Assembly: GCF_000003605.2 (NCBI RefSeq)
Contig: NW_003105101.1
Location: forward strand, 116,983 to 177,061
Source: Saccoglossus kowalevskii
Taxonomy: Eukaryota; Hemichordata; Enteropneusta; Harrimaniidae
Direction of reading: 5' to 3'
Length of the DNA: 60,079 nucleotides
Shown here: positions 1 through 60,079 of the stretch, piece after piece
How positions within the stretch are numbered: the stretch's first letter is position 1
How the letters are laid out: every line of letters starts with the position of its first letter
The notes under the pieces: generated by a model
What the model was told of the DNA's origin: nothing
Database searches by the model: none
The model's input: only the letters and a program-made list of their open reading frames with translations
Position numbers and translations under genes: made by a program

Positions 1-182
1 TTCGCTAGAAAATTAATTTTTGCTATTTTCATAAAGAATGATTCAGTTAAAATAAAATCCAGCCAATGTATCCTTTTCCTGTATTTTACATTCAACTCCC
101 CAAAATTCAGTGAAAATAAATTCCATATAACACACTAAAAAGTCTTTTTAGCGAAAATTAATTCCAGTGAAAATAAAGTATG
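1..182 (+). mobile_element. MITE family 1, copy 1 (cut by window start)
   Basis: The family has ends near ACTTTATTTTCGCTTGGAAT and its inverse, and an internal GATTCAGTGAAAATAAAATC followed by CATTCAACTC. About 170-200 bp, non-coding. This copy begins in the left arm and keeps the right end (ATTAATTCCAG..AAATAAAGTA). Confidence 0.75.
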
Positions 183-504
183 TTAGAGTGTCTGAATATG
201 TCTCCTTAGTAACCTAGGCTAATACCACAAAGAGTAAGTTGAAATTTTTAATGACAATAATACTAGTGTTAGAAATTATAAATTTTTATGTAAAGGCGAA
301 GTCAGCTGATAGCCATCTTGGAATTTAAGTTACACACCACTGTACTGTGGCTTGTTGTATGTATTAATCTTAACACATTTTTTTTTTTTTTAAATTTTTT
401 AAAACAGTGTCATTCCATTTTTTAGATCCGCTGTCGACTTTGTCGAGTGGAGCTTATCATACGAGTGATTGTCAGTCGTTGTAGTCCGTGTCAATGTTTT
501 ACTT

Positions 505-890
505 ATTCGACTTCTTGAAAACTACAAGCCTGGATGCTTTGATACTTAGTGTATATGTAGCTTGGGTGGACCATTCTTAGATTTGTTCATTTCATGTTGA
601 TATCTTTAATTCTCCAATTTTGATAAATATTTTTTTCATTTTTAGTAAAAAGTGATATTTTCGAGTTGTTAAAAATCACAAGTCTGATTGCTTTGATATT
701 ACATATATAGGTACTACATGTGGACCCCTCTCAGATTTGTTCATTTCATGATGATATTTTCAATTATCTAATTTTGATAAATATATTTGGTAAAAAGTGA
801 TATTTTCGAATTCTTGTTGAAAACGGCAAGTACAATTGCTTTGATACTATACATAATTATTGTTCATTTTCTAATGATATCTTCAGTTCT
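505..890 (+). repeat. Imperfect tandem repeat, period about 154 bp
   Basis: The block TTTGTTCATTTCATG recurs at 582 and 736, and a decayed third copy lies near 860. Each is preceded by GATTGCTTTGATA and followed by AATTTTGATAAATAT and AAAAAGTGATATTTTCGA. About 2.5 copies. Confidence 0.75.
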
Positions 891-916
891 TTAATTGAAA
901 TGTGCATTGCTAACAG

Positions 917-1002
917 TGGAGCTCTCAGCCAAATGGCTGCTTGTTCAATTTACCCAAAGCTTTTTTTCCTGTTTCAATATCATCACCATAATTATTGAGA
1001 AT
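917..1002 (+). CDS. PARPBP: Candidate upstream exon of the PARPBP-like gene
   Basis: A TAACAG acceptor (911-916) and a consensus GTAAGT donor (1003-1008) bracket an 86-base open segment reading ELSAKWLLVQF...TIIIEN. It ends in phase 0, which matches the next exon at 1246. Its position fits the short helix before the GDFDVDTSDV stretch of the next exon. Similarity to PARI at this place is weak, so it could be chance. No convincing initiator ATG exon was found in 1-900. Confidence 0.35.
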
Positions 1003-1245
1003 GTAAGTAAAAACAATCTTTCCGAAAAACAATGCCATATTGAAACTGCAGTGATCTTCTTGTTCAAATATCGCTTTTTGTGAGATTTCAGTATGTTAGA
1101 TATTGACATATAATATATAAGGTGAACAACCAGGTAATTGTTTTTGACTCTCTAACTAAATAAGCACAATGTTAGCATTTCTTTGTTCCTGAAATGTTTT
1201 TTTTTTCATCATACTAAATAACCACATTCATTTGTTTTTTAACAG

Positions 1246-1507
1246 GACAGTGGTGATTTTGATGTGGACACCAGTGATGTTTTACAGACTGCAAAAACAA
1301 TCATGAGAATGAAAATGGGATCAAATACTCTGAATACTGATGAGAACAGAATTGCTGAAATAAAGACAATGTACCATGAATATTTAGTGAAATGTAACAG
1401 TGCTGACATGGCAGACGTTTACCATCACATTAAAACATACTTACAGGAAGATGTTACTGCGAAAAAACAAATACATTTTGATTGGTGGAACTAAAACAGA
1501 ATTAGAG
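1246..1507 (+). CDS. PARPBP: PARPBP-like exon A (with apparent frameshift)
   Basis: The acceptor is AACAG at 1241-1245 and the donor GTAAGA at 1508. It reads DSGDFDVDTSDVLQTAKTIM and onward as an acidic helical stretch, resembling the N-terminal part of PARI. In the assembled bases the frame hits TAA at 1492-1494, 13 bases before the only good donor. Reading one base later after the A6 run 1462-1467 continues open to that donor and ends in phase 0, exactly the phase of the exon at 1667. This points to one extra A (assembly error or real mutation). Confidence 0.75.
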
Positions 1508-4500
1508 GTAAGACTATTTGTCATCCTGAAAGTCTGTGTTTTCTTGATCTTATGACAGTGACTGAGTAGGAAAACAAAAACAAAAAAATACATTGTTGAG
1601 AGAGTGGGTTGATTTGATTTTATATTTTCTTGTGTAATTATTTATATGAAATTATTTATATTTCAGCAAAGTTTTATACAGCTTCTTTGTGGTGATCATG
1701 AAGTTGCTGTGGTAACCGTTGAAACGCCACTGGAGGAGAGTAACAACAAGCCATCAGGCATTGAACTACTCTTTGATAGACAGCCATGGTCTCAGTTAAA
1801 CCTCTGTTCGTCCTGTAGTAAATCTTCCCAAATGCCTGCTACTGAGGTAAGCTCTCGTAATTTATTTATAGGTTATGATTCTTCTGAGAACTGTTTTTGT
1901 GATGCTGCCCTCTATAGTCTTATGAGGAGGACCTAATCGATCCCACAGTTAAAGGGGAACTGCTCAATCCCATGGATTGCACCACATGCTCATTGGTAAT
2001 TAACTCTGCCTCTGTCCACTAAGTAAATGAATGCTTATTATGCTCGCTTACTCAAACTGTGATTGACAGGCATTTTGCATATATTAGCCGCCATTTTAAA
2101 CACAGGATTTTTACTTGTCGCGGCATGTTTCCACCGAAAACAACAACATTTATACATCAAAAGCCCAACCAGATGAGTGTAATCGCTAGAGTACATATTC
2201 ATGCCCCCATAGAAATGTATTTGGAATCATAGCTTGATTGAAACATCATAAATGGCACATTTCCCGAAGCTCCCCCCACAATGTGAGCGGCTTGGTTCGA
2301 ATTAGCCTACTAATTGCGGTGGCCATCTTGCCCCTATTTATAGTATTGGTTCTCTTTTAATTGCTGCTACAACACTAATCAGGAATGCCAACTAATGCAA
2401 AATACTTTATTTTTGCTACTTTCACTGAGAGATGATTCAGTGAAAATAAAATCCAGCGAATATAACTTTTTTCCTATATTTTACGTTCAATTGTCTTTTT
2501 TAAGTATACACCACTTAAGTAAAAGGACTTTACAATCTAAAATTAATTCTAGAGAATATTAAAAAAGTTATTTTTTCTCCCAGGTGTTTGTCAGAAGAGT
2601 GATATTTGCATACTTGACGTTATTGGTCAATTCTAGAAATGAGATTGCTTTAGCCAGGTGTTTGAACATACCAGACAGGGAGCTGGACCATCTAGCTTTT
2701 ACAGCATTAAAGAAAATGGCTAAAGAAAAAAATATGCCAATGTTTCAGGTAAGCTGTTCTTTTATTTTTGCATTATTCAGTTTTAAACAAGGGAACAGGG
2801 GCGCAGCGCCCTCATGTCATGCGCCCCCCTTACCCCTGGGGAGTAGATCCTCTGGCAACCATAAAATTGTGAATGACCAAGGATCACATGTGACCTGTCT
2901 GATAGTAATTTTGACCCCAAGGAAGCCATAGAATGCTCTATTTTAACTTAGAATTATCAAAAACTCCACACCCTGGTAGGGAGAACCCTATCTGCCCCAC
3001 TTGGTGGCGCCGCTGTATTGCTAATATGGTTCAATTAATCAAGTCTGAAAGGTATGATATCATAGTTTTGAAAGACTTGGTAAGTTCTTAGATCAGTGGA
3101 TTCTTTTAGCTGACTAACTTAGAATATTGTTGCATATCAAAACATGTTGGTACCATCATAATTGCAACAAATCAATGGATAATTCTTTAAATCATGAATA
3201 CTTTCTAATTTATCACAACTTGTAACATACAAAAGAAATACTTTGCAAATACCATGCTCTAGTTCATATTTTGGAGAAAGGATCATATTTTTGGCCTCCG
3301 TATTTACTCCAAAACTTTGCCTGCCGCAAAAAACGAACGATTTGATTTTGAACTCTAATTTCTTTATTTCGTAGCTCACATCGATCGGCCGATTTTCGAC
3401 AAAGGAATATTGCTTTTGAATACCCTCACTTAATCAAAATTACCTATCATCAAATGTGTACAGCACATTATTAAGCATGGAAATATCCCCAAAATACTTT
3501 CGCGTTTGTCGAATCCCACGTGATGTTTGACGCGACTACGACGCTATGACCTTTGTTTGTTCTGTTTTTACGTTCGATTTCACGCTTAACGCGTGATTCT
3601 CGCATGTACGGAAAATGGTCTATTGTGACCAATAACAGATTCTTTTTTACCTTGCAGACTGCCATCTCATTTGTGATGAAAATACGTATCAAATGTGCAA
3701 TAACAGACGATCCATTGTCTCCTTATGTCAAAGGAATGAATGAATTTGTTAATATGATACAAAAATTACAAATAATCATAGAGGAAGATCCAGATACAAG
3801 GTAAAATATTGCTTCAACTACTTTAGAATACTTATTTTTCGCTTGGAATCGATTTTCGCTGGAGGAATGATTCAGTGAAAATAAAATCCAGCGAACATAC
3901 CTTTTTTCCTATATTTCACATTCAACTCGTCAAAAATCAGTGAAAATAAATTCCAAACAAAATGCCCAAAAAGTATATTCAGTGAAAATTAATTCCAGCT
4001 AAGGCTGGGGGGAAAAATTAAAATTCTTTTTTTCCATTAGATTTGTGTGATTCTCAAAGAATTGTAAGTGAGATCATTGATCGGAGAGAAGAAATGAAAT
4101 AAAATTGTATTCCATGTTGTATTCCATAACCTTGTTTCTATTCTGCGCGAGACTTCAGTACTTTGATCATCATACTCCCACAAAAATGTAACTTGGATTT
4201 GTTATGCGGCGGGTGGTAAAAAAATGAAGATAAAAATAATATTTTTTTACCATTTTTTTGCGCTTACAAGTCGGCGGGCGCGAGAAATTATGCTGAAATA
4301 AAATTATATTTTTATTTCATTTTCGGCTTCTGTTCATTTGGCGGGTTCGCGAAACAATGGATAATAAAAGTCTGGCCTAAAATAAAGTATTTTTTACACT
4401 ACTAAAATATCAATGAATTTGGGCATTGTAACAGTTACAGGGAATCTATGTAGAATATAAATGTGTACTTGATTGAACCGGTCATATTGATGTCATATGA

Positions 4501-7500
4501 TGCTTCATTATATATACACATGGCTAATATGGTAGAACTGGTTTGTGTGCACACTCAACTGTTATTGTTGTAAATAGTGTGCCCTCTTAACAGGAATGAT
4601 TTTGTAGGAATCCTGAATCAAAATTGTACGAGTATATGTAAGTGATTGAGGCACACACTTAAATGTTGTAGCACCTGATTTTTTTTTTAGTTTTACACTT
4701 GTCTTGTTTATGAAATGTGAATTTTATTTTACCAAATTACGAATTGCATGACTATAGTCAAATGACTACATCAATGTACAATTTTCTGTTTCTATATATA
4801 TACTATAGTTGCATCACAGCAAATCAGTGGCATCTGGGCACACTGGTTGTAAAATCATTTGTCACTTGGATGGACATGCCTCTAGCTTTGCTCTTATTTG
4901 TAAACTTAGAATGAGTGATTTATTGTAAACTAAGATTCTTTAGGGTCTCTGGAAATTAACCATATTAAAGTTTCTAATCACTCCTCATTAATCCTTTGAT
5001 ATGAAAACTTACCAGCTACTTGGATTTCACCTCAAGTTAAACTTATTTGTAATTGATAAAATGTGTGATTAAACAATATTTTGTTTTCTGGACCATAGAG
5101 CATAAGGACAAATATGTAAAATATAGGAGTACCGTAAAATCTGTATTAAAAGCCGCATCCCTAATAGAAGTCGCACCCATTCTTTTTGAATAATTGAGAA
5201 CAAAAAATTCATCATTTCTCATATGTGTAGGTGCTCCAATAGAAGCCACATTTCCTCTGTTGCATTGTAACATTTTAATAGAAGCCAGGGTTTCTAATAC
5301 AGATTGTATAGTAGGTGATCTGTAAAAAAAAATCCAATCAAGACCACAAGTCTATAAAACATATTTTAATAAAGTTTCTTAGGCTGTTGCCTTACGCAGG
5401 TTTGACTGTACAGAAGTTTGATTGTGGATTTTAGTATCAAATCTGATTTCAAAAGTTCAACAGCTTCAGCAATTGTGCCAATAAAGCCAAAAAACAGAAG
5501 AATATTTTTAAAATATTTGTGTTTTCTTTATTAATTTTGTTTCAGTTCAAGTTTGAGAAGAGTTCTAAATGTCATCAAGAATACGATATGTAAATCAAAT
5601 GATGTGAAGTTGAGGAAATCCAGTGTAGAGGCGGTAACTAGGAAACTACATGATGAGATTGATCAGTTAATTGTCACAAATAAGAATGCCAACTCAAAAC
5701 AAAGCCCTCAAGTTGTAAGTAATATTCAGGAATTTTGAGTATCTGCATAATTGTTGCTAAAAGGGTACTGTACTGCAGAACTGTTTCTATGTAAACAACT
5801 TGGATATGCTGGTGTCAATTGACAAGGGTGTTTCTCAGTTGATTATATATATATATATACAAGCCAGAATTTGATGCGTTAACAAACTTTGACAAACAAG
5901 CTGCTCTCTGATTGGTCTATTAGGCCAAAAAAACAAAAAACAACTTATATTGCCCTCAAGTTGGGAAAATTGGGTCGGTCGGTCGTTTTTGTTGTTTTTC
6001 TTTAAACTCGTGAAAACTAAGTGTGTCGTAAATAGCCAAGGTGTGTGGGGATAAAAAAAAACGCAACCCGATATTTCATATTTTTCAGTCGGTCGATTTT
6101 GCTATAAAGAAATTACAATTTAACAGTCTGCACCAGATTTATTCCAGTTTTGCGTAATATTGGTTTAGATAGATTACCACTACAATCTGTCATTCTGTGA
6201 ACAACTCCTTGCTGCTATTAGAAATATTTGGAGTTTGATATTTTGAGGCTATCGAAGTAATTCTTCTCAAAAATGAACAAGTGAATATTTCATTGCTATC
6301 TGGCTTGTGAAAATGTCTCACAAAGTTAAAATGATTCACAATATCTTATTTTTATATTATTTTTTGGGGAACTCGAAAACTTTTAGATCTTGGAGGTGAA
6401 TCTATTGCCACTAAAGCAGAGACAAATTTAGCCACCGGAATGAGCTCAGTTTTGCATCTTGTGTTTCATGGTTGTTATTCAATCACTATAGATTCCAGAT
6501 TTGATTTATTACTTTTCTGTTATTAAAATGAAAATATATTCTATTTTCTAGTCTGTTTCTAATGGAGGTAGCATCGCTGGACGCCAGAGTATTAAACTTT
6601 TGCGCTTACTGTTAGACCATGAATGTTGCCAAGATATTGGTAATAATTCAGTCTCTGTGCTGAGTGATTGTTATTCCAGTCAGAAAACACCAATAAGATT
6701 CCCCTCACTTTTATCACAATTTAGGTAAGCTATGTCACTTACATCGGTGGTCATTGTTAATTGTAGAAAACTTTACTAACGCTTTTCTACTTAAAGGGGC
6801 ACTTCCAGTTGAGCCTAATCTCACAACAAATTTACTTTCTGGATTAAAATTACAATGGATAACAAAAGGTAGATTAACTTTGAAAACAACATAAACAATA
6901 GTGTCCCATGATTCGTTGGTTCAATCCCTGGGATTGAGCGGGTTCCCCTTTAAAGTATTACAAATTGATGCACTGAATCATGTTGGACCCATAGTGGTGT
7001 ATACAACACATAAAAATATAGCTGAAATTTGAGCATGTACCTTGCGATCACTGTAGCATTTTAAAGTTGCACTTTGACAGCATTCCGAGTTTTATTGGCA
7101 TATTGGAATTATGTGAAATATTTGATGGTCTAAATCTGTGCAAATTGTGAGAAATGAATAATAAAAATATAAATTTTATGATTATTTCAGTTATTTTATT
7201 GAATACTGTTCCAACATGTGTTGATTTACACACTCACTCCAGGCTACAGTGATTTAAAACCAGGCAGAATCCTGACTGATTGTGTGTTTTGTTTTCCCAG
7301 AAATTTATGGAAATTCAGGCATGATGCTTAAAGGATGGTGGTCGTTGCATGAATTTCATGTAAATAAACAATGTATTTTTACACACATTGTATACGTCGC
7401 TATGAGTCCCATATCGAACATGAATCGGCGTAACGACCACTGCCCTTTAAGACCCAAATTAAAACTATGAATTCTCTCAGAATGCAATTTCAACACCATA

Positions 7501-9803
7501 CAGAAATGAGCAGCTATCTTGGTGGGATGTCTCATGTCTAGCTCTGTGTCAAATGAAAAAAATCCTGTTTCACTGCACAAAATGTGTGCTGTGCATTTAA
7601 TTAATTAATTAATCACAACAGTATTTTGGGGCCACAAACTAAGACTACTGTACAATATATTTTCGCTTGGAATTAATTGTTGCTATTTTCGTTGAAGGAA
7701 TGATTCAGTGAAAATAAAATCCAGCGATTGTACTTTTTTTTCCTATATTTTACATTCAACTCATCAAAAATCAGTGAAAATAAATTCCATACAAAACACC
7801 CAAAAAGTTCTTTCAGTGAAAATTAATTCCAGCTAAAATAAAGTAGTTTACAGTAGTTTGAATGAACTATATCTGTGGTCCTCACTAGAATCACTATTAT
7901 GGTGTATAGGATTATTTTATACATTTCCTGGTGAAATAAACAAACTAAATTCTGCTATAAATGACACAGAATCGCTATGTACGAATTAACACAATTTGCA
8001 TATTACCATTTCTTAGTTAATGTTTGTTTCAAATATACAAGTGGTGTAGCTGTAACTTGAATTGTTAATATTTCTATACTACTTCATAGATCTCCTGATC
8101 AGTGTTCTCCAGATGAACCAGAAAACCAGACACTGATTGAAAGAGTTTCCCTCAAGGTCAACAAGCCTCAGGTTAGCAGTGTTATTATTCACTTCCTGGT
8201 CGTCATCACTCAGGTGGAATATATCAGTGTAACTTTGCACAAGATGGGGTCTACATGTCTTTTATTAATCGGGGGAAAAAACAATCTGAACAAACAGTAC
8301 CAGCTGTGATTGGTACATGTGTGCACAGAAAGCAAATCACAATAATCATACTACGATGGGTAGTTGGATACCTTGGTTTATGCAAAGGACTTGGGTCTGT
8401 GTTTTCCATCTATTTAGCTTTACCTGGTAGGGTAAACAATTGTATTGCCAAATTTTTTGACTAGTAGTTAAAAATAGGAAGGAAATATTTCATAATTTAA
8501 AAGGTGACGTGGTCATCTGAGCAATAAGTTTTAGTTGAGTCAAAGCACATTTTGAAAGAACCTGTCAACAAACTAGCTATTCTCTGATTGGTCTGACTGT
8601 CAGGTGTAATGGTTGGGTAGCCAATCAGACACAGTCTTGTATGTAGCTTTGTATTGAATCATAATCAATGGATTTAGAGACCTGTACTAATAATGCTTTC
8701 ACTAAATGTCTGTTATGAGCAAAGTATTTGGGAAATTCTGGGTCTGTCTAATCAAGGAAAATCAGAACTTTTTCATGTATATTCAACATATCACTTGCTA
8801 GATGTTTTTCCCCCTCGCTCATTTAGACTATCGGTTGAGGCTTTCAGTAGGTGGTGTTAAATACCTGAAAATATTCTTGAAATATGGAATTAGTAAATAC
8901 TATTATACATCTGTCGCCGTAGCGGCATAAGTTACAGTGTGCCGTAATTTTGCGGTATTTACGGGTATTTTCATCCTACCAAATATGGAATTATTATTAC
9001 GGGTGTAAGCGTCCTCTAATAAAACAAACCATGGTTTGACCAGACTCCACACAAAGAAGTTCGCTGATTCTGTGTCTAAACTTTAATTTCGTCATTCCCA
9101 TGATGTATCCTTGGTAGGATAAGATATATAATAATAAGGCTATTATGAGGATACCTCAAAGTATGCACTTAGGCAGTACGCCGTGGCGGGAGTATCGATC
9201 AATGCGCAGCGGAGGTCATTACTCCTGCTGTACTGCATACGTTGAGGTATCCTCAAAATAACCTCATATTAATATTAATTGTTGTCTTTTTGTGAGTGGT
9301 TGGTCTCATGATTGCTGCCAACTTTTGTCAATCATTCTGTTTTAGACTCTTCATTAATGATGTGCTTATATATTGAATTACAGAGTTCATTCCAACAAAT
9401 CAGTCACCAATCTTGTATGGCATGGGCTGATGAAGACATGCTGAAAAAACCAGCACTGGATCCTCTGATGATATACCAAGATGCCCCACTGTCTGCCACG
9501 CATGATGTCACCAGTGATGTCACAGCCAATAACATAAAAAACACTAAAGAAAGTTTTCTAATTGTGAAAAAACAAAAAGATTTGAAAAAGAGAATTCTTG
9601 AAGAAATTGGAGATGATGAAATTGAAATTGAGGAACCACCGGTCGAAAATGCTAAAAAAAAATCCAAAAAGAATAAAGAAGTCAAGACTAACATTGTTAA
9701 AGAAAGTAAATCCAAGAAAACTAGTAGTGTTACGAGGAATAGAAAGAAAGCTATGCCATTACAGAAAGGACAGAAACAAATGACACAGTTCTTCAGGCTC
9801 TAA
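1246..9803 (+). CDS. PARPBP: PARPBP/PARI-like PCNA-interacting partner (gene, 5' end incomplete)
   Basis: Joined exons 1246-1507, 1667-1846, 2584-2748, 3658-3800, 5546-5714, 6552-6724, 8090-8171 and 9384-9803 give about 530 codons once a one-base slip near 1462 is allowed for. All junction phases agree. PARI is a nuclear protein with a UvrD-helicase-like fold without helicase activity; it binds PCNA and RAD51 and restrains homologous recombination. Diagnostic stretches are LLVNSRNEIALARCLNIPDR (exon at 2584), YVKGMNEFVNMIQKL (3658), the GRQSIKLLRLLLD segment (6552) and the C-terminal QKQMTQFFRL PIP box. The C-terminal exon is Lys-rich, as in the family. Vertebrate PARI is near 580 residues, so only a short N-terminus is missing. 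The gene is convergent with the glutamate receptor gene. Family assignment is from remembered similarity, not a search. Confidence 0.85.
1667..1846 (+). CDS. PARPBP: PARPBP-like exon B
   Basis: TTTCAG acceptor, GTAAGC donor, 60 codons, phase 0/0. It encodes QSFIQLLCGDHEVAVV followed by a Ser/Cys-rich stretch ending QMPATE. The start aligns with the short FLSG-like segment of vertebrate PARI; the rest is probably a poorly conserved linker. Confidence 0.75.
1949..2360 (+). mobile_element. Possible MITE family 5 (TTAAAGGGGAAC ends), copy 1
   Basis: Starts TTAAAGGGGAACTGCTCAAT-CCC and ends GGTTCTCTTTTAA, a 12-bp imperfect inverted repeat. The start block recurs inverted at 6963. Confidence 0.5.
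2400..2562 (+). mobile_element. MITE family 1, copy 2
   Basis: Left end ATACTTTATTTTTGCTA, then GATTCAGTGAAAATAAAATC. The right arm is shortened and diverged. It ends about 20 bp before the acceptor of PARPBP exon C. Confidence 0.75.
2584..2748 (+). CDS. PARPBP: PARPBP-like exon C (most conserved block)
   Basis: CCCAG acceptor, GTAAGC donor, 55 codons, phase 0/0. It encodes VFVRRVIFAYLTLLVNSRNE and then LNIPDRELDHLAFTALKKMA. The LLVNSRNE...LNIPDR combination is the stretch of PARI that resembles UvrD-type helicases, and it is the strongest evidence for the family call. Its acceptor lies only about 20 bp from the end of a MITE copy. Confidence 0.9.
3270..3640 (+). repeat. Interspersed repeat family 7, copy 1
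   Basis: Shares CATCAAATGTGTACAGC, TTGTCGAATCCCACGTGATG and GACCTTTGTTTGTTCTGTTT with 19340-19660. Ends just before PARPBP exon D. Confidence 0.7.
3658..3800 (+). CDS. PARPBP: PARPBP-like exon D
   Basis: CTTGCAG acceptor, AAG/GTAAAA donor, 47 codons plus two bases. It encodes TAISFVMKIRIKCAITDDPL then YVKGMNEFVNMIQKLQIIIE, which matches the 'V.GL..F..FI.KL' helix of PARI. An interspersed repeat shared with 19.4 kb lies immediately upstream and a MITE starts about 28 bp downstream. Confidence 0.85.
3829..4003 (+). mobile_element. MITE family 1, copy 3
   Basis: Starts about 28 bp after the donor of PARPBP exon D, with left arm TTCGCTTGGAATCGATTTTC, the common internal block and right arm AATTAATTCCAGCTAA. 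Confidence 0.8.
4027..4380. mobile_element. MITE family 4, copy missing one end
   Basis: Inverted relative to the 53592 copy: shares ATTTGTGTGATTCTCAAAGA, GATCATTGATCGGAGAGAAG and GTCGGCGGGCGCGAGAAATT, and ends AAAAGTCTGGCCTAA. The first 80 or so bases with the other inverted repeat are absent. Confidence 0.85.
5141..5302. mobile_element. Possible short inverted-repeat element
   Basis: CTGTATTAAAAGCCGCATCC at one end, and AATAGAAGCCAGGG with TTTCTAATACAG at the other, are inverted relatives. AATAGAAGYC is repeated inside. Confidence 0.45.
5546..5714 (+). CDS. PARPBP: PARPBP-like exon E
   Basis: TTTCAG acceptor and consensus GTAAGT donor. One base completes the split Ser codon from exon D, then 56 codons. 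It encodes SSLRRVLNVIKNTICKSNDV and continues as a basic helical segment (KLHDEIDQLI). The family has a similar helix before its variable central region. Confidence 0.8.
6552..6724 (+). CDS. PARPBP: PARPBP-like exon F
   Basis: TTTCTAG acceptor, AG/GTAAGC donor. It reads SVSNGGSIAGRQSIKLLRLL then LDHECCQ and ends RFPSLLSQFR. The 'CGR.(S/T)(I/V)K.L..LLD' pattern and the terminal Phe-Arg split codon agree with PARI. The longest open stretch is under 60 codons, so simple ORF length would miss it. Confidence 0.85.
6791..6963 (-). mobile_element. Possible MITE family 5, copy 2
   Basis: Left TTAAAGGGGCACTTCCAGTT, right GAGCGGGTTCCCCTTTAA. The right edge including TCAATCCCTGGGATTGAG is the reverse complement of the start of copy 1. 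Confidence 0.55.
7328..7450 (-). mobile_element. MITE family 3, copy 1
   Basis: Ends TTAAAGGATGGTGGTCGTTG and ACGACCACTGCCCTTTAA are inverted repeats. The interior holds TACGTCGCTATGAGTCCCAT, shared with the other copies. Confidence 0.8.
7650..7845 (+). mobile_element. MITE family 1, copy 4
   Basis: Nearly full length: left TTTTCGCTTGGAATTAATTG, right AATTAATTCCAGCTAAAATA with AAGTAG. The two ends are inverted copies of each other over about 25 bp. Confidence 0.85.
8090..8171 (+). CDS. PARPBP: PARPBP-like exon G
   Basis: ATAG acceptor, CAG/GTTAGC donor, 82 bases. The first base completes the Arg codon begun in exon F, giving FR/SPDQCSPDEPENQTLIE, then RVSLKVNKPQ. The FRSP.Q junction is shared with vertebrate PARI. 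Confidence 0.8.
8905..9290 (+). repeat. Interspersed repeat family 6, copy 1
   Basis: Shares ATTTTCATCCTACCAAATAT and GTAAGCGTCCTCTAATAAAA with 47012-47260. The right half is itself an inverted repeat: TATGAGGATACCTCAAAGTA near 9143 against TGAGGTATCCTCAAAATAAC near 9243. Confidence 0.7.
9384..9803 (+). CDS. PARPBP: PARPBP-like last exon with C-terminal PIP box
   Basis: TACAG acceptor and stop TAA at 9801-9803. After a Ser/Gln-rich start it encodes an acidic patch (EEIGDDEIEIEE) followed by a long Lys/Ser-rich basic tract, probably nuclear localisation. It ends in QKQMTQFF-RL, a textbook PCNA-interacting peptide (Q-x-x-M-x-x-F-F, codons 9771-9794) at the very C-terminus, where PARI has it. 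Confidence 0.9.
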   Translation, partial: SSFQQISHQSCMAWADEDMLKKPALDPLMIYQDAPLSATHDVTSDVTANNIKNTKESFLIVKKQKDLKKRILEEIGDDEIEIEEPPVENAKKKSKKNKEVKTNIVKESKSKKTSSVTRNRKKAMPLQKGQKQMTQFFRL

Positions 9804-10340
9804 TGACCAGACAATTAATTCAATTTCTGTGTTGCAATTGTTTTATACACGCATTCTTGCCATAGAAACATTTTTGAGTTCTTGTGCACCAGGATGAGTT
9901 TCAGCATAGTTAAGCTGCTAATTAAATTAGTTTAGATGTAAAAGCAAATATCTCAAACAAGCAAAATATCACAAGTACTACAATTATCAGATTTATGAAT
10001 TGTGATTCTATTTGTTAATAAGGTGACAAAATATAAAGAACTTTTGATGTGTCATATAAGTTTGCATGGTATATTTAAGTTTGGGAAGTAATTTCTTGTC
10101 TATCAGTTTTTGGATTCTGAACTATATACAGAGTAGAGGTTTAACAATTAAGACAAGTTTTATTCTGAGAGTTTGATTTTCTTTGAATCTTAAACACCCC
10201 ACATTCTCACTTGAGAATTCAGAAAGTAGATTGACTCTCTGGATGTTTTGGTACACCTGTTTAAGCATTCATGTCATTACCAAAAATGTTGTTGAGGGTA
10301 AATAAACATAAATTTGTACCATTTCAGAATAAAAATCTGA
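9804..10340 (+). other. Probable 3' UTR of PARPBP-like gene with poly(A) signals
   Basis: AT-rich sequence after the stop codon without coding potential. Two AATAAA hexamers (10301-10306 and 10328-10333) are the best poly(A) signals. The position of the cleavage site is inferred. Confidence 0.4.
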
Positions 10341-10719
10341 CATTGGTAAATTTGTTACTATTTAATCTAATCATGTGTATAATTTTAAATTAGATTTATT
10401 CTCAAGATTTAATATTTGAGCCAATAGTCCTCCTTGTGTTGGTGGTGCTCTTGAAACAAGTTTGGAGTGAGTTGACTACAATTTTGTTGATTTTTAAAAT
10501 ATGTTAAACTGTATAATTTTATTAGATATTTATTGAAAATTTTTATGTCAAAATTGTTACTGCCATTATATAATTTCTTTTTATTTAATGAAATTTTTAA
10601 TCAAATATTGTGAGTTAAGGTCTATGATTGCACAAAGCATGGTTCACTTTACCCACAATGCTTGTATACTACAGTATACTTGGGAGAATTGAATGGGGGG
10701 ACTCACACACTTTGTACTG

Positions 10720-10922
10720 CAAAATATTTTATTTTCGCTTGGAATTAATTATCGCTATTTTTGCTGAAGGAATGATTCAGTGAAAATAAAATCCAGCAAA
10801 TGTACCTTTTTTCCCAATATTTTACATTCAACTGGTCAGAAATCAGTGAATATAAATTCCATACAAAAAACCCCAAAAAGTCTTTTCAGCAAATATTATT
10901 TCAAGCTAGAATAAAGTAGTTT
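10720..10922 (+). mobile_element. MITE family 1, copy 5
   Basis: Full-length copy in the convergent intergenic region, with left end TATTTTATTTTCGCTTGGAA and right end AGCTAGAATAAAGTAG. Confidence 0.85.
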
Positions 10923-11371
10923 ATACAGTATTAGCCTGGTTAGATTCCTGTTATTTTGTGGGTCTTTCTCCCGCCATTTTGTGACTGTTTATGAACCACA
11001 AAATAAAAGGAAGATAACCAGGCTAACCATGTTAACTTTATAGTGCAAGAGCAATTCTGCTGGTTACAATATGGCTCTGTACAGTGGTCAGGATTTTAAT
11101 AATTTTAACATTTATTTTGAAGCTGTATAACATCACCACGGTTTGATTGGTTGATATTGCCTTGACATTAATTTGTTCAATTGATGTATACTGTAAAATA
11201 AACAAGTTATTCTGATAAATGTTTTTGTCCATTATTAATTGACTATGCAAGTCATTAGCAGTTATGTTAGATGTAGGCAGTTGTCAACTCAAAGTAATTA
11301 GTTTCTGGCTCAGTAACGTGCCTAGTGTATAAGGAAATTTGTCCAGTATGTTGCTGGTATCCAGTTGAGTG

Positions 11372-11432
11372 TCCAATTGTCGCTGGTCAACCACAATTGT
11401 CACTGGTCAGCCACAATTGTCACTGGTCAACC
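11372..11432 (+). repeat. 20-bp tandem repeat, three copies
   Basis: Unit CAATTGTCACTGGTCAACCA, three times with one or two changes. Confidence 0.85.
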
Positions 11433-12621
11433 ACACACAAGATGCAGCCAAGTTGAGCTGTTTGATTAATAGATTTGCTAGTTCTTTAAAAATTTCAGAG
11501 ACGAGTAATTTTCTTTTTCAACATGCTTGTGGTCTGAGTGTTGGAAGGCGTTGCTGGCTGTATATGCACAGGAATTTCCCTAAATGCCAATACCAACACC
11601 AATTTTTAAGACCTAGTCCATAGTTTTTGCACATGGGACAAGAAACTGAAGTAAACTTTACTAAAATGTATAATGGAATAATGACATTCAAGGCGTGTCA
11701 AAGAAAACCTAACCTACAAGCTTGGAATAAGTACAAATGCTGACTGGGATGGGGAAAGACCCCCCTCGGAGGGTGGGTAATGTAATGTAAAGTAGGCTAA
11801 CGTAAAATCAAAAGAAATCGTAGATTCTGAGTAAAGTAAAAAAAAAAAAAGATTACCAGTCTTTTTTTTTTTTGTAGATTCTTAATTTCTAATTAATTCA
11901 CATTGCCATGAGGTAATTGTGTTTTGTTCATGCATCCACAAGACACAAGTTGCTTGCATGGGTGTATCCATTCACCCCCTTCTCTCTCGACGAATATGTG
12001 GAGGCAGTAAGATGGAACGTTCAAGATGGTTTGAATAAATAAAATAAACTTGTCCCAAAATAGTGTTTCAAATAACTTGATATTATTAGGTTTTTTTTTA
12101 TAAAATGTCTTTATAGAAAACAAAATATTTTACAATAAAACAAACATTTTACACAACATTAAACATTAATCGTTCTATGATTTGAACTGGGTTTGTTGAC
12201 GTCATAGTAAATATCAGCCGCAGGTATTAAAAGACACTAAATTGTAGAATTTCAATATTTGTTCTCAGTTCCAAGCTATACAAACTTTAGTCGCTTCGTT
12301 TTTTGGCCAGCAATGAAAACAAAGTTTGCAGCAGTAATATTCATATTTCCTATAAATATAATAGAAGTGTTACGAAATATTACGTCTATAAAAATATAAA
12401 ATGGCAACAAAGTGTGCCCTTACTGACGAGACATTACACCATTCTGAATGAGGACGTGCGCCCTCTATAGTTTTTATGTATTTTTTTCCAAAACAAATTA
12501 TACTGATTGTTCATATAAATAGTTCAGTCATTTCAACCCAGTAAGAAACGTCTGTTAGCCAAAGACCGTATCAGCATTATTGGAAGAGGACAAAAACGTG
12601 TGCAGTTGCGCCCTCAGTGTT

Positions 12622-12885
12622 CTACATAATAGATTCTGTCGTTTCAAACGAACAAGAGTTAAGTCGATATTGCCTATTTGGTGATTTTATTGACAATTGT
12701 GACCGCAGTGGACATTCTTCTAGTCCCGGCGATTCATACTCGTAGTCAGGAATCGTGTGACCATTTTCAGTCCCCGTTTGTCTGTCCGTTATTTCATCTT
12801 CTGGGTGCATACCACAACAGAGGCACGTTTCAACAAAGTCATCTCTGGTTCTAGCCGCTCTTCTCGACGCTGCCTGGCACCAGGT
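12622..12885 (-). CDS. iGluR exon 14: cytoplasmic tail and stop
   Basis: TTTCTAG acceptor and stop TAG at 12622-12624; 87 residues. It is hydrophilic: Arg-rich start (SRRAARTRDD), a CLCC cluster, an acidic Tyr-containing stretch (PDYEYESPGLEE) and a Ser-rich end (ETTESIM). No canonical PDZ ligand at the terminus, although the final residues resemble a weak class I/II form. Assigned by phase and position; the tail is not conserved between subfamilies. Confidence 0.75.
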   Translation of the reverse strand, partial: TWCQAASRRAARTRDDFVETCLCCGMHPEDEITDRQTGTENGHTIPDYEYESPGLEECPLRSQLSIKSPNRQYRLNSCSFETTESIM

Positions 12886-15800
12886 CTAGAAATAAAAAAT
12901 TACGTAACTGCATAAAAATGTAAATGACACCAGACATCCAAACCAGAGTTACTTCAATAAGGTAGCAACAAGATAAGGTTTTAAAATGATCTGTGATTCA
13001 GGTGAAAACGCTGTTTTACACGCGTTGTGTACGTCGCTATGAGTCCCACATCGAACACGCCGCGGCTCGATGACCGCCGCCCTTTAAAGCGTGTAAGGAA
13101 TTTCTTGAGTGGATACATAAAATAAAATAAAAAACTAGTAAAATAAAAAAAACATTTATCAAAATATCATCAAGTTCATTAGCATATACTGTATATAAGC
13201 CAGTGGAAACATACCCTTACCGTAAATCAAAAATTGCATAGCAAAAACACAGTTATGAACGCAACTACAACCAAAAACATGGAAAATGCATTTAAAAAAA
13301 TAAGTGCATCAAAGTATACAAACAAATGATGATGTTTCGAAAGACTTGTACTGACATCCACCGTACTTCATTCTAAATACCAATGCGAAAACGCCATGTT
13401 ATAATTGCTCAACTATCGCCAATAGTCTGCTGCCCTCTACGCCAGTTTATACGTACCATTTGTTTGTGGTCACGTCTTTCTCTATATGCAGCCCAACACC
13501 ATTCAATAACCACTACTAACAAACCAACAGCAAACCCGCCAAATAAACAGTAGAACACGCCAGCCATACCATGGAAATTTAGCGTCGTTTCACCGGGCGT
13601 GGACCCATCTAGGAAAAACAGATAAACAACGGCATATAACATTAATGTAAATAATTATTCAAGTTGACAAAGTGTATATTATATTGTTTCTGGTAATTTT
13701 GTTTCAAAAATAACAGCGAGGCATACTTTCTTATTACCAGCGCCCTCTAGCGACGAAATTGGATGACGTAAATGGGTGAAACCTGAAAGAAGGCCATTCA
13801 CGGCGTCGATATTATTTTCACCTGTAGCTACATGTTTTAGGGGAATTAATTATTTTCTTTAAAAAAATATCGCTTTGAAAGATATTGCTTTCACCAATTT
13901 ATATCATATTGACGTCACAGGAGAACGTTGTCGCTAGAGGGCGTTTATTTGCAGACTTCTACTGGTGGTGCTGCCATGCGGATTGATTATAGATAAATAT
14001 ACATGTATGTAATATTGCTGCTCGACTCGGTAAGCATCGGTTCGTTACTTGAGTGTGAAGCGTGCTGATGAATACATCACAAATCGACTGGCGTTCGTGA
14101 ATACGGCTACATCAGACCAAACTTTTAGACCTAGGAAAATAAAGACAGATCTGGTCAATACATACACTATACAATCATATACTGACACAAACATTACGTA
14201 CCGCCAACATTCTGACAATCTCCTTTAAAATATTTCTGGTTCAATTTATCAATAAATCCTTTTTGACGTAGTCTTAAAATTTCCAGTGTAACCCTCTCGG
14301 TATGCGGAGAATTTAATTGTAGACCAATCCCGTATCCAATCTTAGCGAATGTCGCCCCCACCGTTCGCACATCGCAAGGTGGTTTACTCGCTGCGTAGTC
14401 CAAAACTGCAGAGTCCCAGATAAATGCGTATTTCCCATTACGGACTTTGTTGATTCCCGCCACGGAGTCGTCAACCAGGGTGTCGTAGGCCTGCATGAGG
14501 GATGACATTCGTCGGTAAGGATCGGAGTCCGATTGTTCGAAAAACGACTGCGGTTGACTGTCAGCTACGGTGCCAAAGTAGATATCAGAATTAGCTAAGT
14601 CGTCGATAGAATTAATACCTGGAAAGAAAACAATGCCAACATTTAGCGGGCAACAAACTGTGCTGTCTACTCGTATGCCTCTGATAAAGGGCCTTTGCCC
14701 AATACGTTACACGCAACAACAATTACCAAACGGCGTAGTTGCGTGCTCACAGGTATGGGTTCCGAAATTAGTTTCTGATAAAAAGTCGCACTTCAAAATA
14801 TTTATCGTTTTCCGGTTTATATTTGAAATATATTGTTAGTACGATCAGTTTTCGTGTCCTGTGTCCATTTCAGTTCAATGTGATCACAACCAGTATCGGT
14901 ATAAATATGCTTTTAAAAACGGAACACAAACACACGTGACTTATGACAACTTACCGCTGTTCAATCTCGCCGCAGTCAAATACGCTGCTAAATTAGCTGT
15001 ATACGTGGCGATGATGACAGTGACAGCTAGCCACCAAAACCCTCCAACTACGCGACCAGATAAACAACGTGGCGTGTACTCGGCCCCCTAAAATCAAATA
15101 TGCTCAAATATTATTATTACTTAAGATTTCTCGAAATTTAATTTTTGCAATTAATGACAATAGATTTTTTTTTATTTTACATTATGTGTTGTAGAACACA
15201 AAACATATATATGTTTAGTGGAATAATAAACCACGCATGCAGGTGGAATTAATAGTACGTACCAGTAATTCGAGCACATGGTTACTTAGTATATTAATTG
15301 ATGAAACAAATACTTTTTTATGCGTGACTAATTCGATGTAATTCAATAGATGTAAGTTAAGGATAACACAATAACGATTTACCGACCTGATGGGTCCACG
15401 AGGCGAAGGCGAACCAGAACGCCTGGGGAAGCGACATCAGTTTGCGTGAGCTATACGAACGCTGTTCACTCAAATCAATCCGCTGAATATACATGCCATG
15501 GAAGCCGTACGGACTGAAATAGCTACATAGCGAGACGCCCACTCCACACGCTACCATGGAGACGAAGATAGCGATCCACAAGTCGGTACTGAACGGCTCT
15601 AAAAACTGAAAGAGTCGTCTCTCTTTTTTCTCGTGTCCGAGTAAAATAGTCAATCCCAAGTCCAGATAAGGTTTGGTGAAATCGATCGTTTGCTGTCGCT
15701 CGTAACTAATGGTAAAAGGAGCAACAGCCCAATCGACTTCCTGTAAAACAAATCAAGAAACAGGTGTTAGCAACTTTGTATCTATGACAACCAGTATTTC

Positions 15801-18800
15801 GGAGGTAAAATATTTCTCAGTGGTTAACATTTAACTTCAGGCGGTAGAGCTCGTCGCCATCGACAGTTCACTCTACGCTTACACTATTGAAATTCAATTA
15901 TTATTTTCATATGATCTGCCTCAAAACGAACATAATTGCCATGGCAACAGAAACCGGTAAAGGTATATATTACAGCGCCTTACCCGCTCTTTCAACTGCC
16001 GCACCATACCATTCCACTCGCCAGTTTCAGGGTCAAGTGATCCAAAATTCCCATCAGGCACCAGTTCTAATTCGTACTCAAATTGTAACGCCATTTGTAA
16101 TTTGTCCAGTAAATCTTTGCAAAATCCGTGAAATCTGTCATTTCCGGTTGTGTTATCGCTTCTGACCATCATAAACGGTTCCTCCTGAGACACGAATACA
16201 TGTATTCTAGTGAGCAACTCTTCCGACTCTGAACACAATGTCTTACAGCGGGTGCCGAAATAAACAAAGTACATGCACTCAGAAAACAGGATTCAATAAT
16301 ACACCGTCATCTTTTTTGCTCGAAATCTGATATCGGTTTAAATCAAAATCCACGCAAAACATATGAAAATGGTTCCATTCACTCATTGCGTTTGAATCTG
16401 AGTGGCTTTCACTGTACACAGCGTGAAATAGGACTGTCATTTTGCTGAAATTGACACCGTTGGAGATGTTCTTAAGAATATACTGCTACGTTGCAAAAAA
16501 ATTATAGGCTGGTCTATTATTTTCTTGACCACTTCCAAGTTCGCCGATATAATTAACTTATTATCTATCGTGCTATTGAAATATTTTGTGAGTGATGTTG
16601 ACTTCATATAAATTACGAATCATCATCTTCTTTTAGCAAGTTATCTGAATACTGTATTTGTGGATTAACTTGTTGTTTCATTATTTGTTCTTGGGCTATG
16701 TTTTGGTAATTTACCATACTATGCCCTCAGTAGTGTTGTAATAAAGTTGTAATACAGTTATCGTAATCCTGACAGTTATTCAAATTTGTTGTTATTTCTC
16801 GTAGTCTCTTTCAGGAGTCTGACCTAGACAATGGCATCACACCACAGTCACTCTCCTAGTAGAGTGACTGTGATCACACAAAGCAATGGATGCTGGGAAT
16901 GGTTCGCTTGTAGAAACAGAACTGTTCAAGACTGTCTATCAAAATACTGAAACACGCAGGGGCACTGGAACCAACAGCTTGAGACGAACACTGACTGTTA
17001 CTTTTTACGGACTCGAACTTGTCTTGCGATTGTGGGATTATCACGTAAGTTGAGTGACTCCAAATAGGCATACCACTCCAATTTGCATACCCGTAACATA
17101 TACATTTTTGTAATACATAAAAGTCACTAAATGTATTTAAAAAAATCATCAAACTCACCAATATGGTCGTAATAATCAGTGTAGTATTGCTAAGATCATA
17201 GTCGTTGTCCACCGGTGCTTCCTCTGTCGCACCCATGAACGTTATCAATGAGGAGTTCACGTCGATATCTCCCTTTGTCCGCCACTCTCCAATCTGGGAA
17301 GATAAAGTTACACTTATTGGATGTCGTTGAACTAATTATGCATAATCGCTATGATGTCACAACACTTTTTTTATTTTGTATAAAACGTTTATAACGTTCA
17401 CCACTGCAGTGTTCCAGTGTGGAGAGATAAATGTCTGTACAGATATGAAACCATGAGAGCGGACGATGAAAATTAAACAATTACGATTCTTGTCTATTCT
17501 AATATGTATATATCTATTGTTAATTGTGGTCACTGGTACGGTTTAGTACCTTACAGTAATTTGCTGGATCATTTCTATGGTCTTACGGTATAATGCCCTA
17601 ATCTATCGATTTAGTGTGAATATTGTAAAACTTTATCTAGACACATTATTAAAATTTTAATATCAAAAATTATGATATTATCTACGTCTCCAGTTTTCTC
17701 GGAAACATGTGTGTATTTATATGTACTCGCTAGCATTCCCAGGCTCGATTAGGGGGGGTATATTAGGGGGGGTATGACCGTGACTTCTGTTGTTAGTGAA
17801 ATTGTAAAATAACTTTAAATGGAGACACTTTAGAAGAAAATTAAACTCTGAACCAGAAATATTTACGCGAAAACCCATATTAAGAAAAGTGTTGCGTCAC
17901 TCCCGAGAGATTAATATTGTTATCCTGACATTTTAACGCGAGCGAAAGATAGTGATAGTATCCCACAATGCCATGCTGGAACTCTTGGATTATACTACCT
18001 TTAATTAATGTTACTGTACTTACCTGTATTGTGCCATTCGCCTTGAAATTAACAATATCATACACGGTGACAGCCGGCGTCCTTGTATGGGTGAAATTCA
18101 AATATCTAGCTGTCCCTGGGCCACTAACCTATAACATAAGCAATACTTGTCGTCAGACTATTTAGAAATGCTGCAAAATATGAACGTGTCCGTTATACAA
18201 TAGCCATAACCATTCACGATATTGCCTAGGAACGATGCCAGAAATAGCTCATTGTACATTTAGATTATGTAACTGTCACATACTATGTGACGTCACAGGC
18301 GGTAGTGAAAAAATAAAATACTAATTGACCATTGATCAGTTTGAAATATGACCGCGGTGATTCACGTGGTGATTTGACGCCATTTTTCATTAGCCAATCA
18401 TATTTAGGGTCAATAGCTGACCCCAGTTAACAATTACTAGCATCGTTCCTAGGCGTTGGTTGTGTGCGGTTTAGTGCGTGAGGGCGGCACATAGATTATA
18501 TACAATGGTAGGTATTCGTGTCAAGCTTGGGTAAGGCAACAACTGTTTTTAACAACTCATTTTTTAGCCTTGGCTCTGTTAAATACGTGGCATTTTGTTT
18601 TGTTTTTTGATATTCAAATGATGTTTTTCAACGATCCGAGTCAGGGTAATAGTCTTGCATACACTTTTCCATCAGATAGTCAAGCCTTTAGGGGCCATAC
18701 CTATTCGAAGTTACTAATTCGGTTTAATCTTGTAAACCCGTACAATTCTGAAGATGCCGAAAGGTGAGTAACACTACCTGTTCTAAATACTGCATCAAGA

Positions 18801-21800
18801 CTGATCCGTGTACCCATGGCAACGACTCCTCATCAGCACAAACTTTTCTAGTGTAATTTGGCGGTGACCATGGCAACCCATCTTCGAAATACTCTGTCAG
18901 AGCATAAGCGACTGCTAAGATGGCATCGAATATATGGTATACGAATGGCTGCAACGAAACATAGTGTGCAACGGTAAAACTCTGACAAAAAACATCATTT
19001 TTACTTGTACTATTACTATACATTTTTAATTAGTGTGTATAAATGGGTATCTTAGAAATTTTTGTCCTGAATTAACAAAAAATGCCCTTTTACTTAAAAA
19101 TAGCGTTTTTTGGTAATTTTTAAGACCAATATCTCCCTACAACATGGCCGATGTTTTCTGATCTTTTTTAGAGATTTTCATTACACTATGATCAGTACAT
19201 TTGTTTACGATTTGTGGTAATTTTATTATTATTTGCAAAAGGTTGCTGCAGGTGAACGCATAATGATTGTATAATGAATTTAAATAATAAATACTGAATC
19301 AATTTATGATTAATCATGATCTCATTCTGAATATAGTCGAAACACTCGTATATTGCCTGAAAGGTGCGGATCGGACGTCCGCAGCAAAAATCGAATGATT
19401 TGATTTCAAAATACTGATCATTGAGAGGAGGATATTGCGTTGATATACCATTACGTCATCAAAATTGTACATCATCATCAAATGTGTACAGCTCATTATT
19501 TGTCGAATCCCACGCGATGCTTTGACGTCATTACGACGCTAGGACCTTTGTTTGTCGTGTTTTTACGTTCACGTCGTCTCAATCTGTCAATATGGTTCGT
19601 CTGACGGAATGCGCTGCATACGTGTTGCGCCTACGTAACGCGGGAACTCATAGTATACGGAAAACTTGTCCACACAACTTGTTTTACTTAAATATTGTTG
19701 AATTAAGGCCTGCGGTAGAAATATATTATCAACTGTAGCGTGGTTTTTACAGAAGCCATTCTCTGTAATTGCATAAATAGAGTTTGACCAATTTGCAAAT
19801 ATTTGATTTATTTTTAAATATTGACGTGAAAATCTTACTTAGAACATTTAAAAGCCTCTATGCATCTATATTAGTAATTATTCACATAATTTCTAACACA
19901 TTGGCATTATTATCGCGGCAGTCCATTTTGGTAAAATTGATTGCGCCTAATTTACTTGTTTTCAAACATGAAACTCCTAACTTAATTCTACATCACACCT
20001 CGCGAAAGTATTTGCGACATCCATCGGCGAGGGCACTGTCACACAACATCACTGCCAGTTGTAGACCGTTCGTTTCCCAGTGAGTTTATTCATTCATATT
20101 TACATTTACAGTCCTCGCAATGCATACATAAATAGTATTTATCAGTTCTGACTAAAGGTTGAAGAATACATCGGGATTTGAAAGGTTTACAAATAATCGA
20201 TATGCCATGTTGGCAATGTTAGGAAAGGCCGATGACATCATCGCTGTTATTTTATAACACAAGTGCGTTAAAAGATAGCGACGTGGTAAACTAGCTAGTC
20301 AATCCATGTACAGCGGCCGTGTACCAGGAAATTATTCAACTCCTTCGGGGGAGCTGGATTAAAGAAATGAAGCTGATTCACATAAGTACAACGTAATTGG
20401 GCGATGTTTATTACGTTGGTGTCAATTTTGAAGGGGTTATAAATTGCATGTAGCTTAGGAATGTGTCAGTTAGATTCAGGGGGTATTTTGAAATAAACCA
20501 TACTGGAGTACATGGCGGAGAGTAATCACTTTTAGCAAACTATAAATGACGTCATTCCGCACTGCATTGTAGGTAAAAGAAAGTACGTCCCAATCGCCCG
20601 CCCCTATAAATGTATCATTGGTTTTGACGTTTTTATTTCGCCCGTGCTTCCAGTTGCTTCTCATCACCACAGTGTTTTTAATAGAGATACACAATCAACG
20701 CAAAATATCATGCATCAAATAGCGTACCTTACGGTGGATTATGTGCAGCAACCATATAATTTGTGGGAGGGGGGGGGGCTAAATAAAAATAAAATAATCA
20801 GACCTCAGCGTAAATCATTTTAAAGGGACAATAGCTGTGATTTTGAACATTGTTTTGTTTAAACAAGTATAATGTTATATAAAATGCGACGTGGAAACTA
20901 TGGGCCCAGTAATTGCTCTTCCCTTCCTTCGCACGATAACGTATAAAATCATCAGTGAGAGAACGTCAGATAGAGGCTAAGCCCCTCAAGATGGCATTTA
21001 TCCCAGGGCCACGGTAAGTTATCATCGTAATTCCGGACATTCGCTTGATGAAACTAGATTTTAATAGATTGTCACGGTGCCCTCTCAAGTTGCAAGTGGT
21101 TTAATGTACAACGTCGGTATATGTCGCATAAACTATGTTTACAACTTGAATGTCCACATTTCAGTAGTCGGCGATGCTCGTTACAAATTTACACTCATGA
21201 AAAAGGAAATGTTTTATTAAAAATAAAAATCGGAAAAGAATGATCGATAGTTAATACTTGGTGTACGATGGTGATTGGACTAATTTTATTACGTCATGTT
21301 GTCAAATGAACATTGACAGAAGCGAAACTACGTAGAAATGATGACATCATGGACGCTGGTTATGTGGATATGACGTCAATAGTATTCGTCTTTTATAAAA
21401 CAGAACGTTTATGCATGATGCATTATGGGAATAAAATGGTCGTCCATTTTTAGTATGCTGGGCATTATTACTGAAATTAATTCCTTCTTTTGCTTCAGAA
21501 TTCAACTACTTATTCATACATAGTAAAACAATTACAGCATTAATACAATTAACGGAATGACGTAAATCGGAATTACAAATGTCTGTACATAACACAATGA
21601 CTGATGGCGATGGCGGTCAGTACAGAAAATCACAGGGAGTTACGAAACACCAGATCTTCTGTACTTGCAGCTTTCTGTCAAAGTCGCTAACAACGATGAC
21701 CGGTAAACGTTCTGGGGTGAGAACCAAACTCTTCGACCCGACACCCTCCCGTGTGACTCCCTCCAAAATGTCACTAATAATGTATTTTTTATACCAGACT

Positions 21801-24800
21801 CAATTATTTCCAGACATTTCAAGTCTCCCTTGACGCTTTTATGTAAAAACTATTAGTATGTAGGTGTAACACGTATACATCGTATTCTGCCACATGAACC
21901 ATATTGACAATTTGGGGCTTTATGACCGTAAATGCCGTAAACGTCATTTGTTCATTGCAACCGCGTCCAGTTGTGACCTCATTATTATGGCATTTCATAT
22001 ATCCCTGTATTTAAAATATGTAACAAATACATTACTGAGGTAATAAAGAAATCCGGTGCCGTCATAATCGCTTTTTTCATCCCCGCAATGGAGTGACATA
22101 TTTTCTTTTTCCTTTGACCTTGTCTCCCGCCAAGGATACCATGACACGACAGTTTTGTTGAGTTCTAACTATGATTGTATGCAGACATAATTCGTTCAAT
22201 CTCTCCCTTTCATCGTCTGACTAATAAATTCCCCATTTGCCTACTTCTCCTCGTTACTGTATAATCGTTGCTCTGCGCTCATTAGTATTCAAGTCATGTG
22301 GCGTTACACCCGAGGCTCTTTACATGCCATCAAAACTAAGCAGAGTATGCCGTAACATTACCCGGGGACATGTGTAGTTTATTTAAGCTTCCGGCTGTTA
22401 ATCCATTGCATTACGGACGCAACTTATTCTAGAATATACAGAATTTCCCTTAGCTATTTGAATTTTTGAAATTTAGTTCATTAAATAGCCTATAAACTGC
22501 CCTCGCTTTCCATTCTAGGCTTCCTAAAAAAAGTGACCCACAATGTCTACATATTCGCAAAGCACCATGGGATGCAAATGATAACAAACGCGTCTCTGGC
22601 AAACGCATACAATGTTGCAATCATGATCTTTATTACCACGATTGAATGCGAACCGTCGTAGACACGTATCTATGTTCCTGTTATCGCGTTGTACAGCGTT
22701 GCTTATATAGCGTTGCACTCACGTGACAATGATGACGTCAATCTTTGAGTTTATCTAAGCATGTGACTGATTTCAGTTATGATTTTTAATAATATGATTT
22801 GTGTTGTCCTTGTTTTTTTTTACGAACACTATGTATGGAAATAGTACTTTGCATACTGGCGCAGACCACACTACGCTATCTGCCGGCCAGCTAATTTCTA
22901 AACGCAAATCGAACTTTCCCCAGATTTTATGCTTCAATGACTGCGATAGAGTGGTCATTATACAAATTCAAACCTAGTTAACTTCCTGTTGAGCAATTTC
23001 AGATCTGACTGCATATCACTGAATATATAAATTAACTTGTGTTTGCCGTCATAATTGAATCTACTGATATAACAATGCAACATGGGAGATCTAGATCAAT
23101 TGTAATTGAATGCAACGAGTATCCATTTGGTAATTCACAATATTATTTGTAATTTTAAAAAAAAATTCAAGTTAACAATATTAAGTTTCATATCAATATT
23201 AATAATATGTGACTTTCCAGTTCATATCACCAAAGCAGAAAATATTGATGTAAAGGATTACCGTCACCATAGAAACCAAACGAGAATGTCGTCATTTCCA
23301 CAAGAATATTGTTTCTCAAAATGTTCAGCGTTGGCTATTTTGTTTTCTAAATTGTCGGTACATGTATCCCAGTAGCATTGACTCCAATTATTGAAATCAG
23401 GGAGAAAACTACATTTAAATGTAAATTCGACCAGAAAACCCTCCCATTGGTGATGCACAGTGCGGTAAATATCAAATCTATAGTATCTGGTGTGACCTCT
23501 GACATTTAAGATACGATCACTAAATTCGACATGTGACCCACACAGAAAATGTCACAGAATACTCACTGAACTACCGGCATTTTGTAATTCAAATTTAATA
23601 ATTTTTACTAAGTGTATAATATTTTCACGATATGCACTAAAATGTTTTTACATAATGAGTAATTTCACATGATATCTTATGGGCGTATACAAACTTGGAA
23701 AAGCAATTACAAACGTTTTTTTTTTTATTAAAATCAACACCAATTCATGTATGGGGTATTGACCCATTTTTATCAACACAGACAATCGTAGTCTCGAGCT
23801 GTAGACAACCACAATTGGCGACAGACGCTACTAAACCGGAACAGAGAAAAGACAAAAATCAAAAGACGATACGCATGCGCAGTGACAGAGTCTGCCAAAT
23901 AAATTTATGATCATAACAATCACATTTAATTAAAACGTTGCACGCAACAATTCCACGTGAATAAAACAGTTTCCGATATATTCATTTTTTATTGAGATTG
24001 TTCTCACCATAAAGTTACTTAAAAAAATATTACTGTGGCGTGATATAAGAGAGAATGTTAGAACGTTGGGTAATCGTATCTCACAATAGGTCAGCTATAT
24101 TTGCACGAGCACGTGTCGGTGCCTTATTTTGTTTGATTAGCCTTCAGTATGGAACACGCATTTGACGTTTCATTTGAGAGACGACCATGCTGAATGTCAT
24201 GGGTCATCAACCTGTGAATTACACTGACGTTAACGAGTCTTAGATAAAGAGCTACTAAATAGCATTACTGGGCATTCTTTCAATGATCCATTAGTCTGAA
24301 TACAGCGAGAACAGCACCGTATGCTAAATAGGTCAAATTTACACTTTGTTGTCAGGAATCTATTTTACAGTTCGATGTATGTCACGTCAGCACACATCCA
24401 TCTTGCTATGATAACACCGAACAATATTGCCGGGGTTTCACAGGCTACATTTGTCCAATACAATATATTACAGGTTTGTCAATATTTCATTTTATAAACA
24501 CATATACATGTAGGTTGTGTTTGTTTCTATATTTGTATTCTCAGAATAAAAAAAATGTGCACGACAAAAGCCAAAAAACTGACACGATTCTTGAATGTGG
24601 TTTAAATTATTAAATCTCATGCGCGATAAATCGATTTGTTTACAGGATTCGCAGCTCAACGTCAATATCATATGAACGGTATCGCGATTAGAATGGAACA
24701 CCGTGACGACCGACGTGGTTATACACCACCCCTCCTCTCACCTCTCCCCAATGTCCTGCCACCAATAAATATATCACCGTCGTTCGACACGTTGAAAATA

Positions 24801-27800
24801 GAGTAAAAATATCTAGATGATATCTTCATGCGTTAAATTATATCACCCTAAATAACCAATAAGATTGTTCGACTTACCTGTATTGGAAACGTTCCATTGT
24901 ACACATTCCAGTATTTATGTAAGACTTCTGCTAATTCGCCATTCCCAATGGACGGCCTCGTTCCAACCATTCCCAATAAAAAAGATGGTATCGTGCCATT
25001 CGTGTCGTACAGTCCGGGCTGAGTTATAAAAATGACAGTTGTGAGTAAATATAAACAGCACGGTCACGGGAAAACATAGCGTAACTATTACAACCTTTCC
25101 CACTGAGAATCTAGATATTATATACCAAAAAATAACTCAATCCAATAGCGGATACAAATTAACGATGTACTTGCTTCCTGGTACGATCTTTTCCTTCAAA
25201 ATCGAAATACAAGTTCAGAGACAATAGAATAGAATAAATATATCTAAAAAAAATTTTGTACGGGAAATACTGTCTACAATTTACGTGCGAATAATTCTGA
25301 CCAAAAATTGTTATCATAATAACATTATTTAATATACATCTTCCTCAATTAATATTACTGCAACAGTAACAACTTTTATGTGGCATATTTTCATGTGTTG
25401 GATATTAATATTCTTATCTATCAACGAATTGTGCTGTTTTAGGTTCACCAAAAATTTTTGAAGTTCTACTAGCATTGTTTAATTTTGGGTTAAAATAGTC
25501 GTCGTTTGGTGTGCGATGTATGTAAAACAACTTTGGTTTATCTTGAGTGAATGTTTTGGCACGTTCGATTCAGTTTGGATAAAAAGATACTGACCAACTT
25601 TTGGCATGAAGAGTTCTTGTCAAGTTTTGGCGAGAAGAGGGTGATTTACACTACATAAATAAAATGACATATCGTATTACTACACTATCTAGTATTGGAC
25701 TTTGGAGAGTAGATATACTACTACATTTGTGTTTCATCATTAATAATGTATAAATGTCTAGATTATTTGTTATTATTTGTTTTGTTTATAGACTGAATGA
25801 AACAGAAAGACTGTAGCCCTAATAATAAACTGTACTGTTAGAGTGAACCAAAGAAAATGAGGTTTACGCCGAATAAGACGACGACGACAAGAACAAAAAC
25901 AACATCAACGATGACGACGAGGACGAGGACAGACATTTCCTCCTCATATGCCTTCACCTAATGATGATCGGGCAAGGTAAAACAACCATGGCTCCAAAAT
26001 TATTTACATTAAATCAAGTTTTTGTGCGATATTTTACCAATCCGAGAAAACGTTTTTATTGTTACCTGCACAGAGAAAGTGTTATGAACATGTCATGTGA
26101 TCTTTTTTAAAATTATGCTTTGAAAAAATATAAAGAGAGAAACAGGATGTACAGCGAGGTGATTATGCAAATAAACTATCACGGAGGCCGATAATCCAAT
26201 AAGCATGAACACTTCTCCATTCGTATCATCAATGCATCGACGCTTATCCCCGTGACGGAGTTCATGTTCACGTGCCACGTTCACTGTCATATTGCAGATT
26301 TTGTCACGCAGTTTTCAGGATTTATTCACCGACGCGGAAATGTATGCAAACAAGATTATCGTGAAATATTTCGTGGTTGCAGATGACACCAAATGATAAT
26401 AATTTGTATATCTGTAGTGTGAACAAACACACATTCACCGATTCTAGATTACATGAAAATTTCATTACGATTAACAGCGTTGATCAAAAGGCGGCTCAAA
26501 AAGGAAATGTAAATTGGCGAGCAAATAAAATTATTTTAATTTTCACATTGAATGAAAGTGAAAATGATAAATATGCATTTGGACATTGACAATCAGTCAG
26601 TTTTCCATAACGCTATTATTAGCTATGACAATTATAGGCGCTATTACTCGTTTTCTGACAACGGGCGGAAGTAGTATGGCGCCATCTTGAAATCGGCAGG
26701 CATCTCACGCGCTTCGACGTTATATGGTAACATTAGTGTTGTATTTAGCAAATAAGATGTACGATTGCCTGCTATATGTGATCACTGTTACTATCTGGAA
26801 CTATACACACTGATTTGTCAGTGGAAATTATTTCACTAATTGCTGAATAAATTCAGTAAAGTGTTACTAACATTTCAAGCTGAAAATCCATTGTTGAATC
26901 ATTTTTTTTCGTACTATATATATGTGAAGTAGACATATTTTACGAATCCAGTCATTGGTGATGCAGATAAACAAATCTTATTATTTTGTTTATTGGTAAT
27001 ATTCTAGCATACACCAGACACTGAATAGTATATTTTAGTAGCAATGTAACCATCATGCAGTCTAGCTTGAACCATGCAAACACACAAGCTACATTCAATG
27101 TCTTTGATCCTGTCACATCAATTTCCACTTCCAACCAGTGGACATCTGCATAATCATTTCGAGATCACAGTGTATGGGTATCTGGTATGAAGAATTATTG
27201 ATACACCCCTTACAAATGGACCTGTTGCACAGTCTTTCAACTCAGAAGCCATCACGCCAATTATTAAGAAGTTATTTTTCGATAGTAAAGTTTTCAAACA
27301 TCATAGACTTGAGTTCAGCTTGCCCTTCCTATCTACAATTTTTGAGAAGGTTATCGTATCTAAACCTATTGAATAATTGACTACCATCTCATAATGTTTG
27401 GCCCTTATTCAATCAGTGTACTGGAAATACTATGGTATAGTACAAAGATGGCGCTTGACTATTACAATGCTCTCTTTCAGAGTCTACCAGCAAAACATAT
27501 CAAGCCACTTGACCATGCCCAGAATATTGCGACTAGAATTGCGGATTTAGATTGAATGCAGAATCTAGTAACCAATTATGTTGTTAATACTGCGCATGTC
27601 TATATTGTTGATTTGCTCCATCCAGACCCACATTTTGTTTAAATTGAAAAAATGCCTACTCCAATGTTCTCCTCTGTAAGACAAAATCATATGGTGTACA
27701 GACTTTCTCGCATGCAACAGTCTACCATTTGTTAGTATTCTAATATTAAACATTTTGTTCATTGTCTTTAAACAGTATCACATTGGATTCCATCGCTATA

Positions 27801-30800
27801 TAAGTCTGATTGATTGATCATTCTGACAGAAAAACAAAAACTTGCGCAAAACTTCCGACCTGTTGCTGACTTGCCATTCTCAGCATATACCCTACAGTAG
27901 ATAAGTCTCAACAACGATTTGGACATTTTTATTCAGCCTCATAGGTTATAACGTGTCAGTTCAGGAATGACTAAATTTAGATCATGGACATTTCTTTTTC
28001 TGTCCACTTAATACTACAGTGAGTCAGTTTTTGCTTCACGCCTTTTGGCAGTAATAAACAAAGTGGGGGAGGGGGTTAAGTTATAATAAGAATAAAACGT
28101 TTTCATTTACTCATTATATTATGAACAACCCCCTAACAAGTAGATGCCTTATAAAACACACTCAGCTGAATTGTGTTATGTAAATGTCTACTTTGTCGAC
28201 CTTTTCCCATGATGCATTATGCGAAACAAAATGAAAACGTTCTAAAGACGCGCACGTTTGTAGTATTCGAGGTAATGCGAATTCTCCAAGGATATAGGAT
28301 TGTGTGCAAATAACATATTCTCACCATTGTTGTAACAATATCCGTTGCTATCCAAGCCCATCCTTTACCCGTCATGCCCAACCTCTCGGCCTGACGTAAC
28401 ACCACATTTGCATACAGTGCATGACAATGAAGTAATACAATGCGGACACCTTTTGAACGAATATTCATTAGCTGCTCTGTCACGTCCAGTTCGGATCGAT
28501 TATTGGTTGGCCAGAATTGTTCCACGCTAACTATCGACCAATCACGCTCCACTGCCATTGTATGAAACTCACGAACAAGACCGTTTACACCTAGAAATAA
28601 TAATGACGTTGTCATGGTTACTAAACATAATTTGAAGAATACAGAATTACACGTGTTCTTCAACTTCAAAAACTCAATGATCTAACAGTGAATTGAGCAG
28701 CAGGTTTCTTCAACAAAGAGTTTATACGTATTTTATGAAAATTTGTTAACCAGGAATTTGTATACACCACAATTACAAAGATGGCGTGTAAAAAGTGAGG
28801 ATTAAAACTAACCGTATTCTGCATGTGACGTCAGAATAGCAAACCTCGTCCACTTGAAGTGTTCTACTAAATCTACCAAAACAGCGCTTTGAATATAATC
28901 TGGTGACGTCATCTTCATCAAATATGGGAATGTAGTTTGGTGTAAGGACAGCAACGAATCCGTCGCGAGGATTGCGATCTGTGGTATATGAAGCGCTGAT
29001 GTGATTGGATACGATGCTCTGACTCCTTGTGAACTTAGGGGGCCTACCATAGTTACAATCTCCTTAGAAACCTGTCGACAAACTGGACAGAAATGACTCG
29101 TAAATGATGGAATTAAAAAATTCCTACAATTTGGCCCTGCTCGATAACTAAAATATATTCCCGGAATTCGTTTTTATGCAGCACGCTACCTAATTCCAAC
29201 CTTAAAGGTGAAACGGAACATTTTTTGTGTTATGTACCCCAAGCTCTCTGGATTTTTGCATTTGAATTTCAGATATGTTCACTTCTGATAGGAACATCAT
29301 AAATACGAAAACATGGTGACATCACATCCGCTACTTCAGATGCATTGTGGGGTCAGATAGCGCTGCATAAAATATGTATCCACCCGACTTGTGAGTTATA
29401 TACCTAAATACGAATGAAGAGCAGTATTTAGACCGCGCTCTACACGAATCATTGTATTGTGGTTGTCGTCTGCTGAAACAACTAAATAAATACGACATGC
29501 TGAAGATATTCAGTTGACTAAGTGGTGTTTTTTCTTTGCAACTAACCGCCGACAACTTCAAAGAACGTGTACCGACAAGCTACTCAAATAACAACAACTG
29601 TCGTTCAAATGACTTTGAGATTGACGTGGGCAGGTTATTGCAATTTGATAATAACATCGCCATGAGTAAAAAAAACAAATGAACAATGAAATATTTTCGA
29701 GTTGAGATGGTTTTCTATTTTTAATTAAACCCGTGTATGTTTTAAATCTCGCAAACGTCAGACACTCACATCAATACTAGTCTCATTCTTAAAATCAAGC
29801 TAATCTTTTAAAACAATTATTGAATATAAACGGATAAGTAAGATAATAATGAAAAGAAACGTAACCATGCGTTCTTGGTCAGCGTAATGCAGTAATACCT
29901 ACAATGATTTCAGGTCGCTAAATCATAAACCGATATTTTAAATCGATAAGACAAGATTTATGTCAAAATGCCCCATCCAAACTTTCCATCAGATTCAACT
30001 GTGTTTTGGTTTCCATGGTAACATATATTCGACGGTTATGTAGCATTATTAGAACCTTTTTGTCGAATAATGTCGTGACGAATGTCATTTCAACATGTAT
30101 AATTCAGTGAATCTCGCCAGTTCTACAATACGCACATGGACAGACGGTCTCAGGAGTTATCGGCACCATTCATGTTGGTCATGTCGGTAGAATAATGGGT
30201 CAATATTCTGGCACGCTGTCCGTTTGTCCGCCGATCACATTAAAATAAAGCTATTCCCATCATGCAAGATGTTTGAAATGTCGCCGCATTGACCGCCAGG
30301 AAGAGATTGCAGCGAAGAAATCATAAAATCATAACATCCGATAAAACAGTTCAAGACATGACTTGTCTTCATTTGTTTACGGATTGTAAAAACTATAAAT
30401 AAAATAAAGCCAGACTCGTTTCCATGCAACCAGGATGTTAATCTCGTAGCTGTACAGCGGCCATTTTTACAACAACTATGAAATTATACGATGTTGTACT
30501 TTGAAAACAGATTGAACAATTACAACAATTTCTTAAGAGAAAATATCGGCTGCTATTATACGGAAAATTATACTTACCATTTTGGATGTATTCAAAACTA
30601 TCAAACTGTCGTGAAATTCTTGAACAGAAATATGAAAATTTGGTAAAAGGCAGAATGGAAGGATTCTCATTAACATATTTTGCGGCTAGGACTAAAGCTA
30701 ATATTTCCGATTCACTCGGGTCTTCTTCCAATAAGACACCTAGAAAAAAACAATGTAACAATTATTAAATCAACTTGTCGACTGATATGAATTTCATTCA

Positions 30801-33800
30801 TTCTGTCTTAATGAAATTTACAGTTGCTTTTGACTCACGTAGTTGAATCATAACAATTTGTAATACCGATCCGCATTGGGTAGTTCACTGCTGTTCAGCT
30901 GGGGGGTCTTAATTACATCCTCGTTCGTCTGCATCAGAAATACAAACCTACTTCTGCATGTTGTTTGTGACGTCAGACATTCAAATTGCGCATGTATCTC
31001 TTAGTCACTGTGAGTGCGTGTTCATCTGCACGCTATTTCAATTAGGAGGGACAATGCGCTATAGCTTAACAGTGAGCGTGTATATCCGGTTGTCTAATAA
31101 ATTGTACATGCAAGCAAATATTACAATGTAAAACACATGATTCGAATTCAAGATCACGGCAATCTCATTGCTACTGCAAGCAGACGCGCTGTCATTTTGT
31201 TGTACATTTAGTATTCTTAAAGTTGATATCTTCGAAATTCGGATAATTATGTTATTGACACAGAATAATATATGGACGTTCACAAACACGATAAATAAAT
31301 AGTCAATAAAAGCACTATTTTTTTCATACCAGAAATGTTCAAACTATCAACAACAAAGATTCAAAACCGACAGAAAAAAAGCTATGGATCCACAGCGCGC
31401 GGAAGCTTACAGTAAAGGTAAGGTGTATTTGCCGTGTCGTAAGTTCGAATCTCTTTCGGTGCTCATATATTGTGGCGTAAAAACCTTACTTATGGTGGCG
31501 CGACTCTCATTCAAATAATAAAATTGACACTAACCAAAAAAAATATTGCAATAACAGACTATGCGGTTTAAAATACAGGTCCAATTCAAAGCGCCTGCAC
31601 AAGAGAGTTATTATAAACTTATTTACATCTAGACTACGCGGAATCACTTAAATTAAATCCTTTACTATTTGTTTTTTTAATTTGAAAGTCAGAGAGACGT
31701 TATTCATAACTTGAATGGAAAATATAATGGAATTTAGTGTCATTAATTTTGAAAAGCATTTTCTCATGATCAAAATAAGAACACTTTAATTTCTTGATAA
31801 GACAGTAAAGCGAATAAATGTGTGCAATGAATGTATACACTGTGAATAGCAAGTTTACAAGCTCAAATAGAGCTACGTATTATGTTCCTCATCACAGTAC
31901 AAACGTTGGTTCTTTAAACTGTACTATTAATTGTAATACTTTATGGTTTAAAACAATTATACGTGCAACGAATGGTCATTTGCAATCTTACACTAATTGT
32001 GCATTCGCAGATTTTATTGATTCTGGAGTAGATATGCATCCAGACCTTTCAGCGAGCCTGTCATCGTTAAATACGTCACGCATGCGTGGAATAACACATC
32101 CACTGACCCCATTAGACGTGTAACCCCGCCCAACGCGTGCTTCGAGTTGAAATCTCACCCTCCAGTCTTACTAATATTAATGTCATAACTAATTCTGAAT
32201 CAATATTCGAAACAACAGAAACTAACACATAATAACGATAATCAAATTTGTTTTTGAAGTTCGAAAGTACTTGCGTAAATACCGGTTTCAACTAGTTCGA
32301 AAATAGAACGTCATTGAACGCGATAAAATCACGCGTAGAACGCTTTCCGAACCAGAGACTAGCAGCGTAAACTTATTACAATTTGCGCAATTTGGGCCCA
32401 GTATGTTCTTACAAGTTTTCTAAGTATCATTTATCATTATTTAGTAAACAGGGCCTTGAAACGATTTAATATTTCTGTGAAATACGTGCCAACCGACGAC
32501 AGACTTCGAAGCGTTCGAGTTTCGAACAAACTCCCGGCACACCTTGCGCGATATGCGTCAGATCGGCGTAGAAGTCGCCGGCCTGCAGCGTCAATGATAT
32601 TCACATATATCTAAACTTTCAGATGAAGCATGGGTTGTTATAGTAGCATGCTTGGTAAGGAATGTCTGAATCACAGATTAATTTCTAACTCGTTTTCACC
32701 CTGTTGCTACCTTAAATAAGTAATTAACTTGTTAAATATAAAAACGTCTGGGGTTTGTTTGATCTCGCATTTTGGGTTAATGATCCCAGTACAGTCGGGT
32801 ATAGATCAATGGATCATACGAAGAGGATAACACGTCACGCTGCGAGCAAGGGAGTAGAGCGTAACATTGCGTTTAGAACGCGATAAACCCGGGCCGTAGC
32901 TTGAATTAAATAAAACTTGCCGACACATAGTAGTACAATTCAGCAGACACCATACAATAGAATCTAAACACAAAGGAATATAACAACGCATATTAATAAC
33001 TCTGTTGGGGTGACTATACAAACATAAGTTTGCGATCTACCTGCCGGCATGTTGTTACAATACAATATCGTATGGAGTGTGGAGCTCTGTTGAGTCAACG
33101 ACACATATAACCTCCCCTTTTTACGACAGAGCGATGAAAGGACTACTAGTGTTAAATGTCGCTACTGTCTCGTATGTGTCGGTGTACAACGGTGTACCAT
33201 GTTTTAATTGGCAAGAGCGCATTACCATCATTATAGCATGGTTGTAATCAGTACCCATACGTCAACCAGGAACAAGGTAACTTGAAAACATGTGGACATT
33301 AATAACCACAGTTCGATATAGAGCGACTGTCTCATAACAAAAGTGAACCCCAGAGCTAGAGAATATGGAAGTATTCGGGCCACCAAATTAAATAATATAA
33401 TTTATTAAATTTATAAATAAATAATTAAGAGAATTTCTAGAGAATGTATCAATTTCGGTTAGCGTAATACACCCCCTCTCAACATACATACATTTGGAAA
33501 TGGCGGCCATAAACAGCTGTGATTTATTGAATCCTTAATGGACTGTGAACTCAAGAAAAGTAAATCCCTGGCGGCAATTAATAATGATTTACGACAAGAC
33601 ACTTTTTACGATAAGAAACCCCGGAAGCCGTGAAATAAAACGTTATCCACAGAAAGTTGAGCGGTACGAAATGTAAATATACAGTCATGTGACTGGCTCG
33701 GCGTCCGTAGACTATATCTGAAAGTGCTTTGCTATCGACCATATCAAGCAGTCTATGCAGTAAATGTGATTTTAAATTCGTCCTTGTAGATGTGTCGTTT

Positions 33801-36800
33801 TGATAGAATCATCTTAAGATCGGTTGTAAATGACTGTACCCGTAACCCCTGGCAATGCATGTATTTCAACGATCGTTCATGCAATCAGATAGGCATACGT
33901 AAGTAATCCAATACAGACCGTGGCTTGATATAATGCAGCTTTGGGATACTATATGCACTACGAACGATTCAAACTGAACCGATGTCGATGCAATATTGCG
34001 CAATAGTGCGGTGTCATTGCGCAGTGCGCTCGTTGGTTGGCTGATTGGATTCAACTGCCTTTTATAAAGACGTACACAACCCTTGTATACACATTTTTAC
34101 TATTTTTTCTTTATGCATTTTTTACTTTTTATGTAGTTATTTTCTTTTTACTAATATCTGATTTGTAACCTTTCATCCTCTCTGGGGGATTTATGTGTTA
34201 ATAAATAAAGGTAAATGTGAAATGCATTGTTTGTGAACACTCGTTGCGCGAGAGTATGTATAGTACATGTATTTAGATTTTACCCGATTTTTATCACATT
34301 CATGGCAATTAAATTGATTGTGATCAGAATACGGGTTTTTATTTGTGTTGATATGTGCCTGCAAAATAATAGTATGCCTGTATTTCGCTGATATACTAGT
34401 ATATACCAACATTCTTAGGTTTATGTTAGTAAGGAAAAAGGATCAGGAACAGTTCTCGAAATCGACGAATCCAAACTCGGAAGACGTAAATATAATCCAG
34501 GATAATAAGTGGACGGGCAGTGGGTGAAAAACCAGTGACCCCTGACCCCAAAAATATGAGGCCCTTAAAGAGGAAGGGTCGTCACCAGCGCACGCGCGGG
34601 AATTGAGTCCTAAGCGATATTAACAACACACGCTAAAAACGCAAAGGCTCATGGGTAGACGCTTGTATGTAAACACTATGACCATCTTGCGCATGCACAG
34701 GTGACGACTCCCCCGCTTTAAGAAACTTTCCACCAAGCAACCAGATTTTCGACTTTTGTTCCGCCATGTTTTGGGAATATGGTTTCAATACTATTGTCGG
34801 CACAACACGATTGTCATGTGCGCCCGAGTTAACACCAACTTTAGTTACATTAATGTGTAAATAACGGGTCTATCATTGATCACATGTACAGAACCGCAGA
34901 TCATTTTAAATCCACGAAAGGGGAAGAAAACATTGCTTGATCATTATGTTCGAGTGCCCACCCCCAAATTTAAATTGGATTTCCCCTCAGATGAATTTTG
35001 TTTTTCTTCATGGGTGCAAACAGGTGTACAATTGTTGATTTGAGTAATCTTCCTAGCATACCCAACATTTCAAGTGCTACATCCCTGAGAAAGGAGCTGC
35101 CATGAATTTAATGAAAGCGGCAGTGTATTTAAATTAAATGACTGAATTGTCCTGATTTAGTCCGCAGTGAGAGGATGCTTTATGAATAATGGATGGAGAC
35201 ATAAAAGGAATGATGTGATTTCCTTTCCAGTGTTCTTGAATAAGTTGTTATAAAATCCTTGCCTTCTTTCTATTTGTTTTTACGGATTACCCGGCAGTCT
35301 ATGGCTATGGGTCATTAACCTTCTCGTGGCCGATTTAAGTAGCAGAAAGTTATGTTACTTTGTTTCGCATTTATAGTATTTTCCAATATTATGGTGTAGA
35401 TAAAACCATAATTCTGACAAAAATACCGTTATGAATTCTGCATACCAACACAAGAAGGGTTACCGACGAGGCACGTATCATAATGTTTCACACTGCATAG
35501 TAGCCGATGCCCTCACAGTTGTCCCCACTACACTGCCAGCTATATTTAGAGCCCCTTTTAATGAACGGGGTCGATTCTGGTGACTATGAGGTACATGTGT
35601 GTTCTCAATACTAATATATTATATATACCTACTGAATAACGTCTGCCGTCTCACCACGCATGCGCGCACCACGCATGCGCGAGATATGGGTCTCATATGG
35701 ACAACTTGAAAGATGGCGACTTTGACTGTTGCACAGACATTACCAAGCTTTAATTACATAATTTTTTTGGTGATTGGTATCGAAGTAGTCACCGGCGGTA
35801 ATGATTAGTGCACGTCGCGCTCAAGTCATACTTGTAAATTCCATTAGAAGAGCGCATTGAACTGCAGGAAAATCAACGCAACGCAAATACCAGACATGCG
35901 CGGTGCGACAAAAACTTCCTGACCCAGTCTGGGACTTTAACTAACGTTATTATTCAATAGGCATGGTACTTTGTGAGAGAGGAAGAATTTCATTATCAAG
36001 TGAAATTTTCTTAATCAGGTCCCTTCAAATACAAGCATTCGTCACTTGAGTTCAAGAACATTTGAACTTGGCAAAACATTATCTATAATATTGAAACTAA
36101 ATGTTGTAGTAAGACAACACTACCCACAGACAATACAAAAATATGTGACCTTCAGGGATCAGACATTAAAAAAAGTTCAATATTTATTTTCATAAATAAT
36201 TAACCCATTTGCGGTACAATTGTGCCGTACTAGTATTCCCGCTGTTGAGTTGTACCACGCCCTCGGGGGGTCTTTTTCATGCCTTGTTTTGGAATAATGA
36301 TTTACGAGTCAGTGCTTTATTTTGCGATTTACCATAGTCAGCAGACGACAGTTTAGAATATTAATAACCGAATCACGTAAACAATTACGGTGGATGTAAC
36401 ACATGGCGTGTAACGGCGATTTCTTCACAGTTTGAATCATTTGAATCATATCGCCTGGCAGTGATAATAGAATGTCTATGAATAGACCGCCGTGGTGGCA
36501 GCTTATCGAGAAAAAAAAAGAGTATTTCAGATTAGACAAACTTTGATGTTTTCGGTGCAAGTATTGTAAACCAGAGAACTGCATACGACAGAGATTATCG
36601 AGTTTTGCAATCGTCGTCTGCCGATGGAAACATCTGTTTGCTATCATAACATTTGCATTTTATATATATAGCCAACGAAAACGTAAATTCTCAATAGTTT
36701 TTACGCAATAAATTGTAGGAAGTCATTGAAACGATGTTACGATTTCGGACACGAGCCACATTCATTACATTCGGACACTCGCTTAGGACGTTCGTACTCT

Positions 36801-39800
36801 GGTTCATTCACATTCACACAGCGTTCGTGAACATTCATTCGTACAGCGTTCGTACGTCTCGTAAAACGTTCGCACATATTTATACGACCCCGCACACCGT
36901 TCGTACATCATTCGTAAACATCATCATTCACATTTTCGTATAACAGTTGTAAATATTCGCACACATTCGTACACCCTCGGACATTTCGGATAACAGTCGT
37001 ACACACTCTTGCAGTCTCGTACACATTCGTACACCGTCGGACATATTCGTATAACAGTCGTACACATTCGTACAGTCTCGTACATATTCGTACATATTTG
37101 TAGCCAGTTTGTTCATATCCAGGGTCCATATTCACGCGTGATAGTGCAACATTTGTACACATTTCTATTACATTCGTATAACTTTGATAAAATGTTAATA
37201 TTTGTCGTACTGACTCATTTCGTTATTGTAATAATAAGATTCAATAAAAAAGGATGATATATATACATTTAACGTAAAATATTGGTCATTGTTGAATATT
37301 TGATTATTATTATATTTTATAAAAATTTTTTTTTGTATAGTGCTTTCAGGGCAATGTAACATACATATATTTCCATTTGTTTACACACAGACGGACTGCT
37401 TTTTGTCTGTCAGTCGTCCAGCGCTTCCATGATCGTTCGTTGTTGCTAACATTTTAAACACTATGAGATTGAAAAGAGGGGTTTTCCGTAGGTTGGAAGT
37501 GCGACTAAATCAAGTAAACTATCATTATTTTAATGACGTTTTAGTCAAAAGTGGGCAATTTAAACATGATATATCTACAATTTACTACGATGAACTTTAC
37601 GGTAAATGATTTTTATTATACACACATGCATTTCAATGTTTACTAGGCGACAATTTTTTTTACCATTTTCGGTAATTTCTGAAGCAAGAATCGTGTCGAT
37701 GATTTAAGTTTCATCTACAGTGTGTTGTTAACAAATACACGATCAAATTATTAAACATGGTTTTCAAAAAGTTCGTGAAACGATATTTTCGTAATGTAAT
37801 CGATGTTCTGCGCATGCCCGCTAAGCATTATTCCACTTATATTATAAGATCAGTTGGTTTGGCAACAAATCCAGAAATTCTGGAGCAGTGAAACTAGCTT
37901 GTACTGATTTCTCATAAACTGTACACAATCAAAATCCAGTATGATACTTCCAGAGGTCAGTGAGAGTATTTTTTACAGATCATACGAAGCGGGAATTTAA
38001 CTTTACCAATCTAACATGGAGGTTACTAGCCACCTATTCCAATTATGCATAGCTACTAGACGGTGACTGCATAATATGATGATATATCATAGATTGACGG
38101 TCAAGGTCTTTATTTCCAACGTTGCGGTCGAATAGAGTTAATAGTTTTCAAAAAATGTGGTACTGTCATTTGCTGTAAGTAGGCAGGCAATTTAAAGTTG
38201 TTATATTACAACAACACTTACTTTACCATGAACGTCGCGGTCAATGGTTTTTATTATGTACGTATGTTTGGGAGTTTATGAGAAAAAGCATTGGCACATA
38301 AAACCGCGCATGCGCATAACTTCCTACCTATAGTTCCTGGCAAATACATGATTTTCCAGATCTTTTGATAAAACATAGTCACAGTGGTTATTCCGAAAGT
38401 TTATTTCCTGTAACCGATCATTGACCCGTCGGCTGAATCTCTCAACGGCCAACAAAATAATGCAGTTAATTTTGGCTTTTTTTTACAATGTCTCTTTAAT
38501 GTCAACGCTATTATGCAAATTGAAATGGTGGTGATGGAAGATTGACGGATGTTTCTTGATGTGTAAGAAATTAATCCGCTTGAGAGACGGAACGGTCGTG
38601 AGTGGTCCAAAATATAATTTGGCCGCAAGGTATTATATCCCTGCAACGAACTGTCCTATTTTCCGCCGGATTACGTTCAATTATAAATGCAACGTCCGTA
38701 CACGGCTTATTCTGACCCAGTAACACTGCGCGTGTGACACGTTGCTATGTAACCAACTATATACTTTGGCCTCTTTCTAATAGATCGCGTTTCATTGTTT
38801 CGACGACTAACAATTGATGGTATTGAAAATCTGTCAATGTCAAATACCATTGTTCCACCTGTCGATTAAGTGAGATGTATGAGAGGCATACTCCATGATT
38901 GGTGTTAATATACGAACAAAAATAACTAACTGCTTAATCGCGGTCAAAGGTCAAAACAAACAGTTGTTTGCAGAATTGAAAAACGAAAAGTAGAACATAA
39001 ATTGCAATTCAGTATATACTAAAACAAGGAAATTTGTAAAATGGCTATCACATTGCCGAACTGGCCAACAGTTTGCGTTTATACTATAAACACATCGTAT
39101 CGAGCAATTTAGTGAAAACCACGTCCTATTTGAAGCTTTCAATTCCGTACAACAAAATCTCTATGTTCAAGCATAGGGCTAAACAAATTGTATCGATATG
39201 AGTTCACTATCTTCCTTTTGTTTAGCTCCATGATTTTACCATAAGAGGTTAATTAGTAACCATGTACTATGGTGGTAAGTCATTAAACTTTTGTGACAGT
39301 CTTTCTCGCTTGCAAACGTCTGTTCGTTATATTACTACACCCATTACATCAGCAATACACCCATCTACGTCGCAGTTCAACATAACTACACCCATTACAT
39401 CAGCAATACACCCACCCACATCGCAGTTCAACATAACTACACCCATTGCATCAGCAATACACCCATCTACATCGCAGTTCAACATAACTACACCCATTAC
39501 ATCAGCAATACACCCATCCACATCGCAGTTCAACATAACTGCACCCATTACATCAGCAATACACCCATTCATATCACAGTTCAACATAACTACTCCCATC
39601 ACATCAGCAATACATCCATCCACATCGCAGTTCAACATAACTACACCCATCACATCAGCAATACACCCATCCACATCGCAGTTCAACATAACTACACCCA
39701 TTACATCAGCAATACACCCATCCACTCATCGGGAAGCAATTTTTTATTAATATCCTAAAAATATAAAGTAAAATGTAGAAAACGTTGTGCCCTGTCGTCT

Positions 39801-42800
39801 ACTACAGATCTGGTCACGTGGCATTATCCGCGCCTATAACGAATCCACATATCTTATGTAGTGTTGTATAACTGTTCTTGTCTGCAGTACTCTATGCGTT
39901 TACATCACATCCCAAGCACGCTAATGCTCTAGGCAACATATTGGCGGAAATCTGAGTCATTATGTTTTCTGCACGATCTTACTGTAATCAGCGAACTAAT
40001 TTGAATTAATTCGAAAGATCAGTCACTTGGGACATGTTCGTGTCGACTCGTCTTTAATATATTAGTCACGTGATTAGTATATAACTGATAAAGCTTAGTG
40101 GCACAGAGATTAAGACATCAAAACACATTGGTGGCAGTCTTCACTAGATTGTTGTATAATAAAACACTCTCGCACCGCAACACCGACATACAGACAGGAA
40201 CACACATTCACACAAAAATTCGGCATACAACAACATGACAAAGGTCGCGTCATAAAATACTGCAAAAGAGCAATGGATTCCTCTCTTACTTAGAATTTGT
40301 TTAGTCTACGCCTGGTTTATCCCCTTATATCTGAAATGATAACATATTATGGCCTGTGGCAAAACGTGTTGTTATCATATCAGTGGCATTGTGGATTTTG
40401 ATGAATATTTTAATGATTCATGGAAATCATTAGGTAAGTATCCCCTTCTGTGCCGAGGGGCAGAAGTCACAATTGGGAGCACATTGCCAGACGATCGTAA
40501 TCACCATCTCACTGCTAGTTTAATATTTAATATTCAGAATATCTCGGATAACAGAGGATCGACTTTCAAATTAGAAGAACTATTATTTATTTAAATATGA
40601 TCGTTACTTAAATCCACGGATCATCTACTGCTAAATTGTGTCTATTATGTATTAGTCTGGCCTTGCGACTATTGTCTAAAAGAAGAACACGCTTCTAGAT
40701 GAAGTAATCATGTTTTATTTCCAACGTTCACATCCTTGTATCATAACACATCATGGTATTTATTTCAGTCATCAGCGCATGCGTCAGACGGCCATAGAGT
40801 GTCATTGTTTACAAACAAGCGTCTACCCATGAGCCTTTGCGTTTTTAGCGTGTGTTGTTATCGTCGCTTGGGACTCAATTCCAGGTGACGCCTCTCCCGC
40901 TTTAAGCGACGCCGACAAGGCCTGTGTTTGGAAACAAACTTGAATTCTAATGAGTAAACGCCATAAAACCAAATAGCCAATCAACGCGTGTCTTAGAAAG
41001 AGGGCACGGATAGTCTGCTCCCCTGTTATGAAAGGGAGGTACAATGAATGTGATAACTACCATGCGCCGTTAAGAGGCCAGGATGCAAGAGTATACTGTA
41101 ACAAGGAATTAAATAGTGGGTTGATGGAGACGGACATACAGACATACAGACAAATACGCATGTAAAATGTCTGACTTTTTTTTTTTCATCATTGTTCCTA
41201 TACAATCCGTATGTTCCTACCCGTCCTATTTATCGTTAGTACATTGTATGCGTGAACTTCTCAGTTTAAATGAAATCATCGGGTTAACGACCACCATCCT
41301 GATTTCATGAGGTGAGCAACGAACAAGACAACCACCGTCCTTGAAAACTGTTGTGAATTATGCAATATTTCCGGCTTTCTTCTTTTTGGCTGAACACATA
41401 CTCTCATACCAGAGAAGTGTTATGTTTACCAGAATTGAATAGTTAGTTTATCCAACATTCCAATGGTTTTACACTTGATTTACATGATTTATTAGTGCGT
41501 ATTTCTATTCCCGAAAGCGACAAGCTTTTCAATTTTATTCATAAACTGTAACTGGAAATAAAATTATCAAGAGCGGCAACTGACATTTGCTAACGTTCAG
41601 ATAATATCTACGACACAGCATAATACCGTGACTGCACTTTTCGTTGTCACCCAAGGATTGCTTATGATATATCGATAAAGTTGTTACGCCGGATCATGGC
41701 GAAGGGAAGTTAGATACGGCATTCGTAGGAATATATTAAAAAATGACAATGTAGATGCAATCTGTAAACACCATAGCTGCGAGAGAGGGTGATCGTCATC
41801 TAAACAGTTAGAATGTTTGACGTATCGACCTCCACGTCACGCCATAGTTGAATATTTTGGTTCCTATCGGTTTCACATTTGGATGTTTTGATTTGTTATA
41901 AGATTACGTCATATGCAGCATACCACGTTGCACATCGTAGATGAAAGATAATAAGAGTTATGTTATGGCAGAGACTCTATACAGAGATCTTTTTATTGTG
42001 TTCCACCAGACTTTTTATGCAGTCGCAATTCAGAAAAGAAAAAAGATCACATACTTTTTCTGTCTGAATACGTAGGCTCGTTCCAAGCTTTTTTTTGGGC
42101 CCTTGTGAACAAAAATTGAATTTTGCAGTAGATCTAACGCAATCAAGGTTAAACTCTACAAAGCTTCCGTGTGAATACAGAATATATGCAATAATTGTTG
42201 TTTTATAAAAAAAATTATCTTGAAAATGAAAATTTCCAACAGTCCGTGAAGGAACATCGGCATTAGAGGTAGGGGTAAAGATAAGGACCATCAGCTAGAA
42301 GACACACACGGATCACAATCCATTCTGATGTTTTTGAGATTACGCTTACAAAGACTCAAATAACGCAATATGCAAATTAGCTATCTAATATGCACGGTCG
42401 CGCCTCCAAGACTAATCATGTCTCTGTGATAACCCAAGGTGCTTATGTACCTAATTTGATTAAAACTCCTTAAAAAATATATGTTTTTGGGATTTTGCTT
42501 ACACTGACACAGACGGGGAGGGGGCTAAAATGCTCGCGAAGTCGTGATGTGTTAAGTAGATATATGGGGGAGGGCATTTTAGTAATTATAACACAGATAG
42601 TTAGGAATTTTGTTGAACAAAATGGCGGATAGGATGTTGCACTTAGCAACAGATGTCGCGTGAAAATAAACGCCACTAATGGTTGATCAGGTTACTATAA
42701 TGTTTATCTTTGATAAAACAATAGAATACACATAGTTGTTAAACATTACCACCAATGTGTACCAAAATATAACGGTTTGTACAGCGATATTTTTTTAATC

Positions 42801-45800
42801 CCCACAGAAACGACATCAATCGCTATGTTTTCGATGTGTTAGATGTTATTTTAAAGACACTGCCCAGCATAATAATACAATTAACAAACAAACAAGTCAT
42901 TCACTGTCTTGGCACACGGAGCTCCATACTGCACACAACCCCCATAAAACCCTGAACCACCCAACGCCGTTCTGTACTCATGCAGTACTGGGGAAATATG
43001 TTCACAGATATTATACACTAAGAATATTCGCATTAAAGTGTTCATAATAGAGAAAATAGCAACATATAAAATGAAGCAGAGCATCATGGGTATTGTCTAG
43101 TTAACCCACGTTAAAATCAGCTGTGATTGACCATTTTACATAAACGTCTACAATTTATAACACACATAATAATGCAAAGTACATTCCTTCATTCATAATT
43201 GGGATTAAAGTGGGAGGGTCGTCACCTGCGCACGCGCGGGAATTGAGTCTCAAGTGACGATAACACACACGCTAAAAACGCAAAGGCTCATGGGTAGACG
43301 CTTGTTTGTAAACAGTAACACGCTATGGCATGCGCAGGTAACGACTCCTCCGCTTTAATTATTTCATGGCAAAATGTTATGGTGTGAATGTATTCAAAGA
43401 CGGAATGTTAGTTTTCTGTCACTATTAAAAGGAATGGTTGAGCTTAATCCCATACAATAAGGCAAAATAATTTCACATTTTGTTTTTGGAGTAACTCACT
43501 GTTTCATGTGACTTTTTCGTCTGTTACATATCCAAGAACATATCACGTACAGAACATTTATACAACGTTGTGTTCTCTGGTGGAAAGTCAGTTGATGCGC
43601 ATTTTTAGGAGTTGCGCACTGACCAAACGTTCAATATCAGTGAATGACTTGTTTGTTTGTTCACAGTACTATAGTGCTAGACATTACATTTAATTGTTAG
43701 TCGCTACAGTGCATGTTATGATATCCCATTCGAATATGTAATGCTTCATTTGGTAAAATGGCGATTGTGAAAAATACATTTAAAGGGCGGCAGTTGTCGT
43801 GCCGCGTCCTGTTCGATGTGGGGCTCATAGCGACGTATACAACGCGTGTCAAATACATTGTTTATTTACATAAAATTCGACACGCGCTGCGCGACGACCA
43901 CTGCGCTTTAACGTAACATCGTGACTCGATTAATATTTGACTGAATTTCCCGCTTCTTAGTAACGGTGCATGACAGCATGGTGTGGTATTTTTTACAAAC
44001 TTGTAGTACTAGTAACACCAAACATCATGACGACAGATATGAAACCGTACTTGATAATGGACAGCTGAGGACAGTGTGTATTCGCGATGCATTAAAGTGG
44101 TTTGTTTAACAATATTGTTTTAGTACTGATGTAAAAGTTCCATTATCATATGTGGTTACCCATCACTTAACAAAATACTATTTCTAAAAATGGTAAATAC
44201 GAAGGAATAGCTTTTTGAAAAGTCACATTTGAGGCGTGTTTTGGGAACCCCTGTGTACTCTGATATCAAGTCTAAGTGGTCTTTGCTGATTGCATAAAAG
44301 AAATTAAAATAAGAATGACCAAAAGTTCAACAGAATAACCACCATGCTAAGCCGTCTGTTGGGAGGGGGGGACTCCGGAATGTACACTCTATTACGCAGC
44401 AATGAACACACATATTCGAGCAAGAGGAAAACGTGATTTTGACAATTGTTCAGAATTTCCACCCTGCTCTAGAAACACAGTGGTCCTAATTGACGTGGTT
44501 TCTTTTGAAATGATGTTGTTTTAACAACATTTACTAACATAACGCATGTGGTTCTATATAGTTATCTAAATTGAATATAAATCAGATATGTTGAATTGAG
44601 CACTTTCCGTCCCACTACTCGATTGGTAATAATAACGCCGAACAAAGATCATTGCGGGCGACCTTCATTCGTGTCTAAAGCAACAATATCATTGAATCAA
44701 GTCAATTTATTTCATTATTTGTACATTGTATTGTTATTTTACTTTCCGGCATTTATACATTCCGAGTCAGTTTTCTGTCGTTCTGGTTCCGCTGTTCCGG
44801 TAATTGTTGACAACTCGGCATTGTTCACAACAGGTTTTTATTTTGATTGCATAGCAATATTTGCAAAGGAATCTATTTACTCTGTTATAGTTTTATCTAA
44901 TTTCTTCACTCGAGAACCTAAACGTAAATTCTACAAAGCCACTAACAGCTTGAAAAACACATTTGGTAAACATTCGGTTATTGTGAACTTCGTTTAAATT
45001 GACGTCAATGCAGTTCACTGACCTTTCTCACAAATAAGGCAAGTATACATCAGTACACATCCTATGAGCCCGGGGACGAGCCTGAAGCTATTCCGTGCAC
45101 ACAAGGAACGATCCTGCGACTGTGGCTATCCCATGCACATCTGGAACGAGCCTGGGGCTATCCAATATACACCGGGAACGAGCCCGGGGGTTATCCAATA
45201 TACACCGCGAACGAGCCTGGGGCTACCCAATATACACCGGGAACGAGCCTGGGGCTATCCAATATACACCGGGAACAGCTTGGGGCTATTTGGCGAACGA
45301 GTCTAATGCCATCTTGTGTGCGTACTAGTAGATTGCGTAGTTCCCCAAGCAGACAAGTCACGACTCAATACCTCCGTTCTGTTTGCATATCCCACCGGGA
45401 ATGGTAATGCTTACATTAACACGTACCACGCGTGATATACGGCTAATAACAACCTTCTCTGGGCATTTCAAGTTTCAACACAGAATTCATACGGAATAAG
45501 ACAAGCACGATCGCGATTATCGTCGTACAAATCATGCACGCGTTCTCCCATTATGATCTATACTGTATACCGGGAGAGAAGCTTTCCGGGAAAATCATTG
45601 GGATGTGCCACAGGCACCCCCAGATCCCCATCCTTTTCAGGACAGCACAAAATGGGAAAACCAAAACCTCTTTCAAGGCATGTTTAACTGAATGATTGTA
45701 TATGGTTCACTAACCTGTCTCACAATTCACATTATATATTTTCTGAAAGCATATTATGTGTTTTTTTAGGGGCTTATTATGTTATGCATTTAATGAAAAC

Positions 45801-48800
45801 TCATCATATTATTACTTGTTGAAAGATTAACATATTATATATTTTCTAAAAGCTTATTACGTTATGAATTTTCTACAAAAAATAGCATGTTATGTATTTT
45901 CTGAAAGCTTATCGAGTTGTTATGTACTCTAATCATACTGTTATGTATTTTCTAAAAACTATGTTATGTAATTTTCTTATAATCGTGAAACATTCTAGTC
46001 AAGTGGTATATTTCTGATTTTTAATCGTGCTTTTTTTTAACTCTGGTAGATTATTGTCTAGACTAGCCCATACATAACAATATTATTGTTGTATATGATA
46101 ATATGACATCATAAGTGATGCGGTCTATCATTCGCGTCGAATCAAAATTTGAATAGAAATTATTATATAATAAAACAAACAAAAAATACCACAGACAGAC
46201 CAGCCTACGCGGCAGATTGAATTTATTTGAATATGTACTCTGAAAGTCAAACGCCATTACGATGTAACAAAAAGTTTACCTAGTGTGTCCAATAATTGTA
46301 ATAACATGTCAGGTCGGTGACACGGGGTAATGGTTATTCGGTGTACATATCACACCGGGGACTTGACTCAGTTGACATCTGACGAATTTAATTTGAAATA
46401 AATTGTCTGATGAAATTCATCAACCAGATGGTAATAATTAGCCATTCCAGAGAATGTTAATTATCAAGTTCTGATTTGTCGCAGTGCGATGAGACAATTG
46501 ATTAACGCTAGCGAGTATTTAAATCAACTTATACGCCATAAATTAGACCACCACTAAACCGTGATTTGCGATTTATTAATATTTAATCCAAATTTGCATC
46601 TTTTAGGGTTATAAAAAGAGTAAAATAACCTGTTAGCTGTACCATACATAACCTTCTTACAGTTATGATTCGTATTATGTTATTTCTACCTTGAATTTAA
46701 TTCAATTAAACTTAATTAAAACGCAACCCTGTATAAAGTTGCAATCTAATTTGATTTTAATTAAATTCCATTCCTATTTAGGATTGAAACTTGATCCTAA
46801 ATCATAAATCGCAAATCGTGTTAAGGTGATGACCGATAAAGACAATACGCTGCTGATGGGGGAGGAGATTCTTGCTTAGAACCACCGAGAACAACTCTAT
46901 CGTATAATTACAATGCAGTACAATAACGTCACGTCCTGGCAGTGGTTTAAATAATATGTTATCACTTACCATGAATTATTAGAATGTAAAAATTACATTA
47001 CGTGTGGTAAAAGTGAATAAATAGATAATACATCTGTCACCGTAACGCCGTAAGTTACAGCGTGACGTGTTATTGCACTGGGTATTTTCATCCTATCATA
47101 TTAGGAAATGCGAATTCCAAATATGGAACGATTACGCGCATAAGCGTCCTCTAATAATAAAAACAAACATGGTAGCCTCCAGAGTTGTGTCGATACTCCG
47201 CTGTTCTTTCTTCGTGCATACTTTGCAGTATCCTCGTAATAACTTCATAGTATGTATGATTATTCACCTCACCAGTCGTACTGATTTAAGCACACGGTGT
47301 TTCGGATAGTATAACAGAACCAAGCGTTTTCTGTTTCATGTAGCTGTACCATGTACAGCAACACGTGTTTTTTGTGTCCGAGAAAGTCATCAAATTTATT
47401 TCAGGCTCGTTCGCAGCGACTAAAGTGGACCACCAAATTGATCACACCGCAATTGTGCAGCTAAATGTTGGCTGTGACGTAGCAGGAATTTCTTAAAAGT
47501 TTGTGTGAATGTAGTATGTGCATGAATCAACCTCGAACGGACCTACTCATCACTGGTGTAAGTACTAGTAAACAAATTATACGGTGCATTTTGGATAGAT
47601 TTATGACGCAATATATATATATTCCTTATTGATTTGTTTCATAACAGCTGACTGTCCTAGCACCCAATGGTCACCCATTCACAGCATAACGAACCACACT
47701 ACAGAATATTAATGAGTTTCAAGAAAGTTTGGGGGTTATATTCAATAATTGCTAGAAATTGACATACTTGACTTTTGACCTACATACTTTCCGCTATATC
47801 GTAGTATTGACAGATTGGAGATTATATACAAAAGGCGGCAAGCACGGTGTTTCATGTCAAGCCTTGAACACACATCACAATGCAATTTTAAAAATCCAGG
47901 CTAATTAACAGAAGTGGTTATATTTAATAATTGAATTTATCAGGATGAATGAAATATTTAAAATTTCACGTTGAATATCGAATGACAATCGATTGGTTGA
48001 CGAGAATGTAGCGAGAATGTAGTGATATGTACAAACATTCACGCTCGAGATATATATGCGTATATAATACATAATATAACTATTATTACATGTACATTAT
48101 TTTGTGTATAATATATAGACTGTTTTTTAAGATTACCTCATACCAGGCTACTCCTACAGCGGAGAACATATTACGAAAATGATGTCGTTCACTTTGTGGG
48201 TATTTGAACACGCGTTAGATATGTATATGATTATAATTTCCAATCTGATTTCAATCTTTTTTTTTTCAAGTAAATAAATAAAATATATAATTTAATACGT
48301 AAAAAACAATGAATAAATAAATAAATAAATAAATAAATAAAATAAAACTAGGATTTTAATTTAATCAAATTGTAATGATTTACATTCCAATTACATTTGT
48401 CCTGAAGCTTTCCTAGATATGGGTCAACTTTTTCAGGAAAAATATTTCTAAAGATAGGTAGATTTCGATAAACTGAAAAAGTAGTGTTGGGGTAGTCAAA
48501 TTTTGAAAAATTTCCTGATATAAAGAACACGTTACACTTCCCCACTTATAACAAACCCCAATGAATTACGTGCTTCATTGTGTAATGAACACTTTACTAT
48601 ATATAACAATCTAATTGTATGTTCCCATATGAGTTTGTTAAAACGTTCTACAGTGAATTGTTCTATTGTTACAAGAATTCTAAAGTTGTATATTTCTAAA
48701 GAAGTTTATTATAATACTGCAATGCCTAACTCACTACCAGACACGATGCATCATATAGCATATTATGGTGCTTGGTAAACCCATTAAACTAAACACCTAC

Positions 48801-51800
48801 AGTAAGCACATACCACTAATACATAATGATAATTGCCTTTAAGATGGCGTACACCGACCAAGACAAAAGAACATCGTGTTTCAATTTCTGAATTTCTAAT
48901 AAACAGCGGCGCAGGTGAAATGAACAATGCATGTCAATATATATGGATATATTAATTGGGTTGGCATGTACTTTTTGATTAAAACACGAGCTGGGCAGAA
49001 CGGCAATTGTGTGCAACCGGTACTCGCACAGATGGAAAACATGTTTCTTTAATCTAAAATCTCGTACTCGATCGGGTCAGTACGAGTAATGAACTGAACA
49101 GAGATTATAGGGAGACTAATGTTTTGGGGTTAGGGTGACCGATTTTTGTGCAAGCATCTTGCGGAGGGCTACAGTACCCGAATAGGGGAGAGCTACAAGA
49201 ATCTGTGTACACATGCATGCACCATTTCATTGCAAGCATTTGATTGTATGAAAATTTGATATTTGCACCCTTAATGATTTTCTCTTTATTTGTATTCAAT
49301 ATGTTTGTCAATATTTACTAATGTCTTTGAATCATCAGTGTTTTCATGCGTGAAAGCAATTTCAACTGTTACAAACACTACAAATCGTTTAACTTAATTA
49401 AACATATCAATTCTTGTATTAGTCAGAAGGGTTTCCATTAAAATACAAGTGGCGTACAATACTATCAAAATAAGGGACTTGCTCATGTTACAACATGGTG
49501 TTTTGAAATAAAAATATACGTGTGTGTATATCTATAAATTTAAATGCAAATCAATGTCGATAACTACAAATCAAAAACGCCATAATCTTGCCGGTCGAGT
49601 GTTGGAAACTTTCACGTATAACCTTAGGAAATTTATATTTTTTAATGAGTTAAATTTCAATATTACTCGAGTTTGAGTTAGTGGATGGATACACGAGTTT
49701 AACTCTTATTCAAAAATGAACAATTTAACTTTCTGTGTTGATTTTATGTTATATATGAAGTTGAAGTTATTAGAAATTAATATTAATGTTTCGTCTTGGA
49801 CACTTAGTTCTCTTATATCTCTTAATTCAAATGGCGCATGTTGGATAATCAGAATGTATTGAGAATGTAGCTGCATGGATTCACACTAACGACTTGTATG
49901 TGACACAAACACGTGTCTGATTATTTGTGTCAGCACCGAGACTTACGGTGTGTCGTTGTTGAGTAAGTGTATACAGACTAACCATTAACACCCAGTCTCG
50001 TTGTTAGGCGCAGTCTGTGTTAAAACAACGTTTCCCGTGGATATACGTAGCATGCTGCAGAAAGGGCAAACTTAATAGACTTTAACTTATCTGGAAAATT
50101 GGTGAAAATGTTGATGTACTTTGTGAGCAAGGCTACATGACATCATACAGAAAACATCTACAGATGGCAATTCTATTCAGGGAGATAATTCAGCATTATT
50201 ATGTCCCACTAAGTAAGTGAAAATTACAACTATCCATCAACGTCATACACCATACCTTGGTTTTATAGAATCGGCACTCTGAGACGAGGCTAGAGTCACG
50301 TGACTTTAATTAAAACCAGGCAATACACATTCTTCGTAAGTCTGTCATTTCCGTGACGAAGTGCTTCTAGTACGTAAATTCTATTTTAAATAACCATCGA
50401 CCACAAAACACAAACACAAGTTCTGTTTGAACTACATTGCTAATATTTATGTAATTTTGACGTCACGGGCGCGTTTTGTCGCTGGAGAGCGCGACTTATT
50501 AAAAAGGGTTGTTATCACAGTTTAATCTACGTTTAGCATTCCAAGGTTGCCAAGTTATACGCTCACATACAACTGTCTAAACCAATTTGATCTCATTTCT
50601 GAAAGCGGGATGCCATGTAATCTCCTAGTGGGATTCAGCTGCTTTGTGCATCAAAATAAAACGCAATACTCGCCTGCTGAGCCTAGCGTTCAAACCTATC
50701 ACATACCAATTACACGGACTCGCTTTGTTTGGACCCATACGAGATCCGCGATATAACCGGGGATATAACCAGCTGGGATGCCATTCCAAGCGTTCTCGGT
50801 CACTAAAACAACAATCAGTGAGAGAGAGAGTGTCTTCGTAATCTTCATTTGTATTACACACTGTGTACATGGCCACCATGTCGATTAGAACACGAGTTTG
50901 CCAGCGACAACAATATGCGATCAGCGAGCAATACTCATTGACGAATGTATCTCGTGTGTGGACACACTTATATACTGATCAGATGTGTAATAGTAGTAAC
51001 CTTAGCCTAAGGCGCCGACGCATATAAATACCTCGGCCCATGCAGAAACACTGGTTAATTACAACTATGGTAGCGCAATTTCAAATTGATGCCTCTTCAT
51101 TGTTTGACCGTGACCTGCCAAAAGATTAGTGACTGTGATACAACTTGTCAGGGTCAGTAATTCAACAAATATGTGACACTGGCATAAATGTTGACACCAA
51201 ATGATAATGACATGATGGTGTGGCTGGGCGGTATTATTTGAATAAACAGTGTTAAATATTGTCGTACATATTTGGTCTCATTCGTCGTACACAAAATTAA
51301 ATATGGAATTAAAAATGCACATGCGCAAACGCTTTAAAGGGCGGCAGTCGTCGTGCCGCATCCTGTTCGATGTGGGACTTATAGCGACGTATACAACGCG
51401 TGTAAAATACATTGTTTATTTACATGAAATTCGAACACGCGCTGCGCGACGACCACCGCGCTTTAAATTACATTGCAATAGCACGCACCAATAATATAAT
51501 TACATATCTAGGAAAAAAACTAAAGTAGGATGAAGAGTAACCACAATTACAGTTAAAATGCATAGTGGCATTAGAACAGTGCTGTTTTAATGATTAAAAC
51601 AGTAGCGGTGTCTACCGTAACTCTGCTCCACTGAATTACGTAACAGACCCTGACGGGGCAATGTGCCCATGCGACCAGAATTCCGTAAATCAATTCAGAA
51701 CGCATGGGTGTCATTGAATCTTCCACACAAACAGTGCAAACGCTGAATAGAACACGATGTTAAAACAGACACAAATTAGTATTGATGACCATCATGGTGT

Positions 51801-54800
51801 ATAGATTTCGCGTAATTTACGGTCTAACCTTGAAATTGAAGCTGTCGCGTGAGGATGAAATTTACAGTAATCAGAACAGTTTCCATTAGAGGGTCGAACA
51901 CAGTACGTAAAATCGTCATCACTACATTGGTAATATATATTCTATATATGTTGCCCTTCCCATAACAAAAAAGCACCGAAAGAAGTACTTTGCCATAACA
52001 AACTGAAAATTATATATTATAAAAAATGAACAGTTTACTTTCAACTTCATTTCCTAGCGTCCCAGTTTGGTTTATATTAGAATCAATGTTGAATAATTGT
52101 TCCAATTCACATTGAAGGGAAAGATATATTTTCACACACAAAAAATAACCATAAAGACAAAAACAGTATTCAAGGGAAAACATTTGCAAACAAAACAAAG
52201 CATAAATAAAATACCTATAGCAGTGTTCGTTTGTTTAATCATTCAAAAAACTCATTTGTGACATACTAGATAAATTCAGATTTGTTAATTAGCTATTGTG
52301 ATTCATCTAAGTTTAAAGAAGTGTTTTCGATTGATATTTGATACTGATTTCACAACATACTAGACATATCTACACTCCGGTCAAGGTAAAGCACACTCGA
52401 TCTATTTGATCTATACATGCCTTGGAAAGAGATAAACCGCTAAATATGGAACAATAACAAAAACACTTTTATTCACGACAATCATAATATCGGCAAGTTC
52501 TAATGACAGTTATTAATGCGTCAGATGTGTGCGTCCGCTGATACTCGTAGTGACATCAATTATGACGTCATGTTAGGTGTCCAGACGCAGTGATATGGTA
52601 CAATCCTATCACGCCATCTGCGTCATTCATATTCCTTTTAGTGTACAAATCACCAAGAGTCATAACTGTACCTAGCATTCATGTATGTATATTTCATGAT
52701 TACTACCAAACAATTGTGTTTTACTTTGTTAAAATAAAAGCTGAACGTGACAATATGGACTACAGCACCGGTTCAGTTCAGTATTACATGATAGTGGATT
52801 GTTACTACGGTTCCCCAGTCCCCATTTTTCGTCAAGGGTCAAACATATCGATTTCCCGGGATGCTGAACATGCATGGTATGGTTATACACAATTTATCCT
52901 GAAAAAATATCGCACGACAATTATTTGTTGATGATATCACATCGTGTTTTAATTAACGAAGTAATTATGACTACATCGTGTTCAGATCTATTGTAAAATA
53001 ATTTATTTTAGCTGTAATTTATTTATTTGAATGTAAAATAAAGGAAAAAAGGTATATTCGCTGGATTTTATTTTCTATGAATCATTCCTTCAGCGAAAAT
53101 AGTGAAAATTAATTCCAATCGAAAATAAAGTATTTCACAGTATTTTCCTGATGTGGCGTGTAATAACTTGAATGGCACACAGTAGTAACCCTGGTTATGT
53201 ATAGGATCTAGGCTGTTCTTTTTTCTTCGAGTAAATAATATTCTACTTTTTCCAAATATGTATTGTGTTTTATAAATGTATTTGATTGTATCATTAAACA
53301 AATGATGTCCAAACTCTATGCTAGTTCTATAAATAATATCCGGGGATTCCTCGTGTAACGTAAGCAACGAATTGATCGTTATTATAGCCAGTTCAGACGT
53401 TAACGAGATGTCGGGTTTGATTGTAAACGGCGGAACGTTGGTCGAATCAGCGGTTAAATTACTCACGCTTTAGTGGGTAATCACGAACAATAACATAGAA
53501 CAACACGAAGTATTCACATAAAGCATCGCGAACTGACAGTGACCGTTTTATTGGTTTATTCCTCAACTCCTGAGAGCGAGTTTATTTGTAGTTAGGCCAG
53601 ACTTTTTTTATCCTTTGTTTCGCAAACCCTCCAAATGAACAGGAGCCGAAAATGAAATAAAAATTAAATTTTATTTCAGCGTAATTTCTCGCGCCCGCCG
53701 ACTTGTAAGTGCAAAATATTGCTAAAAAAACTTGTTTTTATTTTCATTTTTTTCGCCCGACGCATAACAAACCCAAGTTACATTTTCGTGGGAGTATCAT
53801 GATCAAAGTACCGAAGTCTCCAGCAGATGAGAAACAAGGTTATACATGGAATAAAATTGTATTTCATTTCTTCTCTCCGATCAATGATCTCACTTACAAT
53901 TCTTTGAGAATCACACAAATCTAATGGGAAAAAAAGAACCAATTTGTTTTCCGCCCTCCTCAATAAATTTTTCTTATAAAAACTCGAGAAACAAGGAATA
54001 AAAAAGTCTGGCTTATGATGTTGGCTATCGCCGCCGTGTCTGCCATGGGAGATTGCATGATGAGAGTGAAAAGTCTTTTGATCAGTAAAATAATTTTCGA
54101 AAAGTGAAAACTATAGTGACTGTGAAATAAAGGTTGGTTTTAAATATTAAATATCATGGAATCTGGATAAAATAATGAAAGGAAATTGAACTGGTATACA
54201 ATGTACTACATGTAGTTTATCTCATTCTGGCTCAGTGATAAAAGCAGGCACACTGGCTGGTTTGCACTGAATTGAACAGTGCTTGCTGTCTTTTTCTTTT
54301 CTTTTTTTATTATTATTATGAGTTAATTTCATGGGCATATCGAAAATGAAAACATTTTTGGGGGGAAACAAGAGTCAAAGAAGCCACGGTATGATTTTTC
54401 ACTTGTTTTGCAGCCATACATGCCATTACACGCCATCTGTCTGATTCCCACAATGCATTATGACGTTTATAATACCGGAAGCGCTCGAGCGAATCCATTT
54501 ACAAGTACATGATTTCTGACACACTGTAATATAATATGAATCCTGATTCAAATTCATGCTGATTACAGATTACTGTTTGATTTTAGAGTTGGTTAGATCG
54601 TATTTTCACGATTCTATGTGAGAAATATGAAGATAATTCCCAATATTTGCGATATAAATCGTTCGTTTTTGTATTGGCTGGAAAAGCCAGTGTCAGACGA
54701 TAAAAAATACAAAGTGTAGCGTTCGTCGGTTTGATTGTTTACTATAATGCGAATCCATTTCACCGATACAGATCTCATTTCCTGTAACAATTGAACAAAC

Positions 54801-57046
54801 TAAAAGCCGTAAAAGGTAAAAGAGAAGTGAATACATTTCTGGGGGGGGGGGGTGAAATTATACAGACCCTTTTAGCATTATGTCTGTTGTACTTGAGAAA
54901 TTGTAATTCTTAAATTTATGATGTACCAGGTGAAATATGATTACAATCACAAGAACAAGAACAAGGGAGCTTTGTTGATCATTTCAACTAAGGGGTCATC
55001 CATTTAAAATCAAGGGAGTGGCTAAAAAGGGGGGTGCATTTTTTCGCAGTGCATTATCCATGAATTGTTATTTTATCTTGAATGCACCAACCTTTATTGC
55101 ATGCAATTACTGTCTCTCAGTGTTTAGCTTGTATTTTGTATTTTTTAACAAGCTTTGCAGTCACCCACCATGATGTCAAATGATCAACCCTTAATCACAA
55201 TGATGGTGACGAGCGTTAAGAACTGACGAATATGCCCATTTCAAATTTTGGGGTAACGATAACGTGTATTGCATTTATGTGAATTAAATATCATCTGAAT
55301 AACTCATGAGAAATTATTCTCGAAAATTTCCAGCAAAAAAACCCCACTTACTTGAGACTATTGCTTAATTTCATTCAGACGCCCGAAATTATTTTGAAAG
55401 TATTTTGAAAGCAACGCATTATACTTTAAAGCGCAGTGTAATGTAGAGCCACGCGACGCAGCGATGCAAGAACAGTTTCTGATCATGGTGTTATTAGCTT
55501 CAACATTAGCATAGTAATTTTATTTTATTCCTCAGAACCACGTGAGGCCAGACTGGTCAACGAGCCATGCACAAAGCTTCATTTAAAACAAGCCAGGTCT
55601 GTTTTAAATTTGATTTGATGTGAACCCTTTCTCTGATTACTAGATCGTGTCGACATTCAATCTTGATTAGATGACGAACACAAATCAATCAGAATACGTT
55701 ATTTTTGATTATCAAAATTAAGTTGAGGTCTCTTTTTACGCGGAGAGTTCGATGAGATCAAATTCATTCCATATTTATTAGTTTAGCTACAGAACGGCTG
55801 CGTTTCAATAGTAGTTTCAGTTTGTATCGCAGTGCTGTCAAGAACAACTAACGTTCTATACTACTACGAAGGCGACTGGGAATACATATCGTTGTCAGCG
55901 TTGACGTCTATTACATCACCAACACATTACTGTGCACGCATGCAGCCACATAGACTAAAGAAGCCTCGGCTGGTGCGATTCCACAGTCGTAGGCACGAAT
56001 AACAAAGAACTGGGCGTGTACAATTGAAACATTGTGCTCATATCCACAGTTTTCATTTTAAAGGCCAGCATGTATGAATTCGATCGAACAACGATAACGC
56101 ATGAAACCAGCGCAGCGGGGTAGCATGGCATGACACCCATACACACAGTTGTGACAAATGAGAATTGGAGATGACCCGACAAGATGTTACCGATTAATTC
56201 CGACAATTTAGCCTAAAACCCAAAAAAATCACATGCAAGTTTGCACATTATGGTGAACAGCGAGGGGGGATGTGTAGACTACGTTGACGTGTTTTATGTA
56301 TGTATCTATGAGCGTGTTAGTAATCTATCACCGTATAAATGGGAACATGCGAACACAGAATGAGACAGCCTCGCGACAATCTGTTTGCGTGGGAAAATGT
56401 AAAACTTTTAAATTTAGATATCAATTTTACTCTCTATTAAAGATTGTATCGCCGCTTCAGTGCAGCTGAAATTGGTTGTCTAATGGGGTCACTAAATGCA
56501 ATATAAGCAAACAGCATTAAATTACATAGAATTGAAAACAGCTCTGTGGTGGGATATATTCCCGGGTTGTACGTACGCAAACCTTAATAGATTTTGTTGC
56601 GTATATTGAATGACTGCGGTTCACTGCGGTACATCAATCGCTCCGGTTACGTGATATAATCAATATAGTCAGCGCAGTTCTAATATTAACGTTGTTCTGA
56701 AATTAATACTGCTAATAAATGAAATCAAGCGCGGATCTTGCGTATATTCTCTCGGGTTGTTCTTACGTTTCCCAGGTATAGACCTGATGACTGTTCACAT
56801 CTCGTATTGCTGGTAGTGTAGATGTCACCGTCAGTTCGGCGCTGACTCATGATAAATTGATAAAATATGGATGTATAAATAAATAAATAAATAAATATAC
56901 GAATAAATAAATAAACAAATGTGATATGGATACCTACCGATTTTTACTTCATCGGGGGGCACTCCATCTGAGGGTTGCTCTGTGAACAGACAATTGGCGA
57001 ACAGCATAGTGGATAGAATGAAAAGAGTAATATGAACAGTACCCAT
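12622..57046 (-). CDS. Ionotropic glutamate receptor, Asp-type (glycine/D-serine-like) pocket; complete gene, 14 exons
   Basis: Ligand-gated cation channel subunit of the plasma membrane. Exons in transcript order: 57046-56938, 30739-30578, 29082-28813, 28590-28325, 25018-24878, 18981-18778, 18128-18024, 17293-17159, 16184-15984, 15740-15387, 15087-14955, 14618-14202, 13608-13457, 12885-12622. Total 2913 bases, 970 residues, every phase consistent. Domains: signal peptide 1-25; LIVBP-like amino-terminal domain about 30-450; S1 about 455-570; M1 586-605; pore loop 636-656; M3 662-687 with TYTANLAAYLT (variant of SYTANLAAFLT); S2 695-825; M4 847-867; polar tail to 970. Pocket: Pro539, Thr541, Arg546 (the alpha-carboxylate Arg), Phe511, Trp761-Asp762. 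Asp instead of Glu at the last site is seen in GluN1, delta and some epsilon-type receptors. It could belong to the delta, phi or epsilon groups; only a phylogeny can decide. Confidence 0.93.
13008..13087 (-). mobile_element. MITE family 3, copy 2 (partial)
   Basis: Shares TGTACGTCGCTATGAGTCCC and ends GATGACCGCCGCCCTTTAA. The other end is lost. Lies between iGluR exons 13 and 14. Confidence 0.75.
13457..13608 (-). CDS. iGluR exon 13: M4 membrane segment
   Basis: TTTCCTAG acceptor, ATG/GTACGT donor. It encodes FHGMAGVFYCLFGGFAVGLL then VVVIEWCW, the M4 helix with its trailing Glu, followed by the basic cytoplasmic AYRERRDHKQM. If the donor were ignored a short extension ending in stop would follow; this could be an alternative C-terminus. 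Confidence 0.92.
14202..14618 (-). CDS. iGluR exon 12: S2 half of ligand-binding domain
   Basis: TTTCCAG acceptor, G/GTACGT donor, 417 bases. It encodes INSIDDLANSDIYFGTVADS, KVRNGKYAFIWDSAVLDY and GYGIGLQLNSP. AFIWDSAVL is the same as in GluN1 and close to the delta receptors. Trp761-Asp762 would contact the ligand amine. Positions equivalent to GluA2 Ser654-Thr655 are Gln715-Pro716. Two late cysteines (CDVRTVG and GDCQN) fit the conserved S2 disulphide. Confidence 0.95.
14955..15087 (-). CDS. iGluR exon 11: pore loop end and M3
   Basis: TTTTAG acceptor, G/GTAAGT donor, 44 codons plus one base. It encodes GAEYTPRCLSGRVVGGFWW and the M3 signature TYTANLAAYLTAARLNS. The signature differs from the usual SYTANLAAF at its first and last residues. 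Confidence 0.95.
15387..15740 (-). CDS. iGluR exon 10: S1 end, M1 and first half of pore loop
   Basis: TTTTACAG acceptor, 118 codons. It holds DWAVAPFTISYERQQTIDFT (ligand-contacting Pro, Thr and Arg), M1 (WIAIFVSMVACGVGVSLCSY) and the pore-loop start FWFAFASWTHQ. The donor used is CAG/GTCGGT, a weak site. A better-looking GTAAAT five bases further on would shift the frame. The exon therefore ends inside the pore loop, directly after His648-Gln649. Confidence 0.95.
15984..16184 (-). CDS. iGluR exon 9: S1 half of ligand-binding domain
   Basis: GTCTCAG acceptor, CGG/GTAAGG donor, 67 codons. It encodes EEPFMMVR, FHGFCKDLLDKLQ and VPDGNFGSLDPETGEWNGMV. These are the 'E.P', 'G(Y/F)C.DLL' and 'DG.(Y/F)G......WNGM' motifs of S1. 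The aromatic stacking residue that is Tyr450 in GluA2 is Phe511 here. Confidence 0.95.
16185..17158 (-). other. iGluR intron 8 with hairpin
   Basis: Contains a perfect 12-bp inverted repeat with a 6-base loop at 16843-16872. The rest is AT-rich and unremarkable. Confidence 0.6.
16843..16872. repeat. Perfect 12-bp stem hairpin
   Basis: CACAGTCACTCT, loop CCTAGT, AGAGTGACTGTG. Lies in iGluR intron 8 and is not part of any repeat family seen here. Confidence 0.9.
17159..17293 (-). CDS. iGluR exon 8: linker and first strand of the ligand-binding domain
   Basis: TTCCCAG acceptor, TTG/GTGAGT donor, 45 codons. It starts IGEWRTKGDIDVNSS, passes an acidic linker and ends NTTLIITTIL, the conserved 'LI(V/I)TTIL' strand that begins S1. 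The following exon opens with EEPF, as in AMPA/kainate/delta receptors. Confidence 0.93.
18024..18128 (-). CDS. iGluR exon 7: end of amino-terminal domain
   Basis: Acceptor TTATAG, donor GTAAGT, 35 codons. It encodes VSGPGTARYLNFTHTRTPAV then YDIVNFKANGTIQ, the 'F.G..G...F...G.R....Y.I.N.' pattern that closes the domain. The next exon opens with IGEW. Confidence 0.88.
18778..18981 (-). CDS. iGluR exon 6: amino-terminal domain
   Basis: TTTTTTGTCAG acceptor, CAG/GTAGTG donor, 68 codons. It encodes VSLQPFVYHIFDAILAVAYA, matching the 'Y..DA(V/I)..(V/I)A.A' helix of LIVBP-like domains, then an acidic Pro-rich loop and SVLMQYLEQ. Confidence 0.9.
18982..24877 (-). other. iGluR intron 5 (5.9 kb)
   Basis: Contains an interspersed repeat (19340-19660), a G homopolymer tract (20766-20778), TGACGTCA palindromes at 19523, 20547, 21371 and 22733, and an open, coding-like minus-strand stretch near 21610-21800. 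Otherwise AT-rich and without a recognisable gene. Confidence 0.6.
19340..19660 (+). repeat. Interspersed repeat family 7, copy 2
   Basis: Same landmarks in the same order as copy 1 (TCATCAAATGTGTACAGCTC, TTGTCGAATCCCACGCGATG, AGGACCTTTGTTTGTCGTGT). Lies in iGluR intron 5. Confidence 0.7.
24878..25018 (-). CDS. iGluR exon 5: amino-terminal domain
   Basis: ACTCAG acceptor and GTAAGT donor, 47 codons, phase 0/0. It encodes PGLYDTNGTIPSFLLGMVGT then RPSIGNGELAEVLHKYW. The 'G..G..P' segment after the 'WI.TD' strand is the expected next element of the domain. It includes N-glycosylation sequons (NGT). Confidence 0.88.
25868..25935 (+). repeat. Imperfect triplet repeat (GAC/GAN)
   Basis: Runs of GACGACGACGACAAGAAC and GATGACGACGAGGACGAGGA: a decayed trinucleotide microsatellite in intron 4. 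Confidence 0.75.
27254..27555 (+). mobile_element. Decayed CR1/L2-type LINE reverse transcriptase fragment
   Basis: Two pieces of RT are readable in different frames. First, TPIIKKLFFDSKVFKHHRLE followed by SLPFLSTIFEKVIVSKPIE matches the 'TP..KK......NYRPIS.LPFLSKI.EKVV' start of the RT domain and the later ALIQSVY ('FQSAY'). Second, LDYYNALFQSLPAKHIKPLD then HAQNIATRIAD matches the 'LDYCN.LL.GLP...I..LQ.VQN.AARL' thumb region. Stops, frame changes and the loss of the palm between the pieces show an inactive, internally deleted copy. Confidence 0.75.
28325..28590 (-). CDS. iGluR exon 4: amino-terminal domain
   Basis: TTTCTAG acceptor, ATG/GTGAGA donor, 266 bases. It encodes VNGLVREFHTMAVERDWSIV and later IRSKGVRIVLLHCHALYANV, then AERLGMTGKGWAWIATDIV. 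These are the second-lobe strand 'G.R.(I/V)(V/L)' and the 'W(I/A)..D' strand of LIVBP-like domains. Confidence 0.92.
28813..29082 (-). CDS. iGluR exon 3: amino-terminal domain
   Basis: The acceptor at TCCAG (29083-29087) is chosen because it alone gives the required phase and the family-like VCRQVSKEIVTMVGPLSSQG. A nearer CAG at 29074-29076 would break the frame. It continues IPQIAILATDSLLSLH and LVDLVEHFKWTRFAIL, the hinge and 'W..(V/F)AI(L/I)' strand of the domain. The donor is G/GTTAGT. Confidence 0.92.
29083..30577 (-). other. iGluR intron 2 (1.5 kb)
   Basis: AT-rich sequence between exons 2 and 3 with nothing recognisable beyond a single TTAAAGG-type repeat edge near 29203. Confidence 0.5.
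30578..30739 (-). CDS. iGluR exon 2: amino-terminal domain
   Basis: TTTTTTCTAG acceptor and consensus GTAAGT donor, 162 bases, phases 1/1. It encodes VLLEEDPSESEILALVLAAK then YVNENPSILPF. The 'A..YVNEN..ILP' helix-turn is typical of the first lobe of the iGluR amino-terminal domain. Confidence 0.9.
34565..34721 (+). mobile_element. MITE family 2, copy 1 (TTAA-flanked)
   Basis: The left end TTAAAGAGGAAGGGTCGTCA and the right end GGTGACGACTCCCCCGCTTT plus AA are inverted copies (about 30 bp with the GCGCA-CGCG edge). The interior GCTAAAAACGCAAAGGCTCA is shared with the copies at 40772 and 43205. Confidence 0.85.
36755..37170 (+). repeat. Degenerate decamer satellite (CATTCGTACA)
   Basis: Dense array of ACATTCGTACA-like units, e.g. 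CGTACACATTCGTACA, with a higher-order period of 49-61 bp marked by TAACAGTCGT at 36942, 36991 and 37052. Both strands are open as a result, which produces spurious Cys/Tyr/Val-rich reading frames. Confidence 0.85.
39328..39725 (+). repeat. 51-bp minisatellite, about 8 copies, open on both strands
   Basis: The unit contains CCCATTACATCAGCAATACA then CATCGCAGTTCAACATAAC. 51 is divisible by three, so one frame reads ITTPITSAIHPSTSQFN repeatedly and the other strand DGCIADVMGVVMLNCDV. The long open frame is explained by the repeat and is not evidence of a gene. Confidence 0.9.
40772..40905 (-). mobile_element. MITE family 2, copy 2 (inverted, one end lost)
   Basis: Carries TGAGCCTTTGCGTTTTTAGC and the end GGTGACGCCTCTCCCGCTTT-AA. 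The opposite end stops at GCGCATGCG without the TTAAAG tail. Confidence 0.8.
43205..43358 (+). mobile_element. MITE family 2, copy 3
   Basis: The left end TTAAAGTGGGAGGGTCGTCA and right end GTAACGACTCCTCCGCTTTA-A are inverted repeats with TTAA at both edges. The interior is nearly the same as copy 1. Confidence 0.85.
43780..43911 (+). mobile_element. MITE family 3, copy 3
   Basis: TTAAAGGGCGGCAGTTGTCG at the left and GCGACGACCACTGCGCTTTA-A at the right, TTAA at both edges. Interior TAGCGACGTATACAACGCGT. Confidence 0.88.
45065..45300 (+). repeat. 32-bp minisatellite, about 7 copies
   Basis: Unit CAATATACACCGGGAACGAG then CCTGGGGCTATC, decaying at both ends. GC-rich compared with its surroundings. 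Confidence 0.9.
45720..45985 (+). repeat. Degenerate tandem repeat (TTATGTATTTTCTGAAAGCT)
   Basis: TTATGTATTTTCTRAAAGCTTATTA-like units recur about 7 times at uneven spacing. Confidence 0.7.
47012..47260 (+). repeat. Interspersed repeat family 6, copy 2
   Basis: Carries ACATCTGTCACCGTAACGCC, GGGTATTTTCATCCTATCAT and ATAAGCGTCCTCTAATAATA, matching copy 1 with scattered changes and a shorter right half. Confidence 0.7.
48303..48349 (+). repeat. (AAAT)n microsatellite
   Basis: About eight AAAT units, then decay. Confidence 0.9.
51334..51466 (+). mobile_element. MITE family 3, copy 4
   Basis: Almost the same as the copy at 43780, including the interior TACATTGTTTATTTACAT. The close match implies recent activity of the family. 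Confidence 0.88.
53041..53142 (-). mobile_element. MITE family 1, copy 6 (half, inverted)
   Basis: Reverse-complement of the left half: GCTGGATTTTATTTTC then GAATCATTCCTTCAGCGAAA, ending AAAATAAAGTATTTCACAG. The distal arm is missing. Confidence 0.75.
53227..53466 (-). pseudogene. iGluR amino-terminal-domain-like fragment inside intron 1
   Basis: The open frame includes PFTIKPDISLTSELAIITIN, SLLTLHEESPDIIYRTS and ILFTR. It parallels exon 3 of the host gene, where IPQIAILATDSLLSLHQ is followed by TSPDYI and a second 'FAIL' strand: A-I-x-x-T/x-x-S-L-L-x-L-H plus a TS about 10-12 residues later. It is on the same strand as the host gene. No good acceptor/donor pair is evident and phases would not insert cleanly. 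Most likely a relic of a duplicated receptor exon; a cryptic exon or chance similarity is possible. Confidence 0.45.
53592..54015. mobile_element. MITE family 4 (TAGGCCAGACTTTTTT ends), full-length copy
   Basis: Left TTAGGCCAGACTTTTTTTAT-CC and right GGAATAAAAAAGTCTGGCTTA are inverted repeats of about 28 bp including TTTGTTTC. The 424-bp body is non-coding. A second copy, inverted relative to this one, lies at 4027. Confidence 0.85.
54841..54852 (+). repeat. G homopolymer
   Basis: Run of 12 G, a likely assembly weak point. A similar run lies at 20766-20778. Confidence 0.85.
56873..56920 (+). repeat. (AAAT)n microsatellite next to iGluR exon 1
   Basis: Two runs of AAAT split by ATACG, about 18 bp beyond the exon 1 donor. 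Confidence 0.9.
56938..57046 (-). CDS. iGluR exon 1: start codon and signal peptide
   Basis: ATG at 57046 sits in a strong Kozak context (GCCATGG). It encodes MGTVHITLFILSTMLFANCL, a classic hydrophobic signal peptide, then a short acidic linker ending DEVKIG. The donor is G/GTAGGT. The one leftover base joins exon 2 to give VKIG/VLLEED, the beta-strand that opens LIVBP-like domains ('IKIG.L'). That junction, across 26 kb, is what assigns this exon to the receptor. Confidence 0.85.
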
Positions 57047-59549
57047 GGCCAAGCGTGATGTTATTTATCGCATCCCAGCGTCCGATTAATCAAGTCAACA
57101 GATAAAATCCTTAATTTGTGATGCGATGACGGTTGTGACTGTAAAACAACGATGCACGTCATCCGGTAAACACACCCGACTCGTTCTCCATACCACTTGG
57201 CTCGCGCACTCCGACTATTTGAATAATTTATGTGGTTTACTTTTTTTTAAAACGCCGACAGCCTGGGCATTGAGGGAGAACCCAGCGTGCGTGAAAGATT
57301 CCCGTTTTGTTGAACAGCGCCCTCGTTATACGTGTATTTTGTTCTCGTGTACGTATTTGGACTGAATTCAGGGTAAAATCACACTTACAAGCGCATATTC
57401 GAGCAAAAACATCGGTTTATTAATAACGTGTTGATATGCATAACAATATCATAGTAAAATGGCTTTTCAACCCCCCAACGTCCGGTTCGTAAATCCCTCT
57501 CTCCGTCCGTTTATGTTCGTCTATGATCTCTTTTTTTTTATTAAAACATAAAACATGGGATGGGATGGTGTGAAGTATTACAAGGTCACATTGACCTATA
57601 TATAGATAATAGAGAATAGAGTGTTTGTTGTCGTGACATTATGTATATTTATTTTCATTTGAATAACATATTAGTATATTGCTTTATATTCTGGTGTACA
57701 TTTCATAACACGAATTGCTAGTACATTGTTACAATACTTCCTACTGAATACTGGCGCGATATGAACAACTGCTAGTACGTTGATTAATTGAATGATTGAT
57801 TGGAATAATATTGGCGTATAAGCGCGATGACGTAATTGACAGACCACGTGATTTAAGTTTTCGGCAAAGACTGCAAAAAGTGCGTGGTTCTTTGATGCCT
57901 TAAAATAAAAAAAAAATCAATAAAAACTTAAATAATTTGACAGTAAAGAATTATTTACGTTTCACATTGTGGAAATTGCGTGTTGTCTTATCAAACATAT
58001 CTCCACCAGTCAAGGTTTGTTATCCTTCGCCCCTGGATGGTCGGCTTCGGCGAAACCGTTCGAAACGGATGTTGTATCCAACAGGATATTTTTATTTAAA
58101 AAAAAGTGCAGTGAGTACTTATTTAAATTGTTAAATTAATTATTTTACGCGCGAGTTCTTACAAAAAAATATTCAAACACGAATGTCATTCGGCTGTAAA
58201 TGCATACTTGGTTTGAAATATCGGTGTACTCGGGAGGGCAAAACACGGTCAAAAAACTGAGCAGGAAAATCAAATTGTAAATTTATGCACTACACATCCG
58301 GGTCAGCAATATTATATTCGTCATCATCTTCGATTATATAATAGTACGCCACATGTTCTGGTTGACAAGTTATTTTCCGAAATTAGGACATTTCAATATT
58401 ATGGATTATCGACAATTGACTTTAGAGGGCGCACTGTTTAATAATTTCACATTGGTACGGCCAAGTGGGGATAGTGTAGAATACAGAAGGGGTACAACAA
58501 TGGAAACATAAAATGTATGTGCGCTAGGATATTTAAATCCCAATCCTTTCCATACAGCCGAAATACAAAAATTCCCCTCGGGGATAAATTTACCTTACGA
58601 AAATGTCCTACAGGATTTCAAAGTATTCCTATAAGAATTTTCTTAAGTATTACTGAATTTTATTTTTTAATTATAGGAATTTTAAAAGTTTTAGATTGTG
58701 TCTTTCATTGGTAACAAAACTCAACTTAATAGCTCAAAAACACAGTCAGTTGGCTCACAAGTGATAATAAAATAAATGCGATAATTGCTAGTTGTCTATT
58801 TATTTAGTTAGTTTCATAGTGACCCCATGTAGTAATTATCACACTTGTGGGCCAGCTGACACTGTGAGTGTAAATTGTACAGTCCTATTTTCATAATCTT
58901 ACCATGATTGCTTAAAGGGGAAGTTAAGCCAAACACAATGCTCCCTCAAAAAAGAGCTTCACAAATGTTGGAGAATGCAATTCACGAAATCATTTTCTCA
59001 ATTTCAGACAACAGTGGATATGATGTCATACTTTACCCATAATCCATTGCTGAAGAATCAAGATGGTGGACTACATATATTAATTTAAAGTTGAATATCT
59101 AGAGAATGAAAAATCTGTAAACTGCATGTTCTTACATTTTCCAAGCTCTTTCATCTGGGAGTATTATGTTTAAGTATAATAGAAATTTTAGTATTAAGTA
59201 CATACTGGTATATACCTTCCAAACTTTGTTCACAGTGAGTGACTTTTTACACTAATATAAAATTTATAGTATGTATTGTAATTGTGTATTTCCCAATAAT
59301 GTAATAATATTTTTCATCATCTGGAAGTGCAATTTCTCCGCAAAAATGATAATTTTCAGTTATCCATTGAGACTGTCCGATAGGAGTTTAAAAAAAATTC
59401 ACATTTGATTTTAATGTATGATTTTTAGTTTGTCAGATAGAACAATATAGTAGATACAGTTGGCCCTATTTATATTTTGTGTCTAAAACACTCACTATAA
59501 GAATACTCTTATAATTATTCCTACAAGGATGCTATTTGAATTTGTTAGT
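57047..59549. other. Region upstream of the iGluR start
   Basis: Should contain the promoter and 5' UTR of the receptor (transcribed leftwards), but I see no unambiguous TATA or initiator element. 57100-57350 is more GC-rich than its surroundings. A fold-back element lies at 58741-58866, a TTAAAGGGG-type repeat edge near 58914, and short stretches resembling the terminal 33-bp satellite at 58605-58640. Confidence 0.4.
58741..58866. mobile_element. Fold-back element with 30-bp inverted ends
   Basis: CACAGTCAGTTGGCTCACAA-GTGATAAT at the left pairs with ATTATCACACTTGTGGGCCA-GCTGACACTGTG at the right, allowing two small gaps. 126 bp with an AT-rich centre. No clear target duplication. Confidence 0.7.
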
Positions 59550-59559
59550 ATTCTCATAA

Positions 59560-60079
59560 GCATAAGCAACTATTGGATTCCTTCAGTATTCTTATAACAC
59601 TGCTGTAGAATTCCATCAGTGTTCCTATAAGACCACTATAGGATTTCTTTGTTGTTCCTATAAGACTACTATAGGATTTCTTTGTTGTTCCTATAAGACC
59701 ACTATAGGATTTCTTTGTTGTTCCTATAAGACCACTATAGGATTTCTTTTTTGTTCCTATAAGACTGCTATAGGATTTCTTTGTTGTTCTCATAAAACTG
59801 CTATAGGATTTCTTTGTTGTTCCTATAAGATCACTATAGGATTTCTTTATTGTTCCTATAAGACCACTATAGGATTTCTTTGTTGTTCCTATAATACTAT
59901 AGGATTTCTTTTTTGTTCCTATAAGACCACTATAGGATTTCTTTTTTGTTCCTATAAGACTGCTATAGGATTTCTTTTTTGTTCCTATAAGACCACTATA
60001 GGATTTCTTTGTTGTTCCTATAAGACCACTATAGGATTTCTTTTTTGTTCCTATAAGACCACTATAGGATTTCTTTTTT
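59560..60079 (+). repeat. 33-bp satellite running off the right edge
   Basis: Unit ACTATAGGATTTCTTTGTTG then TTCCTATAAGACC, about 15 copies, one shortened near 59895. Each unit joint forms CCTATA-N7-TATAGG, a 6-bp inverted repeat. 33 is a multiple of three, so the minus strand stays open (KKSYSGLIGTT). Confidence 0.92.

Follow-up and report, generated by a model that had tools for sequence, protein, structure and literature searches.

A Saccoglossus kowalevskii ionotropic glutamate receptor subunit with a predicted glycine-like pocket and an unusual glutamine at position 654

Which ligand would open the receptor encoded in a 60,079-nucleotide stretch of Saccoglossus kowalevskii DNA (NW_003105101.1; hereafter the window)? 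An earlier note, made from the letters of the window, had described an ionotropic glutamate receptor (iGluR) with a glycine/D-serine-type pocket, pointing to an aspartate and to a missing Ser/Thr contact pair. Our analysis extends the set of animal iGluRs with a putatively glycine-like pocket by one and corrects how such pockets are read: the published signal lies in positions 653, 655 and 704, not in Asp705 or the missing pair.

Gene structure and family membership

The gene is of the animal iGluR type and lies on the minus strand (Table 1). From S1 to the stop codon, six exons (12622-16184) share a single frame with zero internal stops, and GT-AG is present at all five of their junctions. 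The limits first proposed for the receptor, 14202..16184, coincide exactly with the start and end of the four exons from S1 to S2, each of which has an AG acceptor and a GT donor; the four are stop-free in one frame. Pfam ANF_receptor, Lig_chan-Glu_bd and Lig_chan were each found on separate exons, and the spliced protein aligned to GluA1 from the PDB over 429 residues, from S1 to M4 (E = 2e-92), well beyond chance. The presence of introns and of an iGluR identifies the DNA as nuclear and of animal origin. The features that define animal iGluRs are all present: an amino-terminal domain, S1 and S2, the M1-P-M3-M4 order and a SYTANLAAF-type M3. The receptor is an ordinary-looking animal iGluR subunit, and its family membership, gene, register and residues are direct observations. 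Searches for relatives gave 58 pattern-fitting stretches in viral contigs and 32 in prokaryote genomes, with none confirmed in either set.

Table 1 Features of the receptor gene in the window
Feature	Coordinates	Strand	Evidence
Amino-terminal domain, open stretches 28811-29173 and 28220-28681	28220..29173	minus	Pfam ANF_receptor E = 1.2e-14, 1e-13; exon ends approximate
Amino-terminal domain exon	18778..18948	minus	AG/GT ends; weak ANF_receptor match (E = 0.0011), under curated cut-off
Probable amino-terminal domain exon	18024..18128	minus	AG/GT ends; in frame
Amino-terminal domain end and S1 start (NTTLIITTIL)	17159..17293	minus	AG/GT; in frame; final ten residues align with GluA1; Pfam search of exon alone without match
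S1 exon with Glu402 and Phe450 places	15984..16184	minus	AG/GT; Pfam Lig_chan-Glu_bd E = 1.4e-21; top PDB matches kainate receptors
S1 end (Pro478, Thr480, Arg485 places), M1, pore loop	15387..15740	minus	AG/GT; Lig_chan-Glu_bd E = 9.1e-9; Lig_chan match under cut-off; codon positions
M3, ATYTANLAAY (SYTANLAAF motif)	14955..15087	minus	AG/GT; Pfam Lig_chan E = 3.4e-13
S2 exon	14202..14618	minus	AG/GT; top PDB match GluD2, E = 2.5e-21; residue map; Pfam search of exon alone without match
M4 exon	13457..13608	minus	AG/GT; in frame; aligns with GluA1 M4
Probable C-terminal tail exon and stop codon	12622..12885	minus	AG acceptor and frame fit

Residues of the ligand pocket

Positions are given in mature GluA2 numbering, from an alignment with six reference subunits (GluA1, GluA2, GluK2, GluD2, GluN1 and GluN2A). 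Once the Phe is numbered 511, the seven further residues named in the earlier note take exactly the numbers assigned there, and Phe511, Pro539, Thr541, Arg546, Gln715, Pro716, Trp761 and Asp762 correspond to 450, 478, 480, 485, 654, 655, 704 and 705. The placement of Gln-Pro opposite GluA2 Ser654-Thr655 was upheld: the spacing from Gly-Thr to Phe-Phe is equal in GluA2 (MAFFT) and GluA1 (HMMER), without gaps, and HMMER places no gap at 654/655 against GluD2 either. A shifted register putting a Ser/Thr at these two positions was rejected, all three alignments being gap-free and the neighbouring serine falling at 653. That serine, at a published selectivity position, was absent from the residues listed earlier. 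In the S2 exon, the codons lie at 14557-14559 (Ser653), 14554-14556 (Gln654), 14551-14553 (Pro655), 14416-14418 (Trp704), 14413-14415 (Asp705) and 14332-14334 (Tyr732); a valine occupies 708, in register with the references, and the Q/R/N place of the pore loop is His (codon 15390-15392). An AlphaFold prediction for the S2 exon alone had a mean pLDDT of 39.1, and the model was not used.

Over the 11 ligand-contact positions of PMC12226733, the receptor matches GluN1 at 8 (Phe450, Pro478, Thr480, Arg485, Ser653, Trp704, Asp705 and Val708), GluD2 at 7 (Thr480, Arg485, Ser653, Trp704, Asp705, Val708 and Tyr732), GluN2A at 5, GluA1 and GluA2 at 4 each and GluK2 at 3. GluA1 and GluA2 carry the same letters at all 11. 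GluN1 differs by having Ser/Val instead of Gln654/Pro655, Phe instead of Tyr732, a pore Asn instead of His, and a long insert in loop 1 of S1 that is absent here. In GluD2, Tyr replaces Phe450, Ala replaces Pro478, Ala/Val replace Gln654/Pro655 and the pore residue is Gln.

The ligand side chain is contacted by positions 653, 655, 704, 708 and 732, and a hydrophobic residue at 655 (V, L, A, I or P, proline being named) accompanies glycine (PMC12226733). The S653G/I655T exchange turned a Trichoplax receptor for the most part from glycine to glutamate (PMC12226733). In PMC6307864, Ser653 with a non-polar 655 is the mark of a glycine receptor, and glycine gating of amphioxus GluE1 is described as predicted from Ser653 and Trp704, then borne out. 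The receptor has the glycine-type residues Ser653, Pro655 (hydrophobic) and Trp704, the last together with Asp705 and Arg485; at 655, the Thr that marks the glutamate-type pocket (AMPA, kainate, GluN2) is replaced by Pro. This suggests a glycine-like pocket that falls short of a full match to the published rule because 732 is not the glycine-linked Phe: it is Tyr, as in GluD2 and glutamate-type receptors. Two Epsilon glycine receptors, compared by published description only, share Ser653: amphioxus GluE1, which also has Trp704, and Trichoplax GluE1alphaA, which has a hydrophobic Ile at 655.

The Ser/Thr pair, previously called usual, is found in three of the six references (GluA1, GluA2 and GluN2A), all glutamate-type. 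Its absence here is to be expected, since glycine-type GluN1 (Ser-Val) and GluD2 (Ala-Val) lack it, as does kainate GluK2 (Ala-Thr). Nor is Asp705 in itself a non-glutamate mark, because glutamate-binding GluN2A carries Asp too; we therefore rejected it as proof. That glutamate is not the main ligand is still likely, by way of the glycine-type residues at 653, 655 and 704, but the reason originally given, Asp705, fails. The Gln-Pro pair is real, and its unfamiliarity is borne out by its occurrence in none of the six references; the Pro half, however, already fits the published glycine rule, so that Gln654, likewise found in none of the six, appears to be the sole unusual contact. A PDB search with 34 residues returned GluK2 alone (Ala-Thr; E = 1.5), which is too weak to judge Gln-Pro in other solved receptors.

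Class placement

In an unrooted tree of seven sequences, in which the receptor is the sole invertebrate and delta receptors are represented by a single sequence, the best placement is a branch outside AMPA/kainate/delta (AU 0.757; weak support, 67), which is the same position as that of an outside branch attached to the NMDA pair. Placement with AMPA alone (AU 0.0015) or kainate alone (AU 0.0009) was rejected on the full alignment. GluN1 alone as sister gave AU values of 0.0011 (all) and 0.00075 (S1S2), with SH values of 0.076 and 0.059; for GluN2A alone, the AU values were 0.0013 and 0.0001 and the SH values 0.075 and 0.057. A kinship with GluN1, as the AFIWDSAVL-type stretch might suggest, was thus rejected by AU, not by SH. 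Sister placements to the AMPA+kainate pair (AU 0.354) and to GluD2, the one delta sequence (AU 0.206), were not rejected. The tree that had been proposed as a check therefore rejects four single placements by AU, of which SH spares those with GluN1 and GluN2A, but fixes no single class. Three candidates remain: delta, a position next to the AMPA+kainate pair as its sister, and one intermediate between these groups and NMDA.

Individual regions point in different directions. S2 is 41.7% identical to GluD2, compared with 27.8-31.8% for the other five references, and S1 is nearest to kainate receptors. The M1-M2 stretch, where an insertion is an Epsilon criterion, has 31 residues versus 17-29 in the six references. 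By published description only (PMC6307864), most non-ctenophore Epsilon subunits carry Gln586, where the receptor has His; in the Phi class of AKDF, all subunits surveyed are without Gln586, as here. Among the literature matches listed, we found neither a further functional study of Phi receptors nor one evidently on a His at the pore site, which is not proof of absence.

Candidate ligands and the possible role of Gln654

Ligand, affinity, assembly, gating and ion selectivity are inferred: the receptor is probably a tetrameric cation channel whose opening ligand is glycine or another small neutral amino acid (D- or L-serine, alanine), not glutamate. In the upper lobe, the carboxylate and amine of the ligand would be bound by Arg485, Thr480 and Pro478; in the lower lobe, Asp705 would bind the amine. 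With Ser653, Pro655, Trp704 and Val708 the pocket would be short, and Pro655 removes a backbone NH that meets the glutamate gamma-carboxylate in GluA2. Closure of the lobes would exert tension on M3, in the manner of other iGluRs. Gln654 may be a local variation, as the side chain varies there (Ser, Ala) and the backbone can provide the main contact. Against the glycine reading stands Tyr732 in place of Phe, and Gln654 could fill the pocket. Both positions have been mutated in GluD2, whose affinity for D-serine is below that of GluN1: Tyr770 to Phe (position 732) improved the D-serine Kd from 809 to 117 uM, and A686S (position 654) shifted it only from 809 to 1090 uM. Position 654 is nonetheless not neutral, since in the lurcher channel A686S made D-serine about six times less potent.

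Glutamate could still bind, as in GluN2 subunits, since GluN2A shares Asp705 and Tyr732, and Ser653 is compatible with a glutamate receptor when accompanied by Thr at 655 and Tyr at 732 (PMC12226733). The receptor, however, has Pro at 655 and Trp at 704, and Pro lacks a backbone NH for the gamma-carboxylate, which touches the backbone amines of T655 and S654 (PMC5766834); we regard glutamate as a very improbable main ligand. It is equally improbable that Gln654 blocks the cleft to free amino acids and leaves an orphan or auxiliary subunit (heteromer-only, a constitutive channel or an adhesion partner). The absence of Gln654 from all six references fits such a role, as does amphioxus GluE7, whose bulky Tyr653 accompanies unresponsiveness to six amino acids, but the anchors Arg485, Asp705, Thr480 and Pro478 are retained, and a conserved Arg485 with an acidic 705 is taken to indicate that amino acids bind (PMC6307864 for this and for GluE7).

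A live rival, though rather unlikely, is that the receptor is of the invertebrate delta type with GABA as its main ligand, Asp705 holding the GABA amine and Arg485 its carboxylate. GABA evokes the best response from delta receptors of starfish, acorn worm and acoel (PMC10861852), S2 has GluD2 as its closest match and the GluD2-sister placement is compatible with the tree. Against it, the best tree sets the receptor, weakly, outside AMPA/kainate/delta, S1 is nearest to kainate, Pro478 is Ala in GluD2, and invertebrate delta receptors are reported with Ser where Gln654 lies (PMC10861852). Also unlikely is a new pocket floor formed by Ser-Gln-Pro 653-655, in which the Gln654 amide would replace the ligand side chain or carboxylate partner and select a ligand outside the glycine/glutamate pair, for instance GABA, beta-alanine or a different small amino acid; if so, a transmitter unexpected in this branch of the family would here have an excitatory channel. 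Should Gln654 alter the ligand, the receptor would offer a clean one-residue test of the role of position 654.

Gene structure and pore site

An animal ionotropic glutamate receptor (iGluR) gene lies on the minus strand of the window; it is real and intact-looking, and its meaning is ordinary for the most part. Joining nine exons gives a single open frame through to the terminal stop, and all eight junctions follow the GT-AG splice rule. Pfam matched Lig_chan-Glu_bd in both exons carrying S1, the first half of the ligand-binding domain, and Lig_chan in the M3 exon; searched alone, neither the S2 exon nor the open stretch around M4 gave a Pfam match. The S1-to-M4 part of the receptor (429 residues) aligns nearly end to end with GluA1 (residues 1-423; E = 2e-92). 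At the Q/R/N pore site the receptor has a histidine, with a glutamate four residues downstream; all six reference subunits (GluA1, GluA2, GluK2, GluD2, GluN1 and GluN2A) have Gln or Asn there. The histidine may affect how the pore passes Ca2+, is blocked by polyamines or responds to pH, in a channel that, judged by its family, would conduct cations.

Positions of the iGluR gene and of other features in the window
Feature	Position	Strand	Remark
iGluR exons 1-5	18778-18948, 18024-18128, 17159-17293, 15984-16184, 15387-15740	-	
iGluR exons 6-9	14955-15087, 14202-14618, 13457-13608, 12622-12885	-	
Further amino-terminal-domain sequence	28220-29173	-	ANF_receptor (Pfam); open stretches outside the join
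Pore-site His	15390-15392	-	
Open stretch	2563-2928	+	weak UvrD_C helicase match, E = 0.0012
Repeat array	39331-39725		units of ~51 bases
Repeat array	59562-60079		extends to window end
Dispersed repeat	13014-13092, 7351-7450, 43779-43911, 51333-51466	both	81-94% alike
Second dispersed family	1-197, 2389-2493, 3815-4002, 7644-7863, 10715-10930, 53000-53145		77-88% alike
Inverted pair, ~350 bases	4024-4380, 53592-53938		89% alike

Binding pocket and probable ligand

The earlier note had read the facts of this receptor well: counting the phenylalanine as 511, all eight pocket residues keep its exact numbers, and they correspond to 450, 478, 480, 485, 654, 655, 704 and 705 of mature GluA2, whose landmark residues matched the expected letters. 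Around 653-655, Gly-Thr-Val-Ala-Asp-Ser-Gln-Pro-Gln-Ser-Phe-Phe aligns without a gap to Gly-Thr-Leu-Asp-Ser-Gly-Ser-Thr-Lys-Glu-Phe-Phe of GluA2. The positions described as contacting the ligand backbone (450, 478, 480, 485, 654, 705) hold Phe, Pro, Thr, Arg, Gln and Asp, and those contacting its side chain (653, 655, 704, 708, 732) hold Ser, Pro, Trp, Val and Tyr (positions from PMC12226733). Agreement is highest with GluN1 (8/11) and GluD2 (7/11), followed by GluN2A (5/11), GluA1 and GluA2 (4/11 each) and GluK2 (3/11). The GluN2A, GluD2 and GluK2 sequences match PDB chains residue for residue along the part compared, and the ligand-binding domains of GluN1 and GluA2 were also checked, so the compared contact residues rest on checked sequence.

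Interpretation fared less well. Asp705, taken as a mark of glycine and delta receptors, is also present in GluN2A, and the supposedly usual Ser-Thr pair occurs in three of the six references (GluA1, GluA2, GluN2A), the others having Ser-Val (GluN1), Ala-Val (GluD2) and Ala-Thr (GluK2). A glycine-type pocket is thus not expected to carry the pair, and the contrast drawn between the two dissolves. The Gln-Pro combination is unfamiliar in its Gln654, which no reference has, but Pro655 falls within a published rule by which Ser653 with a hydrophobic residue at 655, proline included, goes with glycine (PMC6307864, restated in PMC12226733). The later paper adds Phe732 as a glycine mark, and Trp704 served as one for amphioxus GluE1 (PMC6307864). 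Of the four marks the receptor carries three, at 653, 655 and 704, and departs at 732, as GluD2 does. The rule predicted correctly for amphioxus GluE1 (PMC6307864) and Trichoplax GluE1alphaA, where mutations at its positions mostly switched the ligand (PMC12226733).

As previously proposed, a ligand other than glutamate is likely from the pocket sequence; glycine or something similar is the leading candidate, held with moderate confidence. A small amino acid would be clamped by Arg485/Thr480/Pro478 and Asp705, with Trp704 and Val708 shortening the pocket as in GluN1. Proline leaves no backbone amine available for contact at 655, which counts against glutamate. In GluA2, the backbone amines of T655 and S654 contact the glutamate gamma-carboxylate (PMC5766834). 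Position 654 tolerates change without being neutral: Ala-to-Ser at this place in GluD2 moved the D-serine Kd only from 809 to 1090 uM, yet cost ~6-fold in D-serine potency in the lurcher channel (PMC5384001).

Class of the receptor

Class matters for the ligand because GABA gates invertebrate delta receptors, whose binding residues alone do not reveal it (PMC10861852). The receptor is most plausibly a delta, another AKDF (the group including delta and Phi) or an Epsilon receptor. Our trees comprised seven sequences, the receptor and the six references, which cover AMPA, kainate, delta and NMDA subunits, GluD2 being the one delta sequence. The whole-alignment tree placed it outside AMPA/kainate/delta (support 67; 42 for S1S2, 44 for the membrane part, 48 for S2), a branch that, the trees being unrooted, could equally sit beside NMDA; the S1 tree differed in shape, with GluD2 closer to NMDA. 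On the full alignment the AU test kept the outside branch (0.757) and sister placements to AMPA+kainate (0.354) and GluD2 (0.206), and rejected AMPA alone or kainate alone (0.0009-0.0015). Sister placements to GluN1 or GluN2A were rejected by AU in the same range but kept by the more conservative SH test (0.076, 0.075); against an NMDA affiliation, the long insert that GluN1 and GluN2A carry in S1 loop 1 is missing from the receptor. Identity is highest with GluK2 in S1 (50.5%; GluN1 46.8%) and with GluD2 in S2 (41.7%), and level overall (GluN1 37%, GluA1 36%, GluD2 36%).

Other features of the window

The open stretch on the plus strand, whose helicase match lies under the Pfam cut-off, resembles a PARPBP/PARI exon. 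The four-copy dispersed repeat may be a short interspersed element, and one of its copies sits within the iGluR gene, in the intron that separates the M4 exon from the tail exon.
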